NCBI GenBank assembly: GCA_963555705.1
Contig: OY743176.1
Location: 45,027,026 to 45,091,025, forward strand
From: Ligustrum vulgare
Lineage: Eukaryota > Streptophyta > Magnoliopsida > Lamiales > Oleaceae
Reading direction: 5' to 3'
Length of the DNA: 64,000 nucleotides
The notes under the pieces are model-generated. The model worked only from the letters and a program-made list of their open reading frames with translations. It ran no database searches and was not told the DNA's origin. Both the position numbers and the translations under genes were made by a program. Position 1 is the first letter of the stretch, and each line of letters opens with the position of its first letter. Shown piece by piece: positions 1 through 64,000 of the stretch.

Positions 1-269
1 TTTTAAAGAAAAATCTTATTTTTTTCCTCCCTAATAACTAAAAAAACGTAATGTTATTTGATAATAGTAATTAGAAATACATTTAGCATTTAATTGTTAT
101 TTGTTTATGTTTTATTTAAATTTGTAAATTTACAAGTAATTCATATAACATAAAATACAACTTTAAATTCTATGTAAATATTTTATCGTATATATATTAA
201 TTTATCATTTTTTGTATTTAGAAACTTGACAAAAAAATTACTATAAATATGAAAAAGTCTATGTTTTTA
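1..269. other. AT-rich intergenic DNA
   Basis: Very AT-rich sequence with short T and A runs. No coding potential or repeat boundary could be recognised. Confidence 0.6.
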
Positions 270-485
270 TTCATACGGACCAAATCAAAACGAATCGCGA
301 CCTGCATGGGCCGGACTCGGATGGGCCAACGGACAGCCCCGAGTTGTAATTCGAAATTTGTGGGCTGAACCGGAACCGATCCGTAACCCGCAGTTGGCGG
401 GCTTTTTTTCAAACAGATCGTTACCGGGCTTTTATGTTGACGGACTGATCCGACCCGGACCACCCGTATTGACACCTCTACTAGG
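270..485 (-). mobile_element. hAT-like transposon end fragment
   Basis: A GC-richer island in AT-rich DNA. Read on the minus strand it starts TAGAGGTGTCAATACGGG and continues with repeated CGGGT/CCGG words and phrases such as GGCCCA. This start and composition are typical of the subterminal regions of plant hAT elements. The matching inverted end is not seen on the left, so the copy is probably truncated. The short open frame across it is not a gene. The family is assigned from remembered terminal style only. Confidence 0.4.
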
Positions 486-883
486 TCTACCAAACCATTT
501 ATAAAGAATAAGACATTTTTTAATTACAAATATTTTCACAATTCACGTTTTAACAATGCATTTTATTTAAAAACATCACATTCTTTATTTATAACAATTT
601 TTTTTTTATTAAGGTTTTCTTTATTCCTATTTTTCACACGTCAATTTAGAAATGTCAATTAATGTAATTAAAAATATAAATTTCACAATCATATTTCTTA
701 ATATGTCCTTAATTTATGACTTAAGGCATTTTCTAAAATAAAAATGAAGTTTTCTGTGGATGACAAATCTAAGAATAATTGGCACATTAAACTTTTAATT
801 TGATCCCACGTTACTTTAATTAAATGCATAATAAGCATGTGTTCGACAATTTAAGTATAATCAACATTTATAATCATCATAAT
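486..883. other. AT-rich intergenic DNA
   Basis: AT-rich spacer between the hAT fragment and the LINE. Nothing recognisable in it. Confidence 0.6.
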
Positions 884-894
884 TTTCAATACCA
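884..894. repeat. LINE target-site duplication, 3' side
   Basis: TTTCAATACCA lies directly beside the LINE A-tail. The same 11 bases recur at 6545-6555 at the other end of the element. Confidence 0.9.
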
Positions 895-938
895 TTTTTT
901 TTTCCTGAAATGGGAAATGCATTCATTAGAAAACTTGT

Positions 939-1544
939 TCATTCCTTAGTCGTTAGGCTTGGGGAAATGAAGCGTGGAATACAATCATTCCATATATGAT
1001 TACAAGTAGTAAATGCAACGAATTGTGCAATTGTGTGAGCTACCGAATTCCTCTCTCGAGGGATGTAGTAACACGATCCACAACAACTACTAATAAAAAG
1101 ATCTTGAATCTCACCTAGGATTCCGGCATTCAGATGATATTTATCCTGCTTAATCAAGTTTTGCACTATTGATAATGCATCGCTTTCCACGGCTTTAATT
1201 GGGATCCGACTATTCAAAGTAAATTTAATACCTTCTTTAATCGCAAGTGTTTCCACCAATTCAGCATTGCCAAGACTTCGAACGCGAAGGGCAAAAGCAG
1301 TACCTTCATCATCTCTGAACCAGCCCCCAATGCCGAAGAAACCTTCCTCCATTCTAACTGCCGCATCCATTGCCAAAATGAGTCCCTCCACCCGCTCTTC
1401 AGAACCTTTCCATCGTGACTGCCCATTGGAGTCGGCCATCCTATTAGCTTTATCCCTCCCATTCGCATCTTTAAACTCACTGACACTGAATTCCACCAGC
1501 CAACTTATGTAACTTGCTGGAAGAGCATTTCGCCCGTGCAACAC
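939..1544 (-). pseudogene. LINE ORF2 C-terminal RNase H (RVT_3)
   Basis: Plant-type RNase H at the end of ORF2. Landmarks are MDAAVRMEEG (first acidic residue), LVETLAIKEGI, VESDALSIV and RERNSVAHTIA, in the usual order and spacing. It would degrade the RNA strand of the hybrid. The stretch of about 200 codons is open to the stop at 939, but upstream frameshifts mean it cannot be made as part of ORF2. Confidence 0.88.
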
Positions 1545-1703
1545 TTCATTTCTAGCTTTCCAGATACTCCAAAGCCCAACTCATGCAAGTTCAAGGATAG
1601 GAATGGGCTGGTGAAGAATAAAACTTACCAGGGTCTCTCTAATCTCCAATTTAAGGCCTGCAATCAGGAATTTCTTCCATTGATCCCATAATCCCAGCAT
1701 TTT

Positions 1704-2258
1704 CTAGAATTCTTTCGTCCATGGGCATTCAATGAATATGTGTACGTTAGTTTCCACTCCTCCACACCTTGGACACTTGAGTTGGGCAAAGATTTGTCTT
1801 AGTAGCAGGTTCTCCATAGTTGGGATTGCTCCGTTTAAAATTCTCCAGAGAAGCTGCTTCGCTCTGGGGAGAGTGTTCATCTTCCAAAGTGACTCCCACC
1901 ATCTTCCATAATTCAGCCCACTAAACCCCTCCTCATTCGTTCCATTCTCCATCAGCATATGATAATCGCTCTTCATTGTGTACTGCCCATCTTTCGTAAG
2001 GTTCCAAATGATTCTATCCGGATGGCCAAGACTGCCTGGGGGAAGTGAGAGAATACGTATGGAGTCAACTGGCCAGAAGGATGCTTCGATGAGGTATGTG
2101 TTCCATTCTCCACTCACGGTTTTGATATCCGAAACCCATGTTAAGTTCTGCGACCTAGGAGAGATGATTTTCCCTCCCATTCCATTTGCAATCCATGCAT
2201 CGTCGTAGATTCTCACCTTTTTACCATCACCAACTCTCCAACGACATCTCTTAATCAA
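1704..2258 (-). pseudogene. LINE ORF2 zf-RVT region
   Basis: Open stretch of about 184 codons matching the region between reverse transcriptase and RNase H in plant LINEs. It contains CRWRVGDGKKVRIYDDAWI, then the zf-RVT-type end with LPRAKQLLWRILNGAIPT and a cysteine cluster CPRCGGVETNVHIFIECPW. It probably acts as a zinc-binding nucleic-acid contact. It is separated by frameshift or stop from the pieces on either side. Confidence 0.85.
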
Positions 2259-2393
2259 AACCTCCTTCCCCTATACCAAACTTGACCATACAAAGGAGCA
2301 CCCCTGTTTAATCTTGGCTTCGAGCATGTTACAGTTTGGGAAGTACTTGCTCTTCAATACTCGGCTGACCAGTGACTTTGGATGTTGGAGAAT

Positions 2394-3859
2394 TCACCAC
2401 ACGTGCTTGGCTAGTAAACTTTTGTTAAAGATAGGAAAATCCTGGAAACCCATTCCCCCGCTCTTCTTTGTTTTGCACATGGTCTTCCAGTTTATCCAAT
2501 GGAGCTTCTTCTTGTCAATTTTGGCTCCCCACCAAAACCTGGGCAGAATACTTCGAATGTTGTTGCACAGGTTGTTGGGGAGCTTAAAAATCCTCATGAC
2601 ATATGTGGGAATAGCTTGTAATACTGCCTTAAGAATCACCTCTCTACATGCATTAGAGAATAAATTATGGTTCCAACTCTGGACCTTCTTCCATATCTTA
2701 TCCTTTATCATTCCAAAGGTCTTCTTTTTGTTCTTCCCCGTCATGGATGGTAGCCCCAGGTAAGTGTCGTGGTGTTTGAGGGTCTGAATTCCCAGAATAG
2801 CACCAATCAAATTATGCTTATCCTGAGTTACATTTGGGCTAAAGACAATATTTGTTTTCTGAAGGTTCACCTACTGGCCCGATGCCTCCCATACTTCCTG
2901 ATAATAGCCATCAATTCCTCCACATCTTTAGCTTCAGCTCTTGAAAACAGAATGGAGTCATCCGCAAAAAAAGATGGCTAATGCACGGACCCTCTCGGTT
3001 GCATCTCAGGCCCATAATCTGCCCCGTACAAACCGTTGCCTGAAGTTTAGCTGAGAATGCTTCCGCACACATGATGAAGAGGTATGGCGACAATGGACAC
3101 CCTTGTCTGAGTCCATGCGAGGGGAGCACTTTCCCTTTGATTTGGCCATTGATGGCAAATGATATAGCCGTGGTTGAGATACAGTCCATGATTCTACCAA
3201 TCCATTGTGTTGGAAAGCCCATTTTTACCATAACTTCATCGAAAAAGCTCCACTCAGTCCGGTCATATGTTTTACTCATGTCCAGCTTAAGGCTCATGAA
3301 TCCCTTCTTGCCATTATTCCTCCTGCTTAAAGAGTCTAAAAGCTCAAAAGCAATTATGGCATTTTTCGTAAGAAGTCTATTAGAGACAAATGCACTTTGG
3401 GAATCAGAAATGAGAAAAGGCAAAACATTTTTCATCCTATTCGCTAAGCATTTAGCAACAATTTTATAGACAACACTACATAATGAAATAGGGCGAAAAT
3501 CAGAAATACACTCTGGTGTAGCTTTCTTCGGAATAAGGACCACCGTTATCTGATTAATTGATCGAACAGAACCTCGCTCATTTAGGACTCTTAAGCATGC
3601 ACTGGTAACTTGGAATTTAAGAAGATCCCAGTGGTTCTGGAAAAAAAATTGCTTGATAGCCATCCAGTCCAGGGGCTTTGAATGATCCAATACTAAAGAG
3701 AGCATCCTTAACTTCGTCCATGGTGAATGGTTCCAGAGGGGATTGAGCATCCTCATTTGTAAGCTGCTTCTGAATATCCTGGGTCCCGATAGCTAACGTC
3801 TCACCTGATGGTTCTGAGGTCGTGAAAAGGCCGGTGAAGAACTCCTCAATGTGGCTCAC
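2394..3859 (-). pseudogene. LINE ORF2 reverse transcriptase, broken
   Basis: Pieces 3859-3617, 3756-2911 and 2870-2394 give the RT order: FKAPGLDGYQAIFF, FRPISLCSVVYKI, LKLDMSKTYDRTEW (motif A) and HGLRQGCPLSPYLF (motif B). The motif C segment, expected as HLFFADD, is out of frame: the T run read on the minus strand (A run 2966-2972 on plus) has seven bases where eight are needed. A second slip lies in another T run near 3640, just after GYQAIFF. The last piece carries the RT thumb region (TYLGLPSMTG, then RFWWGAK). Confidence 0.9.
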
Positions 3860-3981
3860 AAGTTGATCTTGCCCTACAATCCAGTTGCCATCTGCCCCTC
3901 TTAGCCTATTGATAGTATTTTTCCTTCTTCTCTCTGTAGCTCTCTTGTGAAAGAACTTTGTGTTGCGATCCCCCCTATCAT

Positions 3982-5046
3982 CTAGTTAGTTGAAGCTCTT
4001 TGTTTCCAATAGTATTCCTCCCTTCTATTAATAGTTGAAACCTTTACCTCCAATTCTTTAACCTCATTCATGACCTGACCGGGTGACTTTGAGCTCAGCA
4101 ATTGATCTCTCCTCTTGTTGCACTCCTCCAAAGTTTTCCTTCTTCTCCCTAGTTTTTCTCTGCTCCAGCTGGTAAGGTTGTCCATGCACCCACTAAGAAT
4201 TTCTTTGGTTTGCCCAAATGGATCAGTACCGTCCCCATTTCCAAACTCTCCAGTGAGGCTATCTTTAATGACTTCGAAATACCCTTCATTTTGGATCCAA
4301 AGAGGTTTGAATCGCTTGAAAGAGACACGAGTCTCTCTTCTTCTGATCCTGTCCCGTCGGTTAAACTTTACCAGAATAGGTGTATGATCTGATTTTAAAA
4401 AGGGAAGATAAAGAACCTCCGAGAAGGAAAAACGGTTGGCCCATGCTGGATTGCACACTGCCCTGTCCAATCTAGCCTGTATATGTGCGTCACCACATCT
4501 GCCATTATTCCATGTCATTACTGGGCCAACACATCCCAGGTCCATTAGACGACATTCCATCACAAAATTTGTCACAAAGTAGTATTGATCTACTATTACT
4601 CCCCCTCCTCTCTTCCATGCTGATTGTTTCATTAAAATCGCCCAGACATATCCATGGAAGGTCAAACATCCCCTTTAACTTCCTCAATAAGTCCCATGAA
4701 TGTTCTCGAAAGTCTGAGATAGGATTCCTATAGAAACCCGTAAGACGCCATGGCTCGGCTCGTTCCATATAGATGATTGCGTCAATGTGCCCCTTAGAGA
4801 ACGATTTTACATGCACATCCCATCCTTCCTTCCAGAGTAACATAAGGCCTCCGCTTTCCCCATGCTATCAACGATAAAATTTGAACCAAAGCCTAGAGCA
4901 TACCAAATTCTGTCTGCCTTAACACCGGCTAATCTCATCTCAGACAGGAAGACGAAATCAGGGGAATGACTACGGATGAGGCTCCGTAATGATGATAATG
5001 TGCAGGGGTTCCCCATCCCTTGCAGATTCCAACACAGGCAACTCAT
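3982..5046 (-). pseudogene. LINE ORF2 endonuclease domain, broken
   Basis: N-terminal part of ORF2, an endonuclease/exonuclease/phosphatase fold that nicks the target DNA. It starts at the ATG 5044-5046 with MSCLCWNLQGMGNP, the usual opening of plant LINE endonucleases; PDFVFLSEM and WICLGDFNETIS follow. Three overlapping pieces in different frames (5046-4807, 4843-4505, 4665-3982) show at least two frameshifts. The last piece includes the conserved SDHTPILVKF near the domain end and then the linker towards the reverse transcriptase. Confidence 0.88.
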
Positions 5047-6412
5047 GATGTCCGACAGTCCTGTTTCACAGGACTCGCTAGTTTGTAATTGTTCAAAATG
5101 ACCTCCATCTCCCCACTAACCTCCTTCCCCATGCTTCTTTTATCCCCTCCCACCTCCTCCCCTGTCCATGGTAATTTGCTTTTGCTCTTTGGGCTTGCCT
5201 TCACTCCGTTGATAGAGTTACCTGGCCCACCTAATAGAAGTCTTTTACCTGGAGAATATATTGCAGGCCCCCTCACACCCCTCGCCAATTTTTTCCACCT
5301 TTTCCCTCTTACATGACTGTTTGAATAACTCCCCTCCATACTACTGGTCATCCCTGCATTTTGTTCTGCATTGTTTTTCCTCCCTTCATTGTTCAATTTC
5401 TCCCTGTCCCCATTCTCATATTTATCGTCAGCCCCTCCAGCCTCTGCTTCCTTCCTATCCATTTCATCTGACTCCTTGTTATTGGATCCTTCCCTTTCTG
5501 TCCATGCTGCCCCCCTTTGAATTCCACTCTTCATTTCCCTGGTTGGACCGATTATGGCCTCTGATCATCACCCCCTATCACCACTGCCCAATGATTCTCT
5601 AAAATCTCCTTCCTCGTTGCTGTCCGTCTTGGAACTTACTTTTGCTCCATATGATCTCCTCGAGGAGTTTTGTTTCTGTTTGCCTCCATTAATTTGGGCC
5701 CTGATTTTATCGTTATATTTTAGCGCTTCCACGCCTCCTTCGAGCACTCCTTCCTGTAAACATTCATTTAATCTATGTCCCATAACTCCGCAGCGGAAGT
5801 ATAGAACCGATAGCCTTTCGTATTGTAATGGAACCACAAATTCCTTCCCTAATGACTCAAGATGCACAAAAACTCCTTTTTTCAGTGTCTTGGCTATGTC
5901 CAGTAGGACTCTCACTCTTGGAATAATACTTGCATAATCGGTTTCCATAACTTCCCCAATGAGCTTGCGTATTCCTCGTAATGCCCGGTCTGTATGACAA
6001 ACTAAGGGCACATTCAAAAGATGGACCCAAAATACAGTAGTATTGAACTCCATTCTCAAGAGATCTCCTGTCTCATCCGAGTTTTTAAGGATTAGAAGTT
6101 GGTTATTGAAGAGCCATGGCCCCCCCTTAAGATCCCTTAGCCTATATGACGTCGAACCAAAATGGAAGGTAAAAACATTTGGGTTACCTTTGGCTTCAAC
6201 TTTCAGACCTCTTGTGAGCTGCCAAACCAGTCGAAAACCCTCTCCACTGCCTCCCTATTAGCCACCTTCGCACTGACCACTTTTCCAACCAGACACGATT
6301 TCAGGTTTGTTAAGCCCTCGTTACACACTTCTTCACCAATGGAGATCTTTGAATAGTTGAAATCCTCAAGTTTAAGTTGCTCACAAAGTTCTCTAATATC
6401 ATCAGGATCCAT
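5043..6412 (-). pseudogene. LINE ORF1, DUF4283 protein, broken
   Basis: The best start is the ATG at 6410-6412 (protein begins MDPDDIRELC); an upstream in-frame GTG is unlikely to be used. The first piece runs to about 6203, then a frameshift moves to the frame covering about 6200-5568, which has the DUF4283-like FTFHFGSTSYRLRDLKGGPW and a zinc-knuckle-like YFRCGVMGHRLNEC. In that knuckle the position expected to be the first Cys is Tyr. A third open piece, 5534-5043, is basic, rich in G, K and E, and of low complexity. It ends in a stop overlapping the ORF2 start codon. ORF1 proteins of this family bind the element RNA. Confidence 0.85.
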
Positions 6413-6544
6413 ATTACGCTTAAGGATGATGAAGACCAGAATAAAAGCTTGAAGAAAATGCTGGGTAGACCCATCGACTAGAGCCACCTATTGTGGGGGG
6501 AAGAAGTCTTAGTTATCGCCAGGGACGAGAGCTAAGGGACTCGC

Positions 6545-6555
6545 TTTCAATACCA
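6545..6555. repeat. LINE target-site duplication, 5' side
   Basis: TTTCAATACCA, identical to 884-894. It marks the 5' end of the LINE at 6544. Confidence 0.9.
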
Positions 6556-6583
6556 CTTTTAATCATACACATTTTTTAAATCA

Positions 6584-6775
6584 CTTTTTAACAGTGTTCT
6601 AAAAAGTGTAAAGCGTAACGAAGCGGCGAGGTCGAGCATCAAGCTTAAGCGCATCTAAGGACGTAAAAGTGAGGCAATGCTTGAGCGAAGCGTGACGAAG
6701 TGGCGAGGCCAAGTTTCAAGTCTAAGCGCGCCCACGTATAAGTGTAAGCGATCTTTTTAGAATACTGCTTTTTAA
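6584..6775. mobile_element. hAT-type MITE with target duplication
   Basis: A 176-bp element at 6592-6767. Its ends are inverted repeats: CAGTGTTCTAAAAAG on the left against CAGTATTCTAAAAAG read from the right, 14 of 15 matching. Perfect 8-bp direct repeats CTTTTTAA sit at 6584-6591 and 6768-6775. An 8-bp duplication with CAGTG ends indicates the hAT superfamily. The interior is rich in GCG/CGC words and has no coding capacity, so an autonomous relative would have to supply transposase. Confidence 0.88.
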
Positions 6776-7345
6776 TCATAAATTTTACTTAGTAAACACA
6801 AATAACTAAAAAATAATGGCGATTACAGTCGCCGATCACAAGCAGAATTTATGTAACTTACCACAACATTTTATTTGGATTAATAACAAAACATATTAAA
6901 TAAGGGCATATTACGAAATAACAAAATTTAAATACACACTTAATAAGGTAAGTAAAATATAATTTGGGATAAACAAATAAGTTATATAAACCTACCTTCA
7001 TAGACATGGGGTAAAAGTGAGTGGGGCCGCCACAGTTTATTTGTGATCGCAATTTATTTTGTCTTTTTTTTTTTCGTTTGATCAGTTTTGTGGGTATAAA
7101 TGAAGTTTTAATAGCAAATCTTGATATCAATGAGTAGTTTTCATAAAGTGTTTTATCACATTATTTTCGAATACAAAATCGTCAATTGTAGCAAAAGTTA
7201 CAGTAATTTGAAACAGTCCATTAACAATGTAAACTTGCATTTAATTTGGTACTTTTTTTTAATAAAAACAATTTTTTTAAATCAATTTTTAGTCACATAT
7301 TTCTCAAACAGTTTTTCAACCAAATATTTTACTATTCTATATAAA
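6776..7345. other. AT-rich intergenic DNA
   Basis: AT-rich spacer between the MITE and the Tat-like element. No gene or clear repeat was recognised. Confidence 0.6.
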
Positions 7346-7350
7346 GGGGC

Positions 7351-8119
7351 TGATGCTGTAAAAATTCCTAACCTTGACGTGGCAAGATCTGGAGTTGCTT
7401 GATCACTGGAAAAGATAAATGAATTCTCCTTGAATGCCCTGCAAAAAAGGTGAGGAGGATTCTCTCTATCACCCATCCGGTGTGAGAATTAGTTTTCTGG
7501 TGAACGAAAAGTAGAGAGAGAATATATATATAACTGGAAAATATGTTGTGTTATGAATATTCGATCAGAAAAGCTGTATTTATAGCGCTCAAAAGCCTGC
7601 AACCTTCTTTTACTGTGAGAAGGAGTCCTATTTGTGTAAACTTACCTTTTAAGAGAAGAATCCTTATAAAGATTGAACTCCCCATTTTTTATTTAGGATG
7701 TTTCCTTATGGAGTGCATCTTGTCTTGGGGCCCAAGAATGTTGCCCATTGGTGAAGCCCATATACGAAGAAGGCTTTGAGTCCTGTATGCATTGGGCTTT
7801 TGGTGTAATAAGGCCGAGATGAACAGACCATTAAATCCATGATATGGCCAGATAAATATGTGGCCGGGAGGACCCAACCTTAATGATAGGATATGGTCAG
7901 GCTAGTTGGCCGGCCTATGGACAAATGAACGGGATGACCTAGTTAGGTTGGGAAACATGCCCGATCTATATGATTGTGCCCGACCCGTTAGTTATTCGGT
8001 TAACCCTTTTGAAGAGATCGGGCACCTGGGTCGGTCTATTGGTCAAGATGGCCTGACTTGTATACTTCTAAGGCTTATAGCTCATCCTTGGATTTTATGC
8101 TGTGAAATCATACCTATCA
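7351..8119 (-). repeat. 3' LTR of the Tat-like element
   Basis: 769-bp LTR matching 29604-30393 with many substitutions and small indels. The boundary is set by TGATGCTG on the left, CCTATCA on the right and the GGGGC duplication. A short tandem copy of GGCCCCGTGCATC lies just inside the element at about 8120-8150, near where the polypurine tract should be. Confidence 0.9.
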
Positions 8120-8513
8120 TTGGCCCCGTGCATCTTGGCCCCGTGCATCAGGGATCGAAAATAAATCTCTGAATGCATTCATTTTTTGACAGCTATGATA
8201 TCTATTTCTTATGGCTAATGACGCGTTTTGCCAACTATTCTCTCTTCATTTAATGTGAGGAGGTGTACAGTGTTGATTCAGATTGTTGACACGTGTTCAA
8301 AGCGAAAGGTTGAGATTCAAAAACTTTCCCGCCATTTTTGTCTATATATATGTAGTACCTATCCTCCCTTTCATTTTACTTTGCGAAATTTTTTGAGAGA
8401 CCAACGAACTCCTTGAGCAAGTAGCACGATCTATCCCTATAGCAAAAGTAGTACTTTAGGTAAGCTCGACCTTTCCTGACCTCCTTATTTACATAACTTA
8501 TTTTTCACAAAAT

Positions 8514-9620
8514 ATGGTAAGGCAAGAGACCGTAGGAGACCTTAGGGAAGTAGAGGATCTGGACGAGCCTTTAGAGGTCGAGCCACTAGGTTTTTACGAG
8601 CCTCTACCTCCCCAGGATGAAGAATCGGTCAGTGAGGAGGGTGTAGAAAATAACCCAGATTTGGGTAGAGGGCCGAGTGAGGCCGACCTTGAGCTTCCAA
8701 CTTTTAATAGTAGGATGAAGGAGCATATGGTCAAGGCTGATATGAGGAAATTTAGGCTTTCTAATGCGTACACAACACGAGTTCCGAAAGAGGACGATGT
8801 GTCATATCATTGCTCGGAAGGGGAGATGATAGTGTTTCATGAGGCCCTTGTGGGTGGGTTTAGGCTTCCCCTCCATCATTTTTTTATTGACTTTCTCCTC
8901 ACTGCGAGCATAGTTCCGGGTCAGCTCGCCCCCAATGGATGGAGGATCTTGATGTGTTTTTTCGTTTTATGTAGGCCTTTAGGGATTGAGCCTACCATAG
9001 ATTTGTGTAAATGTCTTTTAGACCTGAAATACCTACCCTAGTGTAACTGTTTTGTGTATTTAAACGGGAAGGGGCGCTTCGAGGTCCCGTGAGTTCCTTC
9101 CTCCTTAAAGTATTGGAAGGAGAGGTTCTTCTTCGTGAAGCCCGGGGAAGGAGAGAACATATTTTTATCGACTTTTAGGAGGCCAGGCGTAGATAGCTTT
9201 AATAGGATGGGAAATAAGAGTGAGGAGGAGATGGTCGACCTTCTTGCCAATGCCATTAGAATATCTGACTTTGGCCTCTTGGCCCAGGAGGCGTCTGATT
9301 TGACGACTAATGAGATTTTGAGTCAGGCCGATCTTGACTTGCAGCCCGGTAGGTCGAGGCCTTGTAAATTAAGTAATTTGTACTTAACTTTTGTAATTTT
9401 TATGTTTTTTGGCTTTTGCTTCATATTCTTACCTTCTACTTTTTTGTATCCCACAGGAATGGCATTTGACGGGGATAAACTGAGGAAGCTGATAGAGGAA
9501 AAGGCTAGGAAAGCAGCACAGAAAAGAAAAGATGATGGGTTCATGCGACACTGATACCAAAAAAGGCCTCGCAAGGATAAGTCCGGCATGGGGGAGACTT
9601 CCAGGAGGAATACAGAGGTT
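8514..9620 (+). pseudogene. Antisense extra ORF of Tat element, 5' part
   Basis: A plus-strand ORF inside a minus-strand element. The first 175 codons (8514-9041) have an acidic start and then the conserved block PLHHFFIDFLLTASIVPGQ followed by NGWRI, typical of the 'putative gypsy type transposon' domain family (Transposase_28). After a frameshift and a stop, YWKERFFFVKPGEGE continues the family pattern. A likely 108-bp intron, 9349-9456, has GT...AG borders, and removing it keeps the frame into MAFDGDKLRKLIEEKARK. The ORF is cut at 9628 by the nested Athila-like element and resumes at 17236. The protein's function is unknown. Confidence 0.78.
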
Positions 9621-9628
9621 CCCCCTCA

Positions 9629-11068
9629 TGCGTGTCGCAATGCACCAAAATAATAATTAAATTCCTTGTTCACTATTACTAAGAATATAGCAGTGGAAGC
9701 AAGGGTCGATCCCACGAGGAACGGGAACTAACTTAGTGTCATGTCAATTAGAATCGTAAAGGGGGGGTTTTGGTTTGAGTTGTTTGTAAATGATTTAACT
9801 AATAAAATAAAGCAATTAAAATGATTGAAATAAATATCAAATGTTGACGAGTCCTAGTTCTCAGGTTCAGTTGTATTCTATCACAATGTTATCACTTTCC
9901 AAGTAACGCGAGTTCAATTTCTTCTTTGATTTATCACCCGTAAATAGTTAATAAGCTCTAACTATTCCGATTCTCCCTTAATTGCATTTAATTAGAATAA
10001 GCTCTCTAATCAAACATTAGCCATTGAATAACCTAAAACAAGCTCCTTAGATTTAAGACAACAACTATATAATGGTTGAGAAGAATTATGGTGAATTAGG
10101 TTATCAATCACACAAGCTCGTGACAATTAACCTAAGTTGGAATTCTCAATGAAAATTATTAAATTTCCACTTGCTACTATGATTTGAACAACAAGACGAT
10201 TACGGATCCAATCATTCAAAATAGCAAATCTCAATACAACAAATTAAATGATAAGGCCTTAATCAAATAAAGAATTGCATTGATTGAATAAAAAACGCAT
10301 AAGAATCCAACAAATCAAAGTAAAGAATTTAGAACTACGTTACTAGTTTGGAAAAGCAATAACAAATTGATATGAAATACAACTTCCCCTTCGAACTAGG
10401 TATGGAAGCTTAGCCACTCAAAGCCATGAAAAATTCTGGAAGTTTCTTTTCTTGATTCGCCTTCTCGAGTCGCTGAATTCTTCTTCCAATCTCCAAGCAA
10501 GCCGCTCCCTCTTTCAATAATTATTTCACACTTTTTTCTGTCATGAGAACCCCTTTTTATAGCCTCAATTTCGTGCCCTAGCTTTGGGACCAAGAAATCC
10601 AAAATTATGGAAAGAATTGAAATAAGGAAATTTTTGACTAGAATAGTTACGGCCGTAAGTTTTCCTTTACGGCCGTAAAGGAGTTTCTGCACATTTCTCG
10701 CAATTTGAAGTTACTGCCGTAACACATCCATTTACGGCCGTAAATACGTCTCTGCAATTTTTTCCAAATGAAGGTTACAGCCGTGAGTATCCATTTACGG
10801 CCGTAACTCACATTCTGTTGATTTTCCTTAATATGTTGAACACTCTTACGGTCGTGAATATTCATTTACGGCCGTAACTCAATTTTGCACCCAAGGTCCC
10901 CAATCTTCGATTTTAAGCGCATTTTGGTCCTTTTTCCTTCTTTTCTCTTCCTTTGTGATCCTATACAATATAAAACATAAATTGCATTAATAATACTTAG
11001 ATAGAATCACATTATGGCATATTCAAGGACATAAGTGTATAAAATAAACGTTAATACAACACTTATCA
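9629..11068 (-). repeat. 3' LTR of the Athila-like element
   Basis: 1440-bp LTR. It contains eight copies or variants of the 12-bp palindrome TTACGGCCGTAA at 10647-10877, three of them altered inside the GGCC core relative to the other LTR. Just inside the element, on the minus strand, GTGTGGGGGGATT is the polypurine tract. Confidence 0.93.
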
Positions 11069-13272
11069 AATCCCCCCACACTTGAACCATTGTTCGTCCT
11101 CGAACAAAGATTTGCAAAGAAAAGAATATGATTCAAATAGATTACAATTTAGAAGCTTGAGGTTGCAACCCAGTTTTCTTTAAAAAATGTTCCATTGCAT
11201 GATCGGATTGTGTTAGTGTGTGCTAGAGATGCAACGCACTTTATTTCCCATCCCAATCATGACTCGATATGGTTTATTTTCTTGCACCTCTCGTGTTTGC
11301 TCACATCCCAACCATTTATGAGTGACTACGAGGAGAATAATTTCGCCCAACTCCAGTGGGAATCGGTTGTGTAAACCGAATTGTTCATGACGTGAATTCA
11401 GTCAACAGAGTATCCCCGACCACATTCATAGCACAAACCCTAGACCAAGCAATTCAAACCACTCATAAGCATATGTAATGGGAGTTAACACCCTCACAAG
11501 ATATTTCTCTCTTCGCACAAAGTGTATAAGGGTTTGAATTTTTCGTTCATCTCTCTGCATGGATAAGTCAGTACCACAGATTGCCTAACTGTCATAACCG
11601 GAGCCAACAATAACACAAGTGCAAAGCGAAGGTCTTTATTTGGTTGTAACGGGGCTTCGGGTAAGGTAGGATAAAAGGATATATTTAGGCTGAGTCAAGA
11701 AGGAACTTCCCAAACCAAGTCAATTCATAATGACATTACTTCCTTCACCCCTTAATATGAGCTTCATTGTTTCTCGCTACCCAACTTTGTTCAAACTTGA
11801 ATCTCTTCTTTTCTTTTCTTTTCTCTTTTTTTTTTTTTTTCACAAGTTGAGTGTTTGATATCCTCAACTACTAATTTTCATGGCTAAACTCCATTTTCAT
11901 TGCTTTTTCTCTTTTGATTTTTTTCGAGTATAGACTGCAACTTTTTTTTTTCAAATCATTACGCAGTCACCAATTGGCCCAAGATATAATTACATTCCCC
12001 TGAATTCAGTCCATTACACAACCGTCGCCCCAACACAAGATAACCATTTCAACTTCTTAGACTTAACCCATAGCACAATCCTCAATCAACAAAAGCTTGC
12101 GAATCCCTTCTCTATGGGTTCAAAACAGAGACAATGCGAAAGAAAGGGTATTCGTGGCTTGTAGCGTGGCAAAAAAATTCAACGAAAGGCTAAGGCTCAA
12201 ACAGGTTTCTAATGGTCCATGTAGCAAGGTAGGCTCTTTTTAGCAAGTCAAATTTGGTTTAACCTATTGCCTTTGCTATAATTTGCACTTGAATCAAGAA
12301 GCTACAGCGGTATGCACAAGAAAGCACATCCAAGCATAACCCAACCATGCAGGACACACATCAAAGAATTACGAGCTCATAAGTATTAAAAACAGCTCTT
12401 AGGTTCAAAAGCTCACAAATTATGGTTTTCATGTGTTTTTCCCATCCAATTATGAGTTATAGGTCATTGCTTGATCTTCATTCCAAATCTAAGTCCATTG
12501 GTCGAGGATAACGGTTAAAAGTATTCAAACCATGACTACTCACAAAAGTATAATAATTGGGACGTTCCGGGTTATATATGTAGGAATAATCTGTCTATTG
12601 TGGGTTAGGTTGACTAGGTTGTAGACATTTGAATATTTTACTTTTCATTTTCAACCTATTTGTGAAGTTTTGGACGAGATGATCTCTATGTGCTCAATTT
12701 ATATCCAATTATGCAATGATTTTTCAAAAAAATGAACCAAAAGTGGGGTTGCTTCCTATCAAAGATTAAAATGGATGCTGACTCAAACTGAATTTTAACG
12801 TTTCGACTACAGAAAGTAGATAAAGACATTAAGCTCACAATCAATTCGATCCCCCCCACACTTAGAAAAAACAATGTCCTCATTGTAAAGCAAAACAATA
12901 ACGGGGGAAAAGAAAATAAACTCCCTCGGTCTAATGTGGCGGTTGATCGGCACGGGGTCTCTGCAACTGTCAAATCTCCTCTCGAAGGGCTCTCTGCTCT
13001 TCTAGCCTAAGGTGCTGATCTTCTCGCATGGCATTCAGTTGAGTGTGGAAGGCTCGCATCAATTCCAGCATCTGCAGTACAAAAGGGGTAGGAGCAGGGG
13101 TACGTGAGTGAGGCATTTTTTTTTTTGAATGAAATGACTAAATAAAATAAAATAAACTAAAAATGAGAGTACGAAAATAAAGAATCGAGGAGGTAAAGAA
13201 ACTCCCCTCTCGGGTTGCCTCCCGAGCAGCGCCTTTGTTTACTGTCGTTGGCTCGACAGGTTGTTGCCTCCT
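11069..13272 (-). other. Non-coding interior of Athila-like element
   Basis: 2.2 kb between protease and 3' LTR, where an autonomous relative would carry polymerase genes. Only short meaningless frames are present. A second polypurine-like block (GTGTGGGGGGGATCG on the minus strand, near 12850) repeats the pattern of the true tract at 11070-11085. The block around 13205-13260 (GGTTGCCTCCCGAGCAGCGC) is, from memory, a conserved non-coding segment after gag-protease in this family. Confidence 0.7.
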
Positions 13273-14469
13273 TCAACCGGGATTAGGAGGATTACCAAAG
13301 CTCAATTTCCTCTTCATGCTCTTCGTTAGTGCCTGCAAAGTAGGGGGAAACTTCTCATCAGCTACTAGTAGGGCGGTACAAAAGTTTTCACCTGGTTGTG
13401 ATGGCTTTGGACAATCATTAAGCTCAGCAACAGTTTCCTGAAATGGAGAATAACTCACAACAGTAGAATGAACTTTGTTAGCATCACTAATGTGTTTCAT
13501 GGAGTCATAAATATTGAACTTAACAATTTCATTATCAAACTCCATGGTAAGTATACCATCACTAACATCTATCTTAGTTTTCGATATTTTTAGGAATGGT
13601 CTGCCTAACAAAATAGGAGTGGGGTTTGGAGAGTGATCATCATTCATGTCTAACACATAAAAATCTGCTGGAAACACTAAACCCCCTACTTGTACTAAAA
13701 TATCTTCAACTACCCCATCCGGATATGCATTGGAACGGTCGGCTAGTTGAATGATAACACTAGTTTCAGTCATTTTAGCAAGTTTCAATGAAGTGTACGT
13801 AGATCTAGGCATTACATTTATAGATGCTCCTAGGTCTATCAATGTACGATCTATCCTAGTGTTACCTATTTGACAGGGTATGGTAAACATACCTGGATCC
13901 TTGCACTTTGGAGGCAATTTTCTTTGAAAAAGTGCAGACACGGATTCACCCATTCTTACCATCTCATTTCCATTCAGCTTTCTCTTATTGGTACACAGAT
14001 CCTTCAAAAACTTTGCATATCGGGGAACTTGTTTGATGGCATCTAAAAGTGGAATGTTGATTTCCACTTTCCTGAACATCTCCAGTATATCCTTTTCCTT
14101 GCCCTCCTTGTTTGCTTTTGCTAACCTGCTAGGAAAAGGAGGTGGAGTCGATTTAGTAATTAAATTAGAGTTGGATTTTACCTGCGGGATTTGTGAAGTG
14201 GCATCCCCCTTTTCAACTTCTTTCTCTTCGTTCCCTTCATTCGCGAAGATTTGTTTGCTTGGACCTTCAACCTCTTTTCCATTCCTTAGGGTTATGGCAC
14301 TCACGTTTTTGAGGTTCACCTCGGGTTGAGATGGTAGCTTCCTTCCGGATTGTGCCTCAAGTCTGTTGATGGCAGTAGCCATTTGGCTCATCTGATTCTC
14401 CAAATTCTGAATACTGGATTTGGTCTCCTGTTGAAATTGAATTGTGTTAGAAGCCAAAGTTTTAACCAT
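13273..14469 (-). pseudogene. Athila-like gag end and aspartic protease
   Basis: Open for 398 codons. The N-terminal part is gag tail with a coiled-coil-like QNLENQMSQMATAINRLEAQ and ITLRNGKEVEGP. The protease follows, with TLIDLGASINVMPRS (active-site aspartate in D-L-G-A-S) near residue 215 and ILLGRPFLK near residue 290. The enzyme would process the gag polyprotein. It lies in a different frame from the gag piece upstream, so one frameshift separates them. No reverse transcriptase follows. Confidence 0.85.
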
Positions 14470-14600
14470 ATCTTCTAGAGAGATACCTGAGTTCTGGGGC
14501 CTTTGTTGGTACTGTCCCTGTGAATGGAAATTTCCTTGTTGTTGGAAATTCCCTTGAGATTTGTTGGAGGGGAAACCCGGGGGCTTGTTATTCCCATAGC

Positions 14601-15650
14601 TTAGATTGGGGTGATCCCTCCAACCAGGGTTATAGGTGTTGGAGTACGGGTTGTATTGCTGTTTTTGAACTGGAAACCCTTCTGCAGCTTTACCTGTTCA
14701 CCATTCTCCTCTTGCAACACCGGACATGTATCCGTTGGATGTCCAAAGTTTGAACAGATTCCGCATGCTTTGACCTGATTCAAGTTCCCTACAGCAAGCT
14801 GCTTAACGAGATTGGTTAGTTCATATAATTGACCTTCGATATTGGAACTACTTACCTCGTTCACATGGCGGACTTGCGAATCCCTACTTGAGTTGAATTG
14901 CTGAGTGTTCTCCGCCATGTTGGAGATTAAAGCTTGCACTTGTTCCAGTGTCTTGTCCATGAGCGCTCCTCCACTCGCGGCATCTATCATGTTTCTATCC
15001 ATCGGTGCTAACCCTTCGTAGAAATACTGCACCAGGAGTTGCTCACTGATCTGATGGTGGGGGCAGCTCGAAATGAGTTTCTTGAAGCGCCCCCAGTACT
15101 CATATAATGTCTCGCCATTGCTTTGGAGAACCCCGCAAATCTCCTTCCGAATTGTCCCAGCCCTAGATGCAGGGAAGTACTTCCCTAGAAACAACCTCTT
15201 CATATCATTCCATGTGGTGACTGATCCAGATGGTAGACAGTACAAACCAGTCTGTAGCGGCATCCTTCAATGAGAATGGGAAAGCCCTCATCTTGATTTG
15301 CTCCTCGGTAATACCCGTGGGTCTCATGCTATCACATACCCGTGGAACTCCTTGAGATGTCTATATGGATCTTCACCGGCATGTCCCCGAAAAGTAGGTA
15401 GAAGGTGGATCAACCCGGATTTTAGCTCAAAGGTTCGTCCTTCCTCCACCGTCGGAAATGTGACGCACAATGGTTGTTGAACGACATCCGGAGTGGCTAG
15501 CTGCTTAAGAGTCAAATTGTTATTGTTAGCTGCCATTGTTTGTTGTGCTGCTCTCCTTTGCTGTCGAAAAGTCCTCTCAATTTCTGGGTCAAGATAAAAA
15601 ATTTCACAATTAGTTGACCGAGTTTTAAGCATATAAGCAAGGAAGCACAA
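14601..15650 (-). pseudogene. Athila-like gag, broken
   Basis: Two open pieces in one frame, 15650-15324 and 15263-14601, separated by an in-frame stop. The first has DPYRHLKEFHGYV. The second has LPSGSVTTWNDMKRLFLGKY and RKEICGVLQ, the Retrotrans_gag core, and later the zinc knuckle CGICSNFGHPTDTC (C-x2-C-x4-H-x4-C). Gag forms the particle and packages element RNA. The sequence is little decayed, in keeping with the similar LTRs. Confidence 0.87.
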
Positions 15651-15768
15651 ATAATTATTAAATGAAATATTTTTTTTTTTTTTGAAAAGTTATATAAATA
15701 AAGTGAAAATAAAATAAATGCAGAAAAAATAAAATTCTAATCGATTAAACACTAACTTGGTTAACCGT

Positions 15769-15786
15769 TCCCCGGCAACGGCACCA
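15769..15786 (-). promoter_or_regulatory. Primer-binding site, tRNA-Asp type
   Basis: On the minus strand TGGTGCCGTTGCCGGGGA, nine bases inside the 5' LTR. It matches the 3' end of tRNA-Asp as used by Athila/Tat elements. It fixes the orientation of the element. Confidence 0.88.
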
Positions 15787-15795
15787 AAAATTTGA

Positions 15796-17235
15796 TGCGT
15801 GTCGCAATGCACCAAAATAATAATTAAATTCCTTGTTCACTATTACTAAGAATATAGCAGTGGAAGCAAGGGTCGATCCCACGAGGAACGGGAACTAACT
15901 TAGTGTCATGTAAATTAGAATCGTAAAGGGGGGGTTTTGGTTTGAGTTGTTTGTAAATGATTTAGCTAATAAAATAAAGCAATTAAAATGATTGAAATAA
16001 ATATCAAATGTTGACGAGTCCTAGTTCTCAGGTTCAGTTGTATTCTATCACAATGTTATCACTTTCCAAGTAACGCGAGTTCAATTTCTTCTTTGATTTA
16101 TCACCCGTAAATAGTTAATAAGCTCTAACTATTCCGATTCTCCCTTAATTGCATTTAATTAGAATAAGCTCTCTAATCAAACATTAGCCATTGAATAACC
16201 TAAAACAAGCTCCTTAGATTTAAGACAACAACTATATAATGGTTGAGAAGAATTAGGGTGAATTAGGTTATCAATCACACAAGCTCGTGACAATTAACCT
16301 AAGTTGGAATTCTCAATGAAAATTATTAAATTTCCACTTGCTACTATGATTTGAACAACAAGACGATTACGGATCCAATCATTCAAAATAGCAAATCTCA
16401 ATACAACAAATTAAATGATAAGGCCTTAATCAAATAAAGAATTGCATTGATTGAATAAAAAACGCATAAGAATCCAACAAATCAAAGTAAAGAATTTAGA
16501 ACTACGTTACTAGTTTGGAAAAGCAATAACAAATTGATATGAAATACAACTTCCCCTTCGAACTAGGTATGGAAGCTTAGCCACTCAAAGCCATGAAAAA
16601 TTCTGGAAGTTTCTTTTCTTGATTCGCCTTCTCGAGTCGCTGAATTCTTCTTCCAATCTCCAAGCAAGCCGCTCCCTCTTTCAATAATTATTTCACACTT
16701 TTTTCTGTCATGAGAACCCCTTTTTATAGCCTCAATTTCGTGCCCTAGCTTTGGGACCAAGAAATCCAAAATTATGGAAAGAATTGAAATAAGGAAATTT
16801 TTGACTAGAATAGTTACGGCCGTAAGTTTTCCTTTACGGCCGTAAAGGAGTTTCTGCAAATTTCTCGCAATTTGAAGTTACGGCCGTAACACATCCATTT
16901 ACGGCCGTAAATATGTCTCTGCAATTTTTTCCAAATGAAGGTTACGGCCGTGAGTATCCGTTTACGGCCGTAACTCACATTCTGTTGATTTTCCTTAATA
17001 TGTTGAACACTCTTACGGCCGTGAATATTCATTTACGGCCGTAACTCAATTTTGCACCCAAGGTCCCCAATCTTCGATTTTAAGCGCATTTTGGTCCTTT
17101 TTCCTTCTTTTCTCTTCCTTTGTGATCCTATACAATATAAAACATAAATTGCATTAATAATACTTAGATAGAATCACATTATGGCATATTCAAGGATATA
17201 AGTGTATAAAATAAACGTTAATACAACACTTATCA
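15796..17235 (-). repeat. 5' LTR of the Athila-like element
   Basis: 1440-bp LTR, nearly identical to 9629-11068. It contains eight ACGGCCGT-centred palindromes (16814-17044), most of them perfect TTACGGCCGTAA, spaced about 20 to 45 bases apart. Confidence 0.93.
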
Positions 17236-17777
17236 CCCCCTCAAAGGGAAAGTGGTAGAGATGCTCGACGTCCTCCACCTCAGGAAGAACCTGCACATGT
17301 TTCTCCTGCACCCGAGGTGGTCCCTGTGAGATGTCGACCCAGCTCGTACACTCCGTACAATATGAAGCGATGAAGGCTCGAGCTGCTGAGGAGAAGCTCG
17401 CTAGGGTCAAATCAGACTTGCTGCTGATAACTTAGGAGCGAGATCTCGCTCAAGAAGAGAACTCCAAGCTCGCAAAAGACCTCCGTCGCGCTCGTGAAGA
17501 GATAGCTTAGGCCAAGGTCGAGGCTGTTGAGGCCTTCAAGAGGTTGGAGGAGTACGTCCTTGCTTTGGGAAATTATGCTCTTGATTCGTATTCCTAGGGA
17601 ATAAAACAGGCCCGGGTTTGGATTCGAATCCATGCGCCCGACCTTGATACCAACCCGCTCTCCCAATTTCCCTTAGGGATGGAAGGCCTCAATCTAACCC
17701 CATTTATGGAGGAAGATGAAGGAGAGGCAACCTTTGAAGGAGAGGCTAGTGATGCGAGTGACCACGACCCCCAATAG
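17236..17777 (+). pseudogene. Antisense extra ORF of Tat element, 3' part
   Basis: Continuation of the ORF beginning at 8514. The frame runs across the Athila insertion once one CCCCCTCA copy is removed. It opens with a Pro/Arg-rich stretch, then a predicted coiled coil rich in A, E, K and L (AEEKLARVKSDL, LAKDLRRAREEIA), and an acidic end before the stop at 17775-17777. In-frame TAG codons near 17434, 17508 and 17597, plus a frame change near 17370, show decay. A coiled coil followed by an acidic tail is typical of these antisense proteins as I remember them. Confidence 0.7.
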
Positions 17778-17929
17778 TGAAGATTGTTAGGAAAATAAGT
17801 AAATTTTGATGTAAATCCCAGGGTATGCCTCATGTACCGCTTGTAAAATTTTTGACTAGAATGAATTTGTATGTTTTTTTTTTTTCTGAGTACGTGCTTT
17901 TTACTTCTGTGTTTTATTATCAAATTATT

Positions 17930-18560
17930 CATAAGGTCGAGTATACAAGCTGATCTTGTAAAAGTTTATGTATGAGAGGGTCAAGTCTCTGACCTCATGC
18001 CTTGAAGGCAATATGGTCGAGCATCATGGTCGACCTCATGAGTTTTTCATAAGAAAGGGGTCAAGCCTTTGACTCCGATTCTTAGAAGTTTGTTTGTAAG
18101 GTTGAGCATATAGGTCGACCCTGTAAAAATTTTATACCAAGAAGGGCATAAGCTCTTGACTTTGTGTAATTGTAGGAAATAATTGGCCGACCTTGTAAAA
18201 TTCTACACAAAGAAGGGCTCGACCTTTTGACTTTGTATAGATAATAGGTCGAGAACATAGGCCAATCCTATAACTCTTTTTTGGGAAGCAATTAGTAAGG
18301 TCGGGCCTGATGATCGGCCTTGTAAATTTCTTGTAGCGGAATTGTTTGTAGGGAAATAATTTGTAACGCCTTGCCATATGAGACATTGTAAATTACCATA
18401 TGATACATTGTAAATTATTTGCAATGAAATAATTTGTAACCCCTTGCCATATGAGACATTGTAAATTATTTATAAGGAAACGCTTTGTAACGTCTTACCA
18501 TATGAGACATTGTAAATTATTTGTGAGGAGTAACTTGTAAAGTCATTTGGCCGGCCTTGT
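17930..18560. repeat. Tandem repeats in Tat 3' region
   Basis: Two arrays. From 17930 to about 18300 degenerate units of roughly 80 bp repeat GGTCGA...CTTGTAAAA...AAGAAGGG...TTGACTTTGT, about four to six copies. From 18357 to 18545 units of about 60 bp repeat CCATATGAGACATTGTAAATTATTT, three full copies. Tandem repeats in this part of Tat-lineage elements are known and can seed satellites. Confidence 0.8.
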
Positions 18561-18869
18561 AAGTTATTCCTGTGCTTGGTCTCCTTTACGCTCATTCTTG
18601 GGAAGAAAACTTTTATTGAAGGGACCTTAACTGTGGGCCTCGTTAAAACCTTGCCCAGAAAAACCTCTTGGGAAAAAATTTGGATAAGGAAAAAGAGTAC
18701 CCTTACCTGACTCCGAAAGTAGATAGAATGGGCACACAGGCCCGACCTAACAGCTACAAATATGGACGTGCAAGTCCGTAAATGAAATTAAAGCAATGTC
18801 GCAGACCTAACTCTTCTATAATCTAGACGACTCAGTGACTGGCATGAAGAACTTGTGGAAGAATGGTAC
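18561..18869. other. Spacer with conserved Tat block
   Basis: Non-coding spacer between the repeats and integrase. It includes GGGCCTCGTTAAAACCTTGC at about 18635-18654, followed by CCAGAAAAACC and a GGAAAAAGAGTACC segment. From memory this block is strikingly conserved in gypsy elements of many plants. Its role is not known to me. Confidence 0.45.
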
Positions 18870-19990
18870 CTACTTGTAGTAGGGCTTCAAATTTCCAGTG
18901 TTCCATGGTCGAGGAAGGGGATTTGAGTTCATGGTTCTTAAACTGAATGAGTCCTTCCCGACTTTTCGAATGACTTTGTACGGTCTTTCCCAAATTTTTC
19001 TGAACTTCCCAGGTTGGTGATCGACTACTTCACTTCGACGCAAGACAAGATCGCCCATTCTGAAATCTCTCTTTTTAACTCGGATGTTAAACTTCTTGGT
19101 CATGGCCTGTTGACATGCAGCTATTCTCAGGGCGGCACTTTCCCTGACTTCTTCCAAAAGATCTAGATTTTCTCTTTGCCCTTCAAAATGATCAGGTGAT
19201 TCTGTACTCATCGTACGAAAGCTGGGCACCGTCACTTCTACTGGAATAGCGGCTTCCATTCCTAAGACTAGCATGAATGGAGTTTCCTCAGTTACTGTCT
19301 TGAATGTTGTACAGTTCGTCCAAAGAATTTCTGGAAGGGAATTGGGCCAATCACCCTTAGCATTGTCAAGGCGAGTTCTAAGATCTTGCAAAATAAGGCT
19401 GTTTGTCACCTCAACCAGTCCATTACTTTGTGGGTGTGAAACTAAAGTTATTTTGTGCTCAATCCCCAAATTCTTGCAGAATTGCGTGAAGGCTTGGAAT
19501 TCGAACTGTCGCCCATTGTCAGTGATTAATGTCTTGGGAAGTCCAAAACGACAGATGATTGACTTCCAAACAAATGACTCCAATTTTTGCTCTGAGATTA
19601 CGGTAAGTGGCTCTGCCTCTACCCATTTTGTGGAGTAATCCATTGCCACTGCTAAAAATTTAACTTGACCACGAGCTATTGAAAATGGCCCAAGTATGTC
19701 AATTCCCCACTGTGCAAACGGGTATGGGTACATAATTGAAGAGAGCTCTTCTGCTGGTTGATGTAATCGAGCTGCAAACCTTTGTCATTCATCACAAGTT
19801 TTCACATAGTTGAGTGTATCTTTCCTCATGGTTGGCCAATAGTGACCATATCTTACCAACTTTGTTACCAGAGCTCTTGCTCTTTAGTGTCCTCCACAAA
19901 TTCCTTCGTGAACTTCGGTCATGGCAAGGGCTGCTTCTCTCGAGGTCAAACATCGGAGGTAGGGAAGCTTGAAGCTTCGACGGAATAAAG
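18870..19990 (-). pseudogene. Tat-like integrase
   Basis: Open from 19733 to 18870, with the N-terminal zinc-finger part upstream beyond a stop (TGC changed to TGA near 19788). The core has WGIDILGPF, ITDNGRQF and the E in GLVEVTNSL, so all three acidic residues of the D,D-35-E triad are present. The C-terminal part has RMGDLVLRR and PGKFRKIWERPYKV, the usual integrase tail. It would join element DNA to the host chromosome. The stop and loss of the upstream frame make it inactive. Confidence 0.88.
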
Positions 19991-20974
19991 TGTTTTGCAT
20001 GATGGTGTACCTTGGACCCCTTGATTTGATCATTCTGGCTTCTGCTTTGTCATCTAGAAATTTTTCCAACGTCAAGTATTCAATGATTGGATCCATCCAA
20101 TTGGGATCATGTTCTGAAATATCCATGACATCGGGTTGTTGTGCGATGCTGGGCTTATGAAGTGTTCGCATAAACACAGTCCTTTCCAGGTTATCCAAGT
20201 TGGAGAAAGTTAGTCTTGACAGGGCGTCAGCTTTGTGATTGGCGGATCTTGGTATTTTATCTATGCTACAAGATTTGAACTTTCTTTGCAAGTCAAGAAC
20301 CACCATTCTGTAAGATGACATCTTTTCGTCTTTTGCTTCAAAAGTGACATTAGCCTGCTCTACCACCAATTGTGAATAACTCATGACCTTGATATGCTCA
20401 ACCCTAAGATGTTGTGTGGCCTAAAGCCCGGCGATTATAGCCTCATACTCTGCATCATTGTTAGTGGCCGGGAATTCGAATCTAATTGCACACTGAATTT
20501 CCATCGTGTCATCATCCTTTCTTAGTATGACTCTGGCCCTCGAGCCTACAGTGTTCGATGCTCCATCAACTTGTAAAGTCCGTGAATCCTCTTTCCTGCC
20601 ATGACCTATTGGCCCCCGAGATCTTGGGGTGAGTTCGGTGATCAAGTCTGCCAAGACCTGTGCCTTTATGGATGGTTGGGGTTTGAATTCAATTTGGTAT
20701 TCTCCAAGTTCAATTGACCAGTTGAGTAGGTAGCCAGGAACATTGAGTTTCTTTAATATCTGTATCAGAGATTGGTTTTTGAGGACTGTTATGGCATGAG
20801 CTTAGAAATAGGATCTCAACTTTCTAGCTATTATGATAAGCGAAAGTGAGAGTAGCTCTGCTAGAATGTATTGAGTTTCAGCATCCAGTAGTATCTTGCT
20901 GACGTAGTAGATTGGTTTTTGAACTTTCCCTTCTTCCTTGACTAGAACAGCGCTAACTGCGTGCTCTGATACAG
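19991..20974 (-). pseudogene. Tat-like RNase H and connection
   Basis: RNase H pieces follow the reverse transcriptase. 20654-20421 has LQVDGASNTVGSRA and NDAEYEAIIAGL; 20384-19884 begins with the C-terminal half, including IPRSANHKADALSRL, and runs on into the integrase zinc finger (EVHEGICGGH). The region 20655-20974 carries the connection domain in pieces (KPIYYVSKILLDAETQY). Stops separate the parts. The enzyme would remove RNA from the hybrid. Confidence 0.83.
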
Positions 20975-21768
20975 CTAGGTACAGGAAAAGATCATCCCTG
21001 GGTTTGGCTTCACCAAAATTGGAGGTGACCCCAGGTATTCCTTGAGCTTTTTGAAAGAAGTTTCACATTCTTTGTCCCACTTAAATTCTAAATTTCCTCT
21101 GAGAGACTTGAAGAAAGGGAAGCATTTATCTGCTGCTCTTGACATGAAGCGGCCCAATGCTGCTACTCTTCCTGTAAGTTTCTGGACCTCTCTTATGTTC
21201 CTTGGAGGCTCAACAGATGTAAGAGCTATTATTTTATTAGGATTAACTTCAATGCCCCGTTGGGTGATCATGAATCCTAAGAATTTGCCCGAGCTTACCC
21301 CGAAAGTGCATTTGGCTGGATTTAGCTTCATCTGATGTTTTTGGAGTGTAGAGAAGATATCTTCCAAGTCGGTTATGTGGTCTTTCTTTCTCGAGCTCTT
21401 TATGACCATATCATCAACATAGACTTTGATGTTTAGTCCTACATGTTTGGAAAAGACCATGTTCACAAGTCTTTGATAGGTAGCTTCAACATTTTTTAAC
21501 CCAAATGGCATGACCTTGTAGCAGTATATTCCTTCGTCGGCCATGAAGGAAGTTTTCTCTTGATCTTCCTGCGCCATTTGGATCTGATGATACTCTGAGA
21601 ATGCGTCAAGGAAGCTATATAGCTCAGAACCCGATGTGGAATCCACCAATCTGTTAATTCGGGGAAGAGGATAGCTGTCTTTTGGACATTTTTTTCAGAT
21701 CTGTGAAATCTATGCAGACTTGCCATTTTCCATTGGCCTTCTTCACCAAGACCACGTTGACTAGCCAT
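20975..21768 (-). pseudogene. Tat-like reverse transcriptase
   Basis: Open from 21649 to 20975, with the preceding part in another frame (up to 21768). Motifs are LDAFSEYHQIQMA (motif A aspartate), FGLKNVEATYQRLV, the catalytic YVDDMVIKS, then NPAKCTFGVSSGKFLGFMIT and the thumb. The catalytic YVDD box is intact, but frameshifts upstream disable the polyprotein. Confidence 0.9.
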
Positions 21769-21941
21769 TCTGGATATTTTACTTCCTTGATGAACCTTAA
21801 TTTTAAGAGTTTATCTATTTCTTCCTTGATTATTTGCCTTCTTTTGGTAGCAAACTACCTTCTTCGCTGCTTTACAGGCTTCTTGTCTGGCTGGACGTTA
21901 CACCTATGTACAAAAAGCGCCGGGTCAATCCCGAGCATATC

Positions 21942-22804
21942 CTATGCGCTCCATGCAAAGTTGTCGAGGTTTCTTTTTAAGCACTGCGATAATTCTTCCT
22001 TCATAACTTTGGGAAGCTCTTTCCCAATGGTGAAACTTTTTCCTTTTGAAATAGGAATTTCGTCCAACTCTTCCACTGGAAACATATGTTCTTGATTGGG
22101 AGGTTCAATTGACATTAGTTCCGCTTTCCCCTTTCCAATGCAGTTGATGTAACAGCTTCTGGCCATTGATGGGTTACCTTGCACTGTTACTATGTCTATA
22201 GGAGTTGGGAACTTGATTGCCAAGTGATATGTCGATACTATTGCTTTTAAGCTGTTCAAAAAAGGTCTTCCCAAGATAGAGTTGTAAGCCATTAGGGTCT
22301 TCACGACCTGAAACGGTGTCAACCAGGTCACCTATTTTTCTCCTGATCCCAGAGAAGTAGGAAGGTCAATTAAACCTTTGGGTCTTATTGTTCCTCCGCT
22401 AAAGAAAGTTAATAGAGTAATGACCTGCTGAAGACGATCCTTTGGAAGTTGCATCTTGTTGAAAGCTTCCGAGGAAAGAACATTAGCCGCGCTTCCATTG
22501 TCATCAAGCACTCTTCTTACATTAAAATTTGCAATTATAGCACTGATGAAGATAGCGTCTTCGTGGGGGTATGAAATTCCTTCCATATCAGAGCTATTGA
22601 AACTGATGTTGGTCGAGATATCATTGTCATGACTGACCGACCTTTCTTCTTGACTTCCCAACCCCAGAGCACAGTTCTTCTGGCATTGTTTGAATCACCC
22701 CTGGAAGCTATACCTCCGACGATAAAATTTATGGTGCCGGCGGGCCTGTTCTTCTCCTCTCCTTTCCCCTGATCTTTATCACCTTTCTTCACGTAATACC
22801 CCAA
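21942..22804 (-). pseudogene. Tat-like protease region
   Basis: Three overlapping pieces, 22804-22535, 22661-22332 and 22331-21942. The protease active site is VRRVLDDNGSAANVLSSEAF, with D-N-G in place of the commoner D-S-G/D-N-G-S, and SILGRPFLNSLKAIVSTYH marks the end of the domain. The part after it links to the reverse transcriptase. Frames change twice, so it is broken. Confidence 0.8.
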
Positions 22805-23167
22805 GAAGCCTCTTTTGATGAGGGCTTCTATCTTATGTTGGAGTATTCTGCACTCATCTGTAGTATTACCTAGGCTTTTGTAAAAGTCGCAGTATATTTG
22901 TGGCGAATTCGTTCATCGATCTTCCCCTTGATGGGTCTTCGCCAGCATAAGTCTTCTCGACCTTTGATTTCCATGAGAATTTGAGATCGAGGTTCATTCA
23001 ACGGGGTGGAATTTTGGTGCCCATAATTATTCCCCTTTGTGTTAGACTGGGAAGAATTCCGTCCATCCTCTTGCCTTAACCTTTTGTTCCCTTACTTGAA
23101 GGGTTCTAAAGATTGTACTGTTGCTGATCCATGAACTTGATCCTGTGCTCTTACTAACAATAGAGTC

Positions 23168-23373
23168 TCATCCATATTTATGTATTTTTTTTATCCTTCT
23201 GAGGAGTTCGGTTATGTTTGCAGGTAGATTCTTAGACAAAAATATTCTGAATTCCTGACCTTGGATTGCTGGGGTTAGGGCTGAAGTTACCAATGCGATG
23301 TGAAGATCGGGAATCTGAAGTCTCTCGGAATTAAACTGGGTCATGAACTCCCATAGTGTGTCATTAGGCCCTT
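23168..23373 (-). pseudogene. Tat-like gag, 3' part
   Basis: Downstream part of gag, interrupted by the nested element at 23374-28863. It starts PNDTLWEFMTQFNSERLQ and continues IPDLHIALVTSALTPAIQ. The reading frame joins the upstream part at 28864 exactly when the insertion and one CCCTT copy are removed. Confidence 0.85.
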
Positions 23374-24126
23374 TGATGCGAACCCCTTCGGTATATGGAC
23401 CGAAAATTCCCACAACAATTTAATACAAAACCCAAGAAAGCTAAAGTGGTAAAATAAGTGATAAACACCTTAACCCAAGTTTAAATCTAACCCAAAATTC
23501 AAGGATTAACTAACCCTAGCCCAATGGGTATCAACTAAACAAATTCCAAGGTGGCGGAAAATAAACAACAACACAAGAATAATAATACTCAAGCAAAGTT
23601 GATTAACTTCCAAGAAAAATACAAGAACAAAGGAGGTTTAACCTTACCTCAAAAGGAGTCTCTCTAGACTAAGCTCTCAAGAGCATCACAATGAACAACC
23701 AAGTTTTTTCTACAAATGAAAAAGAATGTGTATATAATGTACAAAATGGGCAAAAGGTGCAAATTTGGAATTTGCAAGAAAAACCCCGTTTTTGAGAAAC
23801 GGAGTGTTTCGGTCGACCGAACCATTTTCAGTCGATCACATGGTCGACCGAAATGGGACTTTTGGTCGACCAACTCTCAGCCGAACGCGACTGAGGCTGC
23901 CTTCAAAAATCCTCTACAGAGTTTCGGTCGGCCGGAGTGACTTTCGGTCGACCGAAATTGGCTTAGTCCAATTTCTTCTACTTTTTGGCTCCAATTTGAT
24001 TCTTGACTAGCTTTTCTTGACTTTAATTACTTGTTTAGCCTCGAATCTTGAACCTCCTTAGCATCGGATCTCGTCATGGGTCCCACAGGCTTGCGTATTG
24101 AGGTTTGACTTTCTCGGTTCTCATCA
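23374..24126 (-). repeat. 3' LTR of the RT-less gypsy element
   Basis: 753-bp LTR. Around 23810-23960 it has several copies of the palindrome GGTCGACC, often as TTCGGTCGACCGAA, with variants. Confidence 0.9.
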
Positions 24127-24177
24127 TCCCCTCACTCTTGAAAAGGATTCGACCTCGAATCTTGCTTGAGTGCACTA

Positions 24178-25662
24178 TCATGAGACTCTCTTGAACTTTG
24201 ATCTTGCAACATTGTGGATCACAGGTTCATGCGATGAAGTTGGACATTCGCGATTCTCATCATTTCCTCCATCTCGAAAGAGATTCGACCATGAATCGAC
24301 ACCTACAATAAAAATATAAAATTCAGACACAATAAATGTAACTGAAGTTTCATACTCACCGTGCAAAATCAATTTGTAGGCGTTGCCAAGAGCTTGAGAT
24401 GTGCCAACACCGCAGAGTAGCAATTTGGATTTTATTAAATCGGGAACCTGTTCTTTCCTCCAAATGAACAACATCCAACCACCCGGGTCAAATACAACTC
24501 GCATTCGATCTTGGTTCGGATTGGAAGTACATTTCTCAATATGCGCCCTAAATTGACGCTCGCCCTGCTCTATCAGGGGCCCAACCAAATTTACCTTTTT
24601 ATGCCCACCTAAACTAACATCTCCATAAATAAACAAGTGCATCAATCTCAAAAGAGTTAGTAGGCTAGGGCCAAAAACAACATTAAGTGGAGAAAATTTG
24701 CTACTAGGATAAACACTTTTATTGCAAGCAAATTTAACAACCACAAAATGAGCATCCACTTCGTGCAAATGCACGACTTCCCAAAAGAAAAGATTAGCTA
24801 TGTTGACGACCTTGTTGGTTTCATGACATGCAATCAAATGTGACATTTTAATATTCCAACCAACAATCACAAAAATAGCTTCATTTTCTTTCTTTGTTCT
24901 AAGTAAACCCATTGTCAAATTTATAGAATTAGTAATCCAAAGTTTACTCATGATGAGTAAATATGTATGGAATTCTTGGGGCAAAAACTTGAGTTTAGCC
25001 ATTTTGCAAGTTCGAAATTTACTATAAGTGCAAACATGTTCAAAACCAATCTTCAAATTAGGCCAATAAAATTGATCACATAATACCCCTAAGACTCCGT
25101 TGATTTTAAATCTCCCCATCAAATAACTATTATGTGCCTCTCCCATCGGCAATTTGCACATGACACATTTAAAAAGAAACAATCCAATTTTTCCAAACAA
25201 ATAATTATCATACCCATAGAATTCATCAAGATATCGCTCACAACATGATTCATAAATGTTTAACAAATTTGGATTATTGACATGCATGCCCTTAACATGT
25301 TCAAAATAAAATGAGTGGACATTTAGAAATGTTAGAAGCGAATTCCTTTTATCATTAAGATATTCCAATAAATTTCTCCCATGGACTTCCCTAACTAGCA
25401 ATTCCTTTATAGGACAAATAGGCACATCAAGCATATTCTCACAAAATAGGAATTCATCATGCTCATGAAGTTTACTATATGCAACATTTTCACAAAAGGA
25501 TTTGGTACTTATGCAATTTGGCACATGCAAAAAGTTACATTTACAAATTAAGCACTCATCATGACAATGATCCTTACCACATGTTACATTTTCAAAAGTC
25601 AACAACACACTTGTCAAATCTACATCAAGATCATACAACCCTCTAATATATTCAAAACACAA
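24178..25662 (-). pseudogene. Decayed integrase in a long open frame
   Basis: Open for 494 codons. The middle resembles gypsy integrase: an H2C2-like zinc finger region (EAHNSYLMGRFKINGVLGVL, then CDQFYWPNLK) and then IFVIVGWNIKMSHLIACHET with FFWEVVHLHEV, which align with the integrase core. The catalytic positions are gone: the first Asp is replaced (SINLTMG) and I find no second Asp segment or Glu. The first 170 residues are rich in Cys, His and Phe and are not recognised. A frame this long without catalytic residues is odd. It could be chance, recent decay, or a changed function. Confidence 0.6.
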
Positions 25663-25752
25663 TAACCTTGCATTTAAAGAAATGTTAGGAGCATACCTCC
25701 TAGATGTTGCATTGGTTATCCCATTTTCTTTACCTCGGTTATACTTGTTGTT

Positions 25753-26747
25753 TTAGGAAAATGTTTCCATGAATTTCTTCCACACGGCATGCCTTTGGAG
25801 CTCCTTGTTGCTTTGATAAGTACGCTTAACGATCCCCTGTAACAAAGAAGTAACCAAGCTAGGGAGGGAAGTGTTAGAATATTCAAGAGTAAAGAACATT
25901 TTGGTGTAATCTCTGCTCTCAATTTTCTTGGTGGCACTCATCACTTCCTCACCTTTTTCTGAGGTAGGAACCTCAACTCTCGGTTCTTCTCTTACCTCTC
26001 CTTTTTCTAGAGTCGTGGCTCCAACTCTCAATTTCTCACCTTTTTCTAGGGACGTGGCCCCAACTCTCTTACCCTTAATTTTGTTTTCTTCAATTTTCTC
26101 AATTGAATTTTCTTTTGTTTTCCTATCCTCCCCTTCTTTCTTTTCTTTTTCTTTTACCTTTTCTTTCTCCTTCTTCTTTTCTTCCTCGAATTCCTTCTTG
26201 AGCTTCATTTGGTCTTTGCATACTTCTTCTGAGCTCAAAGATAGAATCACAACCTTTTTTCTATCCATTTGGAAGCTACACCGATTCCTCTTCCTATCAT
26301 GATTCACATTTCGATTACATTGCCAAGGTCTCCCCAAAATTATGTGAGTAGTGTGTATGGGAACCACATCACATAATAGTTGATCACTATAAGTACCAAT
26401 GTGAAAAGTAAGAAGAACTTGTTCACTTACCCTCACCTCAATTTCTCCACCCTACTAGCACTCACCAAATTAGTGCCAATCTCCCCATCTATCATGAGAC
26501 TACATGGTTTATCACTCACTAGGCACCTAGTGTAGAACTTATATTTTCCATGTGTTTCTCTCTCATTATCATGGGCCAAAGATGTTAGTGGACTAGCAAT
26601 TCTCTCCATCGCTCCCCTCTCATTATCATGGTCCAAAAATCTTGGTAGCCTAGCATTCATCTCCTTCACTACTTCTCTACTTCCACTACCGTCCCTCCTA
26701 TGGAATGATGAAGCCTTCATTTGCTCAATATTAACCTTCACATCCAT
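25753..26747 (-). pseudogene. Protease-like region with charged insert
   Basis: 26747-26433 has FYTRCLVSDKPCSLMIDG, the start of a retroviral-type protease. 26436-25753 has DVVPIHTTHIILGRPWQC, the protease end. Next comes a very charged stretch (runs of K and E, about 26190-26085) and three copies of a VGATxLEKGE-like repeat, then a short end. The active-site segment reads DGEIGTN, which departs from the usual D-T/S-G or D-G-G-S patterns, so activity is doubtful. Integrase-like sequence follows with no reverse transcriptase between. Confidence 0.65.
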
Positions 26748-26846
26748 CCCATCTCCACTCCTATCTACTCATTCTCTTCGTCTTCTACCCATTCTCCAAT
26801 CTTCTTCCACTTTTCCACTTCTACTCATTCCATGGAGTGATGAATT

Positions 26847-27239
26847 TTACATTCTCGCACTATCAATATTTTCATCAACTCCATTTCTCCTACCTTCTAA
26901 CCACTCTCTTCTTTTCCTATTCAAACTCTCATTTTGTTCACCATCCCCATCATTTCTCAAAACATCCCCACATTCACCCCTAACTTCTTTTCTATTCAAA
27001 CTCCCACTTTGTTTTCTACTTCCATCCCTATACACAATGTTCCCAAATTCATCCCTCAACCTTCTCCTACCATCCAATTTTTCTTCACCACTACTAGTTG
27101 ATGTACTCTCCCTTCTTGTTCCTAAATTTTCCAACTCACCCCCACTTTTCTCCATTTGTCTAGCCATGGTGGTTGAAAGATTTTGTAACAAGTACTTCAA
27201 ATCTTGAATTTGAGCATTGGAATCTGACATGGTGTGCAA
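26847..27239 (-). pseudogene. Gag-like N-terminal piece
   Basis: About 130 codons, starting near SDSNAQIQDLKYLLQNLSTTM. It is polar and rich in G, R, E and S, with a twice-repeated segment (ESLNRKRREW and GSLNRKEVRGE). The position just after the 5' non-coding region suggests a gag remnant. No capsid core or zinc knuckle is visible. Confidence 0.4.
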
Positions 27240-28101
27240 GTGTGAAGTGTTCTCACAAGAATAATTTTCACTCGTGTTTCACTCAATTTAGGCTTTTACC
27301 CTCTAATGAGCTCACCACTCTTGCCTTTTTCCACTCAAAATCTCCTTTCTCAAGTTCTCCAAGGAAGGTAATCAACTAAACCACAAATTATAATTCTTGT
27401 GGAGTCAAAGAAATCACAAACAGAGAAAGAAGAAAATTATAACAAGTAGGTACAATAGCAAGTGGAATTTATGTGCTTGCTAAACTCAAAAGGAACAATA
27501 TTTATGTGGGATAAGACACTAGGAACACAATTTTAGTAATGGGATTGAATAACCACAAGTATTAGATGAGACATAGATGTAGAGCAAATAAGCACAAGAG
27601 TGTAATTTTCAATGAAGCAATTTATCAAACACTTTGTACTCAATCTTGAATGACCTTGAATGGATATAATGTGGATATATGAAAACCCCCAACAACTCAA
27701 ATTTGGACAATGAAGGAATGAGTGATCAACAATTTCCCAATGTATGGAGTAAGTGACATGTGGAATAAGGTGTTGATAACACAATCTCAATGATGGGAAT
27801 TGGATAGCCCCAAGTAATTAGCATTATATGAGCATTGAACAACAAAGCATTAATGGAGTATTTTTCATTGGGACAATTTATTAAACACTTTGAGTACACA
27901 ATTTGGAAAGTGTAGGTTTTGTAGTGAATGAATAATGAAATTTCCCCAACAACTCACAATCAATATACCCAATACATAGAATCAACAAATACACATGGGC
28001 ATATAAATTTACTCAATTTTTTTTTTCCAATTTTCAGATTTTTTTTTTTTTGAATAACAACAACAATAATGTAAATGATAGGTTTACCAAATTAGAGCCA
28101 A
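27240..28101. other. 5' non-coding region of RT-less element
   Basis: About 860 bp between gag-like ORF and primer-binding site. Two similar AT-rich blocks share AATTTTTCATT...CAATTTATCAAACACTTTG and lie near 27600 and 27860. No coding sequence was recognised. Confidence 0.55.
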
Positions 28102-28113
28102 GCTCTGATACCA
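28102..28113 (-). promoter_or_regulatory. Primer-binding site, initiator tRNA-Met type
   Basis: On the minus strand TGGTATCAGAGC, two bases inside the 5' LTR. It sets the element orientation. Confidence 0.9.
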
Positions 28114-28115
28114 AA

Positions 28116-28863
28116 TGATGCCAACCCCTTCAGTATATGGACCGAAAATTCCCACAACAATTTAATACAAAACCCAAGAAAGCTAAAGTGGTAAAATAAG
28201 TGATAAACACCTTAACCCAAGTTTAAATCTAACCCAAAATTCAAGGATTAACTAACCCTAATCCAATGGGTACCAACTAAATAAATTTCAAGGTGGCGAA
28301 AAATAAACAACAACACAAGAATAATAATACTCAATCAAAGTTGATTAACTTCCAAGAAAAATACAAGAACAAAGGAGGTTTAACCTTACCTCAAAAGGAG
28401 TCTCTCTAGACTAAGCTCTCAAGAGCATCACAATGAACAACCAAGTTTTTTTTACAAATGAAAAAGAACGTGTATATAATGTACAAAATGGGCAAAATGT
28501 GCAAATTCGGAATTTGCAAGAAAAACCCCGTTTTTGTGAAACGGAGTGTTTCAATCGACCGACACGGTCGACCGAACCATTTTTGGTCGATCACATGGTC
28601 GACCGAAATGGGACTTTCGATCAACCAACCCTCATCCGAAGGCGACTCAAGTTGCCTTCAAAAATCCTCTACAGAGTTTCGGTCGACCGGAATGACTTTC
28701 GGTCGACCGAAATTGGCTCAATCCAATTTCTTCTACTTTTTGGCTCCAACTTGATTACTTTAATTACTTGTTTAGCCTCGAATCTTGAACCTCCTTGGCA
28801 TCAGATCTCGTCATGGATCCCACAGGCTTGCACATCGAGGTTTGAATTTCTCGGTTCTCATCA
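28116..28863 (-). repeat. 5' LTR of the RT-less gypsy element
   Basis: 748-bp partner of 23374-24126. It also carries several GGTCGACC palindromes (about 28556-28710), one more than the left copy. Confidence 0.9.
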
Positions 28864-29211
28864 CCCTTGCCTCAATTGCATGAGGGAAGCGACTGTCTTC
28901 TTAATCATTTTGCTGTTTGCAAAGAAGGCCGTAAATTTCTCAGTAAGATCGGCGAAGGAAGAGATTGACCCTGATGGTATTATGGAAAACCAATCTCGGA
29001 CAGCGTTGGTCAAGGTTTGCGAAAAGGCCTTGCACAGTATTTGGTCGGGAGCATTCTGCATGTCCATGACATCAATATAAGTATTCAAGTGGTTGTTGGA
29101 ATCTGTATTTCTGTCGTATTCCTTTATTCGAGGATACTTGAATCTTTCAGGCAAGGGGAATGACGTTAATTCAGGGGTGAATGGGGCTCTTCTTGTGAAA
29201 GAGGTCCGCAC
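28864..29211 (-). pseudogene. Tat-like gag, 5' part
   Basis: Upstream part of gag. The Retrotrans_gag pattern is clear: ERFKYPRIKEYDRNTDSNNH, then ILCKAFSQTLTNAVRDWF and SISSFADLTEKFTAFFAN. It ends at LMQLRQ where the nested element entered, and the 3' part continues at 23373. Confidence 0.87.
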
Positions 29212-29603
29212 TTGTGTGTTCTGTCTTATCCCATCTGCTAATTATTCTGGAGATTTCTTGTTGCGTTAGGTTGACATAACCTTCAGTCATGGGATGAGCC
29301 CCCCAATTCCCAGGGAATTGATATCCACAAGATGGATTTACTTGTGATTTTCCTTGGGAATCGCTCCAGGAGTGTTCAGGTCGGGGTACTGCTTGACCAT
29401 TAGTCTACTGTTGAAGAATTTGACAGAGCTATTGCTGGAGTTCGTTGAAAGTTTTTCGACTAACAGGTTCAATATCTAGTGTTACTTCTGGATGTTGTTC
29501 TTCCCCAATATCTTCAAGAGGTAGGGGATTATCCCCTTCAGCCGAGGTATTGGCCGGAAGGGGTTTACCAGTGGATGTGGAAGGATGAACAGATGGCGTT
29601 AAT
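29212..29603 (-). other. Tat leader between 5' LTR and gag
   Basis: Short leader with a weak gag N-terminal frame. Directly inside the LTR the minus strand reads TTAACGCCATCTG, probably a decayed primer-binding site of the TTGGCGCCGTCTG type that I remember from Tat-like elements. Confidence 0.5.
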
Positions 29604-30393
29604 TGATGCTGTAAAAATTCCTAAACTTGACATGGAAAGATCTGGAGTTACTTGATCATTGAAAAAGATGAATGTATTTGCCTTGAATGACTTGCAAAAA
29701 AGGCGAGGAGGATTCTCCCCGTAACCATTACAGTGTGAGAATTAGTTTTCTGATGAAAGAAAAGTAGAAAGATAAATATATAACTGGAAAATATGTTGTG
29801 TTATGAATATTTGATCAGAGGAGCTATATTTATAGGGCTCAAAAGCCCGCAACCTTCTTTTACTGTAAGAAGAAGTCCTCTTTTTGTAAACTTACCTTTT
29901 AAGAGAAGAATCCTTATAAGGGTTGAACTCACCCTTTTTATTTAGGATGATTCCTTATGGAGTGCGTTTTGTCTTGGGGCCCAAGAATGTGGCCCAAGAA
30001 TGTGGCCCATTGGTGATGCCCATATACGAAGAAGGCTTCGAGTCCATCATGTATTGGGCTTTTTGTGTAATAAGGCTGGGATGGACCGACCATTAAATCC
30101 ATGATATGGCTAGATAAAGATATGGCAGGGAGGACCCGACCTTAATGATAGGATATGGTCGGGCTGGTGGGCCGGCCTATGGACAAATGAACGGGATGAC
30201 CTAGTTAGGTTGGGAAACATTCCCGATCTATATGATTGGTCGGGCATTCGTACCCGATCCGTTAGTTATTCGGTTAACCCTTTTGAAGAGATCGAGCACC
30301 TAGGCCAGTCTATTGGTCAAGATGGCCCGACCTGTACACTTCTAGGGCTCATAGCTCATTCTTAGATTTTATGCCATGAAATCTTACCGATCA
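29604..30393 (-). repeat. 5' LTR of the Tat-like element
   Basis: 790-bp LTR, diverged partner of 7351-8119. The right end ACCGATCA abuts the GGGGC duplication at 30394-30398. Confidence 0.9.
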
Positions 30394-30398
30394 GGGGC

Positions 30399-30589
30399 TA
30401 CTCTATTTGTACAAATATGGTAGAGGGGCCCTCTCCATTGTACTATGCTCTCCAAGTTTGCTTGTTCCCCCCTTTTTCCTTACCCTGCGAGTTTTTGTGA
30501 AATAACTTCGATGAGAAGAAGATAAATGAAATTATCGAAATTAAACCTTTTGTCTTAAAATAAAAAAATAAAAAAATAAAAAATCTAAG
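30399..30589. other. Flank between Tat element and plastid insert
   Basis: Short unassigned stretch. The A-rich end at about 30560-30590 could already be plastid spacer DNA. Confidence 0.4.
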
Positions 30590-30592
30590 AGG

Positions 30593-30667
30593 GGCAGATG
30601 TAGCCAAGTGGATTAAGGTAGTGGATTGTGAATTCACCATGCATAGGTTTAATTCTCATCGTTGGCC
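30593..30667 (+). pseudogene. trnH-GUG: Plastid trnH-GUG copy, decayed
   Basis: Nearly full-length match to plastid tRNA-His as I remember it: GATGTAGCCAAGTGGAT, then the anticodon-arm segment GTGGATTGTGAATTCACC with GTG anticodon. About ten substitutions are apparent. Most fit C to T or G to A changes, as in the acceptor start (GGCAGA for GGCGGA) and the T-arm (TTCTCATC). Pairing is disrupted in the acceptor, anticodon and T stems, so a working tRNA is unlikely. Confidence 0.9.
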
Positions 30668-30741
30668 CATAACTAAAATGATAGCTTCCTCATATTTTTT
30701 TTTCTTTCGTAAAGACAAAGAAAGAAATTCTATTTTCTCAC

Positions 30742-30826
30742 CTATTTACGACGGCGACGAAGAATCAAATTATCACTATATTTATTTCTTTTTCTACTTT
30801 CGCTTCCAAGTGAGGATAGCCCCAAA
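30742..30826 (-). pseudogene. rpl2: 3' end of plastid rpl2 copy
   Basis: On the minus strand the last 28 or so codons of ribosomal protein L2 end in NKYSDNLILRRRRK and the TAG at 30742-30744. A one-base deletion near 30812, in the codon after WGYP, shifts the frame. Upstream sequence is cut at the poly-C run. Confidence 0.88.
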
Positions 30827-30854
30827 TTGTATTTCACCCCCCCCCCCCCCCCCC

Positions 30855-31644
30855 AAAGCATGTTTTTTAACCGACATACAAAGAAAATATTTTGTTACAA
30901 ATGAATAAGATATTGAGGAATTGTCCATACGTAAAATTATAATTATAGATACATAAAAAATGTTTTAAAATATTTTTTTTAATATTTTCGATGTAAAATA
31001 TGTGATTAAAAAATAAAAAGAAAAAATATGTGTTTAAAAAATTATTTGAAGAATTGTGTTATTTAAACACATAATTTTAAATAGAGGCGACCAACTGGTC
31101 AAAAGAGTCTTCCAACAATAAAAGAAAGAACAAAATCAAGAGATAGACAGTAGGGTACTCAAGCGTTACAAGTTCACCAAGGTGGTGGGTGTCTGACACG
31201 TGTAGAGTTTTTTTTTTTTATATATAAAACACGTGTCAATCTGGCTGCAAAATCAACAGCTAAGCTGCATGCAAGTTGACGTGTTCCGTAACTGATTTGA
31301 GCTTGAAGGAATAATCAGATCTCTATTTTAGGCAAATGCAGGTGGGTAAACATTACATATCAATATTTTATTAAAAATTGTTGGACTTCATTTTTACTTT
31401 TCAACAAAATGGACAAACTAAATATTGACATGCCACCGTTTATAAAAAAATTTATAACAAAATTTTACCTCACGAAGGCTAAATACTCTCTTCAACCCGT
31501 GAAGAGATTTGTATTCCTTATTTGTTCATTCCAAATTATATGTCACTTTCCATATTGAAGATATTTTAATTTTCTAATATGTCATTATTTAATGTTCATT
31601 GTTGTCATAAGCTAATCAAATTTATATTTGTTGAAATGTAAAAA
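30855..31644. other. AT-rich intergenic DNA
   Basis: No gene. The stretch at about 30975-31080 has phrases (AAAATATGTGTTTAAAAAATTATTTGAAG) that recur in the MITE-like family seen at 32520, 33980, 34640 and 45450. Confidence 0.5.
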
Positions 31645-32257
31645 TGATGCCCAACGTAGGAGTCCAAGGAATAAGTCCAAAATGGCCCATGTAAAGGCCC
31701 AAAACAAAATTATTGAGCGAAAGTCCGGCATCGCTCAAATCTTAAAGATGCCCAAGGCCTTGGCGGATGGAGCAGCTCATCATCATTTAAAGTGACGGTT
31801 ATTAGATATTTATTGGATAGTCTTATCACATCCTACGATCCAAAAATACTAGTTACAAGTAGTTGGATAATGAAGGTAATTATAGCAGTTATATCAGCGT
31901 TTTTTGACAAATCGTCCATAATGGGAAAGTGGACAGTTATTGGGCGATAAATGATTTTTGAGCGAGAACAAAGGAAACTGTCAATGGAGTATAAAAGGAA
32001 AAAGAGAACATAGAGATGAGGATCAGAACAATCACTCTCAAAACATAGAATTATGTAATTTCATTCATTTTAAATTTCCTGTAAGATTTGTTTATTTTGC
32101 ATTTTCTTTGTACTTGTGCATCTTGGGGGCATTTCATTTTGAAGTTGTAATCATTCTAGATAAAACACCACTTGTTGAAACTTTGTCTGAAAATGTTGTT
32201 GTTTCTTACACATCGTTTGAATCTTTTTAATTGTTAGCGAAAGTTCAATTCTGCGCA
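31645..32257 (+). repeat. Possible solo LTR
   Basis: 613-bp block beginning TGATGCCCAACG and ending TTCTGCGCA, with a TATA-like GTATAAAAGG at about 31989-31998 followed by an open AT-rich leader. These are LTR-like features. Flanks AAAAA and AAACA match at only four of five positions, and no partner is present in the window. Confidence 0.4.
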
Positions 32258-32904
32258 AAACAATATCATTATTTAATGCATGTATATATTAGGTAAAATG
32301 TAATAAGAATTTATATTTTCAACTACATTAATTACATTTTCTTAATCTGTGTGAAAATGAAACAAGTCTATCTTCATGAAATAATTTTGAAAACATATAT
32401 AACTTAAAAATTATTAATTAATAACGTTCAAATTGAAAAGCAAAGATCAACTTTAGGCTCTATTTGGTGGTTGGAATCTCGTTATAATGTGATGTATTTG
32501 TGTTTTCTAGGTAAAATGTGCGGTTGAAAAGTAGAGAGAAAATATATGTGGTAAAAAGTGATTTGAAAATTGTGTAATTTAAATTTGAATTTAAAATGGG
32601 TAATAATGAGGTTGCCGAATGGACCCTTAGAGTTGAACAAATAAATCTTACGTGGCGATTATCAATACTTACTTCTAAAAGGGCATAAAAACATTATTGG
32701 ACCATATTGTCCTTATAAATTTCTAAAAATTCCTTATATACCCTTAGTCGTACAATTATTTTCCAATGTTTTACCAATTTATCTACTAATATAAAAAAAT
32801 GTGGCTATGTGAAACATTTAATTTCTCATTTAAATTTGTGCTTTTATGTCTATTAATAACCTTAACATTTAATTTATTTCCACTAAATACAATTATTAAT
32901 TAAT
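32258..32904. other. AT-rich DNA with a degenerate MITE
   Basis: At about 32457-32632 a block begins GGCTCTATTTGGTGGTT and ends in a rough inverted copy (GGGTCCATTCGGCAACC read from the right), with the AGAGAGAAAATATATGTGG word inside. It is probably an old MITE of a family dispersed through the window. The rest is unassigned. Confidence 0.45.
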
Positions 32905-34585
32905 ATCTATATCTATATCTATATATCTGTACTATATTTAAAAATGAAAAAGTCTTCCTCCACAAGTTATTGCCAATTACTATTCATTTTGGCTCTTTTT
33001 TTTTGGAAGTTATTAACTATTTCAAATTGGGGATGTCAATCCCCTTTTTTGTCTTGGGAAATGCGGCTGTCCATCTGACAGCTGCATCATTTAATTTTTT
33101 TTTTTTTTTTTACTTATTGGACAATTACGATTTTTATTATTATTTATAAACCAAATAATAATCTATTCAATTTTTCAAATCATTTTTTAATCATACTTCT
33201 TTTTTCTTTTCATTTTTTAATTACATATCTTACCTCGAACAACGAAAAAACCAATTTCTAAACTTGGGGAAAGATCCGAACAGAGGCTTAGATATTCATA
33301 TTTTGATGTTTTTGGGATTGCTTTGTCTTTCTTTCTTTTGAATTGCCTTTTTTTTTTTCCTTTAAAGAAAATAAAAATGATATTTTAAAGTAGTTTAGTC
33401 TATTATCTCTCTATTTGATGTTGATTTTATAGTTATTATAATTAATATTATTATTTTATGATTTATTTTATTTGTTTGTTGTTTTTATTTTAAATTTTCG
33501 ATTACACGTTCTACAAAACATTTACAAAGCACATTATTTGAAATGACGGATCTCAAACATGAGGCTAATAATAAAATGACACATTATTTTAAATAATGAG
33601 GTTTGAAATAGTAATTTTTTTTCTTTTCAAAATGTAAGGTTAAAAGTAGAGAATTTTTAGCTTATTTGTAGATGATTTTATTGGTAACATGTGGCAGAAA
33701 ATGAGTTTTTTTGAAAAAAAAAATGATGTTTTGCATATGTGGAGAGAAAATGTATGTGATAAAAAGTAGTTTAATACACGTACAAGTATTAATTTCGATT
33801 CTACGAAAAATTTACAAATCACATTATTTGAAATAGTAATTTTTTCATAATGTAAGGTTAAAACTAAAGAATATTTTTTAGTTTGTGAATATTATTTTAT
33901 TGGTAAAATTTGACAGAAAATGAGTTTTGAAAAAAAAAATGTTTTGAGTGCAGAGAAAATGTGTAATTAAAAAGTGGAGAGAAAATGTGTGTGGTTAAAA
34001 AGTAATTTGATAAATTATTTTGTTCATAAATTGATTTATAAATTATAATGATTGCATTAAAAACATAAGCTTATATTTATTTAATTTATGCAATGTCTAT
34101 TTCATTTTGATATTCATTATTCAAAATATCACTTACCACACATTCTATAAAAATTTTACAAACCATATTATTTGAATGACGAATATAAATATGGGGTTAA
34201 TAATAACACGACACATTATTTCAAATAATGACGTTTAAAATTGTAAATTTTTTCAGGATGTAAGATTAAAAGTAGAGAATTTTTTATGTTATTTGTAGAT
34301 TATTTTATTAGTAAAATGTAACAAAAAATGAGTTTTCAATATTTTGTCATAATAATTTTTAATACACGTACAAGTATTAATTTCTCCCACACATTCTACA
34401 AAAATTTTACAAACAACATTTTTTGAAATGATGGACTCAAACATGGTGGTAATAATAAACGACACATTATTTAAAATAATGAGGTCTGAAATACTAAATT
34501 TTTTTCAAAATGTAAGGTTAAAAGTAAAGAATTTTTTTAGTTTATTTGTAAATTATTTTATTGATAAAATGTGGCAGAAAATGAG

Positions 34586-34616
<31 letters not shown>

Positions 34617-34843
34617 GATGTTTTGAATAAGTGGGGAGAGTGTGGTTAAAAGTATAGAGAAAATATGTGTGGTTAAAATGGAGTTTGAGAAATTATATTG
34701 TTTATAAATTGATTTATAAATTGTAATTATTGTATAAAAAATAGAAGCTTATATTTATTTAATTTATAAAATGTCTGTTTCATCTTGATATTTATTATTC
34801 AAAATATCGTTTTTAACAAAAGAATTCATTTTCTGCTCATTTT
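32905..34843 (+). mobile_element. Possible non-autonomous Helitron, left part
   Basis: The stretch starting near 32905 (TCTATATCTATATATCTG, then AAAATGAAAAAGTCTTCCTCC) resembles Helitron 5' ends remembered from plants. A fitting 3' end, hairpin CCGTGCATCGCACGG and ATAATAGT, lies at 45097-45123 beyond the LTR element inserted at 34844-44165. Removing that element gives a body of about 2.9 kb with internal repeats. There is no Rep-helicase. The link between the two ends is an inference. Confidence 0.35.
33500..34690. repeat. Degenerate direct repeats, about four copies
   Basis: Units of about 250 to 350 bp, starting near 33510, 33800, 34140 and 34390. They share TTTACAAA.CACATTATTTGAAAT, then AATGTAAGGTTAAAAGTAGAGAATTTTT, TATTTTATTGGTAAAATGT and CAGAAAATGAGTTTT. 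A run of about 26 T lies near 34586-34611. Confidence 0.7.
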
Positions 34844-37824
34844 TGTAGCGCCCCGAGTTCCGTATACCCGATTCACTACGTCATTTTCTGTCTAAATTTT
34901 TCGAATAATATTTTTGCGGAAGAAATAGTTGAAATTCATTTTTGGCAACATTAAATAAACTGTAATGGCCGATAAAATTGAAAACATTTATGAAACCATT
35001 TGAAATAGTAAATCGAACCATTAATTTTGTAAAGAAATTGACAATGTCATAATTTCTCAAATAAATGAACTTCTCTAAATTATTCGATTGTTTGGAAAAA
35101 AATACGGAAATCATTAACGTCAAACTTTCAACCGTTTAACGATTATTGCCACCATCATTCATCGCTCACCACCGTCTCCGAAATCTGCAAAACTGTTAAA
35201 AAGTAGGGTGAGTATTTCATGGGGGAAATACTCAGTAGACTCATCGCAAATTAATTTAATTTATAAGATGATTAAACACATAAATCCCGGCTCTTTATAA
35301 AACGGGCATTGATAGAGCTTCTTTATAAAACTGCTCTTGATAAAACTCATATTGTGCATTACAGCACGGGACATATTTTGCAAATCATAGGCTCTTTGAA
35401 ATTAGCTCTTTGAAAACAGCTCTTTGAAAACCATATACTTATAAAAATATTTTAATTATGCCAAGCATAATTTCTTTTGAAAGCATAACATAAGATATGA
35501 TTGAAATCCTCATAAACATAAGAAGACACAAGAACTTTACCGAACTTAGGTGGCAAGAATTCTTATGCAGTAAAATCATAATAACAGTAAGTTTTCATCA
35601 TAACATAGGATAAGATCGAAATCCTCATAAATATAAGAATTTTACCGAACTTAGGTGGCAAGAATTCTTATGTAGTAAAATCATAATAACAGTAAGTATA
35701 CCAAAACATAATTCATGAAATTCATAGGGATCATTTTCATCATAACATAAGATAGGATCAAAATCCTCATAAACATACGCGACAGGAATTTTACCGAACT
35801 TAGGTGGTAAATCCTCATAAACATATGGAAAGACAGGAATTTTACCGAACTTAGGTGGTAAATCCTCATAAACTTATGGAGACACAAGAACTTTACCGAA
35901 CTTAGGTGGTAAGAATTCTTATGTGCATAGCAATGATCCAAAACATATAAAACATTATCGTAAAAACATAGGGTATACTTACTTTTCATAAAAACATAAG
36001 GTATATTTACCTTTCATAAAACATACTTAATTTTCTTGAAAATTGACTTTCACAAGTCACATGACATTTATATGAAATCATAATTTAAATCAATTAATAA
36101 GTGCGAGTCTACCTCAATCCGACGAGTGCAAAGTTGAGCGGGAATGACTTCAATTTCTTTAAATTCTCCGTACGCTTCGTCTTAGCCAATAAGTCACTTT
36201 AGTCTATCGAATATATAGTTCAAAATGATAAATTATAATTTGAGGACTAAAATTGATGTTTTGAAAGTTGAAGGACTAAAATGAATATCTTTGAAAAGTT
36301 GAGGGACTAAAATTGATACTTTTGAAACTTGAGCTTAAAAGTAAATCAGCAGGGACTGAAATGATAAGTTTGAAGCTAAAAGGACTGAATAAAACCTTTT
36401 TAAAACTTGAGGGGCTGATTTGAAATAACTTTAAAACTTTAAAAGGGCTGAAATAAACTATTCAAAGCTGTAGGGACTGATTTAAATCATTCAGAAAACG
36501 TAGGGACCAAAGTGCAAATTTCTGAAAAACTTAAAAATATATCCTCAGATCCGTTCTCTCTCTCTGTCAAAAACGCACTCCGTCTCTCTCTCTACTCACA
36601 TTCGTTTCAGAACGCAGAGAAGGGAGGGAGGAATATTCCGGTTTACAGCCGGTGGAACGCCGGCGAATCGTAGGTGTAAGGTGTGGCGAGCGACGGGAAA
36701 AGGGTGGAAGTTTTGATTTGGTTTCAGGTGCGAGGTTAGGCGCGAAATCGAAGTGTAACCTAGGTTTTGAATTCGCGACTTTCCGGCGAAAAAACCGGTC
36801 AATCAGTCGGCGGTAGAGGTATTGTTCTGGTTCAGTAATTGGTTATCGATTTGGAGCGAATTTGATGTGAAACCTAGACACTGGAGGCTGAGTTTGGAGA
36901 TGCGATTTCCGGTGGAACTCCGGTCAAAACTGATTGGAGTTCGAGGTAAGTGCTATGGGTAAATTGATTCTTGGTTTTTGTTTTGGGTTTTATTTTGATT
37001 TGGGGCTTTGGCACTGAATTGGAGTTGGTCAGAGACTCGATTGGTTGATGGCAGTTGGGTGTTTTGGTTATGATTGAAGTGCTGCAGTGGACTGATGGTG
37101 TAAAAAGGGTGATTTGGGCAGTGGTGGAAATCCGGTGGTGGTGATGAAGTTGCAGTCGATGAGTGCAGACAGTGGTGGCTGGATTGCATTGTGATGGTTC
37201 GGACTATGAGTTGGAGGTGGTAACTTGACAGTGATGATACTGATTGCAGTGTAAATGGTTTGTGCAGTAGTTGCTAAGATGGAGATGATAATGGTGATAT
37301 AGTGGGTTGAATTTGATTTCTGAATGGTGATGAAGATGTATGCTTATATATATTGTATTGTGGAATCTAAGTACATGGAAGTGTGAGTTGTGCCATGAGT
37401 ATTGAAATGAAGATGGGGTAGATGATGATAATGATGAAGATGCTTTGCTTGTACAATTATGGTTTAATATAATGAAGGTTCGTGGCTATGGATTGATGCT
37501 GATAATAATGGAGCTGAAAAGGAATTTGTGGGTGGTGGCTATGGCTTAGAAAATTGACTAACTTCGATTAGGAAGCGTATTTAAAACAGATATATTTTCG
37601 GACTGAAAATATGATTTTGAAATAATACTTTGAATAAATAATTAAAATAACATAATTTTAGAAATTCGGATTTTAATTTAAAATCGAACAAATTCGATAT
37701 TTCTTGACTTGGCTAGACGAATTCGTCGCGGCGTTAACTTCAAAATAATAAATGAAATAGTAGCGACACAATTTTCTAAATATTAAAATAATTATTTATT
37801 GCATAAAAATTCTGGGTCGCTATA
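34844..37824 (-). repeat. 3' LTR of the LOG-bearing element
   Basis: 2981 bp, almost identical to 41185-44165; the one difference I found is at about 36608 (A here, T in the partner). Contents: a minisatellite (35503-35925), repeated GGGACTAAAATTGAT-like units (36230-36500), a CT-rich stretch (36550-36600), and on the plus strand a G-rich leader-like block ending in GAG|GTAAGTGC near 36945. Short frames inside it occur twice because the LTR does; none looks like a gene. Confidence 0.95.
35503..35925. repeat. LTR minisatellite
   Basis: Five units of about 50 to 110 bp sharing AATCCTCATAAACATA and TTTACCGAACTTAGGTGG, several with AAGAATTCTTATG. The same array recurs at about 41844-42266 in the other LTR. 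Confidence 0.85.
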
Positions 37825-38550
37825 ATCTTACCTCCTTAAAATAATTTCGTCCTCGAAATTAAACTTACTTAATCTTATAATTTCTGAATACTTAATCAGA
37901 ATCTCTTCTTCTTATCATCGAATATTCTCAAAATAATCAAAACAATTCCCAATCGTATGTAAAAATTTCATCATATCTTGTAGTTTTCATGTAACTTGTC
38001 ACTTATCATCGTATCATGTGACCTCAAATATTCGTATATATCTCTAAAATTTCAACAAATCTTTACTGACATATCGTATCATAATAATTTTTTCCTTTCT
38101 TATCATCGAAAATTCCCAAAATAATCAAAGAATTACCTGAATATTTTCTCTACGTAATATACCCAAACATATCAACATAATATCATCAACTTATCTTTCC
38201 AATATTTGTAACCCAAAATTCAGTAAACAAATATCTCCCAAAACTAAGATTCTATACTTAAATGTCACCACATTTCCTGCAAAGTATTTCTTTCACTTGT
38301 ATATACGTATGAATTCTGATTCAATACGGTACTCATTTTACTTTCCACGTATCATCACACTATACCAAGATTATCATTATTAAAACAAAATATCAGTACC
38401 CATAATCCAAGAAAATATTCCAAATCTCCAATCAAATCTCCTTTATCAATATAATTAACAGCGCATTACTTCTTGTCTCCTCTTTTCATTAAAATAATCC
38501 TGCGCTTTCTTGCTAGTCACAACATCACGCGGATTCACTCAGATCCTTTT
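37825..38550. other. Interior spacer with polypurine tract
   Basis: Non-coding, AT-rich. Its left edge carries the minus-strand tract AAGGAGGTAAGAT next to the LTR. At 38499-38532 the plus strand has GCGCTTTCTT and CACGCGG, a pairing that recurs loosely at 39169-39187 upstream of the LOG-like ORF. Confidence 0.6.
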
Positions 38551-38563
38551 CGCTTTTAAATAG
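38551..38563 (+). promoter_or_regulatory. CTTTTAAATAG box before the Cys-rich ORF
   Basis: CGCTTTTAAATAG, 33 bases before the ATG at 38596. A near copy, CGGCTTTAAATAG, precedes the LOG-like ORF. It could be a TATA box or, if the cassette is of RNA-virus origin, a subgenomic RNA start. Neither is shown. Confidence 0.45.
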
Positions 38564-38595
38564 TTCATGCTGAGAAGAGGTTGAATCATCAAACA

Positions 38596-39147
38596 ATGGA
38601 TATCATTCTTTCTAACATTCGCAAGTATTATTCCAGTCTTCCTATGAATGATCTGAGAAAGATCTATAAAATAAGGCTCGAAAGATTGAGGTTGCTGATG
38701 GCTCATGGTGTTCCAGAAGATGTTCGCTGGTTGATAGAAGCAAAGGTTCGACTATCTGGTGAATTACCAACAACATTTCTAAAGCACATGCCTGGTTTAG
38801 GCAAAAGCACTTTTGCAAAGAAACGAAGAGCAAAAAGACTGGGTGGTTGCTACAAATGTGCTCGTTGGAACTGTAATACTCGTTGCAAATCAGTAGGATA
38901 TTCTTCTACTAATCGGGATGATAAAATCGAATTCATAAAGGGTGGACTGAGTAAGGAGTCTTTGGATGATATTCGACTGACTCCTGAGACGCACCCAAGT
39001 GGTTATGTGCAACGTGAACTTCTCTCCTTATACACTCAATTTAACGAGGACAAAAATCGTTATAGTCTCCAAAATATAATAGCAAAAGATCCTGTTTGCC
39101 AGTCTGTTTTACAAAATGAGGCTTCTGGCAGTTCAGCAATGTTATAA
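38596..39147 (+). CDS. Basic Cys-rich protein, viral nucleic-acid-binding-like
   Basis: 183 codons from the first ATG (MDIILSNIRKYYSSL); an in-frame TTG 15 bases upstream is ignored. The centre is very basic, STFAKKRRAKRLGG, and is followed directly by a cysteine cluster, CYKCARWNCNTRC, then DDKIEFIKGGLS. A basic stretch running into a Cys cluster and then a short hydrophobic segment is the pattern of the cysteine-rich nucleic-acid-binding proteins of carlaviruses and related plant RNA viruses. Resemblance was judged by eye and is not proof of origin. The N-terminal 70 and C-terminal 60 residues are not recognised. No introns. It lies 300 bp upstream of the LOG-like ORF on the same strand and antisense to the element that carries it. 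Confidence 0.7.
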   Translation: MDIILSNIRKYYSSLPMNDLRKIYKIRLERLRLLMAHGVPEDVRWLIEAKVRLSGELPTTFLKHMPGLGKSTFAKKRRAKRLGGCYKCARWNCNTRCKSVGYSSTNRDDKIEFIKGGLSKESLDDIRLTPETHPSGYVQRELLSLYTQFNEDKNRYSLQNIIAKDPVCQSVLQNEASGSSAML

Positions 39148-39360
39148 GGTAAATCTTTTAAAATATTTTGCTGCTTTCTTTCACGCGTTTTGAAAATAAA
39201 ATATATTTTCCTTTTCTCGAGTTTTGATAAAGCTGGAAATAAAATATTAAATCGCCGAAAGGTGACAGCCTCGATACGATAAAAATATTCAAAAGTGGGC
39301 TGATTTTGTCAAAAGTAAATCTTTACTTTTTCAGAATCAATCAAAAACAGTAAATTTTTC

Positions 39361-39373
39361 CGGCTTTAAATAG
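39361..39373 (+). promoter_or_regulatory. CTTTAAATAG box before LOG-like ORF
   Basis: CGGCTTTAAATAG, 75 bases before the ATG at 39448. It matches the box at 38551-38563. Its repetition before each ORF suggests that each is expressed from its own start. Confidence 0.45.
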
Positions 39374-39447
39374 CCAAACATATTTCATAGTTCAGGCATC
39401 CCAAAATCACATCTTCTTCGTAAGTTTTCCTTTCTTTACTATCAAAG

Positions 39448-40101
39448 ATGGAAGCACCAAAACTTCGACAAATCAAAACTATTTGTGTATTTTGTGGATC
39501 AAAAGTAGGGAAAGGCTTCGGTTATCTAGAAGCGGCTGTAGATCTTGGAAAGAAACTGGGGGAAAAAGGTATCACTCTTGTATATGGGGGTGGTAGCAGT
39601 GGTCTAATGGGTTGTGTTTCCCAATCTGCTCTTGCAGAGAAATCAAAAGTAATCGGTGTTATACCTGTCCCTTTGGTAGATGTTGCAGGCAAAACACGAG
39701 GGCATGAAGTTCAAACCTTATCCATCCATGAACGCATAACTTGTATGTTATATGGTTCTGATGCCTTTATAGCCCTGCCCGGAGGTTTTGGTACCTTAGA
39801 AGAAATCTTTAACATTACCTCGTGGGCTCAACTAGATCTCCATACTAAGCCTATTGGGCTTCGGAATGTTAACAATTTCTTTGATGGTTTGTTAACTTTT
39901 CTTGATTATGCTGTGGAACAGGGATTCATCTCTCCATTTTCCAGAAGGCTTCTTATTTCTGCTCCTACTATTGATGAACTACTGGATAAGCTGCAGTCAT
40001 ATATCTCAATACAAGATCCAGCAGGAGTTAAGATAGATTGGTCGCAAGGAAGGGGAATCAAGCGAAAATGGAGTCCGGTTAATGTAAACTTAACTCTGTG
40101 A
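39448..40101 (+). CDS. LOG: LOG-like cytokinin-activating phosphoribohydrolase
   Basis: 217 codons, close to the usual length of plant LOG proteins. LOG enzymes release free cytokinin bases from cytokinin riboside 5'-monophosphates in the cytosol. Landmarks in order: ICVFCGSKVGKG (residues 12-23), LVYGGGSSGLMGCVSQ (44-59), VIGVIPVPL, IHERITCM (Arg 96 kept) and the signature PGGFGTLEE (111-119), then WAQLDLHTKPIGL and the C-terminal helix region. Known LOGs usually read RK in the Arg segment; here it is RI, which may alter substrate or activity. Host LOG genes have several introns but this frame has none, so it derives from an RNA copy. It sits inside a retrotransposon, antisense to it. No stop or frameshift is visible. 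Confidence 0.9.
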   Translation: MEAPKLRQIKTICVFCGSKVGKGFGYLEAAVDLGKKLGEKGITLVYGGGSSGLMGCVSQSALAEKSKVIGVIPVPLVDVAGKTRGHEVQTLSIHERITCMLYGSDAFIALPGGFGTLEEIFNITSWAQLDLHTKPIGLRNVNNFFDGLLTFLDYAVEQGFISPFSRRLLISAPTIDELLDKLQSYISIQDPAGVKIDWSQGRGIKRKWSPVNVNLTL

Positions 40102-40333
40102 ATCTTAGAATAGGTGGGGGTAGAGTACGGAGTATTCTCACTCTCGAGACACCCCTCCATTTACTAGGATTTCCTTAATGTTTAAATCTTGTGTGTACCT
40201 CAAAGGTTCCAGGTGGTAGATTACGGAGTATTCTTACTCTCGAAACACACCTCTTTGAAGGTTTCTTTATTTCCTCAAAAGATCAGAGGTGGTAGGATAC
40301 GGCTACTCCGGAAACACATCTCTCATTTTGAGG
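40101..40333 (+). repeat. Three tandem stem-loops after LOG
   Basis: Three related hairpins, 40101-40171, 40198-40261 and 40273-40333. Outer stems: AATCTTAG with CTAGGATT, CAAAG with CTTTG, and CCTCAAAA with TTTTGAGG. Inner stems pair GGTG-type and CACCT-type arms. The apical part is conserved: GGTGGTAG, TACGGAGTATTCT, CTCTCGAAACAC. Stem arms differ between units while pairing is kept, which points to selected or inherited RNA structure. Confidence 0.75.
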
Positions 40334-40421
40334 ATTATCCCATGCTTCTCTCGTTTGCTTTTGTGTGTTTCATGTATTTCCTTTCCAGTGTGACTCTTGT
40401 GTGTTCTCCTTATGAGAAAAT

Positions 40422-40427
40422 AATAAA
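40422..40427 (+). terminator. Possible poly(A) signal
   Basis: AATAAA, about 320 bases after the LOG stop and 90 bases after the last stem-loop, on the same strand as the two ORFs. Confidence 0.45.
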
Positions 40428-40459
40428 ATCTCTGCTATCATCTACTAAATCTCGTTTGT

Positions 40460-41169
40460 GATGTAAATGAACTTGCATGTCTAACCTTAATTCCTTTAGT
40501 AGATGCTTATCATATCATGCTCTTAATTCCAAACGATAAAAATTCTAGGCAGAGTTTCCCTTGTAATTTGGACTTATCCAAACCATAAGCATACTTCATA
40601 ACTCACAATAATAAATAACTCCACATTTAATCACAACGATAAAAAAAATATTGAAAACGATTCCAACACTTCAATATCATCAAAATATCTCATAATTCAA
40701 TTCATAATTCCTCAACATAACAATTTCAAATCATATTTTTCAATATCACAATATCACTTCCTTCCATACCTTAATTGGCTCAAAAGACTACTCATAATTA
40801 TAAATATATACCATAAATCATATTCCCTTATGCTCAACACTCGTTTTCTTTCTTAAAAAAAATTTCTCATAATCATACATTAAAGCATATAAGTTATGAC
40901 AAAGCATAACAACATCATTATTTTCGAAAGATACATTCTTATTTCTCATAAATCATAAGTATCCGAAATACTGTTCATTCTTTCTCATAAATCAATAAAA
41001 TGAGTATTCGAAATACTGAAATAACTTTAAACATCATAAACTTCTTTACCTCGGAGTTGGTGGAACGAATGATGGCAGTGGCAATCTTCATCAATAAAAT
41101 TTTATAATGGAAAATATTTCTTGAAAATTCTTTTTGAAAATTTTTTCCAGTCTACAGAAACGCAGACTA
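40460..41169. other. Interior spacer of the LOG-bearing element
   Basis: AT-rich non-coding DNA between the LOG-like cassette and the primer-binding site. No gag or pol remnant was recognised on either strand. Confidence 0.6.
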
Positions 41170-41181
41170 GCTCTGATACCA
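41170..41181 (-). promoter_or_regulatory. Primer-binding site, initiator tRNA-Met type
   Basis: On the minus strand TGGTATCAGAGC, three bases inside the 5' LTR. It shows that the element is transcribed leftward, opposite to its two ORFs. Confidence 0.92.
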
Positions 41182-41184
41182 ACT

Positions 41185-44165
41185 TGTAGCGCCCCGAGTT
41201 CCGTATACCCGATTCACTACGTCATTTTCTGTCTAAATTTTTCGAATAATATTTTTGCGGAAGAAATAGTTGAAATTCATTTTTGGCAACATTAAATAAA
41301 CTGTAATGGCCGATAAAATTGAAAACATTTATGAAACCATTTGAAATAGTAAATCGAACCATTAATTTTGTAAAGAAATTGACAATGTCATAATTTCTCA
41401 AATAAATGAACTTCTCTAAATTATTCGATTGTTTGGAAAAAAATACGGAAATCATTAACGTCAAACTTTCAACCGTTTAACGATTATTGCCACCATCATT
41501 CATCGCTCACCACCGTCTCCGAAATCTGCAAAACTGTTAAAAAGTAGGGTGAGTATTTCATGGGGGAAATACTCAGTAGACTCATCGCAAATTAATTTAA
41601 TTTATAAGATGATTAAACACATAAATCCCGGCTCTTTATAAAACGGGCATTGATAGAGCTTCTTTATAAAACTGCTCTTGATAAAACTCATATTGTGCAT
41701 TACAGCACGGGACATATTTTGCAAATCATAGGCTCTTTGAAATTAGCTCTTTGAAAACAGCTCTTTGAAAACCATATACTTATAAAAATATTTTAATTAT
41801 GCCAAGCATAATTTCTTTTGAAAGCATAACATAAGATATGATTGAAATCCTCATAAACATAAGAAGACACAAGAACTTTACCGAACTTAGGTGGCAAGAA
41901 TTCTTATGCAGTAAAATCATAATAACAGTAAGTTTTCATCATAACATAGGATAAGATCGAAATCCTCATAAATATAAGAATTTTACCGAACTTAGGTGGC
42001 AAGAATTCTTATGTAGTAAAATCATAATAACAGTAAGTATACCAAAACATAATTCATGAAATTCATAGGGATCATTTTCATCATAACATAAGATAGGATC
42101 AAAATCCTCATAAACATACGCGACAGGAATTTTACCGAACTTAGGTGGTAAATCCTCATAAACATATGGAAAGACAGGAATTTTACCGAACTTAGGTGGT
42201 AAATCCTCATAAACTTATGGAGACACAAGAACTTTACCGAACTTAGGTGGTAAGAATTCTTATGTGCATAGCAATGATCCAAAACATATAAAACATTATC
42301 GTAAAAACATAGGGTATACTTACTTTTCATAAAAACATAAGGTATATTTACCTTTCATAAAACATACTTAATTTTCTTGAAAATTGACTTTCACAAGTCA
42401 CATGACATTTATATGAAATCATAATTTAAATCAATTAATAAGTGCGAGTCTACCTCAATCCGACGAGTGCAAAGTTGAGCGGGAATGACTTCAATTTCTT
42501 TAAATTCTCCGTACGCTTCGTCTTAGCCAATAAGTCACTTTAGTCTATCGAATATATAGTTCAAAATGATAAATTATAATTTGAGGACTAAAATTGATGT
42601 TTTGAAAGTTGAAGGACTAAAATGAATATCTTTGAAAAGTTGAGGGACTAAAATTGATACTTTTGAAACTTGAGCTTAAAAGTAAATCAGCAGGGACTGA
42701 AATGATAAGTTTGAAGCTAAAAGGACTGAATAAAACCTTTTTAAAACTTGAGGGGCTGATTTGAAATAACTTTAAAACTTTAAAAGGGCTGAAATAAACT
42801 ATTCAAAGCTGTAGGGACTGATTTAAATCATTCAGAAAACGTAGGGACCAAAGTGCAAATTTCTGAAAAACTTAAAAATATATCCTCAGATCCGTTCTCT
42901 CTCTCTGTCAAAAACGCACTCCGTCTCTCTCTCTACTCACATTCGTTTCTGAACGCAGAGAAGGGAGGGAGGAATATTCCGGTTTACAGCCGGTGGAACG
43001 CCGGCGAATCGTAGGTGTAAGGTGTGGCGAGCGACGGGAAAAGGGTGGAAGTTTTGATTTGGTTTCAGGTGCGAGGTTAGGCGCGAAATCGAAGTGTAAC
43101 CTAGGTTTTGAATTCGCGACTTTCCGGCGAAAAAACCGGTCAATCAGTCGGCGGTAGAGGTATTGTTCTGGTTCAGTAATTGGTTATCGATTTGGAGCGA
43201 ATTTGATGTGAAACCTAGACACTGGAGGCTGAGTTTGGAGATGCGATTTCCGGTGGAACTCCGGTCAAAACTGATTGGAGTTCGAGGTAAGTGCTATGGG
43301 TAAATTGATTCTTGGTTTTTGTTTTGGGTTTTATTTTGATTTGGGGCTTTGGCACTGAATTGGAGTTGGTCAGAGACTCGATTGGTTGATGGCAGTTGGG
43401 TGTTTTGGTTATGATTGAAGTGCTGCAGTGGACTGATGGTGTAAAAAGGGTGATTTGGGCAGTGGTGGAAATCCGGTGGTGGTGATGAAGTTGCAGTCGA
43501 TGAGTGCAGACAGTGGTGGCTGGATTGCATTGTGATGGTTCGGACTATGAGTTGGAGGTGGTAACTTGACAGTGATGATACTGATTGCAGTGTAAATGGT
43601 TTGTGCAGTAGTTGCTAAGATGGAGATGATAATGGTGATATAGTGGGTTGAATTTGATTTCTGAATGGTGATGAAGATGTATGCTTATATATATTGTATT
43701 GTGGAATCTAAGTACATGGAAGTGTGAGTTGTGCCATGAGTATTGAAATGAAGATGGGGTAGATGATGATAATGATGAAGATGCTTTGCTTGTACAATTA
43801 TGGTTTAATATAATGAAGGTTCGTGGCTATGGATTGATGCTGATAATAATGGAGCTGAAAAGGAATTTGTGGGTGGTGGCTATGGCTTAGAAAATTGACT
43901 AACTTCGATTAGGAAGCGTATTTAAAACAGATATATTTTCGGACTGAAAATATGATTTTGAAATAATACTTTGAATAAATAATTAAAATAACATAATTTT
44001 AGAAATTCGGATTTTAATTTAAAATCGAACAAATTCGATATTTCTTGACTTGGCTAGACGAATTCGTCGCGGCGTTAACTTCAAAATAATAAATGAAATA
44101 GTAGCGACACAATTTTCTAAATATTAAAATAATTATTTATTGCATAAAAATTCTGGGTCGCTATA
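41185..44165 (-). repeat. 5' LTR of the LOG-bearing element
   Basis: 2981 bp, same length and almost the same sequence as 34844-37824. Such low divergence over 3 kb indicates a very recent insertion. Confidence 0.95.
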
Positions 44166-44790
44166 TTTTACACCAATAAAATAATCTACGCATAAACTGA
44201 AAAAAATTCTCTATTTTTTTGAGAAATTATATAGTTTTTATGCTATGGAAAGCGAAGAATCGTTCAGTTAAACTTTCTATATAAATTTATTATTTTTATA
44301 TTCGTAAATTATTGTTTTCTTGAAACTTATAATTTTCTATTATGTTATCAATATTTTTTTGAATACAATAATATTCCGATTTAAGTATATTATTTAGATT
44401 TAAATATAAATATGAGAGGATAATACAGAAATCGTGAAAAATTTATTGATAATCATTATTCAAAATATCATTTCTTTTTTAAAAAAAAAAATTCATTTTC
44501 TGCTCATTTTACACCAATAAAATAATTTACACATAAACTAAAAAGAATTCTCTACTTTTTTATACTATGGAAAGCTAAGAATTGTTCGGTTAAACTTTCT
44601 ATATAAACTTATTATTTTTATATTAGTAAATTATTGTTCTCTTGAAATTTTTAATTTTCTATTATGTTATCAATATTTTGTTGAATACAATAATATTCCG
44701 ATTTAAGTATATTATTTAGATTTAAATGTAAATATAAAAGGAGAATACAGAAATCGTGAAAAATATATTGATGTCTTCCAAAAAATTAAT
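44166..44790. repeat. Tandem duplication of about 340 bp
   Basis: Two copies, from 44166 and from about 44507, share TTTTACACCAATAAAATAAT, AAACTTTCTATATAAA, TTCTATTATGTTATCAATAT and ACAGAAATCGTGAAAAAT, with small differences. The LTR element was inserted in front of the first. The copies belong to the same AT-rich repeat tract as 33500-34690. Confidence 0.8.
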
Positions 44791-45123
44791 ATTGCACCAT
44801 AATATTAAATCAAACATGATATGTACCATTAAATAAACTACTAAATTTTTATTTTCTTTGAAATTAATAGTAGCTCATAAAAATTATTAAAATTAACAGT
44901 CATGTATTATTTAAATATATAAATTAACTTACTATTCAAAGAAGTTGTTATAATTTGAATTAGTTATATTATTTATTAAAATTTAATAGTTATTGTGATA
45001 TAATATTATTTTTCACGCATTTTGAATTTGTTTTAATTATGTATAAACATTAAAGTTTTACAAATACTTATTGAAATTGATATTTTTGAATAACTTCCGT
45101 GCATCGCACGGGAAAAATAATAG
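44791..45123 (+). mobile_element. Possible Helitron, 3' end
   Basis: Ends in a subterminal hairpin CCGTGCATCGCACGG (45097-45111) and then AAAAATAATAGT. Plant Helitrons end CTAG before a T, and here ATAG stands in for it, so the copy is mutated or the call is wrong. It may be the right end of the body starting near 32905. Confidence 0.4.
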
Positions 45124-45151
45124 TATATATATAAAATCAAAGTCTTTATAA

Positions 45152-45185
<34 letters not shown>

Positions 45186-47042
45186 TTTTTGGTCAAAATG
45201 TACTTGCTAAATTTGGAAATATTTTGTCAAAAATACAAGAATTAAAAAGTAAATAAATAATGGTTGAATTTTGGAAAGTGTAATGATTGCAAATTTGAAT
45301 TACACTTTTGAGCGCATTTGTTCTCAAATTAAAAAAAAAAAAAAAACCATTTTGAGTACTGTTAAATTTTATAAAAAATAATGGTAGTTAAAATTTTTTG
45401 TTTAAAAACAAAGAATGTGATGATTTCAAGGTAAAAATTAGTGATTGAAAAGTGGAGAGAAAAAAATATGTGTGATTAAAATGTAGTTTAAAAACGTGTT
45501 GTTTAAAAATATTTTGTCAAATAGAGATACTTCGTTCCAATTCCAAAAATAACAATTTAATTTTTTTTTTTAACAAATTTGTATTTACTTAATAGGATGA
45601 TTGATTTTAATATAACTATTAATCTTATTACGTATCCGAACTTCATTTTTTTTTTTTAGTGAAAAATGTGAAAAGAATACATCAAAAGCATCACAAGTCT
45701 AATTCAAAAAATAAATAGATAATTCTCTATTGTTATAAAAAAGTATTCAAGATCCGTAATTTAGAAATTTTGTTAAATTAATTAAAAAAAGATTATTCAA
45801 AAATATTTGCTTAATCATAGTGTAACTAATTTGGTAATGTAACATTTAATTATTTCTAAATATATAAAATTATATTATAAAATGTGTTGAAAAATATTTA
45901 AATGACCCGAAAATGTTTTAGTTTAAAGAACGAAAAATGTTTTAGTTTAAAGAACTTAAAAATATTCCTTATATTGTGTATTTTTTTTTATAAGTTTTCC
46001 AATTAGATTATATGAAAAAATAAAAAAATTAAATGACTAATCCAAAAATTTTATTTCAAATCGAATAATTTCATACTTGATTGAATATAATTTTCCGTCA
46101 TATGTAATGACAATTAATAAGAGTTAGAAGTAATCACTCTCGCATGTTGGAATGTATTTGAAAAATTCTATGGGTAACTATTAGTGTTAAAATTATGTAT
46201 GAGCATGTGTTCGATAAACTTGCAAAAATGAACCATTTTATAAATCACACAATTTCTCAAACCACTTTTTTAACCACACAATAAAACAAGTGAGAGCAAA
46301 CTGTAAAAACATTGTTCGTACAATCGTCCAAAAGATCAAATGTCAAAGTTTTACTTTATATTTTTTTACTTCATTTTAAATTATATAATCTAAGTTATAT
46401 AATACTTCGTGTTCAGAAAACTTGAAATGGTTCAACCTGGAAAAGACAACATGTCAAGGTTCAGAAGATTGAATCGGGTTGAACAGGGTCGAATCGATTT
46501 TAATTAAAAAATAAATAATTATTTCAAAGATCATAAAACTTTCTATAAAAAATTATTTTATAAATAAAACGACATTTACTCATTTGGAGTAAAATTAAAT
46601 AAACAAAAAATATAACAACTATATTTTTTACCAATTCAAAGTAAATATAGATTTATGGTTGTTAATTTTATTTATTAAATTTTACTTCAAAATAATTTAA
46701 TATATAAAAAAAGAAGATAAAAATGACTTATTTTAAAAAAGAAAGTTTAACAAACAAATAAACTACTTTTTTTTAAAGAGACAAACAATTTTAAAAAGAA
46801 AAGAAAAAAAATCTTATAATAATCATAATTTCTTATTTTTTATTAGTTTTGTAAATGTTGCATTTCCTATTTTGATTATTTTTATTTTTTTTAAGTTTTG
46901 AATTCGATAATATTTTGTATTAAAATATTGTTGTACTATATTTTTATTTGATATGATTGTATAATTAATATATTTTCTTAAATTTTGATCGAAATCACTA
47001 TCACAACTATATTCCCGTGCATCACACAGGTGAAAATACTAG
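45124..47042 (+). mobile_element. Second possible Helitron-like element
   Basis: Ends with hairpin-forming CCCGTGCATCACACAGG (47014-47030) and GTGAAAATACTAG before T, a proper CTAG end. The left limit is uncertain; TATATATATAAAATC at 45124-45140 resembles a Helitron start. Inside lie a (AC)14 microsatellite (45158-45185), a MITE-like block at about 45350-45530 and another in inverse orientation near 46200-46300. No coding sequence. Confidence 0.35.
45158..45185. repeat. (AC)14 microsatellite
   Basis: Uninterrupted AC dinucleotide run of 28 bases. Confidence 0.97.
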
Positions 47043-47197
47043 TTATTGTTTAATAACAAACTTAATTAATTTCCACTAAACACAAATATTATTAACTAAT
47101 AAGGTACAATTATTAAAAAAATTCTTATACATAACTAAAAAAATTATAATAATAAAAAACTCTTATATATAACTAAAATAATTATAATAATATTACA

Positions 47198-47449
47198 TAC
47201 TTCCTCCATCACAATTATATAGGCTACATTTCCTTGTTCTCTTGTCCCAATTATATAGATTTGTTTCTTTATTGCGAAATATTTATTTTATTTGTTTACT
47301 ATTATACCCTTGTTAATTACTTCCAACAATAATAGTTTTGATACTTTAATAAGGGTATTACAAAAATTACTTTTTCAATAACGTTAAATATGTTTTCTTA
47401 ATCTGTGTGAAAAGTCAAACCAGCACATATAATTGGGACGGAGGGATTA
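47198..47449. mobile_element. Stowaway-like MITE
   Basis: 248-bp element at 47200-47447 flanked by TA. The ends are imperfect inverted repeats: CTTCCTCCATCACAATTATATAG against ATCCCTCCGTCCCAATTATATG read from the right. CTCCCTCCGTCC-type ends with a TA duplication are the mark of Stowaway elements (Tc1/mariner). Non-coding. Confidence 0.85.
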
Positions 47450-49400
47450 TATAATTAACTTGAAATAATATATATCTGTAAGTTGAAATTAATATATACA
47501 ATGCAATGATAATAAATTACACAATACAATTAACGTTGTCTTTAAAACTTAATATTACATTATAGCTAGACACATATTTATGACTCTAGTAAATATGTTT
47601 TATGCATTAAAATATGAATATTTTGGGAGTAATTTTGGAAAATTATTGTTTCATGTTGTTTAAATATTGTTTGTTTTGATAAAACTCATTTTGAACGTGA
47701 TTTGGAAAAAATAAATGAAAATCGAGCTAAAAAGATGAAGTTTATGCTTAATTTTTAGAGAGGAAGCCAAATTGACAACAATTGAAAGCTTAAAGATAGA
47801 GACATGTGATCAAAAGGGCATGTTTGGCTAAAAGCAGAACATACATACAATGGGTAAAGCAAGATTTTCAACACACTCATCTTATGTGTAGTGTTCATGT
47901 ATAATTAGATAGCATAGAGCGAGAATTAACAATGGGTAAAGTAAGATTGATTTTCAACACACTCATCTTATATGTAGTGTTCATGTATAATTAGATAATC
48001 AATATGATAGACATTAGCATTTCACATAAACAAAAATCAATATTTCTTTGTTTTGCTTACATTTGAATTTGACATCGAATTAATACAATTCAACATAAAA
48101 ATTATTCTTCAAGGGACATTACTCTCACTGCTAATCTATTACTTGTCAAGAATCCCATACACTTACGAGATTTTATTATTTGAGAATTATTTTTATTGTT
48201 TTGATTTTTTACTTTGGGCAAGTGTATTGTTTATTTGATGAGATGAACAAAAATTATGATTTAGTATTATCGCATATATGGTAAGATTTTTTTTTTTGTT
48301 TGTACCTATGCTTTATGTTTAATTCGTGATCCCATTTTATTTTTTAGCTGATTTTTCTTTTATGATTGAGTTGGGAGAGAATTTTTTTGATTGGTATTGT
48401 ATTTGTAGTCGCATTTTATTAGAATACTTTCATTTCTTTCTGTATAACTTTTCATAGATACGTTATATGTTTGATTGATGATTTTAATTTCTGGTAATCA
48501 TTGTTAAATTTTGTTAGTTGTATTTTGGACATACTTATTATTTACTAGTAAGACGTGAGAGATTTCATAATTAATTTGTGTATATGTAGAAGAGCACGGG
48601 AGAAGAAGAGAGATTAAGTATCGTAAATGTGTATAACAATTTATTTATGTATCTATGTGAGAATTGTTATATTCTTGTAAATGTGTATAACAATTGTTTT
48701 GGAAGAACATATATGCCTTTCTGAGTGTTTTTACGTCTTTTACAAAAGATGATTTACAAAATACTCAAAATATATTATTTTTCGTAGAACATAAAACAAC
48801 ATCAATTAAATTACCATTCCTGACCTGAAAAGTTAATTTAAAACTCATACTCCAACATCTCAATCCACACACCAAATACATATACTGCAGTCCGTAAATT
48901 GACTTTATCCAGTCTCTAGAAATTACTTCGAAGTAGTCAAAATGCAACGTCTATAATTTAGGAAAAACATGAAAAATGTGAATTTGATAATTCAATGAGA
49001 AAACAATACACATGCATACTCTTTTTCAAAATATGCTTTCAGAACCTGATTATAGATTATCTCAACTACCCCAAAGCAATTAAAATTTTCATAAACAAAA
49101 TATCGATACAATGGCCACAACAAATCAGATTACATAGGACTTCCACATCCTATCGTTTTTCACCTTATTTGATTCCAACAAAGCTACTCAATCAACATGT
49201 TGTTTTTCGAAACTTTGGAGTTGTAAGGTCTTTACGACACATCGATATCCCGTATAACACAGTGATTACTGAGGGGATAAAGTCCAAATCTATAATCCTC
49301 ACGTATAAATCTTTCTTTATGATTCACAATCCATCAATTGTCATTGCATTAAAAATATGTTACCACATTATACCACATATAACGGTGTATTGAATACTCA
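47450..49400. other. AT-rich intergenic DNA with a short tandem repeat
   Basis: No gene recognised. An 82-bp-period duplication lies at 47849-47997 (AATGGGTAAAG, CAACACACTCATCTTAT and TGTAGTGTTCATGTATAATT in both copies). Open frames here are low-complexity and unconvincing. Confidence 0.55.
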
Positions 49401-50530
49401 CTGTTTGATGATAATTCGATACAAATCAACCTAAAAATCACAAAATTGCAAAATACCATGATCATAACTCAAAATAAGCTTGATGCCTACATAGGTTTTG
49501 ACACGGTATCGACACCATGTTCATCGTCTCCATTTGACGTCGATACAAAATGTCCCAAGTCGACACTAAATGTATTTCTAGAAACTGAAACTAAAAAATC
49601 TGGATTTCTTTGATCCAAAATAATTTACTTTAATGAAGGACTTTGATAAAAACTTTTTTTTAATGAAAAAGATGAATCAAAATGGATTTAAACATAATTT
49701 TTACAAAAATTCCCTTACTTAGGTTTTTAGAATGAAAAAGCTATTCTCTCTACATTCTCGATAATTTCCCAGTGTGAAGAATTGATTAAAGAAACTATGG
49801 GTATTTATGAGAATATTTGGATGCAAGAAGAGTAAAAAATCATGGTTGCATTAGATTACTTCTTTCCAATTGGCTAGGATGTGATTCAACTTCATCTTCC
49901 TAAGATAAGACCTATTACCTAGTTTACATGCAATTGGAGGTGTCAATTATAGGTAGGGTGAGTATTAAAAGCTAAAAAGTCAGTGGTGGAAGTGTACGTA
50001 GACACCTCATGCTTGAAAAATTTACATTTTTCAGTTTTGGGGAGCCATGTTTAGGCTTGAATTAGAGATAGTAAATTAGTCAAAATATATAGTTCTTAGT
50101 AGCATTTCAAAGTACTCAAGTCGTACTCTGATTTGCAATTTACCACGTGAGAAATGATTAATCAATGAAGAAGTTATGACTTGTCAAAGTATTAAATTTA
50201 AATTTAAAATGATTATTCTGTAAAGTATTAAATTTAAAAACGCGCACCTATAATTATGGATTGATCAAACTTAAAAATGAATATCATATTCTCAAAGTTC
50301 ATTTTGAAAACTTACCCATACATAAATCACATGCATTCAACGGAGGTTAGAAGTGATTAAACAATTCTATTAAAGAGAGGTGTTTAGATACGTTTTTTGT
50401 AAGTTTTCATTTTATTAATATTTTCTTTTTTCTTTCTTTAAATTCCTTAGAAATTAAATAAATTATAAAAAATACTTTTATTACGTAATCATGAACAAAT
50501 ATGGACATTATAATTTTTTGGGACGTCACA
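49401..50530 (-). repeat. 3' LTR of a Tekay-like chromovirus
   Basis: On the minus strand the tract GAGGACGAAATT...AAGAGGGTTGAT is followed by TGTGACGTCCC, the LTR start, at 50530. The LTR continues leftward, but its other end could not be placed exactly; 49401 is approximate. Confidence 0.6.
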
Positions 50531-50665
50531 ATCAACCCTCTTAAACGAATTTCGTCCTCAAAATTACCTTTAACGAGAAGAGTTCTGAATGTTGGGTCTT
50601 CATCTCATCTTCTCGTTCCTATGTTTCTTCTTCTATGACATCAATCTGTCATAGTACATGTACTA

Positions 50666-51760
50666 TCAAAATTTTCTTATTCTGAAGTCTATTGATATCC
50701 CGCATAAAAAAATTCTGATTGATTTTCTCTCTAAAGTTAAGTCGGGTTGTATATCTGTGGTAACTTCAAGTAAGATATAGGAAGGATTTGAGATATACTT
50801 CCTAAGAGTAGATACACGAAATACATAATGCATTATTTTCATCTGTTCTAGTAATTTTTCTCTATAGGTAACTTCTCCAATTCTCTCCAAAATTTCAAAG
50901 TATACAATAAATCGCAGGGTTAACTTTGCTCGCTTTTCAAATTGCAGTATTATTTTGATCGGTGATATTTTGAATAAAGGCTTTATTTCCAACCATAAAT
51001 TCCAAATGGCCTTCAATTTCTATCGACTTAACTTCATTTTCGATCTTGTGCCGCTTGCAATATTCTTTTTATTTTCCCTACTGCTTCGATCATATCTTGT
51101 GCCATTTTGGAGTTTAGGATGTTGTTTTCTCCTACCTCATTCAAGTATAATGGAGATTGACGTTTTCGGTCATATAATGCTTCAAGTGGAGGCATCTGGA
51201 CTGAAGCATGGTAACTTTCATTATACAAGAACTCGATCAAATGTAGGTAATGATCCCAATTCCGAGTAAAATTCAATACACACACATGAAACATGTCTTC
51301 TAAGGTTTGACTAGTACGTTTATATTGTCCATCTGTTTGCTAATGGAAGATTGTACTAAAGTTTAGTCTCGTCCCTAATAATTATGTACTTCTTTCTAGA
51401 ATCGAGATAAAAATAGAGTGTCTCGATTAGAGGTGATATTAATAGGTATTCCATGTAAACTTAATGTCCCTTGGATGTACAAGATGACTAACTATGCCAT
51501 CTTAAATGTCATTTTGATTAACAAAAAGTGGGCAGATTTGGTTAGTCGATCTGTGATCACCAGATTGCATTATAGCCTTCTGTAACTTTTGGTAATCCAC
51601 TAACAAAATTCATTGTTATCTTCTCCTATTTCCATTCTGGGATTGGTAGTGATTGTAGGGTACAATCCGGTCATTGGTGCTCAGCTATACGAAAGTATGA
51701 AATAAGGGTATTATGGGCTTCATATAAGATTCCTTCTCACAATCCTTGCATTGCTTGTAT
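50666..51760 (-). pseudogene. Chromovirus integrase remnant
   Basis: 51294-51034 has NWDHYLHLIEFLYNESYHAS and MPPLEALYDRK, the part after the integrase core; HQTDGQYKRTSQTLEDMF lies just upstream (near 51350-51290). 51016-50666 has RAKLTLRFIVYFEILERIGE and STLRKYISNPSYIL, the tail ahead of the chromodomain. The catalytic core is too damaged to read in full. Confidence 0.78.
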
Positions 51761-52429
51761 ATACATCATATCCTTATATCTTAAGATTGCTTGAGGAAAA
51801 GTATTATACTAGGTTCGCTTTCGTTTCATCAAATTCTTACAAATCTTCTTAGCCAATGGGTCAGTTTCTTGTCCTTCTTTGATTCTATTATAAGGATATG
51901 TTATATCGTGAAAATATACAGTCGAATCCAGCCTAGGTTTAGGATTTCCAAATTGAAGTTCTCTACTTCCTTCTGTATTTCCTTAGATCTGTTCAGTACA
52001 TGAATATATCTGCTTAAGGTATCAGCTACAACATTTACCTTTCCAGGATGATAATTGATTGTAAAATCATAATACTTTACGTGTTCTAACCATCTGCGTT
52101 TGACACGTATTCAAATATTTTTGGGTAAAGAAATACTTTAGATTCTTATGATAAGTGAAAATCTCACATTTTTCACATACAAATAATGGCGCCAAATCTT
52201 TAAAGCAAAGACTCCAATTCATGGGTAGGATAGTTCAGTTCGTAAAGTTTTTACTATCAAGATGTATAGGCGATTACCTTCCCATTTTGCATCAAAACAC
52301 ATCCTAAACCATTCTTTGATACATCACATAGATAGTGAATCCATCACTTCCAAGAGATATAGTCAATATAGTTGTGATTGTGAGACGTGTTTTGAATTCT
52401 TGGAAAATCGTCTCACACTCCACAGTCCA

Positions 52430-53205
52430 TTTAAAAGGTATATTATTTCGAGTTAATCTAGTAAGAGGGGTAGCGATCTTGGAAAAGTCTTGAACAAATC
52501 GACGATAATATCCAACTGGACAGAGGAAACTTCTGATTTCTGTAGGAGTAGTAGATTGAAACCGATTATATATTGCTTCAATCTTACTGGGGGTCTACCG
52601 ATATCCTTTCTTTATCTACAACATATCCTAAGAAGGTAAATATTTTTAGCCAAAATTCATATTTCAAAATTTTAGTTTCTAGTTGTTTCTCACTCCAGAT
52701 TTGAAGAAAAGTCCTGAGATATTTTGCATGTTCCTCCCAAGATTTTGAATATATAAGTATGTCATTGATAAACACAATGACAAACCGATCTAAATAATCT
52801 TTGAATGAAGGTAGCTGGTGCATTTGTCAATCCAAACAACATTACTAGGAACTCAAAAAGACCATTTCAAGCACTGAAAGTATATTTCACAATGTATTCT
52901 TCTCAGTTATTCAACGAATGATATCTCGAGAGAAGATCAATCTTTGAAAAAACTACGAAGCCTAGGAGTTGGTCTAAGAAATCATCGATTCATAGAAGAC
53001 GTTATTTATTTTTTATAGTAACTTTATTTAGTTCTCGGTAATCAATGCAAAGTCGCATTGATCCATCCTTCTTATTTACAAAGAGTACTGGGGCACACCA
53101 TAGGGATGTACTCGATCGGATAAACCCTCGACTTAGTAAATCATCCAATTGAATTCTCAATTCTTTTAATTCCATTGGAGCCATTATATACGTGTTTTTG
53201 GACAA
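52430..53205 (-). pseudogene. Chromovirus reverse transcriptase remnant
   Basis: 53205-53002 has [20 protein letters not shown] and [18 protein letters not shown]. 52823-52584 has FINDILIYSKSWEEHAKYL, where the catalytic FIDD reads FIND, a G to A change that should destroy activity, and then FTFLGYVV. The RNase H region beyond 52500 is badly eroded. Confidence 0.85.
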
Positions 53206-53460
53206 AGGCTGTGTACCTGGGATTAAATCAATAAAAAATTCAATTTCTCGATTAAGTGGTCATCCTGGAAGTTCATAAAGATATACTTAATGAAATTTTT
53301 CTACAATAGGTAAAGAAGAAATTGTTTCAGGGTTCTTGGTATATATTTGATAAAGGCTTACCCAAAATCTCAAATGTTCTTGATTTATGAGTTTAGTAGG
53401 TTTGGTGGATGTGAAGATTATTGTTGAGGTTTTCTCTTGCAATAGAAAGAATATTGATTT

Positions 53461-53780
53461 TTATTTAGGAAAGTTTAGGATTTTCTTTTTATAATCGATC
53501 ACAACTCCATGATTGGATAGCCAATCCATACCAAGAATTATATCAAAATCATGGAAATCAAACGTAATGAGATCCACATGGAAATCAATATTTTTGATGC
53601 GTATAACGACATTGGGAATATAATTTTTTGCATGGTGAGTGGTTCCAGATGGGATAATGATATCAAAGTTTAATTGCATAGAGATCAATTCCACATTTAT
53701 ATCACGTAGTTCAAAGATATAAAGGAGTGAGTAGCTCCTGAATCAAACAATGTATAGGCTGGTCTAGTTAAGAAGTAAGT
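53461..53780 (-). pseudogene. Chromovirus aspartic protease remnant
   Basis: The active site LFDSGATHSFIS is intact near 53720-53755. It is followed by the open piece 53694-53461, which has TFDFHDFDIILGMDWLSNHG, the usual end of the domain. A frame change separates them. Confidence 0.83.
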
Positions 53781-53799
53781 GGTTCCTGCAATGACATTA

Positions 53800-54590
53800 G
53801 CGACATCAAGCATATCAGGATGCGCCATAATGAATACTTGTCCCGTTGGAGCATTTGGTTTTTGTGGGGCTTTGGTTTTATAAGTTGCCCAATCTCTGAC
53901 TCGATGCCATTCCTTGCTGCATCCGTAGCAGTGTCCTATTTTTCCATGACAGGGCCCAACTTGAGACTTTCTACAAATTTTACAAGGATTTTATCGCTTC
54001 TCTTGGAATATTCTCCATATAGTTCTCTATTCAAAAAATGATTGGTATTCCCACCTAGGTGATTACCAGTATTCCACCTTCAAGCTTGATTCCAATTTCG
54101 ATTCAGAGGGGGTCATGAACCAGAAGTTCTAACTTCACGAGCTATAACAATCTTTGCTTTTGCTTGTACGGCCAACAAAGCCCGGTCTACTATTGTTGTA
54201 AAGGCCATACCTTGTTTATTGAACATTTGCACATCGCAGGCAAGCTCTTCCTTCAACCCATCAATAAAAGATCTATCTTAAGTTCATTGGTACTTACAAT
54301 GTGGGTTGCGAGCCTAGATAACTCTTCAAATTTCTTCATGTAATTCGACACTGACATAGAACCTTGTTTCAACTGTATAAACTTGTTCAACTTATGTTTC
54401 TTTACAGAATATGGAAAGTACTTGGTGTGAAACTTCTCACAAAAAATGTTTCCAAATAGAATCCTTGGTTCTTTCTATGCTTGACAGTGTGTCCCACCAA
54501 TGATCTGTGCTGCCTTGAAGCATAAAAGATGCACATATTACATTTCTAGACTTGGGATTATGTGCGTAAGTGAACATATTGTTCAACTTA
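53800..54590 (-). pseudogene. Chromovirus gag remnant
   Basis: Segments in order include GSTDHWWDTLSSIERTKDS, KLNKFIQLKQGSMSVSNYMK, KKFEELSRLATHIV and, near 53925, a knuckle-like CYGCSKEWHRVRDW. This fits Retrotrans_gag plus a CCHC-like motif. Several frameshifts. Confidence 0.8.
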
Positions 54591-54591
54591 T

Positions 54592-55390
54592 TTTGCTATG
54601 CAAAATATACCCGTAAGTGTACGAATTGCGAAAAGTAATGAGTGGACAAAGGAGTCCGGATTATCGTTCCCACGAAGACTGATATTAATTACTCAAATGT
54701 TTTAGTTCTAACTCTATTTGAACAACAAATGATTTGTGTAATTTAAAGTAAACTAAGAGAATAAACTAAGTAAATGAATGGCGAGAACCAATTAAATTAA
54801 ATACAATTCCAGCTTTATTTCCTAAATATGTATCCGATCGAATTCACTAATGTTTATTGAAATTCCTCTCTCGAGTTTAAATCGATTCTACCTAATAAAG
54901 TCAACCGTATATCTCTATAGAGGGTCCGAATTATTCCTTATCTAGATGCATAGAATACAAGAATTCACACACGACTACGATAATAACAAAAGTATATCTC
55001 TATCTCTTGTCTAATTACCAGATTTTATTTCTAAATCTAGTTTGTTAGCTCACCTCTTAGATTATGAAAACAAACCACAAAATCATGAATTATTGGCAAA
55101 TTAACTCATGCATTAAACTCAAAATAAAATCAATACATGCAACGAATTATTAAAACAACAAGCTTTGAATTAAAATAATAAAGTTAGGCTACATTATTCA
55201 TCCCAACATGAGAGGTTAGTTACACATTATAATTAAATAACAAAAATAATAAAAATAAGCATTCATTGAAAATAACATAAATAAAGGAAATCTTGCACCA
55301 AGAATCAATTCTTCATGTAATCTTCAAGTCTCGCCCATTTGCTTTCCAACTTCTAACTAGCCCAAACATGTACCTAACCCAGAGCCTAAG
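54592..55390. repeat. Athila-like LTR remnant
   Basis: Begins TGCTATGCAAAATATACCCG and soon has GGATTATCGTTCCCACGAAG, the same architecture as GGGTCGATCCCACGAGGAAC in the 9629 LTR. This suggests an LTR of a related family. The right end and any target duplication were not found. No interior of that family adjoins it. Confidence 0.45.
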
Positions 55391-55760
55391 AATAAGGGAG
55401 TTGTAGAACAGAGACCTATCAGACAACATAGGACCCAAAAACCTAGAAATAGACGTCAGCATCAAAACGACATTGGTTCTACGTTTATCCCTACTAGTTT
55501 TAGTTGTGGTGACTTAGGACACATACGCCCTTGATGTCATCAATTCCTAACCAGAAATAATAACACGAGCTCCAATAGGAAAAATAATCAGGAGTTTATT
55601 GGTCAAATTGGACATCTTACTGTACAAGTAAATTGTTTGACGAAGTTGGTGATACAAATGTCTGGTAATTGTTCTTTCACCAGATAGGTTTGGGTGAAAA
55701 AAGAGTGATCTACAAAACTTTGAAATAGATCATAGTGTTCTTAAAGGTAAGAGTGTTTGA
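55391..55760 (+). pseudogene. Copia gag end remnant
   Basis: The plus strand has a knuckle-like SCGDLGHIRP followed by a stop and CHQF, then a basic and Asn-rich stretch, and VWVKKE. These resemble the zone between gag and protease in some copia elements. It is decayed by stops and is supported only by these short matches. Confidence 0.45.
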
Positions 55761-56484
55761 TTACCTAATTGATCATGTTACTTTTGATAAATGCCTGTGT
55801 TTGATCACTTGTGTCATTTATTGTAGAATGCATTTTATTTGTTTATTTGCTGTTTAGGTAATTGTTTTTTGCATGTGCATTTTTCATTTGTTTGCTTTGT
55901 CATATGCATATTTAAATATTGAAGTGTGTCTTGTTTTTATTTTTGTATGTGAAACATTCGTATTTTTAAATAAAAAATCTGAAAAGTGAAAAACAACAAA
56001 AATATGGTTATTTGAGTTGAAGTATTTTCTCCAGCATGATATATAATATTCTTAAACGTGTGTATTGTGACCATGTTTAAGTTAAATTGATGAGCTGTAG
56101 CATATTTTTCATTACTTGCTTAGGTTACTATAGAGTATTTAGTATAGGTATATTCATGTACCATCTGCACTGAACACGCTATGATTTTGTAAGTAGGACT
56201 TAACTGCATGTGTGAGATTTAGAATGGCAGTCACTTGTTAGTAAGATGACTTTGAACATGAATTGACCAATTTGTTAGACCTAAATTTAAGTATACCCCC
56301 TCTTAATATAGCTCAATATCTTATATTCTTCTTCGGACCTTATTTGACTTGAGCAATTATGCCTGCGGGGTGTTTCAACACCTGGTACCTATGGTCAACT
56401 GCCTTGGGTTAAGCGGTCTAAAGCTGGCTACAGGAGTCATATTAGTTGCTTAATGAAGAGAACCTGCAATAAGATGAAAAATTA
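55761..56484. other. Leader-like region before the 268-aa ORF
   Basis: T-rich non-coding DNA, then a GC-richer block (56355-56440) with GGGTGTTTCAACACC, a small hairpin. It may be 5' untranslated sequence of the unit ending in the A16 run, or older copia DNA. Confidence 0.4.
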
Positions 56485-57291
56485 ATGAGTTTTAGAATTA
56501 TTAAAAGTAGTGAAAATATTTTGAACTCTATAAAAGGCAAACCTCCTTTCATCCCTACAACTCAAAATCTCCCAACTCAAACGAAACCCCCTGCCTCGGC
56601 TATGACTAATACTCCCCCCCTAAATTTGCTCCCTGTGCAGATCCCCGGCGAAAGTGGAGGACTAATGTTAACTTCACCATTGCCTGAGCTTTTTCAGGTT
56701 GTCCATGTTGCTCAACCGGAAGGAGATTCAAGCCAAGTGGATGGAAAACCTACGATCAAGATTAAGGGTACTAAGGCAAACAAGTTCATCATCACGGTTA
56801 ACCGACCAACGAATCTGGAAGATATGCGTAGTATTTTGGAGCCTGCACTTCTCATGGTTTACTCTCGAATCCATCACAAGTTGGAAATTGAGGATTTTTT
56901 GAGAATGGATGATGACTTCCAGGATGCTTTGATCCATATTCTGCACCACCCGCTGGTATATATGGACTCGCTGCATACGAGTAACGCGGTGTTGGAAAAC
57001 TTCTTTGAAGGACTGTTCGAATGCAACCTTTTTGAAATCGAACACATCCGTTTCTTCCCGATCCGTGCGATGATAAGGCTGGCGGAGGAGTACCGTTCCG
57101 AAAGGATACTGCACAATGCTTTTGAACATCTCCAAATCAAAAGGAGAATCTTAAGGGAGCAATATCATAGAATGTCAGCGTTGGAACTTGCCAAATTCTA
57201 TGGTTACCTGCGTGCGAAAATGTTTGATGGACTGCGTGAATTATCAGATAACGAAGAAGAAGATGATGATGTGGGATTTGATAACTTCTGA
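56485..57291 (+). CDS. Unrecognised 268-aa protein in a retroposed-looking unit
   Basis: An intact frame among decayed repeats. Residues 1 to about 75 are Pro- and Thr-rich and probably disordered (PPFIPTTQNLPTQTKPP). Residues 80-255 look globular and helical, rich in Leu, Glu, His and Arg (FLRMDDDFQDALIHILHHPL, ERILHNAFEHLQIKRRILRE). The end is strongly acidic, DNEEEDDDVGFDNF. No family was recognised and no membrane segment is seen. Codon use is GC-richer than the surroundings. There are no introns, and a 3' region with a hairpin and A16 follows, so the unit looks reverse-transcribed from a polyadenylated RNA. A viral, retroelement or host origin are all possible. Confidence 0.6.
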   Translation: MSFRIIKSSENILNSIKGKPPFIPTTQNLPTQTKPPASAMTNTPPLNLLPVQIPGESGGLMLTSPLPELFQVVHVAQPEGDSSQVDGKPTIKIKGTKANKFIITVNRPTNLEDMRSILEPALLMVYSRIHHKLEIEDFLRMDDDFQDALIHILHHPLVYMDSLHTSNAVLENFFEGLFECNLFEIEHIRFFPIRAMIRLAEEYRSERILHNAFEHLQIKRRILREQYHRMSALELAKFYGYLRAKMFDGLRELSDNEEEDDDVGFDNF

Positions 57292-57566
57292 AGTGGCTTC
57301 AAGCCAACGGGGACGTCTTGGGCCGTTTGTTTGGCTGCCTGCTTTTTGGTGGCTGTGTCTTTGTGTTTGTCGCTGTGTCTCTGTGTTGTCGTTTCAGTTA
57401 ATAAGTTAACTGACCTTTCGGCTCTTAACACTAGGGTGTGTTTTGTTATTGTTCTGCTTTTTTTGGCGAGGGCTTTGGGTATGCCCCCCCTCGTTTGTAC
57501 TTGCTTTTGTTGAAAATCTATAAAAATCGCCACCTTCGTGTGGTTTTTCTAAAAAAAAAAAAAAAA
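57292..57566 (+). other. 3' region with hairpins and poly(A) tail
   Basis: After the stop, 57300-57530 is rich in T and G. CGAGGGCTTTGGG can pair with the nearby CCCCCCCTCG, and CCACCTTCGTGTGG at about 57529-57542 forms a tight stem-loop just before A16 (57551-57566). An A run in this place is best read as a retroposition tail. GTAAGAG follows at 57567-57573 and also occurs at 55747-55753. Confidence 0.6.
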
Positions 57567-58328
57567 GTAAGAGGGAGAAAAGAAGTTTTAAATTTAAGGT
57601 CCTACTGTGCTAAATGGTTTGACTTTCATTAGCAGGAGAAAAAACTTATTTGCAGTGATGTTTAGCATGTTCCTTCTCACAAAATTAAGGTTTGGAGTCC
57701 TACTTATAAAGGATTAGTGACAAGTTACACACATGAGTCAGTTATATTATTTACTTCATTTTAACTTAAGTATGTTGGAAAAGTTTACTTTTATTGATTA
57801 TAATTATGCATGCTAACAAATGCATTTTTAAAATGTTCCGTATACTTGCTAAAAATGAGTTTACTATTCCACCCTTTGTCATTTGTGACAAAAAGGTGGA
57901 GAAAATATGGATCAAAAGATACATTTTATGTCATTACGGTCGTTGGGGGAGAGACATATACATTTTGACCCTGCATAAAAAAATTTGAATTTGCATTAAG
58001 GGGGAGAATTTGAATTCTCATTACATTGTATTCCATAATGCATAGTGGTTTGAATTTTGATGTTTTGTGGTGTTATTGTTTCAGTTTGTGTTTTGATTAA
58101 CATTAATATCATGTCTCAAACCCCGTATGCATATATTTATGATTACGTGCTTCGATTGTTATATTCTTGTATCCCATGCTTTTACACTTGGTATTTGAGT
58201 TTTTGATGCTAGGAAGTAGGTATAACAAGGAATGCAAGAGAAAAAAGAGCTTGGATAGTGTACACTGTTTATTTTACTATTTTGACTTTATTATAGTGCT
58301 TTGTCAAGGAATATCAAAGGGGGGAGAT
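57567..58328 (+). mobile_element. Copia 3' region remnant with polypurine tract
   Basis: Non-coding T-rich DNA with a GTCATTTGTGACAAAAAGGTGG-like phrase (57879-57900) and GGGGGAG words. It ends in AAAGGGGGGAGAT, a copia polypurine tract, directly before TGTTAG at 58329. It fits the 3' end of a plus-strand copia element of Sirevirus style. Confidence 0.55.
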
Positions 58329-58802
58329 TGTTAGTGTAAGGTTTCGGGTCAAACATGCACAGTAAAAATTAAACAGACTCGAAATCATAACCCGAATCAA
58401 CCTTGCACTTAGATAGAATTTGTAATCAAGATGATACATTTGATGAACGTCGTGAATCTGAAATCCGAAACAGGAGGTACAATCTTGTTACCACCAGCTG
58501 TCCAATTGTCCAGCCTCTAACAGAAATCCATACAGCGAGTTGAATCTAGAACTCCGTTACTCTCCAACTATTGGAATGGATTTGAGAGAATTAGTTTTTC
58601 TCTTTGTGCTAGCAAGAGAAAAACCTAATGCTGAAAAGCGAATCTCTATTTCTCTATAATAGTGCACATATTAATATGTGCACCTCAAAACCCTAACCCT
58701 ATTCACAATAGGGCCATTAACGGGCCTTGATTAATTAATCATATTAATTAATCTAATTGTAAAGTTCGCCCCAACAATTGGGCTTGTACATTAATTCTAA
58801 CA
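58329..58802 (-). repeat. 474-bp copia LTR
   Basis: Begins TGTTAG and ends CTAACA, a perfect 6-base inverted repeat. On the minus strand the tract CCAAGTGGGAGAT precedes its start at 58802, so it is the 3' LTR of the minus-strand copia to the right. A second tract-like AAAGGGGGGAGAT abuts its other end in the opposite sense. A palindrome GTGCACATATTAATATGTGCAC lies at about 58661-58682, next to a TATA-like stretch. Confidence 0.75.
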
Positions 58803-59888
58803 ATCTCCCACTTGGACAACATCCAATTTCAAATACTCAATTCTCGCCTTTTTTGTGTGACCCATTAGGTTCCATTCACGATGGCAAATGTCGTGTTATT
58901 ATTATTCCAATCTGATTGGAATAAGATGAATTTAAATCTCTATTTCTAGTTCATCCTCAATTCACCAAGATCAATTAATTCACATCGCCGTCCTAGATTG
59001 ACATCTAGCAATGTGTCAAGGCAATCCATGTGAAAGGAAAATTCATGTGGCATGACAAGACCAGTTCATGTGCGGTTACCGTGGAAATATAATCCTGTCA
59101 TCAATATAACCTAATTGGTTAAGAGATATGGATAGCGTCAATCTCATTTCAACCAATTATGTTATTCACTTCTTATCTTAGTTGATCTTGTTATTACTGA
59201 AAACATTTTTTCAACTCATAACTTCACCCTGGCCGAGGAATTTACATCAACTTAAGTGAGCGAAATACAGGTTATAATCTCCTACTACCCAGGAGTGACG
59301 AATCCTCATATTGGACATACACAACCTTCATATGACTCTCACTATACCCGTACGACGTCATCCTGATGACTCCCTCTCAAGAGCCAACATCAACGCTCGC
59401 CAAAGCACAATAATCCTCATATAAGATTCTATGAATTCCTCAAGTCAAAGGACCAATTCCACAATCGCGCATTAGAGATTCACCACTGACGCTTGGATAT
59501 TTATCTATGTGGAATCTCTAGGCGGGTCATCCAATGCTTTGTTCATCTAACAATGCATCCAAGTGTTCATTTAAATGTTCCTCTACATTATAGCTTGTAC
59601 GATAAGCTAATTTCTTTATAAGAAAGAAATTCAACACGTGCTAGTATAACTGCAACAACAATCTCCGTATCTTGTTGTTATTTTGACTAGGGAAAATTTT
59701 AGAATAAGTTATCAATGACTTGTATCTCACAGTCACAACACTTTGTGACTTACAAGTTATTTAAACTTACTCTACAGACTCTATTATTTAAATAATGAGT
59801 TAAACTCAATGTAATAATAGATCTACCTTTATTGTAACAATGATAATATGTGTTATGCTATCTCAACGATTGGATTTAGAGCATAACA
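58803..59888 (-). other. Copia 3' non-coding region
   Basis: About 1.1 kb between the RNase H end and the LTR. On the minus strand, TAGTGGGAGTATGTCAATG before 59888 is a second tract-like motif, followed by TGTTATGCTCTAAATCC, which looks like another LTR start. No coding sequence. Confidence 0.5.
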
Positions 59889-59959
59889 TTGACATACTCC
59901 CACTAGATCCAATAACTCATGTATCATATACATAATGAGTTTATGTGACAATCACATTC

Positions 59960-60450
59960 CCTTTGGGATAGTGATTTTTACAAGTGGATCTTTGATATGT
60001 GACTCTTCACATATTCAACCTTTGTAAGGTTAGTGAGCGTGAATTCTATTTTTCTACGATCTTCGAATAAGATAGTAACCCCTAAATACATACTCAGATC
60101 ATTGATGAGACCCAGTTCCCTCGTTTGCGTGATGGCTCCATTGTCGTCACAGTACTCATTACTGGATCTACAATGCTAGGAACACTTATAGTTCACTAAT
60201 GAACTTAACGATCGAGATTGCTTCACAAGCACTTATGTATTTGGTCTCGGTTGTATAGTTAGCGATCCCTCTTGTTTGAACCATTTCAAACTGACCACAC
60301 CACTACTATGAGTTAATTAACAATTAGACTGAATATTTCCTTCATCATTTCCCGGACTGAAGGATGGTATCTCTATACCCAAAGACTGTAAGTCTACATT
60401 TCTCCTCATGACTATTGTATTATTAGTACTTCTCAAGTATTGAATAATAC
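59960..60450 (-). pseudogene. Copia RNase H remnant
   Basis: The minus strand reads SSGVVSLKWFKQEGSL, then TTETKYISACEA, VKFISEL and after a gap GSHQ, a stop, then YVFRGYYLIR. These follow the copia RNase H order (the TTEAEYIA-like box, then the SHQ...HLIRE-like box). Many stops. Confidence 0.65.
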
Positions 60451-60913
60451 AAAAGGTATCGTACATAGTGTCGTGTTTAAGAAGATATTATTGTCAAATA
60501 ATCAAGTATCTTCACCACATCATTATTTCTCAATATATGTTATAAACACCATTTTAAGAAGATTAACCCAAAACTTTTGGGATAGAATCCTACATTGGAT
60601 TCATTCATGCTAACCCTATTAGCATTACATCTATGTACGTGGACTGAGAAATTAAAACAACCTTCCAGATCTATCTATATAGATTCTGGTTATTAAAGTA
60701 AAGGTCTTATTTCTCAAATCCATCATGGAGAAATTCAAAATAATTGCACTTTCACTTTAAAGGTTAGAGACTCAACTTTTGATCAATAATATGTTATCTA
60801 CATATAGTATCATAAATATTGAACACTCCCAATAACCTTTTATATACACACATTCTTTATCTTCAATTTTTGATAAAATCAAACATTTTGATTATCTCAT
60901 CAAAATTAAGATT

Positions 60914-61145
60914 CTAGCTCCGTGAGGCTTGGTTTAATCTATAATAGATATCTGTAGCTAGTATACTATGTTTAAGTATATGTAAGAATTCAAAAATCCT
61001 ATAATCAAAGCATGTTGCTACCGCAAGCAGAATCCGAATTGATTCAGAGTAAACACATTTACAACCTATGGGTCTTACCCATTTCAGGCGAATCAAACAA
61101 GTTCCAAAACTTGTTTTTATCTTGGATTCTATGGCTTCCTACCAT
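60914..61145 (-). pseudogene. Copia reverse transcriptase remnant
   Basis: PIGCKCVY joins SESIRILLAVATCFDYRIFE with a gap in between, so the first fingers motif is deleted. Both blocks are copia RT landmarks. The catalytic part cannot be found. Confidence 0.65.
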
Positions 61146-61166
61146 CTTGTTTAGTCAACACTTGAC

Positions 61167-61930
61167 TTAGCTTCTTGTAAATATAGGCTCATTATCCTTG
61201 ATGACTGATACAATATCAGCAATCAGGGATGTGTAACTCAATGGAGTATACATAATCCTAATATCTTTACATTGAGCTAGTGTGTTCTCTGTTGTTACCA
61301 CGTTCTGAATAGCGATCGCGTCCTGACCATTGACATGTGCCTCATCCAATGCAAGCATATATTCCAGCTTATTTAATCAATTGAGTATATACGTGTAATT
61401 ATGAACTCTTTCATGTTCTACTCTTACTCCCACTGTCTTCTCTTAGATGAACTTTATTCAAGATATTGACAAAATTCGAGATAGACTTTCTTTCTCGATA
61501 GGAATGTAGAAATAATATCCAACCATCTTTTAGATTTCCAAATATACATATTGGACTAAGGCTATTGCTTATTCAAATTCGGAATACTTCTAATAAGTAT
61601 TGAGGTCTTAAATCTTAAAGCGAGGAAGATTAGACCTTTGAAATCCATATCTTATATGGACCTTCATCAACCGATTATCATGGAACACGACTAAGTGTGT
61701 AATATAAAGTTTTTAGGGCAAAGTTGCAAAAATCATTTTTGGAGATTTTGGGTGGCTTCATCAATGATTGCATCAATTGCAATCTTTCCTCTTTCAGATA
61801 CGCCGTTGTGCCGAGGCATATGCGAAAGAGTATCTATGCGAAAATTATGTTCTCATAACATAATCTTGAAGTCAATCATTTTAAAATATTCCTCACCTTG
61901 ATCAAATCTAAGTGCTTAGAATATTTTCTC
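61167..61930 (-). pseudogene. Copia integrase remnant
   Basis: FDQGEEYFKMIDF and MPRHNGVSERGKIAIDAII (about 61900-61760) match the copia integrase segment around the last catalytic Glu, which is kept in VSERG. The piece 61358-61167 probably lies between integrase and reverse transcriptase. Stops and frameshifts throughout. Confidence 0.65.
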
Positions 61931-64000
61931 ATTTTAGCCTTCTAATTTATATCTGTATTATTTGAACATTTCAAACTCTCAGATTTAAATTTTATTATAG
62001 ATAACAATGACAATCATGGTTATCTAATGATTAAAGACCACTCTGACATATGCCCACTTACATTCGAATTAATAGGCTCAGTGGATCAACCATCTCACTT
62101 TTCCTTTTTCAAAGAATAGTTGACTTGTTAATTTACCTCTAAGGTGAGATATACATATATCTCTATTAATTGAATCAGTCAAATGTCAGATTTAAGTCTG
62201 ACTTCTTCCATGCCTTATTAATATTCAGAATGTAGACTATTTGTTACTTACCTCACTTACATAGTATCCCATCTAAGTTAATGAATAACTATTATTCTTA
62301 ATTAAAGAGGATAATTACTTCATGTCCAAACATGAAGTGGAAGTTTCGTTCTTCATAAGAATTGTAATTAACAATAGTCTAATTTTAAACTGAATGAGAA
62401 GGCAAAAATAGGTGATAGCTTCTTAAGCTGTTCAAACAACATTTGCATTATTACCTACAAATACGTACATCACAATTTTTCGCAATTATTCTACTTTCAG
62501 TTATTGTGTATTATCGATATCTAATACTTAATTGGCTAAGTAGATTATTTAACCTCTATCAAATAGAAAACTGAAGTAGAAGATTCACCAAACTTCTCAC
62601 TTCTTCAATCCGGTTAAGGAAGCCTCACAATTATAAATGTAGTGTTCTATTATTGGCATGTTCGAGAAGAGTATTCTTGATCATATGGTGTTTTGAGATC
62701 ATTTCTCAAAGAGCGACGCCAATTCAAGGATTTCAGTCTAATGAACTTACTCAGTGTCAATTGCACTATATAAGTTCACGTAATAACTCAAATTTTAAAA
62801 CTCATACAACAACAATAATAAATCAAAAATAGAATCACGTATTATCATGCATAAATCAATTTAATAAGGTCTTTTATTAAATCGATTGCTCCCACTGTTT
62901 CACTTGAATTAATGACCATCAACATTAATCTCGTAGAATCTTGTTAGATTCACAGTAGGCTAGGATCCCATTTATTCCATTAGAATCTTGAGTGACTCAA
63001 TAAGTTCTAATAAACATCCAGGTAGATACTCCTATCAATCATATCTCCATGTGACTCCAAGATCATCAAGTAGACAACTCTTTGTCGCACACATCTTATG
63101 TATTTACTTGATTGTGTCTCTAAAATCTCATCTCCTTGAGTGACTCAACAAAAAATAGATTTCAGTTAAATTCTACCCATTGTTCAGAAACATCTTATGT
63201 TTCATAGTGATAAACACACCTTCCCACTCGCAGCCTTGAGTGACTCAACAAGCCACATCGAGGGCGGATTCTGGTTTTTTACTATAACAATGAAAGGCAC
63301 TTTGTATGAACCAATTAATACGAATTTAATAAATTGCTTCCAAAATTATATTCATTTTGATTGACTCAATAAAGTTAAGTCCGATTCATTGTTCAGAAGT
63401 ATCTGATACTTCATAATGAGATACATATCTACCAGTAAGTAGCCTTAAGTGACTTAACAAGCAACATCGATAGTAGACTCTGGTTTTTCATTATAACAAT
63501 GGAAAGCATATGACTTAATATAATTTTAAGTGAGGGGTTTGGTCTCATCATTCCTATGTATATTAACTAACATCAACCATGCAATTAACCATACATATAA
63601 TAATATTTTGGATGATTATCGACGATATCTATCTAGTATTCTCGAGTCATGAAGAAGACTAGTTGGTTAATTCCTAGGGGACATTGCATTCGATCATCGA
63701 ATGCTAAATGCAATAATCTCCATCTGCTGCGGCAACCTGTATCCTATACTAGTTGTCTTCTTGTGGCTAGCTCCAACCTGCATCCTATACTAGTTGGCAC
63801 GCAGGCCAGTATCAAAGGATGCGCAGGCCCATATCTACAAATTAGAGCTCACAGGCCCAAATAAATAAAATAATAAGCACGCAGACCCAATTAAATAATA
63901 ATAGACTCGCAGACCAACCAACAAAAACAGAATAAATTAACCATCCAACCAATCACACGGGTCGAATCCATAATCATCCACTATAGATCCATTCAATTAA
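61931..64000 (-). other. Copia 5' part, mostly unreadable
   Basis: No clear gag. Around 62985-63510, direct repeats share CATTGTTCAGAA, CTTGAGTGACTCAACAAGC and TCTGGTTTTTNACTATAACA. Four TGACTCA sites lie at about 62993, 63141, 63241 and 63362. The last 300 bases repeat CGCAGGCCCA-like words. Confidence 0.5.

What the first reader, a model, noticed from the sequence alone, without database searches (positions are those of the whole stretch)
34844..44165. A young retrotransposon that carries a LOG-like and a Cys-rich gene in place of gag-pol
Seen: 2981-bp LTRs, initiator-Met primer site and polypurine tract on the minus strand, no readable gag or pol, and two intact intronless ORFs on the plus strand. 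One has the LOG signature PGGFGTLEE. Known: LOG enzymes make active cytokinin and plant LOG genes have introns. Inference: a non-autonomous element captured, and now mobilises, a hormone-activating gene with a partner, both antisense to the element. Open frames in a near-zero-divergence element mean the cassette has not yet decayed, or is maintained.
Basis: partly seen in the sequence, partly recalled or inferred. Interest (0 to 1): 0.95.

Follow-up and report, generated by a model that had tools for sequence, protein, structure and literature searches.

The report
Retrotransposon with virus-like and LOG genes
A retrotransposon in an unnamed, apparently plant genome carries, in place of its own replication genes, two genes that natural selection has kept intact - one from the protein family of plant-virus silencing suppressors, one from that of cytokinin-activating enzymes - and the genome holds thousands of matches to them; the pair likely helps the element slip past the plant's silencing defences.

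Summary
In detail: 34844-44165 is a gag-pol-less LTR retrotransposon on the minus strand (LTRs differ at 1 of 2981 positions) with two intact plus-strand ORFs. The interpretation changes. (1) Not a lone recent capture: the LOG motif has 6462 matches in the 1.385-Gb genome (4 for the reversed control), and in 20 of 20 sampled loci LOG sits with all or part of the Cys-rich gene. (2) The Cys-rich ORF belongs to Viral_NABP/Carla_C4, the family of carlavirus cysteine-rich silencing suppressors. (3) The LOG lies in a separate clade with named members in rosids and asterids: catalytic Arg/Glu kept, the adenine-contacting Lys present in 1 of 120 relatives, an LxLxL (EAR-like) tail in 94 of 120 but degenerate here. 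(4) Both genes show purifying selection (between families dN/dS 0.06-0.11 for LOG, 0.14-0.22 for the Cys-rich gene). (5) The same 2-kb cassette, with TATA-like boxes, rides two LTR backbones with no other substantial similarity. On another plant contig the Cys-rich gene lies in sense behind an integrase. LOG domains in Gypsy elements were already reported; the viral-type partner, altered LOG and backbone-hopping cassette I did not find in print. The anti-silencing function is inferred.

The parts
41185..44165 (-). 5' LTR in element orientation
   Evidence: 2981 bp, one mismatch to the other LTR
34844..37824 (-). 3' LTR in element orientation
41170..41181 (-). primer binding site TGGTATCAGAGC (tRNA-iMet type, recalled)
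   Evidence: sequence; CTCTGATACCAA on the LOG side in 12 of 12 sampled family-1 loci
37826..37840 (-). polypurine tract (TTAAGGAGGTAAG)
   Evidence: like tract in 11 of 12 sampled family-1 loci
38291..40338 (+). cassette shared with a second LTR backbone (about 79% identity over the whole block with L012)
   Evidence: W oriented 3748-5795 against L012; shorter or split pieces against L009, L017, L024
38596..39147 (+). ORF A, 183 aa, Viral_NABP / Carla_C4 family, antisense to the element
   Evidence: above both Pfam cut-offs; 48 of 49 and 45 of 49 aligned family members at E 0.01
38848..38886 (+). Cys4 motif C85-x2-C88-x4-C93-x3-C97, preceded by the basic stretch KKRRAKR (zinc binding and nuclear role inferred)
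   Evidence: all four Cys in 20 of 20 copies compared (window included) and in 47, 47, 49, 48 of 49 aligned relatives
39448..40101 (+). ORF B, 217 aa, LOG-fold protein, antisense to the element; R96 and E119 at the catalytic sites, I97 in place of Lys, tail KRKWSPVNVNLTL
38555..38563 (+). TATA-like box TTTAAATAG before ORF A (promoter role inferred)
   Evidence: TTTAAATA in 12 of 12 copies aligned (window plus 11 of the 20 loci)
39365..39373 (+). TATA-like box TTTAAATAG before ORF B (promoter role inferred)
   Evidence: TTTAAA[TA]AG in the same 12 of 12 copies
40113..40158 (+). hairpin-forming repeat 1 behind ORF B (structure weakly supported)
40211..40253 (+). hairpin-forming repeat 2 (structure weakly supported)
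40284..40324 (+). repeat 3, nearly invariant in sequence between the families; the consensus fold pairs it otherwise
40423..40428 (+). AATAAA, possible poly(A) signal of an antisense transcript (inferred)
   Evidence: sequence

Best explanation
This is a non-autonomous LTR retrotransposon whose cargo is a selectively maintained two-gene cassette that likely works as a portable counter-defence module: a virus-type Cys-rich protein predicted to suppress RNA silencing, and a LOG-fold protein that would reset hormone state or transcription in the host cell. Shown: structure of the element, genome-wide number of motif matches, pairing of the two genes in the sampled loci, family membership of both proteins, purifying selection on both in the copies compared, the same cassette on two LTR backbones, and the residues that set this LOG apart. 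Inferred: each gene is transcribed from its own TATA-like box, antisense to the element's genomic RNA; the products are nuclear (basic stretches in both); ORF A binds nucleic acid and dampens silencing of the element, as carlavirus relatives do for the virus; ORF B either still releases a (modified) cytokinin or works as a nucleotide-binding co-repressor recruiter through an LxLxL tail (degenerate in this species); gag and pol come in trans from an autonomous partner that I did not find; selection acts on the element, because copies whose cassette works are the ones that escape silencing and transpose.
For: 6462 LOG-motif matches against 4 for the control; 9445 (LOG) and 8796 (NABP) first-look candidates. 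LOG with NABP over its length (17) or partial, inverted or decayed (3) in 20 of 20 fetched loci. Intact LOG in 17 of 22 own-genome copies held: 13 of 14 of family 1, 4 of 8 of family 2. Selection: LOG window-L009 15 nonsynonymous to 57 synonymous (54.9 of 72 expected nonsynonymous; P 6e-23), window-L014, two subfamilies of one backbone, 3 to 14 (P 7e-7); NABP 42 to 47 (P 1e-10) and 19 to 13 (P 0.013). Viral_NABP and Carla_C4 above cut-off. Of the first 12 viral-structure matches of the NABP model 10 bear names, all from viruses that I recall as Betaflexiviridae: 4 RNA silencing suppressors, 4 nucleic-acid-binding, 1 RNA-binding, 1 15-kDa protein. Carlavirus CRPs commonly act as silencing suppressors (PMC12172455; PMC10219291; passages). 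LOG fold: 2a33, TM 0.94 of the target. LxLxL end in 94 of 120 relatives, 0 of 120 canonical LOGs. Two backbones.
Against: No expression, small-RNA or protein data. The viral fold matches are weak (best E 0.045; TM of the query 0.14-0.21 in the first 12) on a moderate model (pLDDT 70, pTM 0.56), and the PDB gave nothing useful. In this species the tail is VNVNLTL-like; only L023 of 22 copies compared (window included) has LxLxL. The lost lysine may mean a dead or re-purposed enzyme: alanine changes of the residues named as AMP-binding or catalytic in C. glutamicum LOG gave almost complete loss of activity, S19A excepted (PMC4979012; the passage does not list each mutant). Two of three Orobanche fusion models have a broken motif (PGGYDTLNE). 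Antisense genes could form double-stranded RNA with the genomic transcript and so provoke silencing. The 150 scored copies are the best ones by selection, so their intactness proves little. Selection was not tested on DNA of other species. L031 carries NABP without LOG.
Confidence: 0.45

Rival explanations
1. LOG enzyme as meristem opener: ORF B is an active cytokinin-releasing enzyme that raises cell division and germ-line access of the element, and ORF A only assists it.
For: Catalytic Arg in 110 and Glu in 118 of 120 relatives, PGGxGTxxE in 108 of 120; LOG fold; lowest dN/dS of the pair.
Against: The adenine-contacting Lys is Met, Ile or Leu in 118 of 120 relatives and Lys in 120 of 120 canonical LOGs; 94 of 120 relatives carry a C-terminal LxLxL that 0 of 120 canonical LOGs have.
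Confidence: 0.25
2. Cassette as a benefit to the plant: the two genes serve the host (for example cytokinin supply or antiviral interference), selection acts on host fitness, and the retrotransposon is only the vehicle.
For: Both ORFs are under purifying selection; relatives stand in databases as ordinary plant gene models.
Against: Thousands of motif matches and at least 150 near-identical LOG copies fit selection on the element better; the pair sits in LTR elements of two kinds in the loci sampled.
Confidence: 0.12
3. Repeated capture from one host locus: a host NABP-LOG gene pair is under selection and different elements captured it at different times, so the signature is inherited from the host gene.
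For: The two backbones share little but the cassette, which repeated capture would explain; I made no search for a host copy outside LTR elements.
Against: Within family 1 the cassette descended with its surroundings (window-L014 flanks 79-97% alike) and still shows 3 nonsynonymous to 14 synonymous LOG changes; on another plant contig NABP lies directly behind a gypsy-type integrase.
Confidence: 0.1
4. Plain passenger genes: recent amplification carries intact but useless ORFs.
For: LTR pairs 98.5-100% alike in 11 of 12 family-1 loci show very recent transposition; 4 of 8 family-2 LOG copies are broken.
Against: LOG dN/dS 0.03-0.11 in pairs that include family 1 and 0.14-0.23 within family 2; NABP 0.14-0.39.
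Confidence: 0.05

Closest known systems
Gypsy elements with a YgdH (LOG) domain in Citrus and Populus (PMC9289625, citing Steinbauerova et al. 2011)
   Same: A LOG-family domain carried by plant LTR retrotransposons; Populus proteins are among the relatives of both ORFs.
   Different: Those consensuses were built around reverse transcriptase; the section read mentions no viral NABP partner, no two-gene cassette, no gag-pol-less carrier and no changed active site. The 2011 paper is not held.
Retand elements with antisense TRP28 ORFs (PMC11963269)
   Same: Conserved genes antisense to the element between the coding region and the 3' LTR, with predicted nucleic-acid binding (abstract and passages).
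   Different: No TRP28 in this element; there only 10 of 63 clusters lack one of the typical retrotransposon domains, here there is no gag-pol.
Carlavirus/betaflexivirus cysteine-rich nucleic-acid-binding proteins (CRP, NABP)
   Same: Pfam PF05515 and PF01623, Cys4 motif, basic stretch before it.
   Different: Here encoded by a retrotransposon, 183 aa, with stretches on both sides of the finger that are conserved among the plant relatives.
Canonical plant LONELY GUY phosphoribohydrolases
   Same: Fold, PGGxGTxxE, catalytic Arg and Glu.
   Different: Lys replaced next to the catalytic Arg, C-terminal basic and LxLxL tail in most of the 120 relatives, no intron in the ORF, separate clade.
Orchid gypsy elements with an m6A demethylase domain (PMC9289625)
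   Same: An accessory enzyme acquired by a plant gypsy lineage and kept.
   Different: Another enzyme, in Tat-related elements that have gag-pol, found in two Phalaenopsis species.

Membership tests
LTR retrotransposon | Long direct terminal repeats, PBS, PPT, target-site duplication | tested here: met
   the window's duplication is ATTTT or TTTT; clear 5-bp duplications in L010 (GAAGC), L009 (GTTTT), L021 (ATCAT), read
Autonomous LTR retrotransposon | gag and pol | tested here: not met
   window element. In the 20 sampled loci no frame exceeds 254 aa; of their other frames only two were scanned with Pfam (L022: none; L016 227-886: RVT_3, outside the shared element), so decayed remnants are not excluded
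Viral_NABP (PF05515) / Carla_C4 (PF01623) | Score above the curated cut-off | tested here: met
   32.7 against 23 and 27.4 against 20.9 bits
Viral_NABP / carlavirus CRP | Cys4 motif and basic stretch | tested here: met
Carlavirus CRP as silencing suppressor | Suppresses RNA silencing | not testable with these tools
   known for viral relatives (PMC12172455, PMC10219291, passages)
LOG (Lysine_decarbox, PF03641) | Family score, fold and PGGxGTxxE | tested here: met
LOG | Catalytic Arg and Glu (R99, E122 of C. glutamicum LOG) | tested here: met
   R96 and E119
LOG | Lys that contacts adenine (K100 of C. glutamicum LOG) | tested here: not met
   I97 in the window; Lys in 1 of 120 nearest relatives and in 120 of 120 canonical LOGs
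LOG | Cytokinin riboside 5'-monophosphate phosphoribohydrolase activity | not testable with these tools
   no assay
EAR-motif repressors | LxLxL motif | tested here: not met
   window tail VNVNLTL; present in 94 of 120 relatives and in 1 of 22 copies compared here (L023)
Retand-type antisense ORF | TRP28 (PF04195) domain | tested here: not met
   a TRP28 ORF lies elsewhere in the window

The most novel reading that the evidence does not exclude
Plant LTR retrotransposons share a portable counter-defence cassette, much as viruses share accessory genes: a plant-virus-type silencing suppressor paired with a re-engineered LOG protein. It has hopped between at least two gag-pol-less backbones in this genome, and its first gene sits in sense behind the integrase of a gypsy element in another plant. 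By disarming silencing and resetting cytokinin or TOPLESS-dependent transcription in meristems, it lets elements without replication genes reach thousands of copies.
Probability: 0.35. Interest if true: 0.95.

Novelty: new variant of a known kind. Interest (0 to 1): 0.82.

Why it matters
How plant retrotransposons escape RNA silencing is an open question, and few are known to encode a recognisable counter-defence protein (recalled). Here a gene of the viral silencing-suppressor family is kept under selection in a retrotransposon, next to a hormone-enzyme relative with a changed active site. Three things become directly testable: whether a retrotransposon carries its own silencing suppressor, whether non-autonomous elements can be selected for helper genes other than gag-pol, and whether accessory gene sets move between LTR backbones as units. 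It also warns annotators that some 'LOG' and 'viral NABP' gene models of plants may be retrotransposon genes.

Tried and rejected
Rejected: a single or recent host-gene capture (thousands of motif matches, own clade); decaying passengers (dN/dS). A carrier with the same LTR edge and gag-pol was looked for: of 13 exact PBS-LTR edges on C1 0-24.27 Mb (2043 genome-wide, control 0), 11 have a LOG motif 1.4-1.5 kb away; of the other 2, L029 is a cassette-less derivative and L030 a LOG copy broken off next to gypsy pol fragments, probably a nested insert. The autonomous partner was not found; a search with the second PBS-LTR edge did not complete.

Led nowhere: NABP in viral contigs (no relative); A1 in viral contigs (one distant match, 29%, not pursued); Rfam (one match far below the family's cut-off); NABP model against PDB (one match, E 8.4). 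RNA structure behind ORF B is only weakly supported: hairpins alone fold little better than shuffles (z -0.45 to -1.48), the covariation term is small (-1.73), 3 of 52 predicted pairs have changes on both sides (clearest G-C to U-A in 5 of 12 rows), and the consensus fold pairs repeat 3 otherwise.

Rows used: dN/dS rests on 16 LOG and 14 NABP pairs that I chose among 12 copies; L012 (LOG) and L013, L016, L027 (NABP) were left out as broken or partial; L017 and L023 were used with stop codons skipped; L001-L006 duplicate larger loci. The tree used 40 of the 120 LOG hits and 18 of the 120 canonical ones. Contig-length matching of the two lists used 57 of 120 NABP and 41 of 120 LOG rows and gave 3 equal lengths (suggestive only). 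The 20 loci are the first 20 motif places on C1, three tandem neighbours skipped. Papers not held. One search also listed two papers that contain 'PF01623' (PMC11168688, PMC7011430, on glyoxalases by title and abstract); I did not open them.


Full report
What is there. The element at 34844-44165 has two LTRs of 2981 bp that differ at one position. PBS and polypurine tract put it on the minus strand. Its 3.36-kb interior holds no gag or pol frame, only two plus-strand ORFs, so both are antisense to the element.

ORF A (38596-39147, 183 aa) passes the Pfam cut-offs of Viral_NABP (E 9.6e-8) and Carla_C4 (3.3e-6). A database search found 350 relatives, the best 120 listed, with named proteins of Orobanche, Populus, Acer and Xanthoceras. 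Of 49 aligned members, 48 match Viral_NABP and 45 Carla_C4 at E 0.01. Four cysteines (C85, C88, C93, C97) and the basic stretch before them are nearly invariant. A moderate AlphaFold model (pLDDT 70, pTM 0.56) gives only weak matches in the viral structure library (best E 0.045), but 10 of the first 12 have names, and all 10 are proteins of viruses that I recall as Betaflexiviridae: 4 called RNA silencing suppressor, 4 nucleic-acid-binding, 1 RNA-binding, 1 15-kDa protein. Carlavirus CRPs commonly act as RNA silencing suppressors (PMC12172455, passages); the potato virus M CRP suppresses intracellular silencing and its spread (PMC10219291, passages).

ORF B (39448-40101, 217 aa) is a LOG-fold protein (Pfam E 6.9e-33; 2a33 E 1.1e-56; model pLDDT 82 with a low-confidence tail from residue 201, TM 0.94 of 2a33). 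It keeps the catalytic Arg and Glu (R96, E119; R99, E122 in C. glutamicum, PMC4979012, passages) but has Ile where that enzyme has the adenine-contacting Lys100. In the 120 nearest relatives this site is Met, Ile or Leu in 118, Thr in 1 and Lys in 1; in 120 canonical LOGs it is Lys in 120. 94 of the 120 relatives end in LxLxL (within three residues of the end), against 0 of 120 canonical LOGs; 107 against 6 have a basic pair in the last 20 residues. The window's tail, KRKWSPVNVNLTL, is a degenerate form. The 120 are the best of 4512 hits, so this describes the near part of the family. In a tree of 63 sequences the 42 relatives (window and L009 included) form one side of a branch with 99/98 support, opposite 18 canonical LOGs and AtLOG8; the canonical set was picked by similarity to AtLOG3, so other LOG groups are poorly covered. 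Named members of the hit list come from Diospyros, Primulina, Populus, Reevesia, Melia and Parasponia. Two of three Orobanche NABP-LOG fusion models carry a broken motif (PGGYDTLNE).

Copies. The LOG motif matches 6462 times in the genome and its reversed control 4 times. First-look candidates number 9445 for LOG and 8796 for NABP; only the best 150 of each were scored, and those are full length without stops, which selection of the best would give anyway. I fetched 20 stretches of 10 kb around motif places on C1. All 20 hold LOG, with NABP over its length in 17 and partial, inverted or decayed in 3 (L013, L016, L027). Counting L007 and L008 too, LOG is intact in 17 of 22 own-genome copies: 13 of 14 of family 1 and 4 of 8 of family 2.

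Two backbones. Twelve loci share the window's kind of element: LTRs of 1.8-3.2 kb where a pair was in reach, iMet-type PBS in 12 of 12, like purine tract in 11 of 12, LTR pairs 98.5-100% alike in the 11 where a pair was found. Eight loci belong to another element with a different PBS (exact string in 5 of 8; it resembles the inside of tRNA-Ile, recalled) and a different polypurine tract (8 of 8); in L009 and L021 it is about 6.3 kb with LTRs of about 208 bp (TGTTATAA..TTATAACA) and 5-bp duplications. The cassette is antisense in both. Between the two, one block aligns (window 38291-40338, about 79%); outside it only short or simple-sequence matches (up to 154 bp, mostly in outer flanks) appear and identity falls to background. 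The block includes a TTTAAATA box before ORF A and a TTTAAA[TA]AG box before ORF B in 12 of 12 aligned copies and three related repeats behind ORF B, in a 240-bp stretch that stays 87% alike between families; their RNA structure is only weakly supported.

Selection. Between families (window-L009), LOG shows 15 nonsynonymous and 57 synonymous differences (dN/dS 0.06) and NABP 42 and 47 (0.18). Between two subfamilies of one backbone (window-L014), LOG shows 3 and 14, NABP 19 and 13. Within family 2 LOG gives 0.14-0.23. Binomial tests reject neutrality (LOG 6e-23 and 7e-7; NABP 1e-10 and 0.013); they treat changes as independent, and pairs share history. For window-L014 the flanks differ by 3-21%, which brackets the synonymous divergence (10-12%), so the cassette descended with the element while its proteins were held back from changing.

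Elsewhere. Three Orobanche gene models join NABP and LOG (P0022, P0023, P0027). A 3.3-kb contig titled as a bacterial MAG but plant by content (L031) has an integrase frame (rve, H2C2; gypsy-type by my reading) followed at once by an NABP gene in the same orientation, without LOG. So elsewhere too the gene lives in a retroelement, there in the place of an env-like gene.

Mechanism. Most likely the cassette gives the element a helper function other than gag-pol: a suppressor of silencing plus a protein that changes hormone state or transcription. That the genes are expressed, nuclear and anti-silencing is inference. Gag and pol must come in trans; none of the 13 exact PBS-LTR edges examined on C1 led to a gag-pol copy of the same family.

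Known and new. YgdH (LOG) domains in Gypsy consensuses of Citrus and Populus are in print (PMC9289625, section 12 read, citing Steinbauerova 2011, not held). So are antisense genes in Retand elements (PMC11963269, abstract and passages). A 2024 paper on plant LOG evolution has no mention of transposons (PMC11593424, term search). Searches for the NABP Pfam names or accessions (listings only) and for LOG with retrotransposon terms, LxLxL with retrotransposon terms and silencing suppressors with retrotransposon terms listed no paper whose title or printed start of abstract joins NABP to retrotransposons or describes this cassette; the library lacks most subscription journals.

Noticed in passing
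L031:104-2344 (DAIEQH010000041.1): Integrase frame followed in sense by an NABP-family gene, on a contig titled as a Nomurabacteria MAG: plant contamination by content, and a lead to an autonomous carrier.
   Followed up: partly
G000:C1 first 24.3 Mb; also C22:1306427-1326777, C23:10311292-10338627: Head-to-tail arrays of the element: 12 of the first 100 LOG-motif places lie in same-strand runs 6.4-6.9 kb apart; rows of 4 and 5 NABP copies at even spacing elsewhere.
   Followed up: partly
L029:1-2560: A cassette-less derivative with the same LTR edge, PBS and parts of the interior, about 2.2 kb between the LTR edges.
   Followed up: partly
window 7351-30393: An older LTR pair (7351-8119 / 29604-30393, 87%) around integrase and reverse-transcriptase frames on the minus strand and a plus-strand TRP28 (PF04195) ORF at 8460-9038: looks like a Retand element with younger elements nested in it (9628-11068 / 15795-17235, 99.3%; 23374-24130 / 28116-28866, 91%).
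   Followed up: no
window 35761-35912 and 42102-42253: Tandem copies offset by 48 bp (CCGAACTTAGGTGG..) inside each LTR.
   Followed up: no
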